DNA from: Cerioporus squamosus | Lineage: Eukaryota; Basidiomycota; Agaricomycetes; Polyporales; Polyporaceae | Length of the DNA: 64,000 nt | Assembly (NCBI GenBank): GCA_022592435.1 | Contig: JABYQS010000134.1 | Location: 41,491-105,490, forward strand | Direction of reading: 5' to 3' | Shown here: positions 1-64,000 of the stretch, piece after piece | Position numbering within the stretch: the first letter of the stretch is position 1 | Layout: each line of letters begins with the position of its first letter | The notes under the pieces: model-generated | What the model was told of the DNA's origin: nothing | The model's input: only the letters and a program-made list of their open reading frames with translations | The model's database searches: none | Translations under genes and position numbers: made by a program

Positions 1-290
1 CGTTGGTTGTCTTCTGCCTGTTTTCTGCTCTCGCCGTTTCTGCACGCCCGTTTCGCTGTCTCTTCCTTCTTCGCGCGGGGTGGGCAGCTCAGTTCCGTTC
101 GCAAGAGCTTTTTAAATAATACCTCCTCGCTCACCGTCCGCACCCGCTCCCTTTTTGTGCGTGTCTTTTTCTGCCCCCACACTCGTTTGCCAGTCGGTCC
201 AGACGCGCCCTCCCGCCGCCCCGCTCCCTTCGCGCTCTGACCTCCATTCTCTCCTTTGTCGTACCGTACTCCCCTGCCTTATCTCTCGCG
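1..290 (+). promoter_or_regulatory. 5' region of the RRM gene
   Basis: This is the sequence upstream of the start codon at 291. The plus strand is strongly pyrimidine-rich, as is common around transcription starts of highly expressed fungal genes. No clear TATA box was seen, and the short ORFs here overlap one another without recognisable domains. Confidence 0.4.
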
Positions 291-3187
291 ATGGACGACT
301 CCCAGGCCGCGTTCGCAACCCAGTACCAACCCTACGGCAGCTTCGAAATCGATATGATGAAGGTCAGCATCCTCCCGCAGCCCCCTCCCTCCCTTCTCGC
401 GCAGCAGAGCGATATTCACCACAGCCCTCCGCCAGCAGAGGTCCATGGAAGCCGTCGGCGGCCCCGACGCGAAAAAGGCCCGCTGGTCGCCCACCTCCTT
501 CGGCCCTAGCAACGGGAACGCGAACGCCAGCGCATCCGGCCTCAACCGCGGCGACGCGTTCGCCAACTACGGCTACGGCCCCCAGGCTGGCATCTCCCAG
601 CAGCAGAACGGCTTCAACAACAACTCGCCCTCGGCCGGCTTCAACGGCAACGCGCTCTACTCGACCCCCACCCTCAGCCTCAACACCGCCGTCGCGACCA
701 ACGGCATGTCCCAGCAGATGAGCCCCAACACCGCGGGCCCGTACACGCCCCAGAGCCAGCAGCCGCAGTCCGCGAACCCCAACTCGGCGAACCCGTACAA
801 CGGCTTCAACGGCTACAACATGCTGGGCATGGGCTTGCCGACGATGGGTGTGTTGGGAGGGTTTGCATATAATGGCCAGATGGCGGCGAACTTTGCTCAG
901 GTGAGCATCTTCCCCTCTGTCCTTTCGAGCTCTTGCGGCTGTCTATCTTTTCGCGAGCGGGGCGTTGCTCGCGCAGCGGACTGTTGCTTGGTCGTACTTT
1001 TCCTCGCGCACCGTTTCCCCTTTCTATTGCCCTGATCTGCCTTCACACCGCCCCCCATGCATCCCCGTGTTGCTCTTATCCCTTCGTTGCTGCGGGAGTT
1101 GAGATTCGCTCAGAAAGTCCGCCTCCGCTGGAGACCTACCTGATTACGTACAATGTAGTCAGCGGAGCCGTTGCTCTCGAGTCTCCAGCAGAAGCATCAG
1201 AGACCGGCCTTCGGTTGGCTGAGTGGGGTAAACGACTTTTGATACACGTTTCCGTTCTCTGCGCATCGCAACATCAGCGTCTGGGGCATTGCTGTTGTGA
1301 CGGCTGTGCCTGAGTGCGATTAGCGGAGTCGCAATGATCAGGGCTAAGGCCGGTTGGCGAGGACGATGTTGAGCACGAGGATGTGGAGAATGCTCGCGTC
1401 GCCGTCAAAGAGTTGAGTATATGCGCGGTTGTTAGTGAGGAAGGCGTTGCGCTGCTCGTATCGTGGATGGTTTCTTGCGTTAGGCGCATCTGCATGCCTC
1501 TGCGAAATCTTCCACTTGGCCTTCGACGCCGCAGAACCGCTCGCGCATCGTATTGGTCGCATTCTGTGATGTGTCATGATCGTGAACGCTCAACTCATTT
1601 ACTCACAGCAATCGCTCAACCAGCAGCGCTTGCCTTCGTTGCAGATCCCCTCCCCGGCTGCCTCGCCTTACTCTCCCGCTGCGATCACGGCCGCGCTGTC
1701 GGCCCAGAACAACCAGACCGCTCGTACGGTCTACGTCGGCAACCTCCCCGCGACCGCGTCTGTGGACGAGCTCCTTAACCTCGTCCACTTCGGCCCTCTT
1801 GAGTCCATCCGCGTCCTCCCGAGAAGTCATGCGTCTTCTTGTCGTTCCTGGACGGTGCGACCTGCGGCCGCCTTCCACGCGGACGCGCTTATCAAGAAGC
1901 TCTCGCTTCACGGACAGGAGCTCAAGATTGGCTGGGGCAAGCCCTCGCCGGTGCCCAGCCAGGTCGCCCTCGCGATCCAGCAGAGCAACGCGAGCCGCAA
2001 TGTGTACCTGGGCGGCCTCGACGAGATCACGACGGAGGAGCAGCTCCGGGATGACCTGAGCCGCTTCGGCCTCATCGACCAGGTCAAGATCGTGCGCGAC
2101 AAGAACATCGGCTTCGTGCATTTCCTGAGCATCTCGACTGCGACGAAGGTCGTCAACACGCTTCCCTACGGAGCCCGCGTGGGCCGGCAAGCGCGTCAAC
2201 TACGGCAAGGACCGCTGCGCGTACATCCCGAAGTCGCAGCAGGCGGCGGCGCAGGCTGCCCAGGCAGCGGCAGCACAGTCGCTTGTCGCACAGTCGGCGG
2301 CCCTCTCGCCCATCTCCGGCCACGCAGCGAATCCCTTCGCGTCGCCGCTATCGCCGTATATGCCCTTCTCGCCCGACGCGCTCCAGAGCCTCGCTGGTGG
2401 CCAAGGCCTGAACCGACCGTGTACCTCGGTAACATCCACCCGAGACGACCACAGAGGATCTTTGCAACGCCATTCGTGGCGGTGTTCTGCAGAGCCTGCG
2501 TTATATGCAGGACAAGCACATCGCAGTACGTGTTTGTGCTTATGTACCTAGTGCGGTCATCGTTGCTGATATTGTCTGTCTTCTGCGCAGTTCGTTACGT
2601 TCGTCGATCCTGCTGCGGCGCTCACGTTCTTCCAGGTGGCGTCCTACCAGGGCCTGACGCTGAACAACCGCCGGCTGAAGATCGGCTGGGGCAAGAACTC
2701 GGGCCCGCTGCCTCCCGCGCTTGCGCTGGCGGTGCACTCGGGCGCGACGCGCAACGTGTACGTGGGCAACATCGAGGACTTCGACACCTTCACGGAGGAG
2801 AAGCTGAAGCGCGACTTTGGCGAGTACGGCGAGATCGAGCTGGTGAACTTTTTGAAGGAGAAGAACTGCGCGTTCGTGAACTTCACGAACATCGCGAACG
2901 CGATCAAGGCAATCGACGGGGTGAAGAACAAGCCGGACTACGCGAACCTGCGCATCGCGCACGGGAAGGACAGGTGCGCGAACCCGCCGCGGTCCGGGCC
3001 TCAGGGCGGGTCCGGCGGACGGAGGGGCGGCGGCGGCGCGAGCTCGCAGCCCCCGAGCGCGATCGAGCCCCCCGAGGGCGAGAACCCGCTGAAGGCGTCG
3101 GCGGAGAACGGCAATGGCATCAAGGAGGAGGCGAACGAGATCGCGGACATTCCAATTCCGTCCGGGGAGGTCGAGGCGTCCGCATGA
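291..3187 (+). CDS. Mrn1/Nrd1-type RNA-binding protein with four RRM domains (indel-interrupted)
   Basis: This is a post-transcriptional regulator of the fungal Mrn1 (yeast)/Nrd1 (fission yeast) family, which binds mRNA through several RRMs. Proposed exons are 291-362, 439-900, 1609-2525 and 2591-3187. The product is about 682 aa once five single-base indels are discounted. It has an Asn/Gln/Ser/Pro-rich N-terminus (about 1-215), then RRMs at about 217-292, 309-385, 447-517 and 539-614, recognisable by RNP2-like TVYVGNL, NVYLGGL, TVYLGNI and NVYVGNI and by RNP1-like stretches such as NIGFVHF and NCAFVNF. A Gly-rich, then acidic tail follows. Reading frame is lost near 1820, regained near 1863, and lost again near 2167, 2415 and 2440. 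All domain sequence is present in the neighbouring frame, so sequencing error is more likely than decay. Intron 2 (901-1608) is unusually long. The family assignment is firm; the exact yeast orthologue is inferred. Confidence 0.88.
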
Positions 3188-4401
3188 GAGCTGCACATAG
3201 ACATACATGACATACGATAACCGACACACGCGCGCACACACCATACCCCCAGCGTACACAATTGTAACATCCCGTGGCTGCTTGGATACCCCTCCCCCTC
3301 GTCTGTATATCGTGCTCTCTCGTCTTCGCCTCTCGGTCTGTCCAGAGGACGCGTCCCCACAATGCTCTGCGGCTGTACTACTTCCTCCTCGGTGTCCACT
3401 CCTCAAAACCCTCCCGGTCGGGCCCCGCGTGCGCACGGCGAGCGAGCGAGTGTCCGCGCGCGGACCTTGGGCTATTGGTTGCTCGCTCTTTATCAACTTG
3501 GCTTTCGTCCCCCCTCTCGCGCCACGTTTTTATCCCCCTCCCCCCATCCATCCCTCCACCCCATATGCCCTCCTTTTTCATTCGTTCTCTTGAAACTTTG
3601 TGACGGTCACTACCCCACCCCCGCCCGAAACCCCTTTCTTTCGTTTCTCCTGCCTCTTTTTCTTCCTTGCCTTGCGATTACAATCCGTCTTCCACGTTCT
3701 CATAACTCAGACAGTGTGTGTACGCGGGTGCGCACGTCGGGCCTTTGTACCCGCCGCGCCCGCCGCCGCTCGTTGCCTCGTACCCTTACCTATGCCCGCC
3801 CGGACCCTGGCTGCCTGGCTCCGTGTTCTGAACGTGCACCCCCATCACCCAATCTCCATTCTCCTAGTCTCTCCAGATCTCAAGCTCTCAAGTCTCCTCA
3901 CGTCTCGTTTTTCTGATACCGGTACCATACTCCCTCCCTCTCTCTGTGGCCGTAGTGCGATGCGGGTGCTATAGCGATGCAGTAGTAATTCTCTTTGCGT
4001 GTATCCTCCAAACACACATAGTCTCCTACTTCGGTCGAAGTAGCAATGGAGTCTCTTTTCCTCTCTCTGTCGGTCTGTCTGTGTCTTGTCTGGGGTGGCG
4101 GTGATGGTTGTGGGATGGGATTGAGTGATTAATGCTTGGTCAGCACCGGCGTAGATTCTGTGAGTGGATCTGGAGTCGTGCTGAGCAGTCCGGGGAGGGG
4201 ACACATGCTGCTTGCTTTCGTCCACGCGTGAAGGACATATATACGACTGTTAATATCCGGGAGTCCGTAGACGAGGAGGAGCGACAGGAGTCCTTATGAG
4301 CGCTAGCAGTGCGTCGGGAAAGGATGTCTGAAGCGCGCACACGCTGTCACTGCCACGGCGCAGTACGACTCAAGTGGCACTAGAACTCGAACTGTTCCTC
4401 C
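3188..4401. other. Intergenic region, pyrimidine-rich
   Basis: This holds the probable 3' UTR of the RRM gene, then a long C/T-rich stretch (about 3290-3900) on the plus strand, then the 5' flank of F-box gene A. The overlapping ORFs here are low-complexity by-products of the base skew. No RNA gene or repeat was recognised. Confidence 0.5.
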
Positions 4402-6378
4402 ATGTTTCCAGAGCCGCACTCTGTCCTTTACAATGCCGACATCTTGCTTCGTATCTTTGAATCTTTGAAGGATGGTCTGATGGCAGAGGGCCCAAAACGG
4501 CAACGCGCCGAGTTGGCGCGATGTATCGGAGTATGCAAAGCCTTCGAAGATCCAGCAGCGCGAGTGTTGTGGGCCGAACTTCCAGATATATGCCCTCTGC
4601 TGGATTTGTTCGAGAATTCGATACGGCTCCTGTTTGGCGATGATCTTGAGAACAGTGTCCGGGAATTTCCCATATATGTGAGTGTTCGAATCAATACGCG
4701 CGCCACCCCAGAGCTTCATGGCTGACTGGCGTCGACGTTCATAGACAATGTTCAGGGAGATCAGAGCTGGAGAATGGGAGCGCTTCCGAAGATACGCTCC
4801 CTTAGTCCGGGTCATTGCTCTGGATCCTGACCCTGAAAAAGCGGACGATGAGTTCCGCGACGGATTCGACCCCGATGACTACGCGACCATCTGCCCGTCG
4901 GCACTGCAAAGAACGTATCCTTCCCGACCGCAAGAAATGGTGGGTAAACTGGAGAAAAGGAACCAATTTCCGAATGCTTACCTGAACTGAAGATGTATGC
5001 CTCTCCAATATCAGGAAAGGCTCCCGCGACCTTTCCTTGGCCGGGAGAGGTGCAACACCACAATTTCTGGAGCCTTTCGGCGGATGACAGAGCTTAACTT
5101 TACAGTTACCATTTCCACAACATTTCCTGAACAGGGAAACGATGCCGCCTTTCCAGTGCGGTATGGACGTACCTAGCGCAGCAGAACGCGTACCAACCTC
5201 TTCTCCCCGGAATACGCTACCTGGAGTGGGATATCGACACTCCGACAGAAATTGGACTGCTCCACCTCGTCGCCCCAACCCTCCGACGGCTGCACCTTCG
5301 TTTTCGCGCATGGGAGACATACCCAGAAGAGGAGTGGTTCGGATGCACCCCCATGCTCTTCCGGTCGGTGGTCAAGCTTACCCCGCTCCTCACGCACCTC
5401 AAAATATCCTCCAAGAACGTACCGGTGCAGGAGCTGATTTGGGACATGGGCTCGTGCAAGGGACACGTCGCCCTCTGCATCCTCGAACTGGAGTGTGACA
5501 ACCGCGAGTACGCTGTCGACCACGATATCGTCTGGGAGCAGGGCTTTTCGGAGCTGGAGGAGCTGCAAGACCTCAAGCTCGGCGTTGTGTACTCACCCTG
5601 GCCCGAGCACCGGTCTGAGCCGGAGGTCATGGTGCATCCGAACCTGAAGTCCCTCACGATCGCCGACCACTCGGGCAGGGAAGAGGTCTACAGGGTGTTC
5701 AGGATCCCGAGCCTCCGTTCGCTCACTGTCGTCCACAAGACGAACGTCAAGATACCCGCATCCCAGAGCATCTGCAGGACGATCGTGTCGCAGTTCCCCA
5801 GCATCACTGCAATCCGCATCGACTTCCGCCCCCCGAGCTACGTGCTCAGCCACCGCACCAAACAGATGGTCCTCGCGATCCAGCCTCTCTTCGAGCTGCG
5901 CAACATCCAGGAGGCATCGTTCGACCTCCGAGGGATGCATGTCATCGTGAACGACGCCGACGTCGCTGCGATCGTCGAGGCCTGGCCCCACCTCACGAGC
6001 CTGTCGCTGAAGCATCCCTACCTCGAGGGTCCTAAGGCGCCTGGGATCCCCGCTCTGCTCTCCATCGCTCGAACGGGCGCGAAGTTGAAGACGCTGTACC
6101 TGAGTCATCTCTATCTCGCCCCCGCCGACTTGTCCACGGCTCGCGCTGAAGGGAGCACGCCGTGCAACCGGAGCTTGGAGAGCGTCCGAGTAGGCAGCGT
6201 GCTGAACAAGCTGGGCGAGTCCGAGGCGGAGGGGCTGCCGGCGTTTTGCACGCTCATGGATGCACTCTTCCCGAGCCTCGACGTTGACAAATATCGCGTC
6301 CATGAACCTGCGGGGACTGAGGGCAGGGAAGAGTGGACGAAGATCCTCCGTCGTATACAGGAGTCTCGCTCAAGTTGA
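4402..6378 (+). CDS. F-box/leucine-rich-repeat-like protein A
   Basis: This is a probable substrate adaptor of an SCF ubiquitin ligase; the role is inferred from family only. Exons 4402-4677, 4745-4896 and 5157-6378 give 549 aa in one continuous frame. An F-box-like helix region (ADILLRIFESL) lies near the N-terminus. After it come the conserved block EWERFRRYAPLVRVIALDPDPE and a long leucine-rich C-terminus with repeated strand/helix segments (for example VHPNLKSLTIADHSG). The start at 4402 is the first ATG before the F-box. Gene B at 12604-14266 is a close paralogue and aligns across the splice at 4896/5157 with no gap, which supports the unusual 260-nt second intron and its GTCGGC donor. 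Gene A converges with DUF6534 gene 1, with 179 bp between stop codons. Confidence 0.8.
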
Positions 6379-6557
6379 CGTTGTAGTACATATCTATGTA
6401 CTGGGTAACGCCGCATCTCCATTGCTTGCACGCCCTCCTGAAAGGCGAAGCAGTTGCAGAGGTACGATCTATCCAGAAGGGGGCCCCATAGAAACACTAA
6501 TATACCCAGACTGTGCACAACGTTTCGAACGAGCGAAGCAGCACACATGCAGAGATC

Positions 6558-8841
6558 CTACCGCCCGCGTTCTCCAATGACATCAACGACAGAGTCTGAG
6601 GGCCATCCAATGAGAGTCGACTTCTGCATAGTAGTAGACGGGTGTGAGGGCTAAGGACCAGCGATGCTGAGAGGAAGACGAGACACGCACAGGAAGTGTC
6701 CCACCAAACGCAGACCCGCTTGTGTTGCGCTCGTCCGTGTGAAGGCCCGGTACGGACTGCAGCTCGAGCTCGAGGTCCATAGGACCCGACCGATCTGCGG
6801 CCTCTCTGAGAGACTCGCGCGAGTTCAGGCTGCAGCTGGAGGTCAGTGCCGATACCGGAGATGGACCCGGGATCACCTACACTGCGAGGACCGAGTTCGT
6901 ATATACTAGACGTTGTTGAAACCAGAAGGTCAGCTTAGGACGTTCATATAATGGGCGAGTAGATGGCGGTACTGACGTCTGACAGCGACGAATTCGATGG
7001 CGATCCATATCATCGTGTCCGGCCGGACGAGAGCCTGGTAAGGTGTATGCTGAACGCTGCCTCCCGAAAGGATGGATATGGAGGAGCGTAGGACACTCAC
7101 GAACACGAGCGCCAGAGAATTGACGATCCTAGGCAGCAGCATGAATGGGCAGAATTAGCGGATCGTACATGCGGGCTGGCGACCAGTTCGTACCCCGTGA
7201 GTAGTCCTGATGTGCGTTAGCATTGGACGCTAGTAAGACGAAAAGAACGCTCATTCGAGTGTACACACCCGTGTTGATGGTATACACAATCAGGGAATTC
7301 AGGAGAGTGTTCGTCCTGCACGAGAGAGGGAGGGTCAGACCTGGGACAAGTGATATCGAAGGTCGTAACGGGCACCAACTTCTCGTATGGAGTCCGCCGC
7401 CGACTCAGGGTTACGATGAGCACGCCAGCCGTCAGAGAGTCGGACACGATGGCGGCGCCGCACGCCGCGGAATCGATCCACTGTCGCAGAAGCACCGACC
7501 GCGCTTGTGTGAGCGTATATCTCGCGGGTGGTCCGACCGTCTTGGGTCCTTACGTAGAAGTGCTCATACTCGGAGAAGAGCTGGAACTTGAACCTGGGGA
7601 TGAGTATATCAGCACTCCCCTCGAACGTGGGAGCATGTGACCCAGTACGACATACGCTATCACTGATCCGGCTTCATGCAGTCAACCGGTGCCATGTGAG
7701 CAAGGATAAGCACTCGAGCTAGGCTCGACACTCACCGATGGCGAACCCTAGGACGAGGTGTCGATCAACATTGGACATGGTGACGTACAGGAATCGAGTC
7801 GTCACGTACCGAAGGTGGTCAGCATGAGCATAACCTGCACAGCGGTAACTCAGTATGTGGAACATTCATCGGCGGCGATATGACTGGATGCCACTTACGG
7901 AGAGGGCGACGAGGACCCTGTGTTTGCTGCTCACTGGTTGCTGATAAGAACGATGAAGGCTCGCAATGACGGCCGGACAGCAGACATACGGATGTATACT
8001 CGGCGAGCGAAGAACCTGTGACAAGTAGACCAAGCCATGAGGGTTGGGGAAACAAAGCAGATCGGACAGACCACTCACGATTGGCAGATGAGGACTGTGA
8101 TGCCCTGGAACATCTTCAATGACAGGGATAGCGAGATTGTAAATCCGTACTACTCGCTCACCGCCATCATGGGCTGAATCTGTTGAGGTTAAATCGTAAG
8201 CTGAGAGTGGCGTGGCAGGGACATGCGACTGCACCTTGATAGACCTCAAAGTGGGGAGAAAGTCAGCCATGCCGTTGCGGAAGATCGAACGGCGTACCAT
8301 ATCCCTCGTAGAAGCTCGAGCGGCTGGAAGTAGTCAGACACCAGGTAGGTATAGCTGCTCAACAGTTCACAGTAGGCTCGCGCTCTCCATAGACATGCAC
8401 AAACGGCGCACCATGCGTGTATGATCACGGCGATGTAGAAGGTATCCGTCGCGCTGGAATAGTCGTGATCATGAGCAACGGTCACGGCGAGATACGCCAG
8501 AAGCTCACATGATAGTGAAGACCTATTCCGTACAAGTCAGCTACGAAACTGCCACAACTATCCCCGAGAGTGCGACTGACGAATGCCTTGTTGATGAACT
8601 CGCGCTTGTCGTCGCTGTACACACGGACATATTTGTATGCCTGGTGCACCAAGATTCCATACGAGCTGCGACTCCCATGGGTCAGCGTTTCAATCTGGAA
8701 CAGCATTAGAAGCACTCACATGAGCCCCACAAAACCACCCAGTAGGAGTGCGCCATACGTGTCGTCCAAACTCGGGAGGCCGAGCAACGTTGGGAGCGAG
8801 CTCGCGCTCCCCGATAGCACGGGGTCCGGGAAAGCGGCCAT
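6558..8841 (-). CDS. DUF6534-type seven-helix membrane protein, copy 1
   Basis: This belongs to a large basidiomycete family of multi-pass membrane proteins (DUF6534) of unknown function, with a receptor-like topology. The start is ATG at 8841 and the stop at 6558-6560. Firm exons are 8841-8720, 8665-8581, 8522-8509 (14 nt), one starting at 8453, 8244-8235 (10 nt), 8179-8162 (18 nt), 8104-8079 (26 nt) and 8015-7990 (26 nt). They read DTYGALLLGG, SYGILVHQAYKYVRVY, DTFYIAVIIHAWCAV, WSIKIQPMMAGIT and FFARRVYI, the family's characteristic segments. A hydrophilic C-terminal tail contains LNSRESLREAADRSGP and ends about KSTLIGWPSD. Boundaries between about 7950 and 6900 were not fully resolved. Copies 2 and 3 share the whole structure. 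The gene looks intact, and its function is unknown. Confidence 0.78.
8509..8522 (-). other. 14-nt microexon of DUF6534 copy 1
   Basis: On the minus strand this reads GTCTTCACTATCAT, preceded by an AG acceptor and followed by GTGAGC. It joins AAGGCATTC upstream to CGCGACGGATACC downstream in frame. The same 14-nt exon in the same phase occurs at 15936-15949 and 19127-19140. Confidence 0.8.
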
Positions 8842-10422
8842 AGAATGCTGCATCCCCCGGTGGGGAGTGCACTGGTGGGTTAATAAGCCGTGACCGGAGG
8901 GTGTTTCGCGGACATATGCATGGAAGGAAAACGAGATGCCTGTCCGATGTCGGCGAGGGAAGGGGCACAAGACGCTTCTATAGTGATGCCTATCACAGAG
9001 CGTGTGCTTAAAACACACAATTCACCCACATATCAGGGTGGCATGAGAGTCGACTCACCACAGGGAGGTGACGAGCATGCATCAGGTCGGAAGACACTGG
9101 TTCTTCACATGGCCGACAGAAGTCCGTGATGGGCCTCAGGCCACGATGAAGAGAGCTCCTTTGTCACCTGCGCGGTTCGGTCCATGTTTTACAGATGCAG
9201 GAGACCTTGGTCATTCGCGCGAGATAAGAGTATGTTATGTATGTAGCTTCACAGAGACAGAAAGTACCTACGCCAAAGTTAGGGCTAGACTTATTCGCCA
9301 CATTCATACAGGATGGCTGACCCTTGGACTTCCGAGCACGAGGTTACGCGACGTCACAGCCATCAACAGTTCGGGTGTGGTGGACGATGCATCAAGTCAA
9401 GGCATCTGCAGGAATAGAGCCGACGAAGGCTGATCAGCTTCTGTCAACGATTCCATCAAGCTGCATAAAGAACGGACCATATAGGCAAGCCCTGGCCTCT
9501 CTGTGCATTGCGAGACACTTTCCCAGCATGCATCATGGCATACGCGAACTTCAACGGCAGGAGGTGTGTAGAGCCGTCCGTCCCGCAAAGCATCTGCCTA
9601 CGGGAGACAAGGGATATGTCAACTCGAAAGGTACGCAACTCACCGTTCAGAGTCATCGTCGGCCCATTAGAATCCGCAAGCCATCCTCAGTGCTTGCTCA
9701 CTGGGCTCAGCCTCCACTTGGTAACAGTTGGGTACCAGTACCGCATCCTCCGCTACCAGAGGCCTAGGGCGCATATTAGCAGCGTTTCTCTGACTGCACC
9801 AAGGACCGTCGTAGTCGTCATGGAAGTTGTCGCCGTCAATGTTGTCAGCCTCGGCGACGTTAACGTTGTGCTTCTCGTCGTCGAGACGCGGCTTGCGGAC
9901 GCCGGCAGTGGACCTACTCAGACGGGCGCTCCCTGACAAGAGGCAGCAAGAGGCGCGCCTGGTGTACAAATAAGGACAAACCCGACGGACGCGCCGACAC
10001 CGCGCTTTCAACCTTCGACGTCGTCCTCAACATCGAGCTCAACGTCGTACCCGTGGATTGCAATGGACCCGCTTGTCATCAACAACATAGCCTCCGGCAG
10101 TATCTATAGCAGCAAGTCGATGGTTGACTCTGTCGTGTGAGTCCGTCGTGATGCTTGCTCACCGTCCACGTCCTCGCTGTCGGACACGGTCCGCGTTACC
10201 TTCGCGAAAGGGACCGCAGGACACAGTTGTGCGTACTGAAGAGCATGCTATGCGACGTGCACTGTGTCGTTGGCCGTGGCTTGTGCAAGGTAGCCTATTG
10301 TGCGTGTGCTATTGTTCTCCGCCTCGAGCTTTGCCAGCCGGCGGACAATTCTCTGTCCAACATAAAGACCTGAAAGCACAACCGGTACGCCGCTTCTCCT
10401 CTTTGCACTTTTTACGACCATC
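8842..10422. other. Intergenic region upstream of DUF6534-1 and the LRR gene
   Basis: About 8842-9070 is the DUF6534-1 promoter. It is recognisably similar to the promoter of DUF6534-3 at 18770-18880 (shared TATGTGGGTGAA, GTGTGT, GATAG and GAAGCGTCTTG words). Parts of it also match, on the opposite strand, the 5' flank of DUF6534-2 near 15370. The remainder (about 9130-10420) contains only short, unsupported ORFs; a Ser-rich stretch near 10010-10140 could be a decayed exon. Confidence 0.45.
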
Positions 10423-12192
10423 ATGAATCCACCAACGTCCCCTGCCGCCGACCCGAAATACAACTGGGATCGCCACCCTCAGCGCCATGCACCTCCTGCT
10501 ATCACTGTACCGCCTCCTCCACCTCCAGAGTACTACATCGAGACAGTTCCTGTCTCCCAACATCTACCCCAACGCTTCGGGCATACGCGGTCGCATTCCG
10601 CCTGGACGAACAGCGAGACCATCAGGTCGCTCACGAAGGACCCCGAGCTTGGGAAGCAAGACACCACCCCCAACACCCCGCGGCTCCGCGACCGCCTCAC
10701 CAAGTACTTCTTCGACATCCGGATGCCGACTCGTGGACGCGACCCAGAGTGGGTCCCGATGCAGGAGCCACCTCTGCAGGCATGGCCGCCGCTGGAGATC
10801 GAGAAGCGCCGCGGCTTCTGCGAGCACTGTCAAGCACACAGCGACCGGCGGCGGAAGAGCAAGATCCTGATCGCCGCCCTTGTCCTCGTCCTTCTCTCCC
10901 TCCTTGGCAGCACCATCGGCCTCGCCGTGCGCTTGTCGCATTCCTCCACGGCGGCGCCGCCAGCACCCTCAGCCACGTCTGGCGCCAACGCGTCGACCAC
11001 CGACGCATTGTCCGCGGACGCGCAGCAGTGCCTGACCCAGTACACGGTCAACGCGCCCTCCGACCCCTCGTCGTACCCCTGCTCGACCTGCCTCTCTGTC
11101 CTGCAGCAGGTGCCCTCCAGTTTCATCCAGAAGAACCAGGGCGAGGGCATGCAGATCCAGAACGCCATTCAGTTCTGCGGCCTGCGGAGTATATTCGAGA
11201 CCTCCAGCGGGGACGGGCAGACGGGATTGTCGAATGGCGGGTGGGCGAAGGACGTTCGATTTTGTGCGTGGCAGGGCGTGAGGTGTGATGGCTTCGGGCG
11301 TGTGTCGTCGATGTGAGTCATCGGCTTGTCCTTGTCAGAGTGTTGTTCCGCTGACCTGGTTGCTGTGTCCAGACAATTGACCTTCCCGGCGGTCCCTGCG
11401 AAGATCCCCGATGAGGTCACTGCGCTCACCGGGCTTACGAGTCTGCAAGTGATCGGCGACACGAACATCCCAGGTAAGCGGAGAGTCTTCCCTTCAATAT
11501 CGTCATCCTCAACCTGATGAGTGCAGCCGGCGACCTTCCAACATCCTTTAACTCGCTCAGCGGACTGACGAGTCTGCATCTGGAATCCACTGCGATCAAC
11601 ACCATCCCGTCCACGCTACTGAGTTCGCTTGGTAACCTCACCACGCTCGCACTGGTCAAGAACGCGAAGATGACGGGCGACATGACTCCGGGTTTCACGT
11701 CCCTTCCTCTGCAGAATCTGTATGTCTCCTTCGAACTCCAGTCATGCGTACGTATACTGAGGTATCTGCAGGGTGGTCAACAACCAGGGCCTGCCCACCA
11801 ACCCCATTTCCGCCCTTCTCTCTAGTGCGGCAGCCCGCTCACTCCAGATTCTGTACGCTTCTCTCATTACATGCGCGCTATTGATCCACCCTGATGAATC
11901 CTGACCCAGCGACCTCTCATCGACCTCCCTCACAGGGAGCCTCCCTACCGACCTCTCAGGCTTCACCGCCCTCACCGAGCTGCACCTGGACAGCAACGCG
12001 CTCATGAATCCCCTGCCCTCGAAGTTCCCTCCGAACCTCCAGGCGCTCACGCTTACGAACAACACGCAGCTCGGCGGCGCCGTCCAGGCGGGCACGTCGT
12101 TCTGCGCGTTGTCCGGGCTGAAGACTTGCGACGTGCGCGGGTCGGGGCTGAGCGTGAGCGGGGGCGCATGTGGCGCGTGTCAGTTTTCGTAG
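10423..12192 (+). CDS. Membrane-anchored leucine-rich-repeat protein (type II topology)
   Basis: Exons 10423-11312, 11373-11473, 11527-11719, 11772-11852 and 11910-12192 give 515 aa in one continuous frame. Residues 1-140 are a Pro-rich, basic, presumably cytoplasmic region (a PPPPPP run, then an RRRKSK stop-transfer cluster). Residues about 148-169 form a single hydrophobic helix (ILIAALVLVLLSLLGSTIGL). The rest is predicted extracellular: a Ser/Thr/Ala stalk, a cysteine-containing cap (CSTCLSVLQQ, WQGVRCDG, the latter like the cap preceding plant-type LRRs), then about six LRRs (LTGLTSLQVIGDT, LSGLTSLHLESTAI, LTALTELHLDSNAL type) and a final Cys-containing cap. No kinase or other signalling domain is present. 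A wall- or ligand-binding role is inferred only from the LRR fold. The introns are short and canonical, and the gene appears intact. Confidence 0.85.
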
Positions 12193-12603
12193 GTGGGAGC
12201 GGACGCTGGTCGTCCGCCCCCTGGACCTTGGACTCTGGACTGTGTTTCTCTCCTGGGTTCCGCACCTCGCTCTCATTGTTGACGATATCGATATCCCAGC
12301 TCCTTACGATACCATGGCTCGTAATCTCACCCTCGGACGCTCCTGTTAGCGCTGCACGTCTGTAGACTGTACCTATACGTTATGACCCCCGCTCACGACG
12401 CTCGTTTTGTATCGATACCCGCGATGTATTTCTCCGCGCCTCCTCGTTCGTTCTGCTGCTCCGTTCACTTCGTTGCCGTTTACCTTGCTTGGATTGCTCT
12501 GTGTGTGTATGTAGCAAATAGTATGACGACAGTGCTGGTACAAGTTGCCTGTGTGCGCGCGCGTGCAAGGGGAACGACATACCATGTGGACTAGAAAACC
12601 CGA
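12193..12603. other. Convergent intergenic spacer
   Basis: This spacer lies between the stop of the LRR gene (+) and the stop of F-box gene B (-). It should hold the 3' ends of both transcripts. No further feature was recognised. Confidence 0.5.
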
Positions 12604-14266
12604 TCATGAACGATGACCCTGCAAACAATGGAGTTCTGGTGCCCATTTGTGTGCAGCGTCGCGGTTCGGGAAGAGCGCATCTGCCAAATCGCAGAAGGCT
12701 GGGAACTCGTCGCCCAGCTCGTTGAGCACCTCGCCCACTCGGAGGATATCCAAGCTCGGGTTGCATGGCACGCTGCCTTCCTTGCGGGCTGCGGACAGGT
12801 CTGCGGAGCAGAGATAGAGATGGCTCAAATACAGCGTCGACATCTTCGTGCCACTCCGAGCGACGGAGACGAGGGCGGGAATCCCAGGCGAAAGGGGTCC
12901 ACGGTAGCAGGGCTGCTCGAGAGACAGACTCCGCAGCTTCGGCCACGCTGCGACGAACGCGGCGACGTCGGCGTTAGTCACGATGATGTCGTTCGTGGCT
13001 CGGAGGGCGAACGAGGCCTCCTGGATGTTGCGCAGGGCAAAGAGAGGCTCGATCGCGCTGGTGAGCACGTCGGCGTGCTCGACGGGCTTTAGCCAGTCGG
13101 GACGGAACTCGATGCGGATCGCGGTGAGGTTGGGGAACTGGCGGACGATGACCGCGCAGGCACTCCGCACGGAGGGTATGTCGACCGAGACCCGGTATAT
13201 GATGGTGAGGGAGCGGAGCTGGGGCGTGACGAACACTTGGTATATCTCCGCTTCGCCGGAGTAATCGGCGAACGTGAGGGACTTCAGGTTCGGGTGCACT
13301 ATCTCCCTTGCTTTTACTGGCGGCCACTCGGATGTCAGTGTATAGTGAGAAACACCAAGCTTGAGGTCCTCCAGGTGCTCCAGCTCCAAGAAGCGGTGAG
13401 AAAAGATCAAGTTGTGGTCTATGGCGTAGTCTGCATTGTTGTACTCCAATTCTAGGACGCGGAGGTCGACGACGCCCTTGCAGTCTGACATGTTCCACTG
13501 GAGCTCGAGCACCGGTACGTTCTTGCACGATTTCGTGAGGTGGGTGAGGAGCGGGGTGAGCTTGATCACAGAACAGAAGTAGGGCCGGAAGCCGAAGAAC
13601 CACTCCTCGTCTGGGATTGTCTCTATCTGGCGGAACCGGAGGTGGAGCCGCTGCAAGGTGGGCGCAACAAGGTAGAGCAGTTCGGTGTTTGCCGGGTCGC
13701 CAATCTCCCACTCGAGATAGCGTATGGCGGGAAGAAGGGGTTGGTACGCGTTCCGACGCGCTAGGAAGGTCCATATGGCCGCAGAGATGACCACGGGCTC
13801 GTTGCCGTTCTCGTAGTCGCCGTCGAAGCGTTCAGGGTCAGGATCTGCAGCAATAACCCGGACCAGCCGAGCATATCGACGGAAACGCTCCCATTCAGAA
13901 ATTTTGATTTCTTGCCAAAGAATCTAGAGGCAGTAGTTGCCAGTCCACGCGGGGTCGGCAGGGTGGAACAAGATGTTCCAAGGAATGAGCACTCACATAT
14001 ACGGGGACCTCAACGTCGTTCACCCGGCGCCCCTGGCCCACGCAATCTATCGAAGGCTCGCACAGTTTTAGCAGAGGGAATATGTGCGGAAGCCTCGCCC
14101 ACAGCACCCGCGCCGCTGGATACTCGAAGGCCTTGCATACGCGAACGCACTGTGCCAACTGGGCCCGCCGCCGCTTGACACCCTCTGGTTCTAGAATGTC
14201 TTCTAGGGCCTCGAATACGAGAAGCAGGATGTCGGAATTGCACAGAACGGCATGCGATGGGCTCAT
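12604..14266 (-). CDS. F-box/leucine-rich-repeat-like protein B
   Basis: This is a paralogue of gene A. Exon 1 is 14266-13997 (90 codons) and exon 2 is 13923-12604. The 73-nt intron has a consensus GTGAGT donor, and the product is 529 aa. The F-box-like segment is SDILLLVFEALED, followed by EPEGVKRRRAQLAQCVRVCKAFEYPAARVLW, which matches gene A almost position by position. The block SEWERFRRYARLVRVIAADPDPE leads into the leucine-rich C-terminus (HPNLKSLTFADYSG, ATNDIIVTNADVAAFVAAW). Gene B lacks the second intron of gene A: the coding sequence is continuous where A has its 260-nt insertion. A role as SCF substrate adaptor is inferred from family. The gene is intact in this sequence. Confidence 0.85.
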
Positions 14267-15598
14267 AGTGGAGGAAATGGGTCAACCTGACTGAAGGTGC
14301 GCCTCCGGAGCAGGCGCCCGATAAGGACGCGTCCACGGACAACAATGTCCTTTTCCTCGACAAAGCATATCGAAAGATGAAAGCGTAAGGATATGTCGAT
14401 GTCATGAGATGGCACCCACTCACTAATCTTCGTTTGCGGGTCGCCTTTAGGGTGTGGTCCGGCCAAGCTCCCACTGGGCCCGCGATTCGACGACATGAAC
14501 CGCGGGAAGGACCGCGTCGGTCGAAGTTTTGGCTGGAGAATGTTCCAGCTAGACAGTCCTGTCGAAGCGGCGCTGCGGAGATACAGAGATGACGGGCGTA
14601 GTAGTCGACCACAATGACCGGTCGAACTGCAACGAAGCTTGGGCTAGGAATTCCAAAGCATGGATCAGATCCGGGGGAAGCGTATCGGCAGTAGGGCTCC
14701 TGTTCTTCAGCATTGGTTCGCCGAAGGCACACCTGGTGTAGGTTACTGCCGATGAGCTACCCGCGAAATCAGCGGGATGAGTGTCAGCGTCGTGCGTCGT
14801 CCTGGAGCCCCTCATTGAGATACAGAAAAGAACACTTGTTCAGACTCTTGATAACTGTGTCGTCGTTCGGATGCACTGTAGAGGCGATGCTGGACATAGA
14901 GTGTGCGGAGAGTTTTGGCGAAGAGGAAGAGACGATGTTCAGCCACTCTATGTTCGTAGGCCGATTGAAGCTCCGATAGAGGTGCGCTATTTGGAGTCCG
15001 ACACTTGTCCGACATCTACCTGGAAATCGTGAACGTTAGCCTCTAGTATGCAGCCTGGAGCCGTCGAAGACGGAGGATCGCTGCGTGAGTATACTTACCC
15101 TTCTCCTTTTTAGCATGGTTGACTACCCTTTCGCGATAATGTGCAGAATTATACTGACTGTTGTGCTAGGAAGCGGACACCGCCCATGCCAGCTACGATG
15201 AGACGGCATCCGATGTCTCTGAGATGTTCCTCGTCAGGTTACGAGGCATCCTTCGACTCGCAAAATTTAATTTTTTATGCCAGCGATTTGCGAGAGACCA
15301 TGATCCGTCAAACATCCGAAGTGCAAAGTTCAAGTTCTCTGACCGAATACGTGCTTCGTGTCTCCCGTATCCTGTGAGTCGACTCTCATGCCACTTTAGT
15401 GTGTGGGAGGAGGAAGGTACGTGTAGGCCGGGTAAGGGCTCGGTGATAGGGATTAGTTTCTGCCGCTCTCCTCGCCTACACGCATCTCGCCGCTCTTCTT
15501 CCAACGTTCCATGCCTATTATGTCCGCGAAGCATCCCCATACTGACATATATAACCCTCCTGCACTTCATCGCTAGGAGTGCGCCCCCTTTCCCCCTT
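14267..15598. other. Divergent intergenic region, F-box B / DUF6534-2
   Basis: This holds the 5' flanks of two divergent genes. Short minus-strand ORFs near 14300-14800 lack supportable domains. The segment at about 15370-15390 (GTGAGTCGACTCTCATGCC) repeats a segment near 9040-9060 in the opposite orientation. A TATATA box lies about 50 bp before the DUF6534-2 start. Confidence 0.45.
15548..15553 (+). promoter_or_regulatory. TATA-like box of DUF6534-2
   Basis: The sequence ACATATATAACCC lies about 46 bp upstream of the ATG at 15599. Position and sequence fit a TATA element, but no transcript data are available. Confidence 0.35.
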
Positions 15599-17898
15599 AT
15601 GACCACTCTCCTAGTCTCAGAACCCGTACTCTCGGGCAGCCTTGGCTCGCTCTCGATGTTGCTCGGCACGGGGTTTCCCAGTTTGAACGACACGTATGGT
15701 GCACTCTTGCTTGGTAGCTTTGCCGGACTAATGTGAGTATTTGGAGTTACATATATTGTCGGGAAACTACACGCTGACTTGTGGGTCTCTTCGCAGCTCG
15801 TACGGGATTCTGGTACATCAGGCATACAGATATTTTCGTGTGTACAGCGGTGATAAGCTGATCAATAAGGCGTTCGTGAGTTATGCTTATTGCGAATCCT
15901 TTGTTACTCAATCACCAACGCAAAGCGCAAACCAGGTCCTCTCTATACTGTGAGTCTCAATGTGTCTCACCCGGAGCCAGTCCATGGTGACCAAAGCTGT
16001 TTCAGTGCGCTGGATACCCTCCAGAACCTCGTGATCATACACGCATGGTGCGCGGTGTCTTCTAGTCTCTTCCAAGAGCCCAGAGCCTACCGTGAATCAT
16101 GGGGCAGTTATACCTACTTGATATCCGACTACTTCAAGCCGCTCGCGCTTTTACGAGGGATATGGTGCGCCCCCGCGTCTATCACCGTGGCAGCTGCATG
16201 TTTGACCTTCGGAAAATCCCAGGTCGATACAGGTACGGTGACATCTCCCTAATCCACTTGCTGCTTACACCTGAACCCTGGTAGATTCAACCTATGATGG
16301 CGGTGAGGGGGTAAAATTGCGCAATTCACCGTGACCAGCCACTGAATATATTCCAGGGCATTACAATCCTAATTTGCCAATCGTGAGTCATTGATTTTGA
16401 CCTCCCCGTGTCCTGGCTCTCATCCCTTGGTTGACTTGTCACAGGTTCTTTGCTCGCCGTGTATACATTCGTACGTGTCCCGAACCTTCCCAAGACGTTG
16501 TGGTCCTTACCACCAAACAGTCAGCAGCAAACATAGGGTTCTCGTCGCGCTTTCCGTGAGTTTTGTCTACTTATGTCATCCCCCGATGGACATCAAGCCT
16601 ACTGAACGTCGCCACGCAGGTTCTCCTCATGCTGACTATGCTAGGTGCGTGCCAGAGTATCTTCGTACCCTCCATGTCGCCTTGAGCCTGACGTCTGAGG
16701 GCAGGATTTACGGTAGGTGAGCCTGAGTGAGCATTGAACCTGTTCGAGACCCTCAACACTGACGATTGACATGCCTTGCAGCGGGAACTGTGATGGCGTC
16801 AGTCAGCTTCACTCAGAGTACACTTCGTCGCAAGCCTCTGAAGTGGAAACCTTAGGTTCACAGTCCCGGGACAGACCTTCGCCGAGTACCAGCGCTTCTA
16901 CGTACGTTGCGAGGAAGTGTGGGTGCGGAAAGGCTGACCATGAATCTGTGACAGTGGATTGACTCCGCGGCTTGCGGCGCTGCCATTGTTTCTGACTCTC
17001 TAACCGCCGGCGTCCTCATTGTGACTCTGAGTCGTCAGCGGACGCCATATGAAGAGCGAGTACCTGTTAATGACCTCCTTTCACCGCTCTTACCTTCAAC
17101 TCTCGCGCAGGACGAACACTCTGCTGAACACCTTGATCATATATACTATCAATACAGGTGCGTAGGCAAGCGTCGCCCTGTACAAGTACTGACGTAGGTT
17201 TGCAGGGTTGCTCACGGGGTACGAGTTGGTTCAGACCCTACCAGAATTCTCAGTACCGCTGACTTCACTTGTTCATGCCTTTATGCAGAATCGTCAATGC
17301 TCTTGCAATCGTGTTCGTGAGTATCCTGCATCCTGGAAACAGTGTACATGGTTCACAAAGACGACCAGGCTCTCGCCAGGCCAAACACTATGGAATGGAT
17401 TGCCATCGAGCTCCTCGCTGTCCGACGTCAGTACCCTTCACCTGATCCCGAGGACGCCTGGACTTAACATTCAATCGCAGTGTATACGAACTCGGTACTC
17501 GCAGTGTGAGCCGTTCGACTTGTCTGGTCCACCTCAAGTAACACCACTAACGTCCGAGTTTGGATCCTGCAGACTGAACTCGCGGAAATCTCTCAGAGAG
17601 GCTTCGGATCGGTCGGGTCCCATGGAACTCGAGCTCGAACTTGAACTGCAATCTGTACCGAAGCCTGACACGGACGAACACCACCAAAGCGGGTCCGAGT
17701 CCGCGCTGGGCGAGACACTTCCCGTGCGTGATGGAAGTCGTTACTCCGTATCCCTGGTTCTCAGCTCTACTGCGGCGCTACGTGCACTTACAGAAGTCGA
17801 CGCTCGTTGGATGGCCGTCGGGCCCAGTCGTCGAGATCATGGGAGTTACAGGCGGGCAGTTAGGACTTCAAGGTGTCAACCTTGAACGAGTCGACTGA
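15599..17898 (+). CDS. DUF6534-type seven-helix membrane protein, copy 2
   Basis: This is a multi-pass membrane protein of the basidiomycete DUF6534 family, function unknown. The start is ATG 15599. Firm exons are 15599-15732, 15797-15875, 15936-15949 (14 nt), one starting at 16006, 16223-16232 (10 nt), 16285-16302 (18 nt), 16357-16382 (26 nt) and 16445-16470 (26 nt). Joined, they read DTYGALLLGSFAG, SYGILVHQAYRYFRVY, LDTLQNLVIIHAWCAV, WSIQIQPMMAGITILICQ and FFARRVYI. Downstream segments include WIDSAACGAAIVSDSLTAGV and the tail LNSRKSLREASDRSGP, ending LERVD at 17898. Compared with copies 1 and 3, exon 2 is six bases shorter (79 versus 85 nt) but in phase. Boundaries between about 16060-16110 and 16500-17500 are uncertain. 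No disabling change was found. Confidence 0.78.
15936..15949 (+). other. 14-nt microexon of DUF6534 copy 2
   Basis: GTCCTCTCTATACT is flanked by ACCAG on the left and GTGAGT on the right. It encodes VLSI plus two bases of the next codon. Equivalent exons lie at 8509-8522 and 19127-19140. Confidence 0.8.
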
Positions 17899-18824
17899 GC
17901 TATATCTGTGTAGTAACAATGTCTCTGCGCGTACTTCGTGTCTGTTGCGGTACGCTATTCTTGTTTTCTTGTTTGGACACCAAGGGCGCTTCGGAGTCTT
18001 CTAGGAGCGCTTAGAGTCAGCGATGACAACGTGTCAGATGTTAACCAGCGGTTCAACCTCTCTCGACAACCACAACGCGACATATTACAGTCTAGGCAGC
18101 AATATCCACGAGGACGACAAGGGACACGTCGACTTTCTCTCCGGTCGGTAGGGGGAGCTTGCACGAGACATCGTGCCTAATCAATTAATCATAGGGCGAC
18201 GAGAACCCGGGCCAGCGATCTCGTATGACGAACAGAGTTCCGGATTGGCTGCCAATCCAGGAGGCGTCTCATGTAGTAAGTTCTGCATACACATACATCA
18301 ATCAAGAAGGATTGTCTGACACATCGTGAGGCCGTGCAACTCATTCTTCGTGGACCGCTCAAGTACCGACCTCGGTATCGCAACCGCCGTACGCATATCC
18401 ACGGTCCGCCTTCATATTTCGTGCATGTCAGTCATAGGAGACAGTCAGACTGCTGCGACCTTTTCTTCCCTGATAGTTTTTATTGAGGTCGTCTAGACTC
18501 TTCCGCAATCAAACCTAGGACGTCAACGGCTGTGTGATCAAGCTGGGAAGTGGGCACTGCCCATCCTGCCTTACGACACCGTTCACCATAGCATCTCATC
18601 CATCTTGGATATTCTCCGCCAAGTTTATTGCGCATCTTTCGACCTGTCAAAAGGTCACAGGCCTGAACCCAGGTAAGTTGCTCTCCTGGTCTGTGAACCA
18701 CGAATGATCATACTCCGTCAGCTATTTAAAGGACGAATGTTCTCCCAATGCTTCGTTTCCGCTCAGGTGGTCAGTCGGATCTCATGCCATCGTGGTATGT
18801 GGGTGAACTGTGTGTCTAACGCAT
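17899..18824. other. Intergenic region between DUF6534 copies 2 and 3
   Basis: No supportable gene was found. The last 60 bp or so resemble the promoter of DUF6534-1. Some ORFs (17938-18180, and 18701-18480 on the minus strand) are open but show no recognisable domain. Confidence 0.45.
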
Positions 18825-21102
18825 ATGCCCGGTGATAGATATCAGTGTGGAAGCGTCTTGCATCCCTTCCCTCGACCACATCGGACAGGCATCTTCAAGT
18901 TCTCCTGTAGTTTTGCGGGAATCATGTGAGTACTCCACATGCTGTTTGAGAATGGCATGCTGACTCGTGAGGGTCTTTCGCAGCTCGTATGGAATCTTGG
19001 TGCATCAGGCATACAAATATGTCCGAGTGTACAGCGACGACAAGCGTGAGATCATCCACAAGGCATTCGTCAGTCGTACTCTCGGGGATAGTTGTGGCAG
19101 TTTCGTCGCTGACTTGTACGGCATAGGTCTTCACCATCATGTGAGTTTTCTGGCGTACCTCGCCGTGGCCCTGTTGCTCATGATCACGACTATTCCAGCG
19201 TGACGGATACCTTCCACATTGTCGCAATGATACACACATGGTGCGCCGTTCGTCTGTGTCTCTATAGAAAGTGCGAGCCTACCATGGACTATCGGGCAGC
19301 TACACCTACCTGGTATCCAACTACTTCCAGCCGCTCGAGCTTCTACAAGGAATATGGTGCGCCGTTCGACCTCCGCCGAATGCATGTCTGACCTTGCCGC
19401 CCTCAGGTCTATCAAGGTACAGTCGCATGTCCCTGCGACTCCACTCTCAGCTTACGATTTAACCTTATCAGATTCAGCCCATGATGGCGGTGAGCGAATG
19501 CGATTGCACAATCCCGCAATCCCTAGTGTCACTGAACATGTTCTAGGGAATCACAGTCCTGATATGCCAATCGTGAGTGGTCTGCATGATCGGCCCAGTT
19601 TTCCCGGCCCTCACGGCTTTGTCCACTCGTCGCAGGTTCTTCGCTCGACGAGTATTCCTCCGTACGTCTACTTCCTCGCCATCTTTACGAGTTATCATCA
19701 TTCTTATCAGCAACCAGTGAGCAACAAATATAGGATTCTCGTCGCGCTCTCCGTAAGTGGCGTTCAGTCATGTCCCCGCCGATGAATATCCCACCTACTA
19801 AGTTATCGCTGTGCAGGTTATGCTCACGCTGATCACGTTCGGTACGTGAGGACTTGATTCCTGTACGTCGGCATGTCCGATGTTGATGGACACCTCGTTC
19901 TAGGGTTCGCCGTCGGTGAGTGTCGAGCCCAGTTCGAGTGCTCATCCTTGCTGAGATGGCACGGGTTGTCTGCATGTACAGCCGGAACAGTGGTAGCGTA
20001 TGTCATACCGAATCACACATTTCTGACGTTCGACGGGAGTGCTGACATACTTATCACCAGGTTCAAATACCATCTCTTCTCCGAGTACGAACACTTCTAT
20101 GTACGTGAGGAACCAAGACGGACCACACGCGAGATATACGCTCACCTAATCGCGGACCGTGCTTATGCGACAGTGGCTCGACTCTGCGGCGTGCGGCGCC
20201 GCCATCGTGTCCGACCTTCTGACGGCTGGCGTGCTCATCGTGAACCTGAGTCGTCGGCGGACTCAGATCAAGAAGTACGTGCCCGTAGCGACCTTTGCGT
20301 TCACTTGTCCCCGGTGTGATGCTCCCTCGTATAGGACGAACGCTCTTCTGAATACCCTGATTGTATACACCATCAATACCGGTGCGTAGACTCGGATGAG
20401 CTTTCTTTCTCCTTTACTAGCGTATCAAGCTGATGCGAATTATGTAGGACTACTCACGGGGTACGAACTGGTCGCCAGCCCGCATGTACGATCCGCTAAT
20501 TCTGCCCATTCATGCTGCTGCCTAGGATTGTCAATTCTCTGGCGCTCGTGTTCGTGAGTGTCCTACGCTCCTCCATACTCATCCTTTCTGGAGACAGCAT
20601 TCAATATGATATGCACTAGGCTCTCGTCCGGCCGAACACAATGATATGGATCGCCATCGAGTTCGTCGCTGATGGATGTTCGTATTTCCATCTAGCTCAC
20701 TGTGTGAACCTCTAAGCGGCTGACCTTCTGCTTTCAAACCATGTTTATAGTGTATACGAACTCGGTTCTCGCAGTGTAGGCGGTCCGACTTGACCACCTC
20801 CGGTATTAGCACTGACCCCTCTACCTGCAGCCTGAACTCGCGCAAGTCTATCAGAGAGACTGCAGATCGGTCGGGTCCTGTGGACCTGGAGGTCGAGCTG
20901 CAGCCCCCTTCGGGAGCCCACACGCCGGACGAGCGTGACCGAAGCCGGTCTGCGTTTGGCGGGACACTTCCTGTGCGTCTTTCGTTTTCCTTTCAGCATC
21001 GCTGGTCCTTAGCCCTCACACGCGTCTCCTCTGCAGAAGTTGACTCTCGTCGGATGGCCGTCGGACTCTGTCATTGATATCACTAGAGGACGCGGGCGTT
21101 AG
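18825..21102 (+). CDS. DUF6534-type seven-helix membrane protein, copy 3 (5' end rearranged)
   Basis: Exons from the second onward match copies 1 and 2: 18984-19068, 19127-19140 (14 nt), one starting at 19199, 19407-19416 (10 nt), 19472-19489 (18 nt), 19547-19572 (26 nt) and 19636-19661 (26 nt). Later segments are SNKYRILVALS, VMLTLITF, WLDSAACGAAIVSDLLTAGV, TNALLNTLIVYTINTG, IVNSLALVF, YTNSVLAV and LNSRKSIRETADRSGP. The first exon is abnormal. Sequence matching the copy 1 promoter runs straight into the last bases of exon 1 (18925), so the usual start codon and the DTYGALLLGG helix are missing. An in-frame ATG at 18825 would restore a different N-terminus. In the exon at about 19199, reading after HTWCAV also shifts relative to copies 1 and 2. 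The copy may be a pseudogene. Confidence 0.65.
19127..19140 (+). other. 14-nt microexon of DUF6534 copy 3
   Basis: GTCTTCACCATCAT is preceded by GCATAG and followed by GTGAGT. It encodes VFTI plus two bases, completing AFVFTIIVTDTFHIV across three exons. Confidence 0.78.
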
Positions 21103-21239
21103 GATCTCTGCATGCGTTGCTTCGCTCCTCCGAAACATCTTGGACAATCTGGGTATATCATGTATCTATGGGTACCTGAACTCTATGCTCTCATACCGCC
21201 CTTCCGGATAGACTGTACCTCTGCAACTGACCTCAAGCG

Positions 21240-21560
21240 ACAGACGTGTACATAGATATGTACTACAACGTCAACTTGAGCGAGACTGGAAAAGCTCGAG
21301 CACAAGTCGTTTCGCTTGCGTCTAGGCACTCACATCATAGGCGGAATACTTTTCATAGGTGCCTTCGTGTTCACGGCCCTCGTGACGAAGCAACAGCGAA
21401 GACGGCAGTAGATTGAGTAGAGGGAGTATGTCCCCAAGCTCAGCCCACAAGCCGTCTCTCGCCCTCTGGCTCTAGAACGTGCTTTTAAGACACCAACATA
21501 CCAAGTAGAATGTCGACATTCGAGAGGACTGGATGCGCGGCCGGCTGTGTGGTCATGCAC
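21240..21560 (-). pseudogene. Decayed F-box gene relic
   Basis: On the minus strand, near 21470-21520, it reads in shifting frames NVDILLGMLVS then HVLEPEGERR, matching SDILLLVFEALEDILEPEGVKRRR of F-box B. At 21250-21290 the sequence matches the stop codon and immediate 3' flank of gene A (CTCGCTCAAGTTGACGTTG and the following bases). The whole LRR body between them is missing. With DUF6534-3 it forms an inverted counterpart of the gene A/DUF6534-1 pair. Confidence 0.65.
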
Positions 21561-21583
21561 ATGGAGAGTCGGAGGATGAATTC

Positions 21584-21802
21584 ATGCCATCTAGCTCCGG
21601 CTCGAGTCCGACCGTGACTCACGAGACCCAGCCCCTGTTCAAGTTTGTTCTCCTCCTCCTACACACGAATCTCCGCCGAAAACTCACCATCCTCATAGCA
21701 GTATGCATGACAGACCCGATGTCGAAACCGCCCATTCTCCAAAGTACTCGAGGATACGCGACGTACGTCCCCAGCGCAGATCGCGGGGAATATGAGGCAT
21801 AG
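21584..21802 (+). CDS. Short hypothetical ORF with a hydrophobic stretch
   Basis: Starting at ATG 21584 the frame reads MPSSSGSSPTVTHETQPLFK, then FVLLLLHTN and LRRKLTILIAV, possibly a membrane segment. It ends at 21802, just overlapping the next ORF. There is no family match and it may be chance. Confidence 0.25.
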   Translation: MPSSSGSSPTVTHETQPLFKFVLLLLHTNLRRKLTILIAVCMTDPMSKPPILQSTRGYATYVPSADRGEYEA

Positions 21803-22412
21803 CACGTATCCTACGGCGAGCATCCCCTCACCTGCTAGGAGTCACTCCCAGTTCGCAGAGGTCCGCATGCTCGACGCGCTGGCAACACTATGCTCCATGC
21901 ATCCTCTTCAATGCCGATCTGCCGCCATCGCCCTCGAGGTCTCGCCGGAAGGGCTCTGCCTGCTTTTCGCCACCGCAGAGGAGAGCCATCCGGAGGTACG
22001 ACGGTTCGTAGACGATTGCTTCGAACACGTTCTGTCGCTCTTCGACAGCTACCAAACATACCGTGCGCGTGGCCCCGACTCGGATCGTGGTGATATCATC
22101 CAGGACGAGGTCTTCATGGCCAGGAAGCGCGCTTTCGTGGTCTCGGTGCACAAACAGTGCTACAGAGAGTTCCGTTGGTTCCTGAGGACAGGAGCAGTCG
22201 AAAGGTTTCGGCACAAGCTGGCTCCGGGTCGCTGCGACGGTGCGCCGCCTGCTCTGCTGCGCCCAGAGGAGAAGAGCGAGTTTTGGCGTCTTGCCCACGT
22301 TATCTGGCAATCGGTTGAGTCTCTGGTCAAGCGCACCGAGCCGGCATCTGCGGACGAGGTAGACGAGGACATCCTCTGGGAAATATACTCACTCGGGGAC
22401 TGGATCTACTAG
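21792..22412 (+). CDS. Hypothetical protein, 206 aa
   Basis: This is an uninterrupted ORF with GC-rich third positions. The start at 21792 is the longest option; ATG 21866 (MLDALATLCSMH) is an equally plausible start and gives about 182 aa. It is acidic at the C-terminus (ADEVDEDILWEIYSLGDWIY) and has helical, charged segments (ESHPEVRRFVDDCFEHVLSLF, KQCYREFRWFLRTG). No signal peptide, membrane helix or known motif was recognised, so it is an orphan-type fungal protein of unknown role. Confidence 0.5.
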   Translation: MRHSTYPTASIPSPARSHSQFAEVRMLDALATLCSMHPLQCRSAAIALEVSPEGLCLLFATAEESHPEVRRFVDDCFEHVLSLFDSYQTYRARGPDSDRGDIIQDEVFMARKRAFVVSVHKQCYREFRWFLRTGAVERFRHKLAPGRCDGAPPALLRPEEKSEFWRLAHVIWQSVESLVKRTEPASADEVDEDILWEIYSLGDWIY

Positions 22413-22543
22413 CAGTCGTTCAGCTCATCCTTTGGACAATACCTCAATTGTGTCGTCGGTAAGTAACAAGTCCGACTGCGCGGTCGGAAAGCTGACCTTA
22501 TGGTCAATCTTCAGACAGTTCTGCTACACGGATATCAATCGTC

Positions 22544-22909
22544 GTGTTTGCTCTCGCACACTCTATCGCAAGCCTCGTGGACGTCGCAGGAATTCGCGCG
22601 TCGCAGCGAATATTTGCGGGACCTGGTCGTCCAAGCTTGCGGACGCAATGGATCGACTCAACCATGGTTCCGAGCATCGTCTACCGGGTCGGAGACTCCT
22701 CCACGGGCAGCACTCCGACGCCGCCATCCAAATCAGCGGAAGGGACGACCACCGCCCCGGATCCAAGAGACCTGGCAAACGGCTCCGCCGACGCCCACCC
22801 CGCAACAATCCTCGTGCACTTCATCGTCGACAAAAACATCGCCGTTCGTCCGCACATCGCACTTGCTCCACGCATCCGACATTGCAGCGGGACTATCCCT
22901 GCGACGTGA
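22544..22909 (+). CDS. Hypothetical Ser/Thr/Pro-rich reading frame
   Basis: The frame reads ALAHSIASLVDVAGIRASQR and then a Ser/Thr/Pro-rich tail (SSTGSTPTPPSKSAEGTTT). The short hydrophobic start and rich tail resemble the last exon of a membrane protein, but no upstream exons could be assigned. Two other frames are also open here. Confidence 0.25.
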   Translation: MFALAHSIASLVDVAGIRASQRIFAGPGRPSLRTQWIDSTMVPSIVYRVGDSSTGSTPTPPSKSAEGTTTAPDPRDLANGSADAHPATILVHFIVDKNIAVRPHIALAPRIRHCSGTIPAT

Positions 22910-23586
22910 GCCTGTCCGCTTGGCGACGATATCACTCCGCATGTCTTCGTCGCATAACTCTCATCGGACTTGATGGCGCTCGGGAGAAACTGCTGGCTGG
23001 GAACGCCTGAGTGCACTGGGATACCATCTGCGCAACACGATGTTCATCAGTGGGCTGCCTCGCTCCTGACGTCCTTGCTAGTTTTGACTGACCTTTGTTC
23101 AGTTCGTCCTATCCTGTAATGTCACAGATGGCGTATCATTATGTACCATTCAGTATCATGCTGACCGGTGATTTCTGCTCTGGCGTGAATGTATGAACAA
23201 AAAGGAGACACAGGAGGCCCGTACAACCACCGCGTTCACACGCCAACGAGGATGGGAATTCCTCCGAGTCTATATGTCGCAGTGCGTACGAGACTTCTTC
23301 GAGTTGAGGAGGGCAGAAAGTCTCCAACGTCCCGCCAGTCCGAGCGAAGGACAGGAGGGCAAGGACCAAGCATCGCTGGGCCAAATACGACACAGGGCTC
23401 GGATACTTCGGCCAAGAGACTGTCAGCTGCGGCGAAGCTCCGGTGTTGATGAAGCGTTAAGCGCAAATGCGAGAAGGCCGGATGAGTTGCTGGATGTCGC
23501 ACAGCCCAAAGAGCTGGATGGTGCTCACAAGTCTGGCAAGCCGTAACGACCGGCATCTTCGGCTACGGACGCGCACTGCGATGTGG
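22910..23586. other. Intergenic region 3' of the first HET gene
   Basis: Opposing short ORFs (23193-23546 plus; 23556-23236 minus) overlap one another and show no domain. Nothing else was recognised. Confidence 0.4.
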
Positions 23587-25490
23587 TTACTTCCCAAGAG
23601 GACAGCTGGCATGCAGGACGAGGGTCGACCTGGGGTTGAGCGCGCATGGAGCGAAGGATAAAGCGACGGGGAAGTGGGGATCGAAGGTCTTGCTGAGGCC
23701 AGGCCACGCTGGAATGTGGTCCGCAGGACAGACGTGGTGGGTGTCACCGTCAGCAGGGTCTGTCACGGTGGACTCCCACATGTTCACCCAGCGGGCGGAG
23801 GCCCACAAGGGAGCACCTTCGTGGTATCCTAGAGCCGACCCCGAGCTATTCGGCGCTCGAGCAGCAGCGCATACGCCGACGTGGATAACGAGCGGGGCCA
23901 CTCCCATAGGATCCGAGAATGTGAACGTCGCGGGCCGGGTGCCCTCCCATGCGGTCAAAGACGATATGCGGTACTGCCCCAAATTCCAGTAGCGGTTCAG
24001 ATTGTTGAGGAAGCGTCTGATGTTGGATTCGGGAAAGCGAAAGGGCGGGTTCAAGATGTGATTGAACAGTATCGGTGGGATTGGCGCGCTGCTCGTTGCG
24101 GAGATCTGGGAGTGAGTGTGAGCGGGAAGGCTGTGGATGAGGTACACCTCTCTCCATATCCACGACACGTCACGACCAACGACCATCCCGAACAGGTTAT
24201 CACCTTCTGCAGGGGTCACTGCCACGACGCGAGCCCTCAGAGTAGGGCCGTCAGGAAAGCCGACGCAGAACGAGGACCGCAGGGGATCCGGGCTTTCGGG
24301 ATGGCTGGTGAGTAGCAGAAACAAGCGATTCTGTCCGGTGCACCAGCCAAGGTCAGCCAAGGACCACGTTCCGAACTCGATCACTGGAATGCGGGCGAGG
24401 ACTCCGTAAGGAGTGATGGAAAGTGTGACAATGCCGGTGTCTTGGAATGACTGGAGGCCAGACTGCGTAGAAATCACATTGTCAATGAGTAGAATACGAC
24501 ACGAGAGCTCGAGCAGGTACGTACGAGGATATCCCACGCGCCTCGCGCCCAAGTGTTCCAGGACATGCGGCAGGTGATGGATCCGCATCCCTTGAATGCG
24601 GCCGGGGACGGAGCGAAGAGACACGATGATGACGGAGGTGGGACACCCGGCGAGGAAATTCTTCGTAGCGTAAGCTCGAGAACGAGGGTCGGGAGCGGCT
24701 CGCCCCATGCGAACAGAGTCGTGTCCTTGCTTTGCTTCATGATCTCCTCCTGGAGACGTTGAAACGCCTTTCGCCCTTCTCCATAGAGGGTAGGCATGTT
24801 GATATCGAAGATCCCCAGCAGGCAGTACGCTTCATCCTCCACCCGTGTGGTCTCCCGATACGCCGCCCAGGACATGCGCTGAGCGATGCTGAAGTCTGAC
24901 AGGGAGGCCTCGAGACAGAGCAAGCGTGCGGGTACCCCGGTAGCATTCTCTAGGATCCCTGCGAAGTCGGCCTTCGATCCCAGCATCTCCCAGCTCCGAG
25001 AGAGGAAGAAAACGACCCGAGGAGCGATGAGTTCCTGAAGCGTCCAGCCGCGCTTGTTCCATCTCGTCCATCTCAGACTCGAGGAGTGGTCACGACTTGC
25101 CCCATGCGGAGTGTCCAGCTCGGAGGCCGTTCCGGAAGGCACGTCTCCAAGGTATGCGTAGCAAATCTGAGCGAGCGAGTAATAGTGGAACATGGAGTTG
25201 ATGGCCTCGGAGAGCTCTGCACTGCTGGACTTGTCGATGCAGCATGTGTCTATCCACAGCCACTTGAAGCGGTGACGCTCCGCAAGCTCACAGCACTCCC
25301 TGATTTTGTCGCGGGCGAGGGTGCGCGGGTTCTCTCCGGTCGCCTCGCACCTTTTCCTAAGCTTCTGCATGTCCTTGAACGACTGCTCCTCTGCGTCCCA
25401 GACATGCGAGAGGATCGCGTAGCCATCCTTGACTGCTTCAGGAGAGGGAAAGTAGTGGAGCTCTGCGCGGGCGGTGTTGAGCAGCCACAT
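23587..25490 (-). CDS. HET-domain protein 1 (heterokaryon incompatibility type)
   Basis: Exon 1 is 25490-24525 (322 codons) and exon 2 is 24462-23587. They are joined by a 62-nt intron with a GTACGT donor and CTACGCAG acceptor, giving 613 aa. The N-terminal HET domain (about residues 5-200) shows YAILSHVW, WLWIDTCCIDKSSSAELSEAINSM and RGWTLQELIAPRVVFF, followed by TRVEDEAYCLLGIFDINMP, the usual end of the domain. The C-terminal half is anonymous. HET domains trigger cell death when incompatible fungal cells fuse; whether this copy does so is unknown. ATG 25490 was chosen because it aligns with the start of the second HET gene; an in-frame ATG at 25613 reads through a likely 5' intron or leader. 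Confidence 0.85.
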
Positions 25491-25936
25491 GAGGAACTCT
25501 GCAGTTTCAGTACGAACTTGTGTTAGTCTCAATGGGGCACAGATTTCAGACCTACATACCTGGCGTATCCTGTATGTGGAAGACGACGGCGATGGCTCCA
25601 ACTGTATCCGCATGTGCGTGCGACGCGTTGACGAGCGAGTGGGAAAGGGTGACTAGCAGAAGCGCCAACCGAGACTCACGTCGAGTGACGGGGCTCCTTA
25701 TGGCGATGCAGTTGTCAGACGTGAGACCGAACACCGACACATTGCAGTGCGTTCAATCTGACCTTGCAGCGAGATGCCTCGAGCGCGTCCATCTTTCCCT
25801 TCGCGAACACTTGATTCACTACGAGCTTTTGTGCCAGAGTGACAATATTTGAACACGTACGAACATTTCATTGGCATCCGTGCCGGTAACCCCTCTTTTC
25901 CTTCGCCGTATATGAGTACGAGATTCCGCCGCATCA
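25491..25936. other. Spacer between the two HET genes
   Basis: This is the 5' flank of HET gene 1 and the 3' flank of HET gene 2. It may hold a 5' untranslated exon of HET gene 1 (an AACTGCAG acceptor-like site lies just before its ATG). No other feature is supported. Confidence 0.4.
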
Positions 25937-28141
25937 TCAACACAGCATATCCTGAATGCTCAATGCGAGTCGTAGCTTGCGCCCGCAGCGTACTGTGCCC
26001 GGGGCATGATCGCGTACATCATCGGTACACGACTCCTGGGATGCTCGCCCTGGGATGATTACGGCCGTGCTCTCATCCGTGCCCTCCGGCTGGGATGTCG
26101 AAGCAGCTTCACGCGCTTGGATCAGGGGGGCTGGTCGATGACTCCCTAGCTCCACGGAGGGCGTAAGGAGCCCTTGCAGCTCGTCTGCGGATGGGATGGT
26201 AACCTGCGCCCGAGCGAGCATCTCCACGAAGACTGCACCAACAAGCTCAAGGTGAACAAGCAGTGTCCTTGCAGGGTCCAACTTCGACGGAGTGAACGAT
26301 ATCCGCACCGCTCTCTCAGCGTCTCCGAAGAGCCTCGACTGCACGGGGAACCACGCATCGATATGGTGCTCATCACAGTCATGCACATCTGACTGCGGGA
26401 CGGTCACGCTGTCTTTGGCGTGCGGGAACACGACCCTGGCCCAATACGTCGTGGTCGGTGACTGGTTGCAAGCCCCCATGTCTACATAGATGTGCTCTCC
26501 GTGCTCCCAATTGTGGAACCGAACCCGGGTGGTCGAGTTCCAGAAGTCGGAACACGAGTAGGAGGAGTGAAACCCGAGGGCGGAGAATCTCGCCAGGAGC
26601 CATTGGGGAAGGTGGAAGGCCATAGGTGCGGCCGAACGGTCGAGCTTGAAGGTTGGGAGGGAGGAGCGCGAGGGCGAGGGTGCGGAAGCGAGACCGTTGC
26701 CAGGGCTCTGAGCGATGTAGATGGTACGCCATTCTGCGGCAATGATCTCGCCGTTCAATTGCAGGTTTGCTATGTCGCTCCCTAATGATATCATGCGTAC
26801 GCGCTCTCGATGCCCGTTCTTCCGCTGGAGGGAGTCGCTGACGAAGTAGAGCGGTCTCGAGGGGTCCTGGAACGGGTTGCGGGACTCGTGGAGAAGCAGC
26901 CCTAGATGCTCCCCGCCCTTTTCGCAGAGCAACACCGCGACAGTGAAACCGTCGGCTTCAATGATCGGGAAATGACACTTGGCTCCGTAGTTGGTGATGG
27001 TAAATCGCGGAAGTGCATGGTATCCGAAAGGATGCTCGTCGCTGTGATGCGCATGCCGACGATTGCGCTGCATTGAATATCCGGTTAACGTTGTCGTAGT
27101 TAATGAGAAAGAGGGAATCACCTTGGCGGCCTTCTTCCATTGCCATGGGAGGTACGGCTGGAGAGGCTTCTTGAGCCTGGGAGTGTAGTATGCACATCCC
27201 GGTTGGAACAAACTCGGTGAAGGTGCGAAGAGATATTGAACATCGTTCGAAGAGTTGGCAGCGCGGCTCGTGTGGTGGGAAGTGTAGTTGCGAAGGTCGG
27301 CACGCGAGACAGTCTTGCCCCAGGCGAAGAGACTGGTGTCGACGGACTGCTTCACGATCTCGTATTGAAGACGCTGGAAGGCCTGTCGCCCCTCTCCGTA
27401 TAACGTGGGCATGTTCACGCCGAACAGTCCCATGAGGCAGTACGCCTCATCCTCCACGCGCGTCGTACTACGTCCCGACGCCCAGGACATACGCACGGCG
27501 AGGCTGTACTTGCTGAAATGCGACTTGCCGGTGAGGACCCTCCTCGAGACCCCAGTGATTTCCTCCAGAAGGCCAGCAAGCTCGGATTTCACGCCGAGCT
27601 GTTGCCATTCTCGAGAAAAGAAGAGCACGAGCTCTGGCGCAATCAACTCCTGCAAGGTCCAGCCGCGAGCGTGCCAACGGCTCCTACGGAAATCGGAGTC
27701 TTGGGCAGCCAGAACGCACGCACTCGACACGTCCTCGAGGAAGGCGTAGCAGACTTCCGCCTGGGAATACCACCGAAACATCGAGTTAAGGGCTTCGGAG
27801 AGTTCGCTACTGCTCGTCTTGTCGATGCAGCACGAGTCTATCCAGATCCACTGATATCCGTGGCTCTCCGCAAGAAGGCAGGAATGGCGTATCTTCGGAG
27901 AGACAAGGTCTCGAGGATTTTCGGAAGTAAGCCTGCACCGCTCCTCCAAGAGACGTATGTATTGAAAGGAATCTTCACACTTGCTCCAAGTGTGAGATAG
28001 GATGGCGTAGCCCCCCGTGACAGCAGCAGTAGTGGCGAAGAAGTGTAACTCAGCGCGAGTAGTGCTAAGCAGCCACATCTGTGGAGGATACGGAAACACG
28101 ATCAGTGCACAGAGAAACAGGCTGAGGAACCGATAGACCAT
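25937..28141 (-). CDS. HET-domain protein 2
   Basis: This is one continuous ORF of 734 aa from ATG 28141, or 713 aa from ATG 28078 (MWLLSTTRAELHFF). The second start matches HET gene 1; the extra 21 residues are hydrophobic and could be 5' leader or a signal-anchor. HET motifs are YAILSHTWSKCEDSF, WIWIDSCCIDKTSSSELSEALNSMF, RGWTLQELIAPELVLFF and TTRVEDEAYCLMGLFGVNMPTLYGEGRQAFQRLQYEIVKQS. The C-terminal 400 residues are anonymous and resemble those of HET gene 1. A 54-nt in-frame segment near 27067-27120 has GT...GCAG ends and could be an unspliced intron. The gene lies head-to-tail with HET gene 1, an apparent local duplication. Confidence 0.87.
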   Translation of the reverse strand: MVYRFLSLFLCALIVFPYPPQMWLLSTTRAELHFFATTAAVTGGYAILSHTWSKCEDSFQYIRLLEERCRLTSENPRDLVSPKIRHSCLLAESHGYQWIWIDSCCIDKTSSSELSEALNSMFRWYSQAEVCYAFLEDVSSACVLAAQDSDFRRSRWHARGWTLQELIAPELVLFFSREWQQLGVKSELAGLLEEITGVSRRVLTGKSHFSKYSLAVRMSWASGRSTTRVEDEAYCLMGLFGVNMPTLYGEGRQAFQRLQYEIVKQSVDTSLFAWGKTVSRADLRNYTSHHTSRAANSSNDVQYLFAPSPSLFQPGCAYYTPRLKKPLQPYLPWQWKKAAKVIPSFSLTTTTLTGYSMQRNRRHAHHSDEHPFGYHALPRFTITNYGAKCHFPIIEADGFTVAVLLCEKGGEHLGLLLHESRNPFQDPSRPLYFVSDSLQRKNGHRERVRMISLGSDIANLQLNGEIIAAEWRTIYIAQSPGNGLASAPSPSRSSLPTFKLDRSAAPMAFHLPQWLLARFSALGFHSSYSCSDFWNSTTRVRFHNWEHGEHIYVDMGACNQSPTTTYWARVVFPHAKDSVTVPQSDVHDCDEHHIDAWFPVQSRLFGDAERAVRISFTPSKLDPARTLLVHLELVGAVFVEMLARAQVTIPSADELQGLLTPSVELGSHRPAPLIQAREAASTSQPEGTDESTAVIIPGRASQESCTDDVRDHAPGTVRCGRKLRLALSIQDMLC

Positions 28142-28414
28142 GCCTGATGCTGGAACGTCCTAAGGACAGCACCTTCTGGTCATGCACAAAGAGGCGACGG
28201 TGTCAGGGAGCGGATAGACAGCAATGGCTCAATAGTAAGGGAGGTCGCTTATAAGCCATTCACTGAGACTAAGACACCTCAGGAAGCAGCACGACAACGC
28301 ATGTACGAGGCAATGTGAGATTCCTGTGCGACCATTCGATTCGACTGATAGTGCCAGGGAATCCAACTACACAGCTGTGCAGAACGTCATACGGCTTCCT
28401 ACGGTATCACGGCC
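28142..28414. other. Intergenic, 5' of HET gene 2
   Basis: Promoter side of HET gene 2. No gene or repeat was recognised. Confidence 0.4.
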
Positions 28415-29049
28415 TCAATGGAAGGTGAAACTCCTCGTTGGACACGGGGTGAGTCGACGAAGTCCACCGACATGAGTCCGGACGGAACCTCTGCACTCGG
28501 TATAGACAGTAGCAAGAACCCTTCCCTGTGTAGGATTCCCGCAATCCTTAGACAGGGCGGCTGACATTATTGAGGGTGTGTACTTGTACGCGCCATCTTC
28601 GCCCTCAAATAACGTGAGCTGTGCCATTGTTGGGAATGACCACATAAGTACGCTGTCAAGGCCCCTTCTGAGGCGCCAGAATTGACACATGCCATGGACA
28701 GACGGGATGATAGCGACTGCGCACATAGCCATGGTCTTCAGGATAGATGACAACTCACACGCACTAAGCTTCCTCCAGGTTCCAACACGGATTGCACATC
28801 GAACTGCCCCTCGACCCTGAAGCGTCCATGTAGCCGCATCTGTCCGAGATGACGAGAGCAGCCCTCTGGGAAAGGGCTCCTGTGTACTGTACGCGCAGTT
28901 CTGTGGAAGCGTGGAACACGATGTCTCGCCTCCTCGTGCGTCCTCTCGTCTAACATAGACGGGCTGCGCCGTTCACGACGAGTACGGCCCCACCAAGAGC
29001 AACTGTTGCGGTGCTTACCTTCCTCAACAATCTCTGCATTCCCTGCCAT
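28415..29049 (-). CDS. Hypothetical multi-exon protein
   Basis: ATG 29049 begins MAGNAEIVEE, followed by a GTAAGC donor at 29018. Coding-like segments downstream on the same strand are VFHASTELRVQYTGALSQRA and LVISDRCGYMDASG, then FDVQSVLEPGGSLVR, then SSILKTMAMCAVAIIPSVHG and MCQFWRLRRGLDSVLMWSFP up to TAA 28415. The segments occupy different frames, so introns or frameshifts are needed; exon limits are not resolved. The last segment contains a hydrophobic stretch. No family was recognised. Confidence 0.4.
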
Positions 29050-29256
29050 CTTTTTCAGCCAGTATCCCTACTTGTCCTCCGTAGGTCGTGTCATCCGGCT
29101 GAGTGCGTCAGATAAGAAGTCTCCGAGAAGCGGGGCCTTCCGACGTGGCGAAGCACGACGATTCCATGGGAGAGATTTGGGTCGAACCTAATGCATCAGG
29201 ATATCTGGACGTGCATGTTGAATACGTTCCGGGCTAGAGACAAGCAAGCAAGACAC

Positions 29257-30605
29257 TCACTGGGTTTTACCACCCCCTGGTTCAATGTCAAGGAGGTGGA
29301 AGGAGGTGTAAGAGCGGTATTTACTTGTGGGTGAAGTATTGGATAAGCTTTGAGGGTAAACTTGATTCGAGTAGGTATAACAGATAATAAGCGCGAGAAA
29401 TACTCGAGATTCAACTAGGTGGTCGACTTGCCATCCCTACTAGCAGCTATCCTTCCGTCTGAACTACGTGGCCCACTCGACGTAGCAAGGAGGGCAGACC
29501 GCTGGACGGTATCCCCCGTTTTCGTTCCTTTCGGGCACTTGCCAATTCAAAAGAAATTTTAGGACTTAAGAATAATTGCCATTGAATTGCTACGATACAT
29601 GCCACAGCGTATACGGTACAGTAATACTTAGACGTACGTGATTGCATCAGTTGCGAAAGCACTCGCCACAGCTGATCTGAGAGCCTGCCATCTGCGAACA
29701 CCTGAAAGCCAATAGAAGGTTGTCAATATCGTGCAGGGGCCACGATTAGGTGGGGTCCGGACACTCACCAGTACCGTTAACCCTCTGAGTCCGTCCGGCG
29801 ACGTCAATCCGGGCGTGTATGCAGCCAAAAAGCGGTCACGTAGAACACAGCTGTACGTGTATAGAAGTGCTCAGCAGGACAGGATAGCAGTGAATGCATA
29901 TATGCGCTCACCGGAAAAAAGGTGGAAGGCAACCAGACGTGGAGGTTCTGCATGGTAGTGGATTGAGACGTCGCGGGAGAAGGACAGATCTAGAGAGAGC
30001 GACGAAATTGAAGGCTTGAAGAGTGCTCACCCGTATGCATGGTACCATACCCGGACACTACTCCCTGTAGCAGCCCCTCCGCCCAGGTCTCGGACACGTT
30101 AGGCGGGAAGTCTGAGTGTAAGTCATCAGCAGAGAGTGTCGGAGCGCTGCCTGCCTGCTTACTCTGTGACACCAGTACAGGGAGTTCACGAGAAGAGATA
30201 GGTGGGGGTGGTGGTGGTAAGAGACAACGAAGATGTAGAGGCGACTTGGGAAGCGAGGGCGGATTTTGATGAAGTCATGGAGCGCCGGCGTAGACCCTCT
30301 GCCCAGTGTTCGAGTAGCACTCAGATTTAATCCTCATCCAGAGGTCGGAGTATAGGACATCGACGAGAGCGAGGAGTCGAAGTTCAACTAGGTGCAAGTG
30401 GCCGGTTGCTTCAAGTTTACTCGCGCGTCGTCCATGGCTCGAGGACGCAGACGCCTCAAGCGTGGGACTCCGGCAAGCCTTTGGACCTAGCTGAACTAAT
30501 TTGGACTTGTAATAAGCATTCTATTTGCGGGATTTCACTACGTTTGACTAGCTAAAACTCCCAAATATACTGACAAGTGAACCAGGGGGTGGTAAAACCC
30601 AGTGA
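29257..30605. mobile_element. Possible 1.35-kb element bounded by 28-bp inverted repeats
   Basis: Positions 29257-29284 and 30578-30605 are perfect 28-bp inverted repeats, with outer ends TCACTGGG and CCCAGTGA. Weaker similarity continues inward (TTCAATGTCA versus TTCACTTGTCA). No target-site duplication could be seen directly outside the repeats and no transposase is encoded inside. The segment could be a non-autonomous terminal-inverted-repeat element or a local inverted duplication. Confidence 0.4.
29450..30172 (-). CDS. Hypothetical exon series inside the inverted-repeat segment
   Basis: On the minus strand, successive splice-flanked segments read SADDLHSDFPPNVSETWAEG, DLSFSRDVSIHYHAEPPRLV, RFLAAYTPGLTSPDGLRGLT and VFADGRLSDQLWRVLSQLMQ. 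Donor-like GTGAGC/GTGAGT and CAG acceptors separate them. Phases could not all be reconciled and no start or family was found, so this could be a decayed gene. Confidence 0.3.
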
Positions 30606-31125
30606 CTGCAAGACGGGACAGAGTAAGAGGCGCTCAGAGGTGCTCAGCCTCAGGAGGAGCCTGATATGGCGATTCCCGACCTTCCGCTGTTCGAACCACC
30701 CAACCCCGGGTTGCATGAAGAACCCAGCTTGCACGGGAGCGCCCACTTCTAACGACAGATCTCCTCGTTGAAACAACGAGAGGTATCACAGTAAGAAGGT
30801 TGTAGGGATTATAGTGCCAGTAGTAAACTCGCATGAGCGGATGCCCACTACATACTACTGCGCTCGGTGAAGGACAACAGTTCTACTTCATGCAAGCCAG
30901 TAGTAAAGAAAGGGATAAATAAGCGAGTCAGGCAACGGTATCAATGAGTACACTACGGCCAGAGCCTTGTGAGATCCGCTCCAGGTGCAGGATGCTGCTA
31001 GACGCGGCCTATCTCGTTCGCTCTACCAACTTGGGGGCCAACCATAATGCGCCGTCCCCCGCCGGAGCTGAGGCAAAGGCATCGAGCCCTATCACAGATG
31101 AGGGGTAAAACGAGCGAGCTTCGTC
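30606..31125. other. Intergenic
   Basis: No supportable gene. A short sequence near 31010-31050 on the minus strand resembles a tRNA D-arm but lacks a T-arm. Confidence 0.4.
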
Positions 31126-31621
31126 TTAAGAGTATCGCTGAGAGGCGAACGAACATGTACTAACCGGATCCGTCGAAGAAGGGACAGCTGTGGTTACGGT
31201 CACGGATTCGATACTGGCGGAGGAGGGATGCGTCGCTTGTGCGCTCGTCGAGGATGCCTGCAGGAGGAGTGAACGTCACTGTTTGTCATGGCTCGCGAGC
31301 AATGAACCTGTGAGGAAGAACGTACCTCGAGAGGCCCCTCACCCGGCGCTGAGGCTATCAAGCAGCCCATTTGCCGGCATCCCCTGTCTTCCAACAACTG
31401 GGTGACTTCTGTGTTACTACAGCTTCTCCGATTCAAGTTTTGAAGGTACGCACCAGAGTCGTTGCCAGTTCAAGCGGGTAAGCCGAAGCCGTTTGGATGA
31501 TGACCGAAGCTACGATCACTGGCAGTCAGATTGGGATGGCTGTTTGCTTGAACAGAGATAACCCACCTCCGACAATGGCAGATGAGATAATGAACGTGCG
31601 AGTAAGGATGAAGGACAACAT
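31126..31621 (-). CDS. Small secreted peptide precursor with RGCRQMGCL core, 104 aa
   Basis: Exons 31621-31567, 31509-31454, 31397-31326 and 31257-31126 give 104 aa in one frame, with all introns GT-AG and 54-68 nt. Exon 1 and part of exon 2 encode a signal peptide (MLSFILTRTFIISSAIVGAS, cleavage probably after the Ala of TASA). Exon 3 encodes LLEDRGCRQMGCLIASAPGE. Exon 4 is Ser/Thr-rich (ASSTSAQATHPSSASIESVT). The gene at 34113-34930 has the same start, the same 37-codon split over exons 1 and 2 in the same phases, and the same core. The two cysteines could close a six-residue ring (C-x4-C). No known family was recognised. A secreted or processed peptide is inferred from signal peptide plus conserved core. 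Confidence 0.6.
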
Positions 31622-31727
31622 GGTCGGGAGGTCCGAAGGAGCGACTAGGGGTTCTGACGTGGGACGGGCGTATGAAGTGAGAGACTGCTGAAGGACGAAT
31701 GTCGGTGTTCTTCAAGCAGCTCCGGTC

Positions 31728-31734
31728 TTTATGC
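31728..31734 (-). promoter_or_regulatory. TATA-like box of the 104-aa peptide gene
   Basis: On the minus strand GCATAAAGACC lies about 107 bp before the ATG at 31621. The related gene at 34113 has AGTATAAGACC at a similar distance (33974-33984), so the element may be conserved. Confidence 0.35.
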
Positions 31735-32859
31735 ATCCTCTGTGAGAGCTGAGCGGCGCGTTACACTCCGGGACACAACGATGAAACGGCGGCGACATAC
31801 CTGAAGATGGAGATCGCAACTCCCTGGCGAATCTCTCGAGCTCGTCCGCAACGCTCGAAGAATGAAACCCCATAATACAGATGGACGGACAGCTGCGATG
31901 TGAAGATCACGGTCGTACGGGGACATCCCAACAGGACGTGAATGCCCTTGTACGACCTCGCCAGGGACAACGGCGAGCGGTGATTCGTGGCGGCATGCTC
32001 GGACTACGCCCAGTCGCAAACTAGGGCATGCAGCAGCCGCGAAGGTGGCGGCCAGGGTTTGTGATGCGCCTTGAGAGTGATGTCGGCTTCGGGGGCTGAC
32101 GGGCGCGGCGCCCAGGTTGATTTCCGTCGCCGCGTATTGCGAACACAGCACCGACTCGGATGGGTCCCGCAGGCAAGCGTATCTGTGCATATGCGGTCAG
32201 GGTGGCACCAAATGCGCCTGAGCGAAGCATCTCACCGATGACGTACTCCTCGCTCGTCCGGTGTAGGAGACTGATGCGCTAGCTCTTGCCAACTAACAGG
32301 GCACCGACCTAGCATGAGAACGTTCTTGCATCGTAGGCCTTGGAGGTATGAGTACAAGGAATCAAGAACAGAATTTTTACAAGGGAGGTAATGTGTTGCC
32401 ACGTACACGTTTATAGGGATGCTCCGCTTGGGGTCGATAGCTCATGCCCCAGGGTCTAAGCTCAGTGCCTTGAAGCAACGCGAACTCGGACTGAATCGGT
32501 CTTTGAATTTGCTTGAACACTTCCGTGCGCAATTCACGGCTTTCCTATTGCAGTTGAAGCCGCCGAGGGTCTACTCCACTGGACGACAGAGGACATGGGC
32601 CGTCGGCGGTTGGTCCGGACGGAAGTTCGAGCGAGTGGGCGAGTTTGCGTCCGGTGAGGCTACTAGTCACCCAGGGTGTCGACAGCCCCTGCTGACAAGC
32701 ATCGGCCCCGACGGGCGGGCTGCATGCGCATATGATGCCCCAGTACGAACTCAAGGTATGCGATTGAACGATCTGTGAGATGGGCGCCGGGTGAGCGAAC
32801 CTGTTCGTTCCAGAGCGCAGGATCAGTACTACAAACGCTGCTCACGAGCAGGCACATAC

Positions 32860-32915
32860 CTCTCACAAACAGCGCCGATATAGCGAGGGCGCGATGGCCG
32901 CTAAGGGATGTATGG
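32860..32915 (-). pseudogene. Possible relic of a third peptide-precursor gene
   Basis: The minus strand reads SLSGHRALAISALFVRG followed by a GTATGT donor, resembling the exon 1 end RTFAISALFVGG of the 199-aa gene. No ATG is in frame nearby. A degraded match to the core exon may lie near 32700. Similarity is limited, so this is tentative. Confidence 0.25.
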
Positions 32916-33975
32916 AACGGTGTGTCCACGGGTAGTCAAGCCATCTCGTAGTGAAACGACGAGAGATTTCGTCTTCCGACTCTAGAACCTCGGCAGAGTG
33001 CAGCTATGTTGGCGTAACGAGAGAAGTGGGGTGAGCTGGTCTTTCTGGAGCAAGTTTCCGTACCTCATTCCGAAGAGGGCAAGAGAAACCGGAATGAACT
33101 TGGTTCGTAACTTAGTCGCATACGTGGCAACGTCAACAGAGCCTTAGTGTGCATCAGAGACATCTGTTGCGTCCGTGCATGTTCCTGGCTGTCAGTCTGA
33201 CCATCAGCAGGAAGTCAATGGGATCAGAATCGACGGGCGTACCGTACTTATGCATGGGAGTGAGGAGGGACCGAAGACCTTTGTGGCTTCCATTTTGGGT
33301 GGTTCGTTTGAACTTGCTCGTTTATAGCCGAGCCGCGAACTCAATCTAGATCAAGATTCGACCACAGACGCCCATAACTTGTCCGTCGACCACGAGTCGG
33401 ATGTTCCCCTTGTTACCACTCGCGTCTCGTCTCACTCAGAACTGTTCGAACACTACGAGTCTGACACCGCAGTCTTGGGATGTCTGCTGTGGACTAGGTA
33501 AAGCTCTTCCACCGCTCTAATAGCGCAAAGGTTAGCCAGTACGAGCAACTCGTCATATATGACCTTGAAGACCTGCCAGCGCAAACGAATAAGTATTTTT
33601 TATCCTACATGTGTGGATGTGGGGTGCATGACGTTGCAGCGGCTGGTCCCGGTGACTAGCCTGGTGCTGGAACTGCAGCGTAATACCCCGGATGGGCGCA
33701 TCGAGGCGGGGTGAAGAACAAGGACGCCCATAACCGGCAACGGAGGCGCGCGGGCAATGTCGTAAGTTGCCCTGCAGGCCGAGTCGGGCATCCCTTGTAG
33801 TCAAACGCACGCTTACCCGTCACAAACTCACTACCCAGTATGGACCCGCGCTTCCCGAGAAGGGCGACGCAATCCTCTCACCGCAAAAATAGCCGGACCC
33901 ATCAAGTCCCTCCTTCCTATTCCGACGCCTCCTTTGAGCAGCCAAAGCGAGCAGGGAGTTGTCTGTGCAACACAG

Positions 33976-33980
33976 TATAA
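33976..33980 (+). promoter_or_regulatory. TATA-like box of the 199-aa peptide gene
   Basis: AGTATAAGACC sits about 135 bp upstream of ATG 34113, with a counterpart before the 104-aa paralogue. Confidence 0.35.
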
Positions 33981-34112
33981 GACCCGGCGTAAAGATGTGG
34001 ACGAAGGCCAGCGCGCCTTCATCGGGTGTCCTGACCCTTCACCTCACCCCTACCTCCACCAGCTGATCCTCTTCGTTCTCTCCTCGAATACTCGCTTTGC
34101 TTCTGAGTCAAC

Positions 34113-34930
34113 ATGGTCCCTACTTTTATTCTCACCCGCACCTTCGCCATCTCTGCGCTCTTCGTGGGTGGTACGTGCGCACGACTCCTGCCGCGATGAC
34201 GCATGCCTGACCATTCCTGTGTAGCCTTTCCCATATCCTACGCTGCGCCTATTCCCAACGCAGCTTCTCCTTCCATGGTACGCCTCCGTTTTTCTGGCTC
34301 TGCTGTCTGTACTAATCCTCCGTTCCAGCGGTTCGCGGCTCGGGGTTGTCGTCAGATGGGATGTTTGTATGCTCTGCCTACTGGGAGCTCGGACTCGGTG
34401 GGTTACCTTCCTATCATCGCTCAAGGATTCAACTAACACGCTCCAATGCAGTCCGATGACCCTACTAGTTCAAACATCACCACGACGCTGTCAATACCTC
34501 CTGGCGGCTTCTCGCAAGAGTCGATGCAAGTCATAGACTTCCTGATCTCTGCCCTTACAGCCGCTCGCTCCGTTACCACAGACGCTTCTGCCAGTCCGAC
34601 GGTTGATGCTGTCGAACATACCGACGATGCGGTGAAAGTAGACGGGTTCGCGACTGCGGCCATAGCGGCAGAGCTAGAAGAGACGGCTTCCAGTGTGGAA
34701 GCGTCTTCGCCCGAGAGACGAGCGGAATCTCTGCCCCGTGTACCCGAAGAGAGCACTTCAGAACTCGCGAACGAGCTCAAAGCGCCCTCGACGATTCCTC
34801 GAGCGCTAGCAGCAGGAGCGGCAGTAGTGACGGTTGCGAGGGAAGCGGTACGTGCTCTTGTTCGTGCTGCACTGCGATAACAGGAGGCTGACAATTCCCA
34901 AATCAGGCCATTCTGGACGCTCTCGTATAA
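34113..34930 (+). CDS. Small secreted peptide precursor with RGCRQMGCL core, 199 aa
   Basis: Exons 34113-34170, 34225-34277, 34329-34397, 34452-34847 and 34907-34930 join into 200 codons with all phases consistent. The N-terminus MVPTFILTRTFAISALFVGA plus FPISYAAPIP is a signal peptide with likely cleavage at SYA-AP. Exon 3 encodes RFAARGCRQMGCLYALPTGS, containing the core shared with the 104-aa gene. The long exon 4 encodes an Ala/Ser/Glu-rich, probably disordered or helical propeptide-like region (TTTLSIPPGGFSQES, AAELEETASSVEASSPERR) with no cysteine. The tail is AREAAILDALV. A precursor releasing a Cys-ringed peptide is one reading; a small secreted effector is another. It shares no recognised family beyond its neighbour. 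Confidence 0.62.
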
Positions 34931-35739
34931 ACCACATCGCCTCCCTCCTGTATTCACTGTGCTCCGGTCAAGCCGTCCTTCAGCTCTCGTCTCGCCTCGT
35001 CTGTTCGGTCCCCTCACCACTCCCACACGGACTCCCATTCCTTCCCTTCTCCTGCGTTACCCAACCCCGTCGCTGCGCGCGTGCTCCTCCCACCCAGTTC
35101 TCGTGCCGCTGCATCCTCACCTCGCGCTGGTGCGCCAGGACTCACGAGGTAGAAAGCGGACGCGTACTTCCTTCACTCGTTCATTCATGGGCACGCCTGC
35201 GGTCGTCCTAATCTCCCCATTGGGCTCGGTTTCTCGGTTTCTCACCTGGACTCGGTGCGCGCTCCGTCAGGACTCTGCAGCTCCGGTGTAACCTAAACCT
35301 ACCCGCGGCCTACTACGCCGCGTACCGTCACCTGCAGTTATTCATCGCATTGCCCATTGCACCGTCACACCTCGTCCGTCGTCCTGTCTGTCGTTTGCTT
35401 TCGCTGTTCGCTGTCGCTCGTCTCCATTTCTTGGGTATCGTGTATCAGTAGTCTGTTTCTCCCCTCTCTCCGTCTTAGATTTTCTCGTCGTCGTCGTCAT
35501 CGGAGTGCTTCGATCGTGTATTACTAGCCCGTGTACATAGTTCTCGACTAATTCAGCCGTGCTCATCCCGGCCCATTCCGATTCTCTCGTGTTGGTTGCG
35601 GCCACAGTGGATGATTCTGTTTAGTCGATTGGCACGCCGCCTGAGTCGCGGCACGAGGCGATGTCTCAAGGTCAACGCAAAGGCAGCTTTGAAAAGAGGA
35701 CCTTCGGTGTATGTATTAGCTCAGACAGCCACACTTTAT
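34931..35739. other. Intergenic, pyrimidine-rich
   Basis: Plus-strand C/T-rich sequence follows the 199-aa gene (3' UTR and beyond). The ORFs are low-complexity. No gene is supported before the tRNA. Confidence 0.4.
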
Positions 35740-35836
35740 GGGCATGTGGTGTAGTTGGTTATCACGCTCGCTTAGCACCACGGTCTTATGGCGTACTGTT
35801 TGCGAGAGGGGTCCGGTTCAATCCCGGACATGTCCA
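35740..35836 (+). tRNA. tRNA-Ala (anticodon AGC) with 23-nt intron
   Basis: The acceptor stem GGGCATG pairs with CATGTCC, followed by discriminator A. The third pair is G3:U70, the classic alanine identity element. The D-arm is GTGTAGTTGGTTATCAC. The anticodon stem CTCGC/GCGAG encloses the loop TTAGCA, a 23-nt intron starting directly after position 37 (CCACGGTC...), then T. The T-arm is TCCGG TTCAATC CCGGA. Mature length is 74 nt without CCA. The internal A and B boxes match the RNA polymerase III consensus, and a T-run terminator follows at about 35855. Confidence 0.93.
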
Positions 35837-36252
35837 TGAGTATGTTGCAGTATGATTTTTTCTCTGGTACTCAAGCAATACTCCCTGCTACGCCATTGCA
35901 GTGCAGCCGTACGTGCTGCACCGTCTACGATGGAGCCACTGCCATGTACTCGTACACGAGTCACAGGGATCTGCCGGCATAGCCATGATTGGAGACTTAT
36001 TTCCGTAGTCGCATACCAGACGAGGGGTTTGCGTTGAACCTATTACCCAAGGTCGTCGTGACCGTATGAGAATGACACTCCCCACAGGACTAGAGTGGGT
36101 GCAGGGGGTCCGCGAATCTCGATGCCCAGCGAGATTTTCTCAAGTGGGCTGCGTCGGAGGCGAGCCTGAACAAGCAATCATCGACTGACCCACAGATGGA
36201 TTACATTATCCGGCTGTAAGCCGACGCAGTGCGTACGCATCACACGGCCTAC
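35837..36252. other. Intergenic
   Basis: Between the tRNA and the stop of the nucleotidase gene. No gene was recognised. Confidence 0.4.
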
Positions 36253-39078
36253 TCAGTTCCAATACTTCTCAGCGTAGATGCCGAGGACGGCACTGGCGAG
36301 GACATCGGTGTACGGCTGCACGTCCGCGGACGAGTACACCTTGTCGCTCTGGAGCCCGTTGAGGATCTCGAGCAGCTGCGACTCGATGAAGTCGACGAAG
36401 ACGAGGTCGATGGGCGTGTCGTCGGACAGGCCGCTGGGCGCATCCGTGCCGATGAAGTCCGGCGAGGAGAAGAAAGGCTGCAAGGCACGGCGTTAACGCG
36501 AGGGATTTAGAGCAGGTGCTAGGAGGCACGGAACGTACCAGAGGCGAGTGGATAACATCGTCACCGACCCCAGGGCAGGACTGTATTCGAAGCAGTCGGA
36601 GGCTCAGCTACAAGTTGAGAGGCAGCGACAGGAGAAGGAGAGACACGCACGTCGGAGGTCACATACCCCAGCGTCGCGTTCATCGCCGCGCGACGTTCAG
36701 CACCGTGGTTCCGGCGGTCCATCTCCTCGAGCCACGCCATGTAGCGCATGTCGACGTCGCCGCGCGCATAGCGCTCGCGCTCGTACTCCCGGATGAGCGC
36801 GCGGCGCTCGTTCGCGCCCGCGTTGTTCAGCGCGGGAAGGACCTGGCTGGCCACGGAGACGGGGACGCTGGGGATGTAGAGGAACGCGTCCGCGAAGGGC
36901 GAGGACGTCAGCTGATCGTTCTTCGTGAACGGCCCCGAGTACACGTCGAAGCGCTGCGAGCCCGAGTTCGTGATCATGATGTTCGGGGTGTCCGCGCGCG
37001 AGTTGTTGACGGTGAGCGAGTACTTCATCGCTTCGGCGAAGAGCGAGAGGAGTGAGTTGTTGGACGGGTAGGGCACCCTGCGGGCGCCGGTCAGGACAAG
37101 CGCAGCCTCCGAGGTAGATGGTAGACGTACTGGCTGAGCGTGTAGTCTTCGGGGCGGTGCCGAAGAGTTGGCCGAGGTCAAACTCTTCTGCGAGGTTTTT
37201 GAGGCCCTTGGTGATGGACTTCCCTGTCAGCGTGTCGAAGGTGAAGTTGCCTCGACCAGTGTGGTACTACGGCGCACATGATCAGAATGAGTATTGACCA
37301 CGATGGCGAAAGCATACCTCGTAAGTCACGCGATTGGGATCAAGGTAGCGACGAGAGAATGTGATGTTCTTTGTGGACCCTTTATGGTCAAGCTTTGCGC
37401 CTGAACAATTACGTCAGGGAGGTCAGTTGCAACGATCCTGACGGTACTCACTCATCCAGCCTGAGAGGAGAAAATACATCAATATCGGTCACGTATGTGC
37501 AAGTGAAAGATCGTACCGACTGTCTCCATGTAGCGACCACTCTCCAGAGCCATGGAGCGGCCATCATATTGGACTTGAGAACATCGTCAGCATGAAGCAA
37601 GTTAGCCTTCACACTTGCAACAATCAGCTTACTGCAATCACGGATGTGGGTGTGGCCTGGCTCATGGTCAGCAACTGGACGGAACTATGCATGCTCATGA
37701 CTCTTACCTCCGAGTATCAGGATCGGCGTGGTAGGGTGGACAGCACGAACAGCATTGAACACCGTCGGCCAGTTGTCCGTCTTCGCAACAGGCATGTGTC
37801 TGAGACGCTTCATCAGTATCGACTACCATGATCGAAATATGCTAGACTTGCTCACCCTGCGAGGAGGAAGAAGTCGGGCTCCTCCTTGATCGCCTCGGCG
37901 AACTGCGTGGAATGGCGGCAGTCAGTGCTGATGGACATCACGATGCTGAGGCGCGTACCCAGTGCTCCTTGACCATGTCCTCCACCTTCTGCACGGTGGT
38001 GTTCGCGTCGTTGCCCGTGAAGTCGAACAGGACTCCGAGCGAGGTGACCTTGCGGCCCCTGTACGGAGACACACTCAATGTCGGGAATAAGAAACAAGGG
38101 CAGTAGAAGAGAAAGCGTACTTCCGAGTCTTGAATTTCACGTACCGCTCTGCCGAGACACCGTCAGTCATCTCATGGGGGTGGGGGAGGATGTACTTACC
38201 GCCGACGGGCACGCTGACTGCCTTCCCATGCTCGTCCACGACGGTAATATTGACGTTCGAGGAGAGGTAGCGGCCGTTCAGCTTTGGGGCGAAGGTCTTG
38301 TACATATCGTATGTGTTGTTGTAGATGTACAGCTCATGACTAGACCATCGTAAGACTCAATACGCCTACGAGTGACACGGATAGACAGTGGACTCACTTG
38401 CCGATAGCCATAATGTCGTAGGGCAGTTCGAACAGGAACTTATTCGACTGCGAACCGGTTTGAGACTCTCTTCCATCGAGGCACCCGACAACTCGACTCA
38501 CCTCGTGACCGTCGACACCGCCCGGAGGGAAGCCGTCTGACAAGCCCGTACCTGTTCATGGCGATGTCAATCCCTCCCGCATCAAGAATAGCAAGGCAGG
38601 CAATGCGCGCACCGTCGTGCAAGTCACCCGAGTCAACCAAGAGAAGATCGACATCCTTTTCCTACACCAGGAATCAGTCCGCAGCACCATCCCATACCAA
38701 CAAACGTGAACGCACAACCGCGAGCTGCTTCATGTGGGTCACGAAAGACGCGAAGTCGCCCAAGTCGCCACTGTGCTCCGTCCCGCGTCATCAGCCCGCT
38801 CTCCGCATCCGAGGAACCGACCAGAGCATCGCGACTCACCTGTAGTTTGGCTCGGGGAACGAGCTCTTCTGGTGTCCGAGGAGCCAGCCATGGCTGTCGG
38901 TGGTGTGGATGATGTTCACGTCCCCCCAGACGAGCGGCCTGGTGGGCGGGGTGAGGCGCGTCTGGGGATAGGCGCGCCGTTCGTGTTCGTGCGCGTGCGC
39001 GTGGTCGTGGTCTTCGCCGGGGCACGCCCGGACCGCGAGCGCGGCAAGGAAGAGCGCGAGCAACGACGTGAGCTGCAT
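36253..39078 (-). CDS. Secreted 5'-nucleotidase / calcineurin-like metallophosphoesterase
   Basis: The gene starts at ATG 39078 with a signal peptide ([19 protein letters not shown]) and a His-rich linker (HDHAHAHEHE). Early exons are 39078-38840, 38770-38719, 38661-38613, 38551-38502, 38447-38398 and 38339-38200, all in phase. Metallophosphatase motifs appear in order: [11 protein letters not shown] (DxH), VDSGDLHDG, MAIGNHELY (GNHE), then LAGHMPVA and GGHTHIRD (GHTH type). A C-terminal nucleotidase-like region ends VLGIYAEKYWN at 36253. It resembles the fungal group related to yeast YHR202W. Near 37116 and 37151 a base is missing (C-rich spots), breaking the frame of the C-terminal domain; both look like homopolymer errors, though genuine loss is possible. 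The first six exons are repeated in units 2 and 3 downstream. Confidence 0.85.
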
Positions 39079-39137
39079 CGCGGAGACGTGCGTGGCGGGC
39101 GAGGGGACTGGAGACGCGTCGGGACGTCGCTCACGGT

Positions 39138-39144
39138 ATTTATA
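39138..39144 (-). promoter_or_regulatory. TATA box of the nucleotidase gene
   Basis: On the minus strand CGGTATAAATACCG, a TATAAAT inside a short palindrome, lies about 60 bp upstream of ATG 39078. It is repeated in the truncated copies near 50757 and 62419, the last with a changed flank. Confidence 0.5.
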
Positions 39145-39243
39145 CCGGGGCTGCTCCAGGGGCGATACGTTTCGTGCCGCGCTCGGATAGTTGGCAGGAT
39201 TCCGGATTGATGTCAAAGCAGCGGACTGATGGGCAGGAGCGTA

Positions 39244-39960
39244 TCATCTGTGGTGTAGGGCGATCAATTGGAGATCCATCATATGGTTTCTCGTACTTAT
39301 CAGTCGTAACGCCGACCGATTGCCCACGTTCAGATATAGCTCGTCCAACACAACGGAGGCAACGCTGCACCGCGGACATACATTCTCCAACGCTCTTCCT
39401 GCTGCGATAGGTGAGAGAAGGTCGCAGAGTGAACGTGGACATCCACGAGACACGCCAGACGGCGCGGGGTATTCTGGGATAGACAGGCGCGTTCCTGCTG
39501 CACGCGAGGGAGGCGAATTTGCGCGCACGTTCGCTGCTGAGGATGTCCATACCGGTGTCCAGTCTGGACGGGTAGTGACAGTGACACTTACCGTCGACAT
39601 CGGAGCTACATAACCTCAGCTGGAGCTCGACTTCCCGCCTGCCAAGAGGTTTCGCTCGGGGGATTGAATCTGAGTTCTATGCACATGAACGATCTTCCGG
39701 CGACTAGCTGGAATGCAAGTGCGACGTGCGCAACGGTGCGAGGGGCAACGGTATAGCGACTGAGGCTGGCGACTACGCTCTGGGAGCAACTGAAGAGCAA
39801 GGACATGCACATACCTCGGCAGTCCATATCTCCTTCACACCATCCCGTCTCCCGTTCCATTCTGAAAGTGAGCCCGCCTCCACAATGATCGCGGAAAGGG
39901 AGTCATCCTGAGGTCGCACGTACTTGGGCTAGAGCCTGTCAAGTTGATTGCCAGCGCAGC
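39244..39960 (-). CDS. Anonymous exon-like segments
   Basis: Minus-strand segments flanked by splice-like sites include DDSLSAIIVEAGSLSEWNGR followed by RDGVKEIWTAE (CTCAG before, GTATGT after) and LVAGRSFMCIELRFNPPSE. A 118-aa ORF (39600-39244) is kept open in unit 2 at 51235-50879 but is broken in unit 3. The set could be a small multi-exon gene; no start or family was identified. Confidence 0.3.
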
Positions 39961-40079
39961 TCAGCGCTCGGAAGTGCATCCAGAGTAAATACCTGCCGAA
40001 AATACTGCAGAAACAAGGTGATGAGCGTGCAATGCGGGTAGGAGAGGGAGGGAAAACGCACATATACAACGCAACCGCC

Positions 40080-40794
40080 CTAAAGCTGCCCTATCCTCTG
40101 CTGCATCTTCTCCTTCACCGTCTGGTATGCGCTCAGGATCGTCTGCTCGTTGATGACTATCTCGTCGTGTCCGCCCTTGGCCGGCTGACCCGGGACGCGA
40201 TCGTCGTCGAGTCGGTCTCCACGATGATTCTACCCAGCATATAGTGCATCAGCCCCTCATGTACGAGCGGGCTCCGCCGCGCACAAGCAGACGGGTGAGA
40301 CAGCGGGTGTAAGGCACTCACCCGTCGTCGATTGTCTCGTCTAGACAGAGGAGAACAAGGTCCAGGTTCTCAAGCACCCCGCGCTTCTCCACTTGGTTGC
40401 GCAGAAGGAGCATGACGGCGTCGGAGAACGCGACCAGGGCAGCGTTCAGCATGAGCTCGTTCTCGGTCGGGTCGCCGATGATGTAGAAGATGAGGTCGAG
40501 CGAGTGCTTGTAGACCGCGAGGTGCGAGTCATACAGGATGATGTCGCCTGCTCATGCGCATGAATGGAGCGGATAGCGATGAGCGACGGAGAGCACGATG
40601 CACACCGGTCATGGACGCACCTCCAGCCTTCTTCGTCTTTTGGAAGAGCCCCTTCTCAAAAGCCCGCTGCTCCTTCAGCGTTGTGAGCTTCTTCGACTCG
40701 CCATTCGAATGGCGAGTCGTACTTTGCGAGGACGCGATGGCCGCCGGTGTCGATGATGAGGAACGCGGTGACCGTGTAGAGCGACAAGTCCATG
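40080..40794 (-). CDS. RET3: Coatomer subunit zeta, unit 1 copy (frameshifted)
   Basis: This encodes the zeta subunit of the COPI coat (longin-type fold), which acts in retrograde Golgi-ER vesicles. From ATG 40794 it reads MDLSLYTVTAFLIIDTGGHR and VLAKYDS, then in a shifted frame NGESKKLTTLKEQRAFEKGL, then DIILYDSHLAVYKHSLDLIF, DPTENELMLNAALVAFSDAV and VLLCLDETIDDG, then IIVETDSTTIASRVSRPRAD. Two breaks exist. One extra base (or two missing) in exon 1 lies within a perfect 26-bp palindrome at 40694-40719 and is shared by unit 2. A second, unit 1-specific break after RADT leads straight to TAG, so the final helix (IVINEQTILSAYQTVKEKMQ) is out of frame. The unit 2 copy is intact at that point. 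Confidence 0.85.
40694..40719. repeat. Perfect 26-bp palindrome in the zeta-COP exon
   Basis: The sequence is self-complementary over 26 bases, centred on TTCGAA, with arms beginning CGACTCGCCATTC. It coincides with the exon 1 frame break. In unit 2 the equivalent (from about 52341) is imperfect at its centre. Confidence 0.85.
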
Positions 40795-40849
40795 GTATTC
40801 GGCGTACTCGAACGCAGACAGTGAGTGAGGAGGCGAGCAAGACATCCTG

Positions 40850-43240
40850 AGCAAGCGCGAGGAGGAGTGCAGCCGAGGTCGTGGTCACCGTCGTCTCGTC
40901 CCCGAGGTCGCGCGCAACGGTCTGGTTCGGACACACACGTCTGCAGCTCACTCGACTTGTGTTGGACGCGTCTCTCGCCTCTCTGCACCTCGGTCCTCGC
41001 CTCTCCTCGCACTCGGCCGCGTTCCAGCAGGGTAGCCGGCCTCTCTCGCCCTGGGTCCGTCCCTCAAGCTCAGTCAAGACCTCCCTTGGCGCATCTCCAC
41101 CGTGCGCGACCTCCTCCCGCATCCGCAGACACGTCTCCCAGTGAGTGCCGTTCTCCCTCCCTGCCGCTTTCCCTCCTCCTCCCGCGCTGTAGTCTACATG
41201 TACTCGACAGCCATACAGCAATGATATCCTATTGCTATCCGATGCTCAGCGTGTGTGCAATCAGTGAGTGCACTCGAACGCCTCGTCTGAAGTCGCGCGT
41301 TCCTCAATCCCACTTGCCCGCATCTATCCTCCTCCCTCCTCCTCCGCGCACTACAAGACCGGTCTCAAACGGTATCCACTTCGCCCGCGACCTCCGTACA
41401 TCCCTCCCGACTCGCGCCGGCCGTCGAAACGTCGTTATCCCGCCATTCACCACGACATCGAAGGTGTTCGACAACTGTGCACGTACCGTGGAATCCTGAC
41501 CGTTTCAGAACCCGCAACGACGCACAGAGCCATACCAGGACGTCCCTCCATCGACTCCGAGTGCGTACGCGATAGGCCCCCATGAGCACGTTACGTCGCA
41601 AATTCGCCGTCTGTCGCCCGCACACTCCGCGCTCTACACACGTCTATAGGTACGTCGCGTCAGCTAAGGTCCTGCGGTATGCGATGCTGACCTACCGTGT
41701 GCGTTGTTGTCACCTCCAATTAGTCTCGCTCTAGCCGCCGTTCGCCGCTGACGACCAGAATTCTCCCGGCGCGCGCTGCAAATCGCCCGCCCTTCCCGCG
41801 GGAGCACTGGGATCGCTTTAGGAGCACACCCAGACGACGGAAGGGGCTCGTACGAGACAGGCGATATGCGTTACATGGGCAGACGACGCGATCTCGTCGA
41901 GATACTGCCCGTTCATTGCTGCAGTAGCACAGGTGAGCCATCGTGCACAGAATGCGAAGCTGACAAGCGCACCTCTCGTATGTAGGTCTCCTATGTCCTA
42001 GCGACATTTTGCGACGTCCTGCGTGCGCTGCGCGTCGAGCCGGGCCAGACGGGGGGCATACGTGCCAGTAGGATGGGGACATGGGGACTTCGCGGGGGAC
42101 GGATTCAGCGGGGCAGAGGAATGTATTCAAAGGCGCTACTAGCACCCCTCCTCGTCGCGCTCACTTACACAGGACGTCCACTCGCCCTCTCTCGCTCCTC
42201 TCTGCACTCGACGCTCTTTCCACGTGCCAAGGCCTCTCTCTGCTCGCTCTCCAAGACGCGACGCCGTTCCGTCTGCGCTCTGCATCCCGACTGCCTTGCG
42301 ACTGCATCTGCATCTGCCTCTGCACAGCCACCCACGCCGGCCGCGGCTCTCCAGGCCCACCACCGACGCGCCTCCCTTCGGGCTTATGGCGCACTGCGCT
42401 CGGATGCATCGCGTCGTCGCGCACTCCGAAGTCACCAGCGTACACGCGCTGCAAGTCTCTCCGCCAGCCCAGGTTCGTCCGACATCCCTCTCCGCCGTCG
42501 CATTTCCACGGCCATACAACTGTCAAGCACCGGAGTCCGACACCGCCGCCTCACGCTGGACTCGTCTCAACGTTCGCGAACACGCACACGACTCAAACCG
42601 CGTATGCGGACGGCAGCAGACGCAACGCCGCGGGCACAGGAGAGGGACAGGGCAAAAGACGTGTGTATTGGCCTGGTACGTGCTACATACATACACACTA
42701 CTACTGGTACCGACCCAACCCACCACTGACCGCTCACGCCGACCCAGTCACCGCGCCTCCGCTCGCTCGTCGTCAGCTGCACCACACTCCCATCCCAGCT
42801 CCGCCGCCTAACATAGTCTCACTCGCATAGGTCAGGGCGGTAGCGGCAACACGGAGGACGTACCGGACGAACACCATGCTCTCATGGCCCTCCCGGTGCA
42901 GCTGGCGCACGGCTCTGGCGGCGGAACTACGCCCCAGTCGAGGCTGTCGAACGTTCACACACCACGTCAGCGAGCTGTACAGACGGAACACGGCGGTGTA
43001 AAGTACACGTACCCTTGGACATGGCGAGCACAGCGGCCGAGTGTCAGGGCAGCGACGACATCGAAACGAGCAGGGCAGCAGGACGTCGAATAGAGCGGCG
43101 CAGAGGGAGAACGGGGGAGGGAAGACGATGTGAGCATCCCATGCCCCGTCTGTTCGCTCTCCGGGCAGTACTTATACCTCCCGCGTAGCCACGCACGGCC
43201 CAGTCTCGTGTGTCGTCGGCGGCCGCGCGTCAGAGTCAAT
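40850..43240. other. No supportable gene (unit 1)
   Basis: GC-rich sequence with long overlapping ORFs on both strands (for example 42081-42830 plus, 42519-42139 minus). They lack domains, and indels between units 1 and 2 are not multiples of three. The minus strand at 42990-42830 reads a coding-like stretch (REGHESMVFVRYVLRVAATA) that is also open in unit 2; it remains unassigned. Confidence 0.4.
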
Positions 43241-43789
43241 GCGACGCGGCGGTGCCCCAGAACCCGGACGAACCATCACGCGGACGCGACAGGGTCGAGG
43301 ACTCGCTTGGTCAAGCCCGAACACGCACGCTCCGCCTCGGCTGCACGACAAACAGCGCAAATGTGGCCGTTCTAACGTCATCAGGGAGCCGTTCGCCTGG
43401 GCGGTGGGGATGTGCACGGCGGTTCCAGCTCATGTTCGTGTCGGGCCCGCGATCGCAACTTCGCCAGGAAAGCTAGTCCAGACAGGTCCAGACGAAGTCC
43501 CCGCAGCTCGTGGACATCGAAGACGACGAGGCCCTCGGTGCGCCCGTTGTGCAGGAGCCTCAAGGGACGCTGGGAGGTGTGTCAGCACACCTTTGGAAGT
43601 CCCGGAATCGACGTCCTTTTTGCGGGGCCCAGTCGACGTCCGCACAAGTGGCATTGGGCTCCGTCCTTGGCGCGTGCCCGTGCAGAACACGTCCACGGCG
43701 AACCCCCGGAATCCTGGCCCGTCGCAGCGTCATCGTACGACACGGTCGTCGCAGACAGCGGCGGGATCGGACGGGTTACATGGACGGCG

Positions 43790-44930
43790 GGTACGCGACG
43801 GCTCCGACCTTTTGGTAGACGGTGAGTCTGGACCGTATCCGAGTCTTCGTGCTCGCGCATTGCTCGCGCATGCTAATCGCATCCCGGGCGGCCATGTGAA
43901 CGACGTTCGCTGTGGGAGCGCAGCCTGCAGCGGCGCGGCGACGAGCTGCAGCTTGCAGCTTGCAGGTAGGTCGTGTGCTTCCATGTATCGTACTTCCTTC
44001 GTGGATACAATTCTTCTCCTCGTCTCATGCACCTGCGTGAATCCGCTCGAAGTCGCATTGAAGCATGGCATTTCAGGAGCTAGCCCGGGTCGGGTCGGAT
44101 GGCTAAATCAACGCACGCGACGGCTCCAAGTTGCTGGTGAGTGCGCCGGTCGTCTCGGAACGGTTTGCATTACACTGACGTTGACTCGGACATTGACTTG
44201 CAGACGGCGTTGAGCCCGTAATGCACGAGCTCGGTGTCGAATGCGCTCGAATTGCGCAACCCGGCCGTCTTGGACTTGGAGGGAGAGCAGGTATCGCGGT
44301 CAGAGTCCGCGCGTTGTTCTTGCACAGGACAGGATTGCGAACGTCGTGCTCTGCGAGGATCCCGGATCCGCCGCGTCCTCCACCCACAGGTTCGTTTCAT
44401 GTGCGGTTGCGCCGTCCGAACGTTCGCATCGGGCTCGCTTTGGGATAATCGCGTCGAAGTTGGACGCGACGGCTCCGATCTGTCGGTGAGTATGATCGTC
44501 TCCTGGCCTCCGAGTCGCCGCTGATGAACTCGGAAGCTTCCAGACGAAGCTGCGCTTGAGTGTGTGAAGTCAAAGCAGCGGAACATGTCCACAGTGCTCG
44601 CGGAGGCTATTTGCATTCAGGACGCACACGACAGCCGGTATGACGTCGGGCGGGAGGTGTGCTCGCAGCGAGCTTGCTGCCGGGCTGCATGACATGGTGT
44701 CGAGACTCTGCTTGCGGCTTTCTGGTAGGTAGTAGTAGGTGCATCCCGGGCGACTGCCAGTGAATACAACCTTCTTTGCCTGCCCATGCGAATTGTGTGA
44801 CCTCCGTCCCCGCTCCTGAATGAGACCTACATGCAATCGCAATGCCAAGCGTTCTCGACGGCAGCCAGGGCCGAGCTGCACTACCGCATGCGACGGTTCC
44901 GACTTGCTGGTGAGCGGACCGGTCTTTCGT
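43790..44930 (+). repeat. Degenerate tandem repeats of about 320-420 bp (unit 1)
   Basis: The motif CGCGACGGCTCCGA/AAGT, followed 12-20 bases later by GGTGAGT or GGTGAGC, recurs at 43794, 44116, 44465 and 44889. Each period also contains a GTAGG splice-donor-like site and a Cys/Leu-coding stretch. The repeats are diverged, and translation around the motif reads RDGSDL(L)V in some copies. This looks like an old internal duplication of an exon-intron segment. The same array occurs in unit 2 near 55490-56620. Confidence 0.5.
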
Positions 44931-44970
44931 TCAACGTGACACGGCATGGGATTCAGCACTTGAGCGGCTT

Positions 44971-45315
44971 GTGCCTAGGCTCGAGACCACGATGCTCACT
45001 CTATTCTGCACCTCGGTGTCGGATACTGTCATGAGCAGCCCATCTGCAAGTACAGAGTACATGGCAAACGACTTGCTCGACAATTTGACTGGAGACTTGC
45101 CAGTGTGCCCTCGGTACATGTCCGTGTTCTCTGCACACCCCAGGGCATGCTTCATCTGCAGGGTGCTCGAGTCTTGGGCCGGGAGCATGGTTGTACACAC
45201 CGGTTCCAGTCCATCGGCGAGTTCGAAGTCTTCTAATGTCTCCGACAGACTGGGACGGAGAATCTGTGCTGCGGCGAGACTCGGAGTCGCGGCGAGGCCG
45301 CTGTCTGGAAGCTAG
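44971..45315 (+). CDS. Hypothetical ORF, conserved between units
   Basis: The frame reads TSVSDTVMSSPSASTEYMAN, then DLLDNLTGDLPVCPRYMSVF and SAHPRACFICRVLESWAGSM. The same frame is open in unit 2 (within 56506-57000) with very few changes. It may be an exon of a larger gene. No start context or family was recognised. Confidence 0.3.
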   Translation: MPRLETTMLTLFCTSVSDTVMSSPSASTEYMANDLLDNLTGDLPVCPRYMSVFSAHPRACFICRVLESWAGSMVVHTGSSPSASSKSSNVSDRLGRRICAAARLGVAARPLSGS

Positions 45316-45717
45316 AGCCAGCCTTCCAACTTCAATGTTATGCGGAGGACACATCCTGAGTGTCTCAGACTCGAGCCGTGTTCCCAGTGCCTTGAATAGA
45401 CATGGTCCTTTCGAGCCTTCTTCTGTCCCATAGAATCGGTACCGGCGACAAGACGAGAAGTCCTGCCAAAATAGACTAAGTAATGCTGAACAGCCGGGAC
45501 TTTCCTGGTCGCCGCTGCACCTCCGAGTTCGTCACCGCCAGTCTGTCTTCTTGTAGCGCTGCTTGCAATGTGCGTGGTATTTTGTCCGAGTCTGAAACTG
45601 GCACATGAAGTAAGTATGCATATAAAGACACTTGGATCTGCCTGCGTTGCAAACGTCGTCGAGCCCTAGGCCTCACGCCCTCTCTCTTGTGTGGACCCAC
45701 AGCCTGCTGGGTTCATC

Positions 45718-46539
45718 ATGGTCGCTACTCGTCCTCCTCATCTTCGCGCCCATGCTGTCAGTACATTGGACCAGCTTGCCCGCTCTTCCTTGCACCGTGC
45801 TGCCCTCGTTCATCCACTCCCGGGGCCTTCTGCCATACCCGAGTACAGTACAAAAGAGGCGGAAGTCCGAGGGACTGTCCGGATGCTGCTGAACGCGTCG
45901 CGTGGTTAGTTCTTTCCCATCCCACTCAAAATTTCAAGACCGAGTTCATCTCTCACGCACACAGCCGAGACGTCTGGAGTGCCGAATGCCAAGATGCGCT
46001 GGACGCTTCTCTCGTTCCGAGATCGTGTTGCCGTTCCGCTCGAGGTTGTTCTGCACGGGTGGCCGCCCGAGTTCCCCTTCATGAACCTCAGCCGCACGGG
46101 TCACGTCAGCATGAAGGCAATGCGGAAGCTCCTCGAGCTCCTTCAGGCGAAGCCGCCGCAGCTGTACTTTGTGAAGGCGACACCAGAGCAGCTGCACGCT
46201 GCCCGCCTCAACCCTGCGAGTGTCTGCCCCGGCCCGCTGTTCCCTGCACCTGCGCCCAGTTTCGGCTACAGCAACATCGGCAGACGGCCAGTCCAGCATG
46301 ACAAGAAGACTGGTGTCGCCATTCCTCACCGCTACGTCCGCGACGGGCCGAAGAGCGCGAAAGAGGTCTCGGACGAGGTCTCGGCTGCAGTCGATGCCGA
46401 GGTCAGGCCATCGCAAAGGAGGGGTCCGCTTCCACAGCTCCACACCCCGTACGGAGTTAAGCTCGGCTGGTACAGCACCGGCTGGCGGGAGTTGCCTGTG
46501 TTCGCAGATGTGGAGCCGGAGGACTCGTACGACAGCTAG
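45718..46539 (+). CDS. Hypothetical protein, 253 aa (unit 1)
   Basis: Exon 1 is 45718-45904 and exon 2 is 45965-46539, with a 60-nt intron (GTTAGT...CACAG), giving 254 codons in frame. The N-terminus is MVATRPPHLRAHAVSTLDQL. The central part reads MRWTLLSFRDRVAVPLEVVL, HGWPPEFPFMNLSRTGHVSM and KAMRKLLELLQAKPPQ; the C-terminus is basic, then acidic (ADVEPEDSYDS). The unit 2 copy keeps the same intron and frame with a two-codon deletion and few substitutions, which supports a real coding gene. It resembles anonymous proteins common in polypore genomes, often near repeats. No function is assigned. Confidence 0.6.
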
Positions 46540-46882
46540 TAGTATATGATTGCTCAAACCTTCGTTCTCAGTTACTTACTGTAGCGTACTACAAGCTCGG
46601 ACTGCTCGTAATCGACTCATTCTCAAGGTTCTGCCGATGCACTTGCTGTGTGACGGGGTAGAACTCCTGGAAGAGAAGCACGAAATAGCCTGCCATCCGC
46701 GTATCGCAAATTTTAACCCCAGCGAAGCGAGGTTACTCTTCACCCACTGCCACCTCCCGGCGTCACGTTCGAGGATACGACGCGTCGTCTGACAGTGACT
46801 CTCTTCCGCCTTCCCCCGTCGACTTCGTGTCGAACTTTCCCACCTGCCGAGTCCCGACATCGCTCCCTTCTCCCCTACGAGC

Positions 46883-47455
46883 ATGACAAACTCCAGACGC
46901 TGTCGACCTACTGCCTCAGATGCGACGTCTCACCCACCTTCGTGCTCAAACAACGCAGCAGCTGATGAGGTCTCCTCCCTCTGGCATAAGGAGGAGAACC
47001 AGGGGACCGAGGTGCACACTGTTCCGCTCACCTTTCGGTGCATGTCGATTTGGCGGCATGCTGCTGTCCAAGTCCTAGTCGCAGAGCTGCATCGTCCGCG
47101 CTTGACTTGGGGCTGCATCACCGAGCACTGCTTCACCGCTCTCCCTACCTTGTTCCGTCTACTTGACGCGGAGCCTGGCTGCGCACTTCTACGCATCGTC
47201 GGTATCGCGCATGTTCTCGTCCATTGGTCCGGAGTTCAAGTGCGTTCTGGGACGCAATGTCCAGTCGGAATGATCTACAATGAGGTACGCCTGTTAGCTG
47301 TTCCATGCAACGTCCTGCTCACCTCTTACCTGCTTGTCACAGCGCACATCACTCCCAGCAAGCACTGGGACAGAGGCGCCATGGCATGCTGTCCAGATGC
47401 TCGTCGCCGCCGCACCTGTACTCAGTGGCACGGAGCTACACGTCGCCATCACTGA
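46883..47455 (+). CDS. Hypothetical ORF, 190 aa (unit 1)
   Basis: From ATG 46883 the frame reads MTNSRRCRPTASDATSHPPS, then ADEVSSLWHKEENQGTEV, VAELHRPRLTWGCITEHCFT and ALPTLFRLLDAEPGC. The unit 2 copy (58568-59140) has the same length and no stop, but a splice-like GTACGC...CACAG pair lies inside (47284-47341). The true product may therefore be spliced and continue into the repeat array that follows. Confidence 0.4.
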   Translation: MTNSRRCRPTASDATSHPPSCSNNAAADEVSSLWHKEENQGTEVHTVPLTFRCMSIWRHAAVQVLVAELHRPRLTWGCITEHCFTALPTLFRLLDAEPGCALLRIVGIAHVLVHWSGVQVRSGTQCPVGMIYNEVRLLAVPCNVLLTSYLLVTAHITPSKHWDRGAMACCPDARRRRTCTQWHGATRRHH

Positions 47456-47599
47456 AGACCGTCCTTGGTGACACCTTGTCCCTGCTGCTGGCCGCCTACT
47501 CGTCTCCATCCTGGTCATTCCGAGGTGCGTCCGTCTCCTGAACTTCCAACGTACCTCGCAAATATCCATACTCATGCCGTCCCCCGCCGGCCAGGATCG

Positions 47600-48790
47600 A
47601 GCATCGCAGGCTCATCTTGCTCCTCTGGCAGCGCTCAAGGCTCTCGAACGACGAGATGAGCTCCCGGGATGCATCTTCAGGCCTCTCAACTTCGTCTTGA
47701 TGCAACAACGTTGGAATGTCTCCGTATGGACACACTGACGTCTAACTTACCTTGTCGTAGCCCGTTCACTGTTCGATCGTGATCCATCTTCGAGCTTGGG
47801 CAAGTGCACGTTGCGCTTGCGAAGCCTGGAGCTCCCGGACCAAGGCGACGTGAGGCTCTCGAACGACGAGATGTGATCCCCAGACGTGTCTCCCGGGCTC
47901 TCCATTTTGTCTTGATGCGCCGACACTGCGAAGTGAGTTGGAATATCTCGGTATGGACGCACCGACGGCTAAGCTACCTCTTTTGCTCGTCGCAGGCCAT
48001 TCACTTGTCCATCGTGATCGAGCTCTGAGTCTGGCAAGTTCGCCTGGCTCTAGCGAGGCCTGAAGCTCCCGGATTTGCCCCTATCAAGCCGTGTCTACGC
48101 TGCCAAGTAAGTGGATATCTCGCTATGGGCATGTCGACGTCTGACTTACCTCCTTCACTCATCGCAGCCCGTTTTCTGTTCCAGAAGACCAGTCCGACAA
48201 GTCCGTGTTGCTCCCGCGAAGCCTGAAGCTCCTGGACCGAGAGTCCTGCATGTCTCCGGCTCTCCCGGGTGTGCCTGGGCCTTTCGAGCTGTGTCTACGC
48301 TGCGAAGTAAGTGGGGATGCCTCGCTGTCGACACGCCAACATGTGACTTACTTCCTTTGCTCGTCACAGCGCAGCGCACCCCATGCGACGCACAGAACAC
48401 GCTCACCGTCAAGGCGCCAAGGCTATGAACAGCGCTCCCGGAGGCTGGAGTGACTTACCGTCGCGCCCAAGTACTCCCAAGTACTCCCGGGCTACTTGCC
48501 AGCTCTCCCGGGACGAGGCTGGACGACATGAGAACTGTAGGACGTGGTAAGCACCCGCTGCTGCAGCAGTGGAATGTTTCGCTGTGGACATGGCGACGTC
48601 CGACTTACTTCTTCGCTCCTCACAGCCCTTCGCCGGTCCCGCGCACCAGCTGCAACGCACCGAACACACTCACCATCGAGACCATAGCCAGCGCTCCCGG
48701 AGGCGACTTCCCGCTGCTCTCGAAGACTCCCGGGCTGCCTCCCGGGACGAAGCTCGCCGTTGCGAGCGATAGGACCTGGTGAGCACTCGC
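47600..48790 (+). repeat. Exon/intron-like tandem repeat array (unit 1)
   Basis: Successive blocks share a pattern: an exon-like segment containing GAAGCCTG(G/A)AGCTCC(C/T)GGA, a donor (GTGAGT 47933; GTAAGT 48107 and 48307; GTAAGC 48547), then a short intron whose 3' part reads TTACCTCTTTTGCTCGTCGCAG-like. Introns 47933-47995, 48107-48167 and 48307-48369 are 61-63 nt. Exon-like translations include ALERRDELPGCIFRPLNFVL, ALERRDVIPRRVSRALHFVL and LLPRSLKLLDRESCMSPALP. Several blocks contain stops, so the array is at least partly decayed. Confidence 0.55.
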
Positions 48791-49506
48791 CGCGGTCATC
48801 AAGTCTGGGCGACGCGCGTGTGGCACGTTGTCGGAGCATACCAACTACCTGTGCACGTACCTGCGGGTGTGCTCGAGCCTTGTCATTCTCCCGGGGGCTC
48901 TGTTTTACTCTGCAGGCCTGTGATTCGAGTTCTGCGACCGTCTCGTCCACGCACCTCGGGCCAACGACGCACCTCGATGCCGCCCCGACCCCCCCGGAAG
49001 TCGCGTCCGAGAGCGAGGAAAAGCACAACAACTTGCCTGTACACGCGTACCTTCGTTCTCACCCGCCATCACACGCGTCCGAGCGTTGCAGCGCTGTCGC
49101 CGCGTCAGGACACGCTTGTCGCGTCGAAGTCTTGGAAGAGCTCAGTGCCGCGCAAACTGAGAGTACAGGTGAGTCCATGCGTCGTTTTGGCATCAAACAG
49201 TCGCACTCACGGAAGATCCACCGCAAACCCGCGCGCGCAGGACGGACATGGGCAGCGGGATGGTGGTCGGAAGACAAGAGAGGCGGGGGATAGGCGCCCG
49301 TGCGTCCGGACGAGTTCTGTGTCGATTGCGCGCGAGTCCTCTGTACAAATCCATGCATTCTGCGGCGTGTCTACGTGTACATCGAATACATACATGTCCC
49401 AACTCTGCGAACTGCCTGTGTGACCTCTCGTGTCCCCGCCCCTTGTCCTGGACAGCTCGACCGGGTACCCTTCTAAGGTGCTATGGACCCTCCCGAGGTG
49501 GGATAT

Positions 49507-49632
49507 GCCCCTCTCTGGTGCTATACCCCTTTCTGGTGCTATACCCCTCTCTGGTGCTATACCCATCTCTGGTGCTATACCCATCTCTGGTGCTATACCC
49601 ATCTCTGGTGCTATACCCATCTCTGGTGCTAT
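49507..49632 (+). repeat. 18-bp minisatellite, 7 copies (unit 1)
   Basis: The unit ACCCATCTCTGGTGCTAT (variants begin ACCCCTCT, ACCCCTTT or GCCCCTCT) is repeated seven times. Because 18 is a multiple of three, all reading frames stay open and translate as hexapeptide repeats, which inflates ORFs on both strands. Unit 2 has only four copies. Confidence 0.95.
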
Positions 49633-49807
49633 GAGACAGTCCATCTATCTGGTAGATCTGACCTTAGCCACCCAGATCCGGCCTAGCCACCCACACGAGG
49701 CTACTCGCCGCCAGCGGAGCGCGCACAAAATATATTCGGCTGTCTACTACACGCAGCACCACCGCCGCCAAACCGCCGCCCTCTCGCCTTCCCGAGCTTC
49801 GTGCATG

Positions 49808-50696
49808 TACTTACCGCCGACGGGCACGCTGACTGCCTTCCCGTGCTCGTCCACGACGGTAATATTGACGTTCGACGACAGGTAGCGGCCGTTCAGCTTT
49901 GGGGCGAAGGTCTTGTACATATCGTACGTGTGATTGTAGATGTACAGCTCATGACTAGACACCATCGTAAGACTCAATACGCCCATGAGTGGCATGGAAA
50001 AGACGATGCGCTCACTTGCCGATAGCCATAATGTCGTAGGGCAGTTCGAACAGGAATTTATTCGACTGCGCACCGGTTTGAGACTCTCTTCCATCGAGGC
50101 ACCCGACAACTCGACTCACCTCGTGACCGTCGACACCGCCCGGAGGGAAGCCGTCTGACAAGCCCGTACCTGTTCATGGCGATGTCAATCCCTCCCGCAT
50201 CAAGAATAGCAAGGCAGGCAATGCGCGCACCGTCGTGCAAGTCACCCGAGTCAACCAAGAGAAGATCGACATCCTTTTCCTACACCAGGAATCAGTCCGC
50301 AGCACCATCCCATACCAACAATCGTGAACGCACAACCGCGAGCTGCTTCATGTGGGTGACGAAAGACGCGAAGTCGCCCAAGTCGCCACTGTGTTCCGTC
50401 CCGCGCCATCAGCCCGCTCTCCGCGTCCGAGGAACCGACCAGAGCGTCGCGACTCACCTGTAGTTCGGCTCGGGGAACGAGCTCTTCTGGTGTCCGAGGA
50501 GCCAGCCATGGCTGTCGGTGGTGTGGATGATGTTCACGTCCCCCCAGACGAGCGGCCTGGTGGGCGGGGTGAGGCGCGTCTGGGGATAGGCGCGCCGTTC
50601 GTGTCCGTGCGCGTGCGCGTGGTCGTGGTCTTCGCCGGGGCACGCCCGGACCGCGAGCGCGGCAAGGAAGAGCGCGAGCAACGACGTGAGCTGCAT
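49808..50696 (-). pseudogene. 5'-nucleotidase, truncated copy (unit 2)
   Basis: It starts at ATG 50696 with the same signal peptide and TATA box and retains exons 1-6, including the DxH, GD and GNHE motifs. The duplication breakpoint lies in intron 6, so the rest of the gene is absent. Downstream sequence on this strand belongs to the end of unit 1. Reading into the intron gives a quick stop. Any product would be about 200 aa and lack the GHTH motif and nucleotidase domain. Confidence 0.85.
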
Positions 50697-51715
50697 CGCG
50701 GAGACGTGCGTGGCGGGCGAGGGGACTGGAGACGCGTCGGGACGTCGCTCACGGTATTTATACCGGTGCTGCTCCAGGGGCGATACGTTTCGTGCCGCGC
50801 TCGGATAGTTGGCAGGATTCCATACTGTCTCGGTCCTCGGATTGATGTCAAAGCAGCGGACTGACGGGCAGGAGCGTATCAGCTGTGGTGTAGGGCGATC
50901 AATTGGAGATCCATCATATGGTTTCTCGTACTTATCAGTCGTAACGCCGACCGATTGCCCACGTTCAGATATAGCTCGTCCAACACAACGGAGGCAACGC
51001 TGCACCGCGGACATACATTCTCCAACGCTCTTCCTGCTGCGACAGGTGAGAGAAGGTCGCAGAGTGAACGAGGACATCCACGAGACACGCCAGACGGCGC
51101 GGGGTATTCTGGGATAGACAGGCGCGTTCCTGCTGCACGCGAGGGAGGCGAATTTGCGCGCACGTTCGCTGCTGAGGATGTCCATACCGGTGTCCAGTCT
51201 GGACGGGTAGTGACAGTGACACTTACCGTCGACATCGGAGCTACATAACCTCAGCCTGGAGCTCGACTTCCCGTCCGCCGAGGGTTTCGCTCGGGGGATT
51301 GAATCTGAGTTCTATGCACATGAACGATCTTCCGGCGACTAGCTGGAATGCAAGTGCGACGTGCGCAACGGTGCGAGGGGCAACGGTATAGCCGACTGAG
51401 GCTGGCGACTACGCTCTGGGAGCAACTTGGAAAGCAAGGACATGCACATACCTCGGCAGTCCATATCTCCTTCACACCATCCCGTCTCCCTTTCCATTCT
51501 GAAAGTGAGCCCGCCTCCACAATGATCGCGGAAAGGGAGTCATCCTGAGGTCGCACGTACTTGGGCTAGAGCCTGTCAAGTTGATTGCCAGCGCAGCTCA
51601 GCGCTCGGAAGTGCATCCAGAGTAGCTACCGCCGAAAATACTGCAGAAACAAGGTGATGAGCGTGCAATGCGGGTAGGAGAGGGAGGGAAAACGCACATA
51701 TACAACGCAACCGCC

Positions 51716-52448
51716 CTAAAGCTGCCCTATCCTCTGCTGCATCTTCTCCTTCACCGTCTGGTATGCGCTCAGGATCGTCTGCTCGTTGATGACTATCTCT
51801 GTTGTGTCCGCCCTTGGCCGGCTGACCCGGGACGCGATCGTCGTCGAGTCGGTCTCCACGATGATTCTGCCCAGCATATGTGCATCAGCCCCACATGTAC
51901 GAGCGGGCTCCGCCGCGCACGAGCAGACGGGTGAGACAGCGGGTGGAAGGCACTCACCCGTCGTCGATTGTCTCGTCTAGACAGAGGAGAACAAGGTCCA
52001 GGTTCTCAAGCACTCCGCGCTTCTCCACTTGGTTGCGCAGAAGGAGCATGACCGCGTCGGAGAACGCGACCAGGGCAGCGTTCAGCATGAGCTCGTTCTC
52101 GGTCGGGTCGCCGATGATGTAGAAGATGAGGTCGAGCGAGTGCTTGTAGACCGCGAGGTGCGAGTCGTACAGGATGATGTCGCCTATATATGCGCATGAA
52201 CGGAGCGGTGGGCCATTCAGCAGAACAGCAGCGATGAGCGACAGAGAGCACGATGCACACCGGTCATGGACGCACCTCCGGCCTTCTTCGTCTTTTGGAA
52301 GAGCCCCTTCTCAAAAGCCCGCTGCTCCTTCAGCGTGGCGAGCTTCTTCGACTCGCCGTTCGGATGGCGAGTCGTACTTTGCGAGGACGCGATGGCCGTC
52401 GGTGTCGATGATGAGGAACGCGGTGACCGTGTAGAGCGACAAGTCCAT
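51716..52448 (-). CDS. RET3: Coatomer subunit zeta, unit 2 copy
   Basis: Exons 52448-52276, 52183-51958 and 51866-51716 encode about 182 aa if one surplus base in exon 1 is discounted. Segments read MDLSLYTVTAFLIIDTDGHR, NGESKKLATLKEQRAFEKGL, DIILYDSHLAVYKHSLDLIF, ETIDDG, IIVETDSTTIASRVSRPRAD and TTEIVINEQTILSAYQTVKE, ending QQRIGQL, the full family length. The C-terminus is intact here, unlike unit 1. The shared exon 1 frame break near 52345-52365, within a near-palindrome, is the only visible defect. If that break is an error, this is the best candidate for the functional gene. COPI zeta is essential in yeast, so at least one copy should work. Confidence 0.87.
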
Positions 52449-52499
52449 GGTATTCGGCGTACTCGAATGCAGACAGTGAGTGAGGAGGCGAGCAAGACA

Positions 52500-54950
52500 T
52501 CCTGAGCAAGCGCGAGGAGGAGTGCAGCCGAGGTCATGGTCACCGTCGAAGGCTCTTCAGCGCCAACCGCCGTCTCCCCCGAGGTCGCGTGCAACGGTCT
52601 GGTTCGGACACATACGTCTGCAGCTCACTCGACTTGTGTTGGACGCGTCTCTCGCCTCTCTGCACCTCGGTCCTCGCCTCTCCTCGCACTCGGCCGCGTT
52701 CCAGCAGGGTAGCCGGCCTCTCTCGCCCTGGGTCCGTCCCTCAAGCTCAGTCAAGACCTCCCTTGGCGCATCTCCACCGTGCGCGACCTCCTCCCGCATC
52801 CGCAGACACGTCTCCCAGTGAGTGCCGTTCTCCCTCCCTGCCGCTTTCCCTCCTCCTCCCGCGCTGTAGTCTACATGTACTCGACAGTCTGGCAGCAATG
52901 ATATCCTAGGTCGTGCATTCCTCAGTCCCACTTGCCCGCATCTATCCTCCTCCCCTCACCTCCGCGCACACCAAGACCGGTCTCGAAGGGCCTGTACCTC
53001 ACTGACGACGTCTGTGCGTCCCTCTCGACTCGCGTCGCCCGTCGGGACGTCTCTATTCCGCCATGTAGCGCGCCCTCGTAAGTGTTTGACAACTGTGCAC
53101 GTACCGTGGAATCCTGACCGTTTCAGAACCCGCAACGATGCGCAGAGCCATACCAGGACGTCCCTCCATCGACTCCGAGTGCGTACGCGATAGGCCCCCA
53201 TGAGCACGTTACGTCGCAAATTCGCCGTCTGTCGCCCGCACACTCCGCGCTCTACACACATCTATAGGTACGTCGCGTCAGCTAAGGTCCTGCGGTATGC
53301 GATGCTGACCTACCGTGTGCATTGTTGTCACCTCCAATTAGTCTCGCTCTAGCCGCCGTTCGCCGCTGACGACCAGAATTCTCCCGGCGCGCGCTGCAAA
53401 TCGCCCGCCCTTCCCGCGGGAGCACTGGGATCGCTTTGGGAGCACACCCAGACGACGGAGGGGCTCGTACGAGACAGGCGATTTGCGTTACACGGGCAGA
53501 CGACGCGATCTCGTCGAGATACTGCCCGTTCATTGCTGCAGTAGCACAGGTGAGCCATCGTGCACAGAATGCGAAGCTGACAAGCGCACCTCTCGTATGT
53601 AGGTCTCCTATGTCCTAGCGACATTTTGCGACGTCCTGCGTGCGCTGCGCGTCGAGCCGGGCTAGACGGGGGGCATACGTGCCAGTAGGATGGGGACATG
53701 GGGACTTCGCGGGGGACGGATTCAGCGGGGCAGAGGAATGTATTCAAAGGCGCCCTCTACTAGCACCCCTCCTCGTCGCGCTCACTCACACAGGACGTCC
53801 ACTCGCCCTCTCTCGCTCCTCTCTGCACTCGACGCTCTCTCAATGTGCCAAGGCCTCTCTCTGCTCGCTCTCCAAGACGCGACGCCGTTCCGTCTGCGCT
53901 CTGCATCCCGACTGCCTTGCGACTGCATCTGCATCTGCCTCTGCCCAGCCACCCACGCTGGCCGCGGCTCTCCAGGCCCACCACCGACGCGCCTCCCTTC
54001 GGGCTTAAGGCGCACTGCGCTCGGATGCATCGCGTCGTCGCGCACTCCGAAGTCACCAGCGTACACGCGCTGCAAGTCTCTCCGCCAGCCCAGGTTCGTC
54101 CGACATCCCTCTCCGCCGTCGCATTTCCACGGCCATACAACTGTCAAGCACCGGAGTCCGACACCGCCGCCTCACGCTGTCGTCTCAACGTTCGCGAACA
54201 CGCACACGACTCAAACCGCGTATGCGAACGGCAGCAGACGCAACGCCGCGGCGACGCGCAGCCTCGCGGGCTCAGGCGGGCACGGGAGAGGGACAGGGCA
54301 AAAGACGTGTGTATTGGCCTGGTACGTGCTACATACATACACACTACTACTGGTACTGACCCAACTTACCACTGACCGCTCACGCCGACCCAGTCACCGC
54401 GCCTCCGCTCGCTCGTCGTCACCTGCACCACGCTCCCACCCCAGCTCCGCCGCCTACAGCTGTAACATAGTCTCACTCGCATAGGTCAGGGCGGGAGCGG
54501 CAACACGGAGGACGTACCGGACGAACACCATGCTCTCATGGCCCTCCCGGTGCAGCTGGCGCACGGCTCTGGCGGCGGAACTACGCCCCAGTCGAGGCTG
54601 TCGAACGTTCGCACACCACGTCAGCGAGCTGTACGGACGGAACACGGCGGTGTAAAGTACACGTACCCTTGGACATGGCGAGCTCGGGCGGCGGGACGGC
54701 CACGGCGACGACGAGTTGAAACGAGGACGATGGCGAGAACAGCGGCCGAGTGTCAGGGCAGCGATGACATCAAAACGAGCAGGGCAGCAGGACGTCGAAT
54801 AAAGCCGCGCAGAGGGAGAACGGGGGAGGGAAGACGATGTGAGCAACCCATGCCCCGTCTGTTCGCTCTCCGGGCAGTACTTATACCTCCCGCGTAGCCA
54901 CGCACGGCCCAGTCTCGTGTGTCGTCGGCGGCCGCGCGTCAGAGTCAATG
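52500..54950. other. No supportable gene (unit 2)
   Basis: Counterpart of 40850-43240, with the same overlapping GC-rich ORFs. A 264-aa ORF (53690-54484) differs from its unit 1 counterpart by frame-altering indels, which argues against coding. Confidence 0.4.
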
Positions 54951-55489
54951 CGACGCGGCGGTGCCCCAGAACCCGGACGAACCATCACGCGGACGCGACA
55001 GGGTCGAGGACTCGCTTGGTCAAGCCCGAACACGCACGCTCCGCCTCGGCTGCACGACAAACAGCGCAAATATGGCCGTTCTAACGTCATCAGGGAGCCG
55101 TTCGCCTGGGCGGTGGGGATGTGCACGGCGGTTCCAGCTCATGTTCGTGTCGGGCCCGCGATCGCAACTTCGCCAGGAAAGCTAGTCCAGACGAAGTCCC
55201 CGCAGCTCGTGGACATCGAAGACGATGAGGCCCTCGGTGCGCCCGTTGTGCAGGAGCCTCAAGGGACGCTGGGAGGTGTCAGCACACCTTTGGAAGTCCC
55301 GGAATCGACGTCCTCTTTGCGGGGCCCAGTCGACGTCCGCGCAAGTGGCATTGGGCTCCGTCCTTGGCGCGTGCCCGTGCAGAACACGTCCACGGCGAAC
55401 CCCCGGAATCCTGGCCCGTCGCAGCGTCATCGTACGACACGGTCGTCGCAGACAGCGGCGGGATCGGACGGGTTACATGGACGGCGGGT

Positions 55490-56620
55490 ACGCGACGGCT
55501 CCGACCTTTTGGTAGACGGTGAGTCTGGACCGTATCCGAGTCTTCGTGCTCGCGCATGCTAATCGCATCCCGGGCGGCCATGTGAACGACGTTCGCTGTG
55601 GGAGCGCAGCCTGCAGCGGCGCGGCGACGAGCTGCAGCTTGCAGCTTGCAGGTAGGTCGTGTGCTTCCATGTATCGTACTTCCTTCGTGGATACAATCCT
55701 TCTCCTCGTCTCATGCACCTGCGTGGATCCGCTCGAAGTCGCATTGAAGCATGGCATTTCAGGAGCTAGCCCGGGTCGGGTCGGATGGCTAAATCAACGC
55801 ACGCGACGGCTCCAAGTTGCTGGTGAGTGCGCCGGTCGTCTCGGAACGGTTTGCATTGCACTGACGTTGACTCGGACATTGACTTGCAGACGGCGTTGAG
55901 CCCGTAATGCACGAGCTCGGCGTCGAATGCGCTCGAATTGCGCAACCCGGCCGTCTTGGACTTGGAGGGAGAGCAGGTATCGCGGTCAGAGTCCGCGCGT
56001 TGTTCTTGCACAGGACAGGATTGCGAACGTCGTGCTCTGCAAGGATCCCGGATCCGCCGCGTCCTCCAACTACAGGTTCGTTTCATGTGCGGTTGCGCCG
56101 TCCGAACGTTCGCATCGGGCTCGCTTTGGGATAATCGCGTCGAAGTTGGACGCGACGGCTCCGATCTGTCGGCGAGTACGAACGTCTCCTGACCTCCGAG
56201 TCGCCGCTGATGAACTCGGAAGCTTCCAGACGAAGCTGCGCTTGAGTGTGTGAAGTCAAAGCAGCGGAACATGTCCGCAGTGCTCGCGGAGGCTAATTGC
56301 ATTCAGGATGCACACGACAGCCGGTATGACGTCGGGCGGGAGGTGTGCTCGCAGCGAGCTTGCTGCCGGGCTGCATGACACGGTGTCGAGACCCTGCTTG
56401 CGGCTTTCTGGTAGGTAGTAGTAGGTGCGTCCCGGGCGACTGCCAGTGAATACAACCTTCTTTGCCTGCCCATGCGAATTGTGTGACCTCCGTCCCCGCT
56501 CCTGAATGAGTCCTACATGCAATCGCAATGCCAAGCGTTCTCGACGGCAGCCAGGGCCGAGCTGCACTACCGCATGCGACGGTTCCGACTTGCTGGTGAG
56601 CGCACCGGTCTTCGGAATCG
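55490..56620 (+). repeat. Degenerate tandem repeats of about 320-420 bp (unit 2)
   Basis: This is the copy of the array at 43790-44930. The CGCGACGGCTCC motif occurs near 55493, 55801, 56150 and 56577, again with GGTGAGT/GGCGAGT nearby. It has small indels relative to unit 1. Confidence 0.5.
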
Positions 56621-57408
56621 TTCAACGTGACACGGTGTGGGATTCAGCACTTGAGCGGCTTGTGCCTAGGCTCGAGACCACGATGCTCACTCTAATCTGC
56701 ACCTCGGTGTCGGATACTGTCATGAGCAGCCCATCTGCAAGTACAGAGTACATGGCAAACGACTTGCTCGACAATTTGACTGGAGACTTGCCAGTGTGCC
56801 CTCGGTACATGTCCGTGTTCTCTGCACACCCCAGGGCATGCTTCATCTGCAGGGTGCTCGAGTCTTGGGCCGGGAGCATGGTTGTACACACCGGTTCCAA
56901 TCCATCGGCGAGTTCGAAGTCTTCTAATGTCTCCGACAGACTGGGACGGAGAATCTGTGCTGCGGCGAGACTCGGAGTCGCGGCGAGGCCGCTGTCTTGA
57001 AGCTAGAGCCAGCCTTCCAACTTCAATATTATGCGGAGGACACATCCTGAGTGTCTCAGACTCGAGCCGTGTTCCCATTGCCTTGAATAGACATGGTCCT
57101 TTCGAGCCTTCTTCTGTCCCATAGAATCGGTACCGGCGACAAGACGAGAAGTCCTGCCAAAATAGACTAAGTAATGCTGAACAACCGGGACTTTCCTGGT
57201 CGCCGCTGCACCTCCGAGTTCGTCACCGCCAGTCTGTCTTCTTGTAGCGCTGCTTGCAATGTGCGTGGTATTTTGTCCGAGTCTGAAACTGGCACATGAA
57301 GTAAGTATGCATATAAAGACACTTGGATCTGCCTGCGTTGCAAACGTCGTCGAGCCCTAGGCCTCACGCCCTCTCTCTTGTGTGGACCCACAGCCTGCTG
57401 GGTTCATC

Positions 57409-58224
57409 ATGGTCGCTACTCCTCATCTTCGCGCCGATGCTGTCAGTACATTGGACCAGCTTGCCCGCTCTTCCTTGCACCGTGCCGCCCTCGTTCATCC
57501 ACTCCCGGGGCCTTCTGCCATACCCGAGTACAGTACAAAAGAGGCAGAAGTCCGAGGGACTGTCCGGATGCTGCTGAACGCGTCGCTTGGTTAGTTCTTT
57601 CCCATCCCACTCAAAATTTCAAGACCGAGTTCATCTCTCACGCACACAGCCGAGACGTCTGGAGTGCCGAATGCCAAGATGCGCTGGACGCTTCTCTCGT
57701 TCCGAGATCGTGTTGCCGTTCCGCTCGAGGTTGTTCTGCACGGGTGGCCGCCCGAGTTCCCCTTCATGAACCTCAGCCGCACGGGTCACGTCAGCATGAA
57801 GGCAATGCGGAAGCTCCTCGAGCTCCTTCAGGCCAAGCCGCCGCAGCTGTACTTTGTGAAGGCGACACCAGAGCAGCTGCACGCTGCACACCTCAACCCT
57901 GCGAGTGTCTGCCCCGGCCCGCTGTTCCCTGCACCTGCACCCAATTTCGGCTACAGCAACATCGGCAGACGGCCAGTCCAGCATGACAAGAAGACTGGTG
58001 TCGCCATTCCTCACCGCTACGTCCGCAACGGGCCGAAGAGCGCGAAAGAGGTCTCGGACGAGGTCTCGGCTGCAGTCGATGCCGAGGTCAGGCCATCGCA
58101 AAGGAGGGGTCCGCTTCCACAGCTCCACACCCCGTACGGAGTTAAGCTCGGCTGGTACAGCACAGGCTGGCGGGAGTTGCCTGTGTTCGCAGATGTGGAG
58201 CCGGAGGACTCGTACGACAGCTAG
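57409..58224 (+). CDS. Hypothetical protein, 251 aa (unit 2)
   Basis: Exons 57409-57589 and 57650-58224 give 252 codons. The copy matches the 253-aa gene of unit 1 with a two-codon in-frame deletion after MVAT and a handful of substitutions. Preservation of frame, intron and stop in both copies is consistent with purifying selection or a recent duplication. Confidence 0.6.
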
Positions 58225-58567
58225 TAGTATATGATTGCTCAAACCTTCGTTCTCAGTTACTTACTGTAGCGTACTACAAGCTCGGACTGCTCGTAATCGA
58301 CTCATTCTCAAGGTTCTGCCGATGCACTTGCTGTGTGACGGGGTAGAACTCCTGGAAGAGAAGCACGAAATAGCCTGCCATCCGCGTATCGCAAATTTGA
58401 ACCCCAGCGAAGCGAGGTTACTCTTCACCCACTGCCACCTCCCGGCGTCACGTTCGAGGATACGACGCGTCGTCTGACAGTGACTCTCTTCCGCCTTCCC
58501 CCGTCGACTTCGTGTCGAACTTTCCCACCTGCCGAGTCCCGACATCGCTCCCTTCTCCCCTACGAGC

Positions 58568-59140
58568 ATGACAAACTCCAGACGCCGTCGACCTACTGCC
58601 TCAGATGCGACGTCTCACCCACCTTCGTGCTCAAACAACGCAGCAGCTGATGAGGTCTCCTCCCTCTGGCATAAGGAGGAGAACCAGGGGACCGAGGTGA
58701 ACACTGTTCCGCTCACCTTTCGGTGCATGTCGATTCGGCGGCATGCTGCTGTCCAAGTCCTAGTCGCAGAGCTGCATCGTCCGCGCTTGACTTGGGGCTG
58801 CATCACCGAGCACTGCTTCACCGCTCTCCCTACCTTGTTCCGTCTACTTGACGCGGAGCCTGGCTGCGCACTTCTACGCATCGTCGGTATCGCGCATGTT
58901 CTCGTCCATTGGTCCGGAGTTCAAGTGCGTTCTGGGACGCAATGTCCAGTCGGAATGATCTACAATGAGGTACGCCTGTTAGCTGTTCCATGCAACGTCC
59001 TGCTCACCTCTTACCTGCTTGTCACAGCGCACATCACTCCCAGCAAGCACTGGGACAGAGGTGCCATGGCATGCTGTCCAGATGCTCGTCGCCGCCGCAC
59101 CTGTACTCAGTGGCACGGAGCTACACGTCGCCATCACTGA
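58568..59140 (+). CDS. Hypothetical ORF, 190 aa (unit 2)
   Basis: This copy of 46883-47455 has the same length and only a few amino-acid differences (for example R for C at residue 7, N for H in the TEV segment, R for W in the MSI segment). The same internal splice-like pair is present, so the true gene model is uncertain. Confidence 0.4.
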   Translation: MTNSRRRRPTASDATSHPPSCSNNAAADEVSSLWHKEENQGTEVNTVPLTFRCMSIRRHAAVQVLVAELHRPRLTWGCITEHCFTALPTLFRLLDAEPGCALLRIVGIAHVLVHWSGVQVRSGTQCPVGMIYNEVRLLAVPCNVLLTSYLLVTAHITPSKHWDRGAMACCPDARRRRTCTQWHGATRRHH

Positions 59141-59279
59141 AGACCGTCCTTGGTGATACCTTGTCCCTGCTGCTGGCCGCCTACTCGTCTCCATCCTGGT
59201 CATTCCGAGGTGCGTCCGTCTCCTGAACTTCCAACGTACCTCGCAAACATCCATACTCATGCCGTCCCCCGCCGGCCAG

Positions 59280-60535
59280 GATCGAGCATCGCAGGCTCAT
59301 CTCTCAAGGCTCTCGAACGACGAGATGAGCTCCCGGGATGCATCTTCAGGCCTCTCAACTTCGTCTTGATGCAACAACGTTGGAATGTCTCCGTATGGAC
59401 ACACCGACGTCTAACTTACCTTGTCGTAGCCCGTTCACTGTTCGATCGTGATCCAGCTTTGAGCTTGGGCAAGTGCACGTTGCGCTTGCGAAGCCTGGAG
59501 CTCCCGGACCAAGGCGACGTGAGGCTCTCGAACGACGAGATGTGATCCCAGACGTGTCTCCCGGGCTCTCCATTTTGTCTTGATGCACCGACACTGCAAA
59601 GTGAGTTGGAATATCTCGGTATGGACGCACCGACGGCTAAGCTACCTCTTTTGCTCGTTGCAGGCCATTCACTTGTCCATCGTGATCAAGCTCTGAGTCT
59701 GGCAAGTTCGCCTGGCTCTAGCGAGGCCTGAAGCTCCCGGATTTGCCCCTATCAAGCCGTGTCTACGCTGCCAAGTAAGTGGATATCTCGCTATGGGCAT
59801 GTCGACGTCTGACTTACCTCCTTCGCTCATCGCAGCCCGTTTTCTGTTCCAGAAGACCAGTCCGACAAGTCCGTGTTGCTCCCGCGAAGCCTGAAGCTCC
59901 TGGACCGAGAGTCCTGCATGTCTCCGGCTCTCCCGGGTGTCTCTGGGCCTTTCGAGCCGTGTCTACACTGCGAAGTAAGTGGGGATGCCTCGCTGTCGAC
60001 ACGCCGACATGTGACTTACTTCCTTTGCTCGTCACAGCGCCGCGCACCCCATGCGACTCACAGAACACGCTCACCGTCAAGGCGCCAAGGCTATGAACAG
60101 CGCTCCCGGCGGCTGGAGTGACTTACCGTCGCGCCCAAGTACACCCAAGTACTCCCGGGCTGCTTGCCAGCTCTCCCGGGACGAGGCTGGACGACATGAG
60201 AACTGTAGGACGTGGTAAGCACCCGCCGCCGCTGCAAGAGAGACCCGCGTGTGTCCTGCTCTCCTGGGTGTATCTTCACCCCTCTCGAGCGCTGTGTGCG
60301 CTGTAAAGTGAGTGGAATGTTTCGCTGTGGACATGGCAACGTCCGACTTACTTCTTCGCTCCTCACAGCCCTTCGCCGGTCCCGCGCACCAGCTGCAACG
60401 CACCGAACACACTCACCATCGAGACCATAGCCAGCACTCCCGGAGGCGACTTCCCGCTGCTCTCGAAGACTCCCGGGCTGCCTCCCAGGACGAAGCTCGC
60501 CGTTGCGAGCGATAGGACCTGGTGAGCACTCGCCG
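59280..60535 (+). repeat. Exon/intron-like tandem repeat array (unit 2)
   Basis: This is the copy of the array at 47600-48790. It differs by loss of a 17-bp segment near 59300 and by keeping an exon-like segment at about 60240-60307 (PACVLLSWVYLHPSRALCAL in one frame) with its own GTGAGT donor at 60308. That segment is deleted in unit 1, where the flanking introns are fused. Confidence 0.55.
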
Positions 60536-61249
60536 CGGTCATCAAGTCTGGGCGACGCGCGTGTGGCACGTTGTTGGAGCATACCGACTACCTGCGCACG
60601 TACCTGCGGGTGTGCTCGAGCCTTGTCATTCTCCCGGGGGCTCTGTTTTACTCTGCAGGCCTGTGATTCGAGTTCTGTGACCGTCTCGTCCACGCACCTC
60701 GGGCCAGCGACGCACCTCGATGCTGCCCCGACCCCCCCGGGAGTCGCGTCCGAGAGCGAGGAAAAGCACAGCAACTCACCTGTATACGCGTACCTTCGTT
60801 CTCACCCGTCATCACACGCGTCCGAGCGTTGCAGCGCTGTCGCCGCGTCAGGACACGCTTGTCGCGTCGAAGACTTGGAAGAGCTCAGTGCCGCGCAAAG
60901 TGAGAGTACAGGTGAGTCCATGCGTCGTTTTGGCATCAAACAGTCGCACTCACGGAAGATCCACTGCAAACACGCGCGCGCAGGACGGACATGGGCAGCG
61001 GGATGGTGGTCGGAAGACAAGAGAGGCGGGGGATAGGCGCCCGTGCGTCCGGACGAGTTCTGTGTCGATCGCGCGCGAGTCCTCTGTACAAATCCATGCA
61101 TTCTGCGGCGTGTCTACGTGTACATCGAATACATACATGTCCCAGCTCTGCGAACTGCCTGTGTGACCTCTCGTGTCCCCGCCCCTTGTCCTGGACAGCT
61201 CGACCGGGTACCCTTCTAAGGTGCTATGGACCCTCCCGAGGTGGGATAT

Positions 61250-61321
61250 GCCCCTCTCTGGTGCTATACCCCTTTCTGGTGCTATACCCCTCTCTGGTGC
61301 TATACCCATCTCTGGTGCTAT
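61250..61321 (+). repeat. 18-bp minisatellite, 4 copies (unit 2)
   Basis: The same 18-bp unit as at 49507-49632, with four copies. The variant order of the first four copies is identical to unit 1; the three extra ACCCATCT copies of unit 1 are absent. Confidence 0.95.
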
Positions 61322-61496
61322 GAGACAGTCCATCTATCTGGTAGATCTGACCTTAGCCACCCAGATCCGGCCTAGCCACCCACACGAGGCTACTCGCCGC
61401 CAGCGGAGCGCGCACAAAATATATTCGGCTGTCTACTACACGCAGCGCCACCGCCGCCAAACCGCCGCCCTCTCGCCTTCCCGAGCTTCGTGCATG

Positions 61497-62359
61497 TACT
61501 TACCGCCGACGGGCACGTCCACGACGGTAATATTGACGTTCGAGGAGAGGTAGCGGCCGTTCAGCTTTGGGGCGAAGGTCTTGTACATATCGTATGTGTT
61601 GTTGTAGATGTACAGCTCATGACTAGACCATCGTAAGACTCGATACGCCTACGAGTGACACGGATAGACAGTGGACTCACTTGCCGATAGCCATAATGTC
61701 GTAGGGCAGTTCGAACAGGAACTTATTCGACTGCGAACCGGTTTGAGACTCTCTTCCATCGAGGCACCCGACAACTCGACTCACCTCGTGACCGTCGACA
61801 CCGCCCGGAGGGAAGCCGTCTGACAAGCCCGTACCTGTTCATGGCGATGTCAATCCCTCCCGCACCGAATAGCAAGGCAGGCAATGCGCGCACCGTCGTG
61901 CAAGTCACCCGAGTCAACCAAGAGAAGATCGACATCCTTTTCCTACACCAGGAATCAGTCCGCAGCACCATCCCATACCAACAATCGTGAACGCACAACC
62001 GCGAGCTGCTTCATGTGGGTCACGAAAGACGCGAAGTCGCCCAAGTCGCCACTGTGTTCCGTCCCGCGCCATCAGCCCGCTCGCCACATCCGAGGAACCG
62101 ACCAGAGCGTCGCGACTCACCTGTAGTTTGGCTCGGGGAACGAGCTCTTCTGGTGTCCGAGGAGCCAGCCATGGCTGTCGGTGGTGTGGATGATGTTCAC
62201 GTCCCCCCAGACGAGCGGCCTGGTGGGCGGGGTGAGGCGCGTCTGGGGATAGGCGCGCCGTTCGTGTCCGTGCGCGTGCGCGTGGTCGTGGTCTTCGCCG
62301 GGGCACGCCCGGACCGCGAGCGCGGCAAGGAAGAGCGCGAGCAACGACGTGAGCTGCAT
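61497..62359 (-). pseudogene. 5'-nucleotidase, truncated copy (unit 3)
   Basis: It starts at ATG 62359 and is truncated at the same intron 6 breakpoint. It also has a 21-bp deletion in exon 6 (after 61519) and a deletion near 61865 within the intron between exons 3 and 4. It is non-functional as a nucleotidase by the same reasoning as unit 2. Confidence 0.82.
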
Positions 62360-63372
62360 CGCGGAGACGTGCGTGGCGGGCGAGGGGACTGGAGACGCGT
62401 CGGGACGTCGCTCACGGTATTTATACGGGCCTGCTCCAGGGGCGATTAACGTGCGTGCCCGCGCTCGGGATAGTGCAGGATTCCATTACTTCTCGGTCCT
62501 CGGATTGATGTCAAAGCAGCGGACTGATGGGCAGGAGCGTATCAGCTGTGGTGTAGGGCGATCAATTGGAGATCCATCATATGGTTTCTCGTACTTATCA
62601 GTCGTAACGCCGACCGATTGCCCACGTTCAGATATAGCTCGTCCAACACAACGGAGGCAACGCTGCACCGCGGACATACATTCTCCAACGCTCTTCCTGC
62701 TGCGACGGTGAGAGAAGGTCGCAGAGTGAACGTGGACATCCACGAGACACGCCAGACGGCGCGGGGTATTCTGGGATAGACAGGCGCGTTCCTGCTGCAC
62801 GCGAGGGAGGCGAATTTGCGCGCACGTTCGCTGCTGAGGATGTCCATACCGGTGTCCAGTCTGGACGGGTAGTGACAGTGACACTTACCGTCGACATCGG
62901 AGCTACATAACCTCAGCCTGGAGCTCGACTTCCCGTCCGCCAAGGGTTTCGCTCGGGGGATTGAATCTGAGTTCTATGCACATGAACGATCTTCCGGCGA
63001 CTAGCTGGAATGCAAGTGCGACGTGCGCAACGGTGCGAGGGGCAACGGTATAGCCGACTGAGGCTGGCGACTACGCTCTGGGAGCAACTTGGAAAGCAAG
63101 GACATGCACATACCTCGGCAGTCCATATCTCCTTCACACCATCCCGTCTCCCTTTCCATTCTGAAAGTGAGCCCGCCTCCACAATGATCGCGGAAAGGGA
63201 GTCATCCTGAGGTCGCACGTACTTGGGCTAGAGCCTGTCAAGTTGCCAGCGCAGCTCAGCGCTCGGAAGTGCATCCAGAGTAGCTACGCCGAAAATACTG
63301 CAGAAACAAGGTGATGAGCGTGCAATGCGGGTAGGAGGGGAGGGGAAAACGCACATATACAACGCAACCGCC

Positions 63373-64000
63373 CTAAAGCTGCCCTATCCTCTGCATCTTC
63401 TCCTTCACCGTCTGGTATGCGCTCAGGATCGTCTGCGTTGATGACTATCCGTGTGTCCGCCCTTGGCCGGCTGACCCGGGACGCGATCGTCGTCGAGTCG
63501 GTCTCCACGATGATTCTGCCCAGCATATGTGCATCAGCCCCACATGTACGAGCGGGCTCCGCCGCGCACGAGCAGGTGAGACAGCGGGTGGAAGGCACTC
63601 ACCCGTCGTCGATTGTCTCGTCTAGACAGAGGAGAACAAGTCCAGGTTCTCAAGCACCGCGCTTCTCCACTTGGTTGCGCAGAAGGAGCATGACGCGTCG
63701 GAGAACGCGACCAGGGCAGCGTTCAGCATGAGCTCGTTCTCGGTCGGGTCGCCGATGATGTAGAAGATGAGGTCGAGCGAGTGCTTGTAGACCGCGAGGT
63801 GCGAGTCGTACAGGATGATGTCGCCTATATATGCGCATGAACGGAGCGGTGGGCCATTCAGCAGAACAGCAGCGATGAGCGCACGAGCATGCACACCGGT
63901 CATGGACGCACCTCCGGCCTTCGTCTTTTGGAAGAGCCCCTTCTCAAAAGCCGCTGCTCCTTCAGCGTGGCGAGCTTCTTGACTCGCCGTTCGGATGGCG
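63373..64000 (-). CDS. RET3: Coatomer subunit zeta, unit 3 copy (partial, damaged)
   Basis: The C-terminal exons are recognisable (IIVETDSTTIASRVSRPRAD, DIILYDSHLAVYKHSLDLIF, DPTENELMLNAALVAFSDA). Single or few-base deletions break the frame after RADT, near QTIL, near VLENLDL and near KRG. The 5' end lies beyond 64000. Clustering at the end of the sequence suggests low read quality more than decay. Confidence 0.75.

What the first reader, a model, noticed from the sequence alone, without database searches (positions are those of the whole stretch)
31126..34930. Two-gene family of predicted secreted peptides with an invariant RGCRQMGCL core
The genes at 31621-31126 (-) and 34113-34930 (+) were modelled independently. 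They share MxxFILTRTFxIS signal peptides, 37 codons over exons 1 and 2 with identical splice phases, and an exon 3 carrying RGCRQMGCL four residues after its start. Outside this core and the signal peptide the proteins differ in sequence and length (104 versus 199 aa). Strong conservation of a short Cys-containing core in otherwise free-running secreted proteins is the pattern of a processed peptide or small ligand. The C-x4-C spacing would give a six-residue disulfide ring, as in oxytocin-type peptides (an analogy only). No known family was recognised.
Basis: partly seen in the sequence, partly recalled or inferred. Interest (0 to 1): 0.82.

Follow-up and report, generated by a model that had tools for sequence, protein, structure and literature searches.

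The report
Polypore secreted ring-peptide precursor genes
Two neighbouring genes of a bracket fungus encode small secreted proteins with the same short two-cysteine segment, and they belong to an apparently unnamed polypore family in which some relatives carry that segment several times behind protease-type cutting sites, as precursors of small peptide messengers do.

Summary
Both genes read as described: 37 codons over exons 1+2, intron phases 1 and 0, RGCRQMGCL four residues into exon 3. In the core 7 of 9 codons differ between the genes, yet all 9 residues match. A 199-aa database protein lacking all four introns confirms gene A. Exact-pattern scans of this genome find only these two genes, each on two contigs. 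The family is wider: three capped searches gave 58 proteins; the named sources are polypores. Relatives show what the core is: 17 proteins carry 2-5 cores; Arg stands two residues before the first Cys in 70 of 80 cores, 28 of 78 as KR/RR; six proteins end one residue after a core. In 13 of 14 genomes with several members these sit on one contig (equal contig length as proxy). Best reading: secreted prepropeptides cut by a Kex2-type protease, releasing a disulfide-ringed peptide near x-C-R-x-x-G-C-L/M. Genes A and B have one core each behind a single Arg, so neither meets the definition of Kex2-processed repeat proteins. Cleavage, disulfide and function are untested. Gene B is the weaker model.

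The parts
34113..34170 (+). gene A exon 1: most of the conserved signal sequence (MVPTFILTRTFAISALFVG)
   Evidence: conserved in relatives
34225..34277 (+). gene A exon 2: end of signal sequence and short pro-segment (signal cleavage after SYA inferred, no SignalP run)
34329..34397 (+). gene A exon 3, holding the core
34341..34367 (+). gene A core RGCRQMGCL
34452..34847 (+). gene A exon 4: acidic tail with a conserved helix (QVIDFLISAL region)
   Evidence: helix predicted at residues 79-101 of the P. arcularius homologue
34907..34930 (+). gene A exon 5, ends LDALV
31567..31621 (-). gene B exon 1: signal sequence MLSFILTRTFIISSAIVG
31454..31509 (-). gene B exon 2
31326..31397 (-). gene B exon 3, holding the core
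31359..31385 (-). gene B core RGCRQMGCL
31126..31257 (-). gene B last exon as modelled; other acceptors possible

Best explanation
Genes A and B encode prepropeptides: a very conserved signal sequence, a short pro-segment ending in Arg, one two-cysteine core, and an acidic, mostly disordered tail. In the secretory pathway a Kex2-type protease cuts after the Arg that stands two residues before the first Cys; the two cysteines close a ring, giving an extracellular peptide near G-C-R-Q-M-G-C-L (in gene A perhaps extended by YALP or more). It most likely acts as a signal between hyphae of the same fungus, made in larger dose by relatives that repeat the core. Shown: the genes, homology, repeated cores, Arg/KR/RR placement, linkage on one contig. 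Inferred: cleavage, disulfide, mature ends, signalling.
For: Core kept by silent changes only between A and B. 58 homologues. 17 proteins with 2-5 cores, 47 cores in all; Arg at -2 in 38 of 47 (4.0 expected on shuffling, 0 of 3000 as high) and in 36 of 36 single-core rows tested (1.1 expected, 0 of 3000) (P0002, P0045, P0046, P0057, P0058 dropped). Among 64 distinct contexts 52 have that Arg; before it stand K 17, P 11, A 9, R 5, against K 21, P 22, A 51, R 39 of 346 other Arg: K and P enriched, A and R not. 21 of 61 KR/RR sites of the 17 proteins are exactly at the core. Six proteins end one residue after a core. Fibroporia P0037 has KKR-IPDTDSCREEGCM-KRR. 13 of 14 multi-member genomes have the members on one contig. 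A proprotein-convertase P domain is in this genome. Vogt 2022 (PMC9769878, Results parts 1-2 read) reports peptides ending at single Arg when mushroom precursors were made in yeast. The precursor model is mostly disordered, mean pLDDT 50.7.
Against: Genes A and B: one core, single Arg (A-R, D-R), no basic site right after the core. In type A the next K/R is 39-60 residues on in 20 of 21 rows and absent in P0014, and YALP is conserved, so a short octapeptide is not shown. 10 of 80 cores lack Arg at -2, among them both cores of P0037 and P0043. No receptor known; the STE2 search found nothing but had no positive control. In Coprinopsis six kep knockouts showed no phenotype (PMC9769878). No signal-peptide predictor or expression data were available.
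Confidence: 0.55

Rival explanations
1. Types A and B are not peptide precursors but small mature proteins: the pro-segment is removed at Arg and the product starts with the ring, followed by linker, helix and acidic tail.
For: No basic residue between core and the end of the conserved helix in most type A rows; helix conserved (D86, S90, L92 invariant in 21 rows) and predicted (pLDDT 78 in its best block); YALP conserved after the core.
Against: The multi-core relatives with KR/RR, and six proteins ending one residue after a core, point to the core itself as the product; gene B lacks the helix.
Confidence: 0.22
2. The released ring peptide acts outward, as an antimicrobial or defence peptide against competitors, not as a signal.
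For: Wood-decay fungi face competitors; several paralogues, copy number and residues around the ring vary between species.
Against: The core is very conserved, unlike most such peptides; Vogt 2022 saw no antibacterial activity of other mushroom KEP peptides (different sequences).
Confidence: 0.15
3. The cysteine pair is a metal- or thiol-binding segment in an unprocessed secreted protein; the Arg before it is structural.
For: No cleavage has been shown; the two Cys are invariant among type A rows.
Against: KR and PR enrichment before the core and core repetition.
Confidence: 0.05
4. Gene B is a decaying copy and only gene A works.
For: Long branch 1.08, diverged signal sequence end, no close relative found, unsure last exon.
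Against: Core perfectly kept with silent changes; frame and splice ends intact on both contigs, 2 silent and 1 amino-acid change.
Confidence: 0.25

Closest known systems
Kex2-processed repeat proteins (KEPs) of fungi (PMC6339444, PMC7329392: passages read; PMC9769878: abstract and Results parts 1-2 read)
   Same: Signal-sequence precursor; in 17 relatives repeated cores, in many with KR/RR in front
   Different: Genes A and B and most members found have one core behind a single Arg; signal sequence unusually conserved. The surveys required repeats (three in Le Marquer 2019), so single-core members would be missed; their supplementary lists were not open to me, so multi-core relatives may be in them
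Ascomycete alpha-type sexual pheromones with two cysteines
   Same: Short two-Cys peptide cut from a secreted precursor; in P0037 and P0050 KR is followed by IP/AP, as in STE13-type sites
   Different: Spacing C-x4-C, other residues; basidiomycete mating uses a-type lipopeptides; no STE2 hit, though that search had no positive control
Dikaritin RiPPs (ustiloxin type)
   Same: Secreted Kex2-cut precursors
   Different: No UstYa match on the window's contig C40 among 16 matches in the genome; cysteine ring instead of a tyrosine-based one
Oxytocin/vasopressin peptides
   Same: C-x4-C spacing
   Different: No other likeness seen; Pfam scan of 38 members gave no neurophysin among its families

Membership tests
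Kex2-processed repeat protein (KEP) | signal peptide | tested here: inconclusive
   hydrophobic conserved N-terminus with an A-x-A-like end read by eye; no predictor run
Kex2-processed repeat protein (KEP) | repeated core (three or more in Le Marquer 2019) | tested here: not met
   genes A and B have one core each; relatives: 17 with 2-5 cores
Kex2-processed repeat protein (KEP) | KR/RR/KK between repeats | tested here: not met
   A has AR, B has DR before the core; relatives: KR/RR exactly before 21 of 47 cores
dikaritin (ustiloxin type) | UstYa (DUF3328) gene close by | tested here: not met
   16 matches in the genome, none on C40
alpha-type pheromone | STE13-type XA/XP dipeptides after the Kex2 site | tested here: not met
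   A and B: GC after Arg; present only in some relatives such as P0037 and P0050
alpha-type pheromone | STE2-type receptor in the genome | tested here: inconclusive
   0 matches, control rang nowhere
oxytocin/vasopressin | neurophysin domain | tested here: not met
   no such family among Pfam matches of 38 members at E up to 1 (gene B was given there as an early 61-aa draft)
processed disulfide peptide | oxidised peptide in culture | not testable with these tools
   needs mass spectrometry

The most novel reading that the evidence does not exclude
A Polyporales-wide peptide hormone system: ring peptides of the form x-C-R-x-x-G-C-L/M (C-x5-C in Irpicaceae), made from a linked cluster of one-core and many-core precursors, working like the two-cysteine alpha pheromones that basidiomycetes are held to lack, with its own receptor and a signal sequence so constrained that it has a second role.
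Probability: 0.18. Interest if true: 0.85.

Novelty: new variant of a known kind. Interest (0 to 1): 0.6.

Why it matters
Few extracellular peptide signals of mushrooms are known. Here is a small, conserved, easily synthesised candidate found in many polypores, with precursors that show both the one-core and the many-core design, so that processing and role can be tested directly.

Tried and rejected
Tried without result: Rfam and tRNA scans of the window (0); UstYa cluster idea (none on C40); STE2 (nothing, no control); Pfam on 40 window ORFs for a modification enzyme: only two HET domains, an NAD-nucleotidase C-terminus and an RRM above cut-off, so no processing gene was recognised, but only 40 ORFs were scanned, mostly of the 212 of 110 aa or more. 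PDB profile search: 0. Papers: six searches; the exact strings occur in none of the texts held (supplements not searched). A Pro-Arg preference of Kex2 is recalled: the search and the passages seen in PMC8999023 did not bear on it. Tree of 47 rows on 41 columns: C-type one side of a branch (99/96), B-type weak (68/76), type A not one group, gene B unplaced. Limits: protein searches scored only the 7997 and 7998 candidates sharing most words, so absence outside Polyporales is not shown. Order membership was looked up for 8 of the species, 8 of 8 Polyporales; the others are recalled. Same-contig counts use equal contig length as proxy; Earliella scabrosa is the exception.

Full report
The locus. 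The window lies on contig C40 of a 54-Mb assembly. The protein record of gene A on a contig of the same length names Cerioporus squamosus, a member of Polyporales. Gene A (34113-34930, +) and gene B (31621-31126, -) are divergent, about 2.5 kb apart. The public model P0002 keeps intron 2 and misses the last splice; P0001 (source lgn, longest contig 1298 bases) has 199 aa with all four introns gone, and relatives end in LDALV alike. P0001 probably stems from a transcript assembly, which is an inference.

Is it more than chance? FILTRTF is identical in A and B while 5 of 7 codons differ; in the nine-residue core 7 of 9 codons differ and no residue does. So the likeness is old and kept at protein level. 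Exact-pattern scans of the whole genome give only these two genes on two contigs, with 0 in the reversed control. C728 matches the window in pieces of 93 to 99% identity and is probably the other haplotype. Between the contigs gene A has 4 silent and 3 amino-acid changes, gene B 2 and 1: too few to measure selection.

The family. Three protein searches gave 58 proteins, 52 of them from 36 named genomes. 39 have one core, 18 have two or more by pattern, one (P0045) none; P0057 among the 18 has atypical matches and was left out of the set of 17. FILTR occurs in 55 of 58, although those containing this piece were the easiest to find. Types: A (core followed by LYALP or alike and a helix), B (KR before the core, short), C (many cores, Trametes group), a brown-rot set with C-terminal cores, and Irpex relatives with C-x5-C. 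T. versicolor has members with locus tags 11528, 11530 and 11531; Wolfiporia 140091 and 140092; T. sanguinea 008669 and 008670. In 13 of 14 genomes with several members all lie on one contig by the length proxy; Earliella scabrosa does not.

Why a processed peptide. Counting C-x4-C cores with genes A and B (and P0001), 70 of 80 have Arg at -2, 75 of 80 Arg after the first Cys, 70 of 80 Gly before the second, 74 of 80 Leu or Met after it. KR or RR stands before 28 of 78 cores of the database proteins. Shuffling residues outside the cores gives 4.0 and 1.1 Arg at that place against 38 of 47 and 36 of 36; related rows are not independent, so this shows placement, not a number of events. K and P before this Arg are enriched over other Arg, A and R are not. 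Six of 58 proteins end one residue after a core, which marks a natural right-hand end; five of these six lack an Arg at -2 there. P0037 has its unit between KKR and KRR. Together these resemble the design of Kex2-processed repeat proteins (PMC6339444, PMC7329392, passages; PMC9769878, abstract and Results parts 1-2).

What does not fit smoothly. In genes A and B the core stands once, behind a single Arg, with no basic site right behind it. In type A the stretch up to the helix has no K/R for 39-60 residues in 20 of 21 rows, and none at all follows in P0014. So the product of gene A may be longer than eight residues or a ring with a tail. AlphaFold gives a mostly disordered chain, mean pLDDT 50.7, with one helix at 79-101. 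No modification enzyme was recognised in the 40 ORFs scanned, and no UstYa match lies on C40.

Function. My commitment is an extracellular signal of the fungus itself, because the ring residues are much more conserved than the rest; this step is inference. The alpha-pheromone likeness (two Cys, Kex2, XP dipeptides in a few relatives) is an analogy: Le Marquer 2019 states that basidiomycete mating uses only a-type pheromones but found alpha-like precursors in that phylum (PMC6339444, passages).

Verdict. A real, conserved, to my knowledge unnamed family (searches; supplements not seen). Genes A and B do not pass the formal KEP test, while relatives of theirs show repeated cores and Kex2-type sites. 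Gene A is solid; gene B is probable.

Noticed in passing
29258-30604: A 1347-base element with 31-base inverted ends (CACTGGG...) and a 3-base duplication ACT is present on C40 and absent on C728: an insertion difference between the contigs, CACTA-like by its ends (name recalled).
   Followed up: partly
38190-64000: Large tandem duplication of about 11.5 kb: 43017-48568 and 54725-60236 are 97.7% alike, 38190-41231 and 49805-52908 95.7%, with a third partial copy from 61247.
   Followed up: partly
24477-28159: Two HET-domain (heterokaryon incompatibility) stretches on the - strand beside gene B.
   Followed up: no
36564-37226: C-terminal domain of an NAD nucleotidase on the - strand beside gene A.
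   Followed up: no
6485-8738 and 18907-21172: Inverted pair of about 2.3 kb at 83% identity.
   Followed up: no
34278-34328: Intron 2 of gene A differs at 11 of 51 bases between the contigs, far above its surroundings.
   Followed up: no
34452-34847: Type A tails share a conserved helix (QVIDLLISAL) and, in Trametes relatives, a PAVEVVG segment of unknown role.
   Followed up: partly
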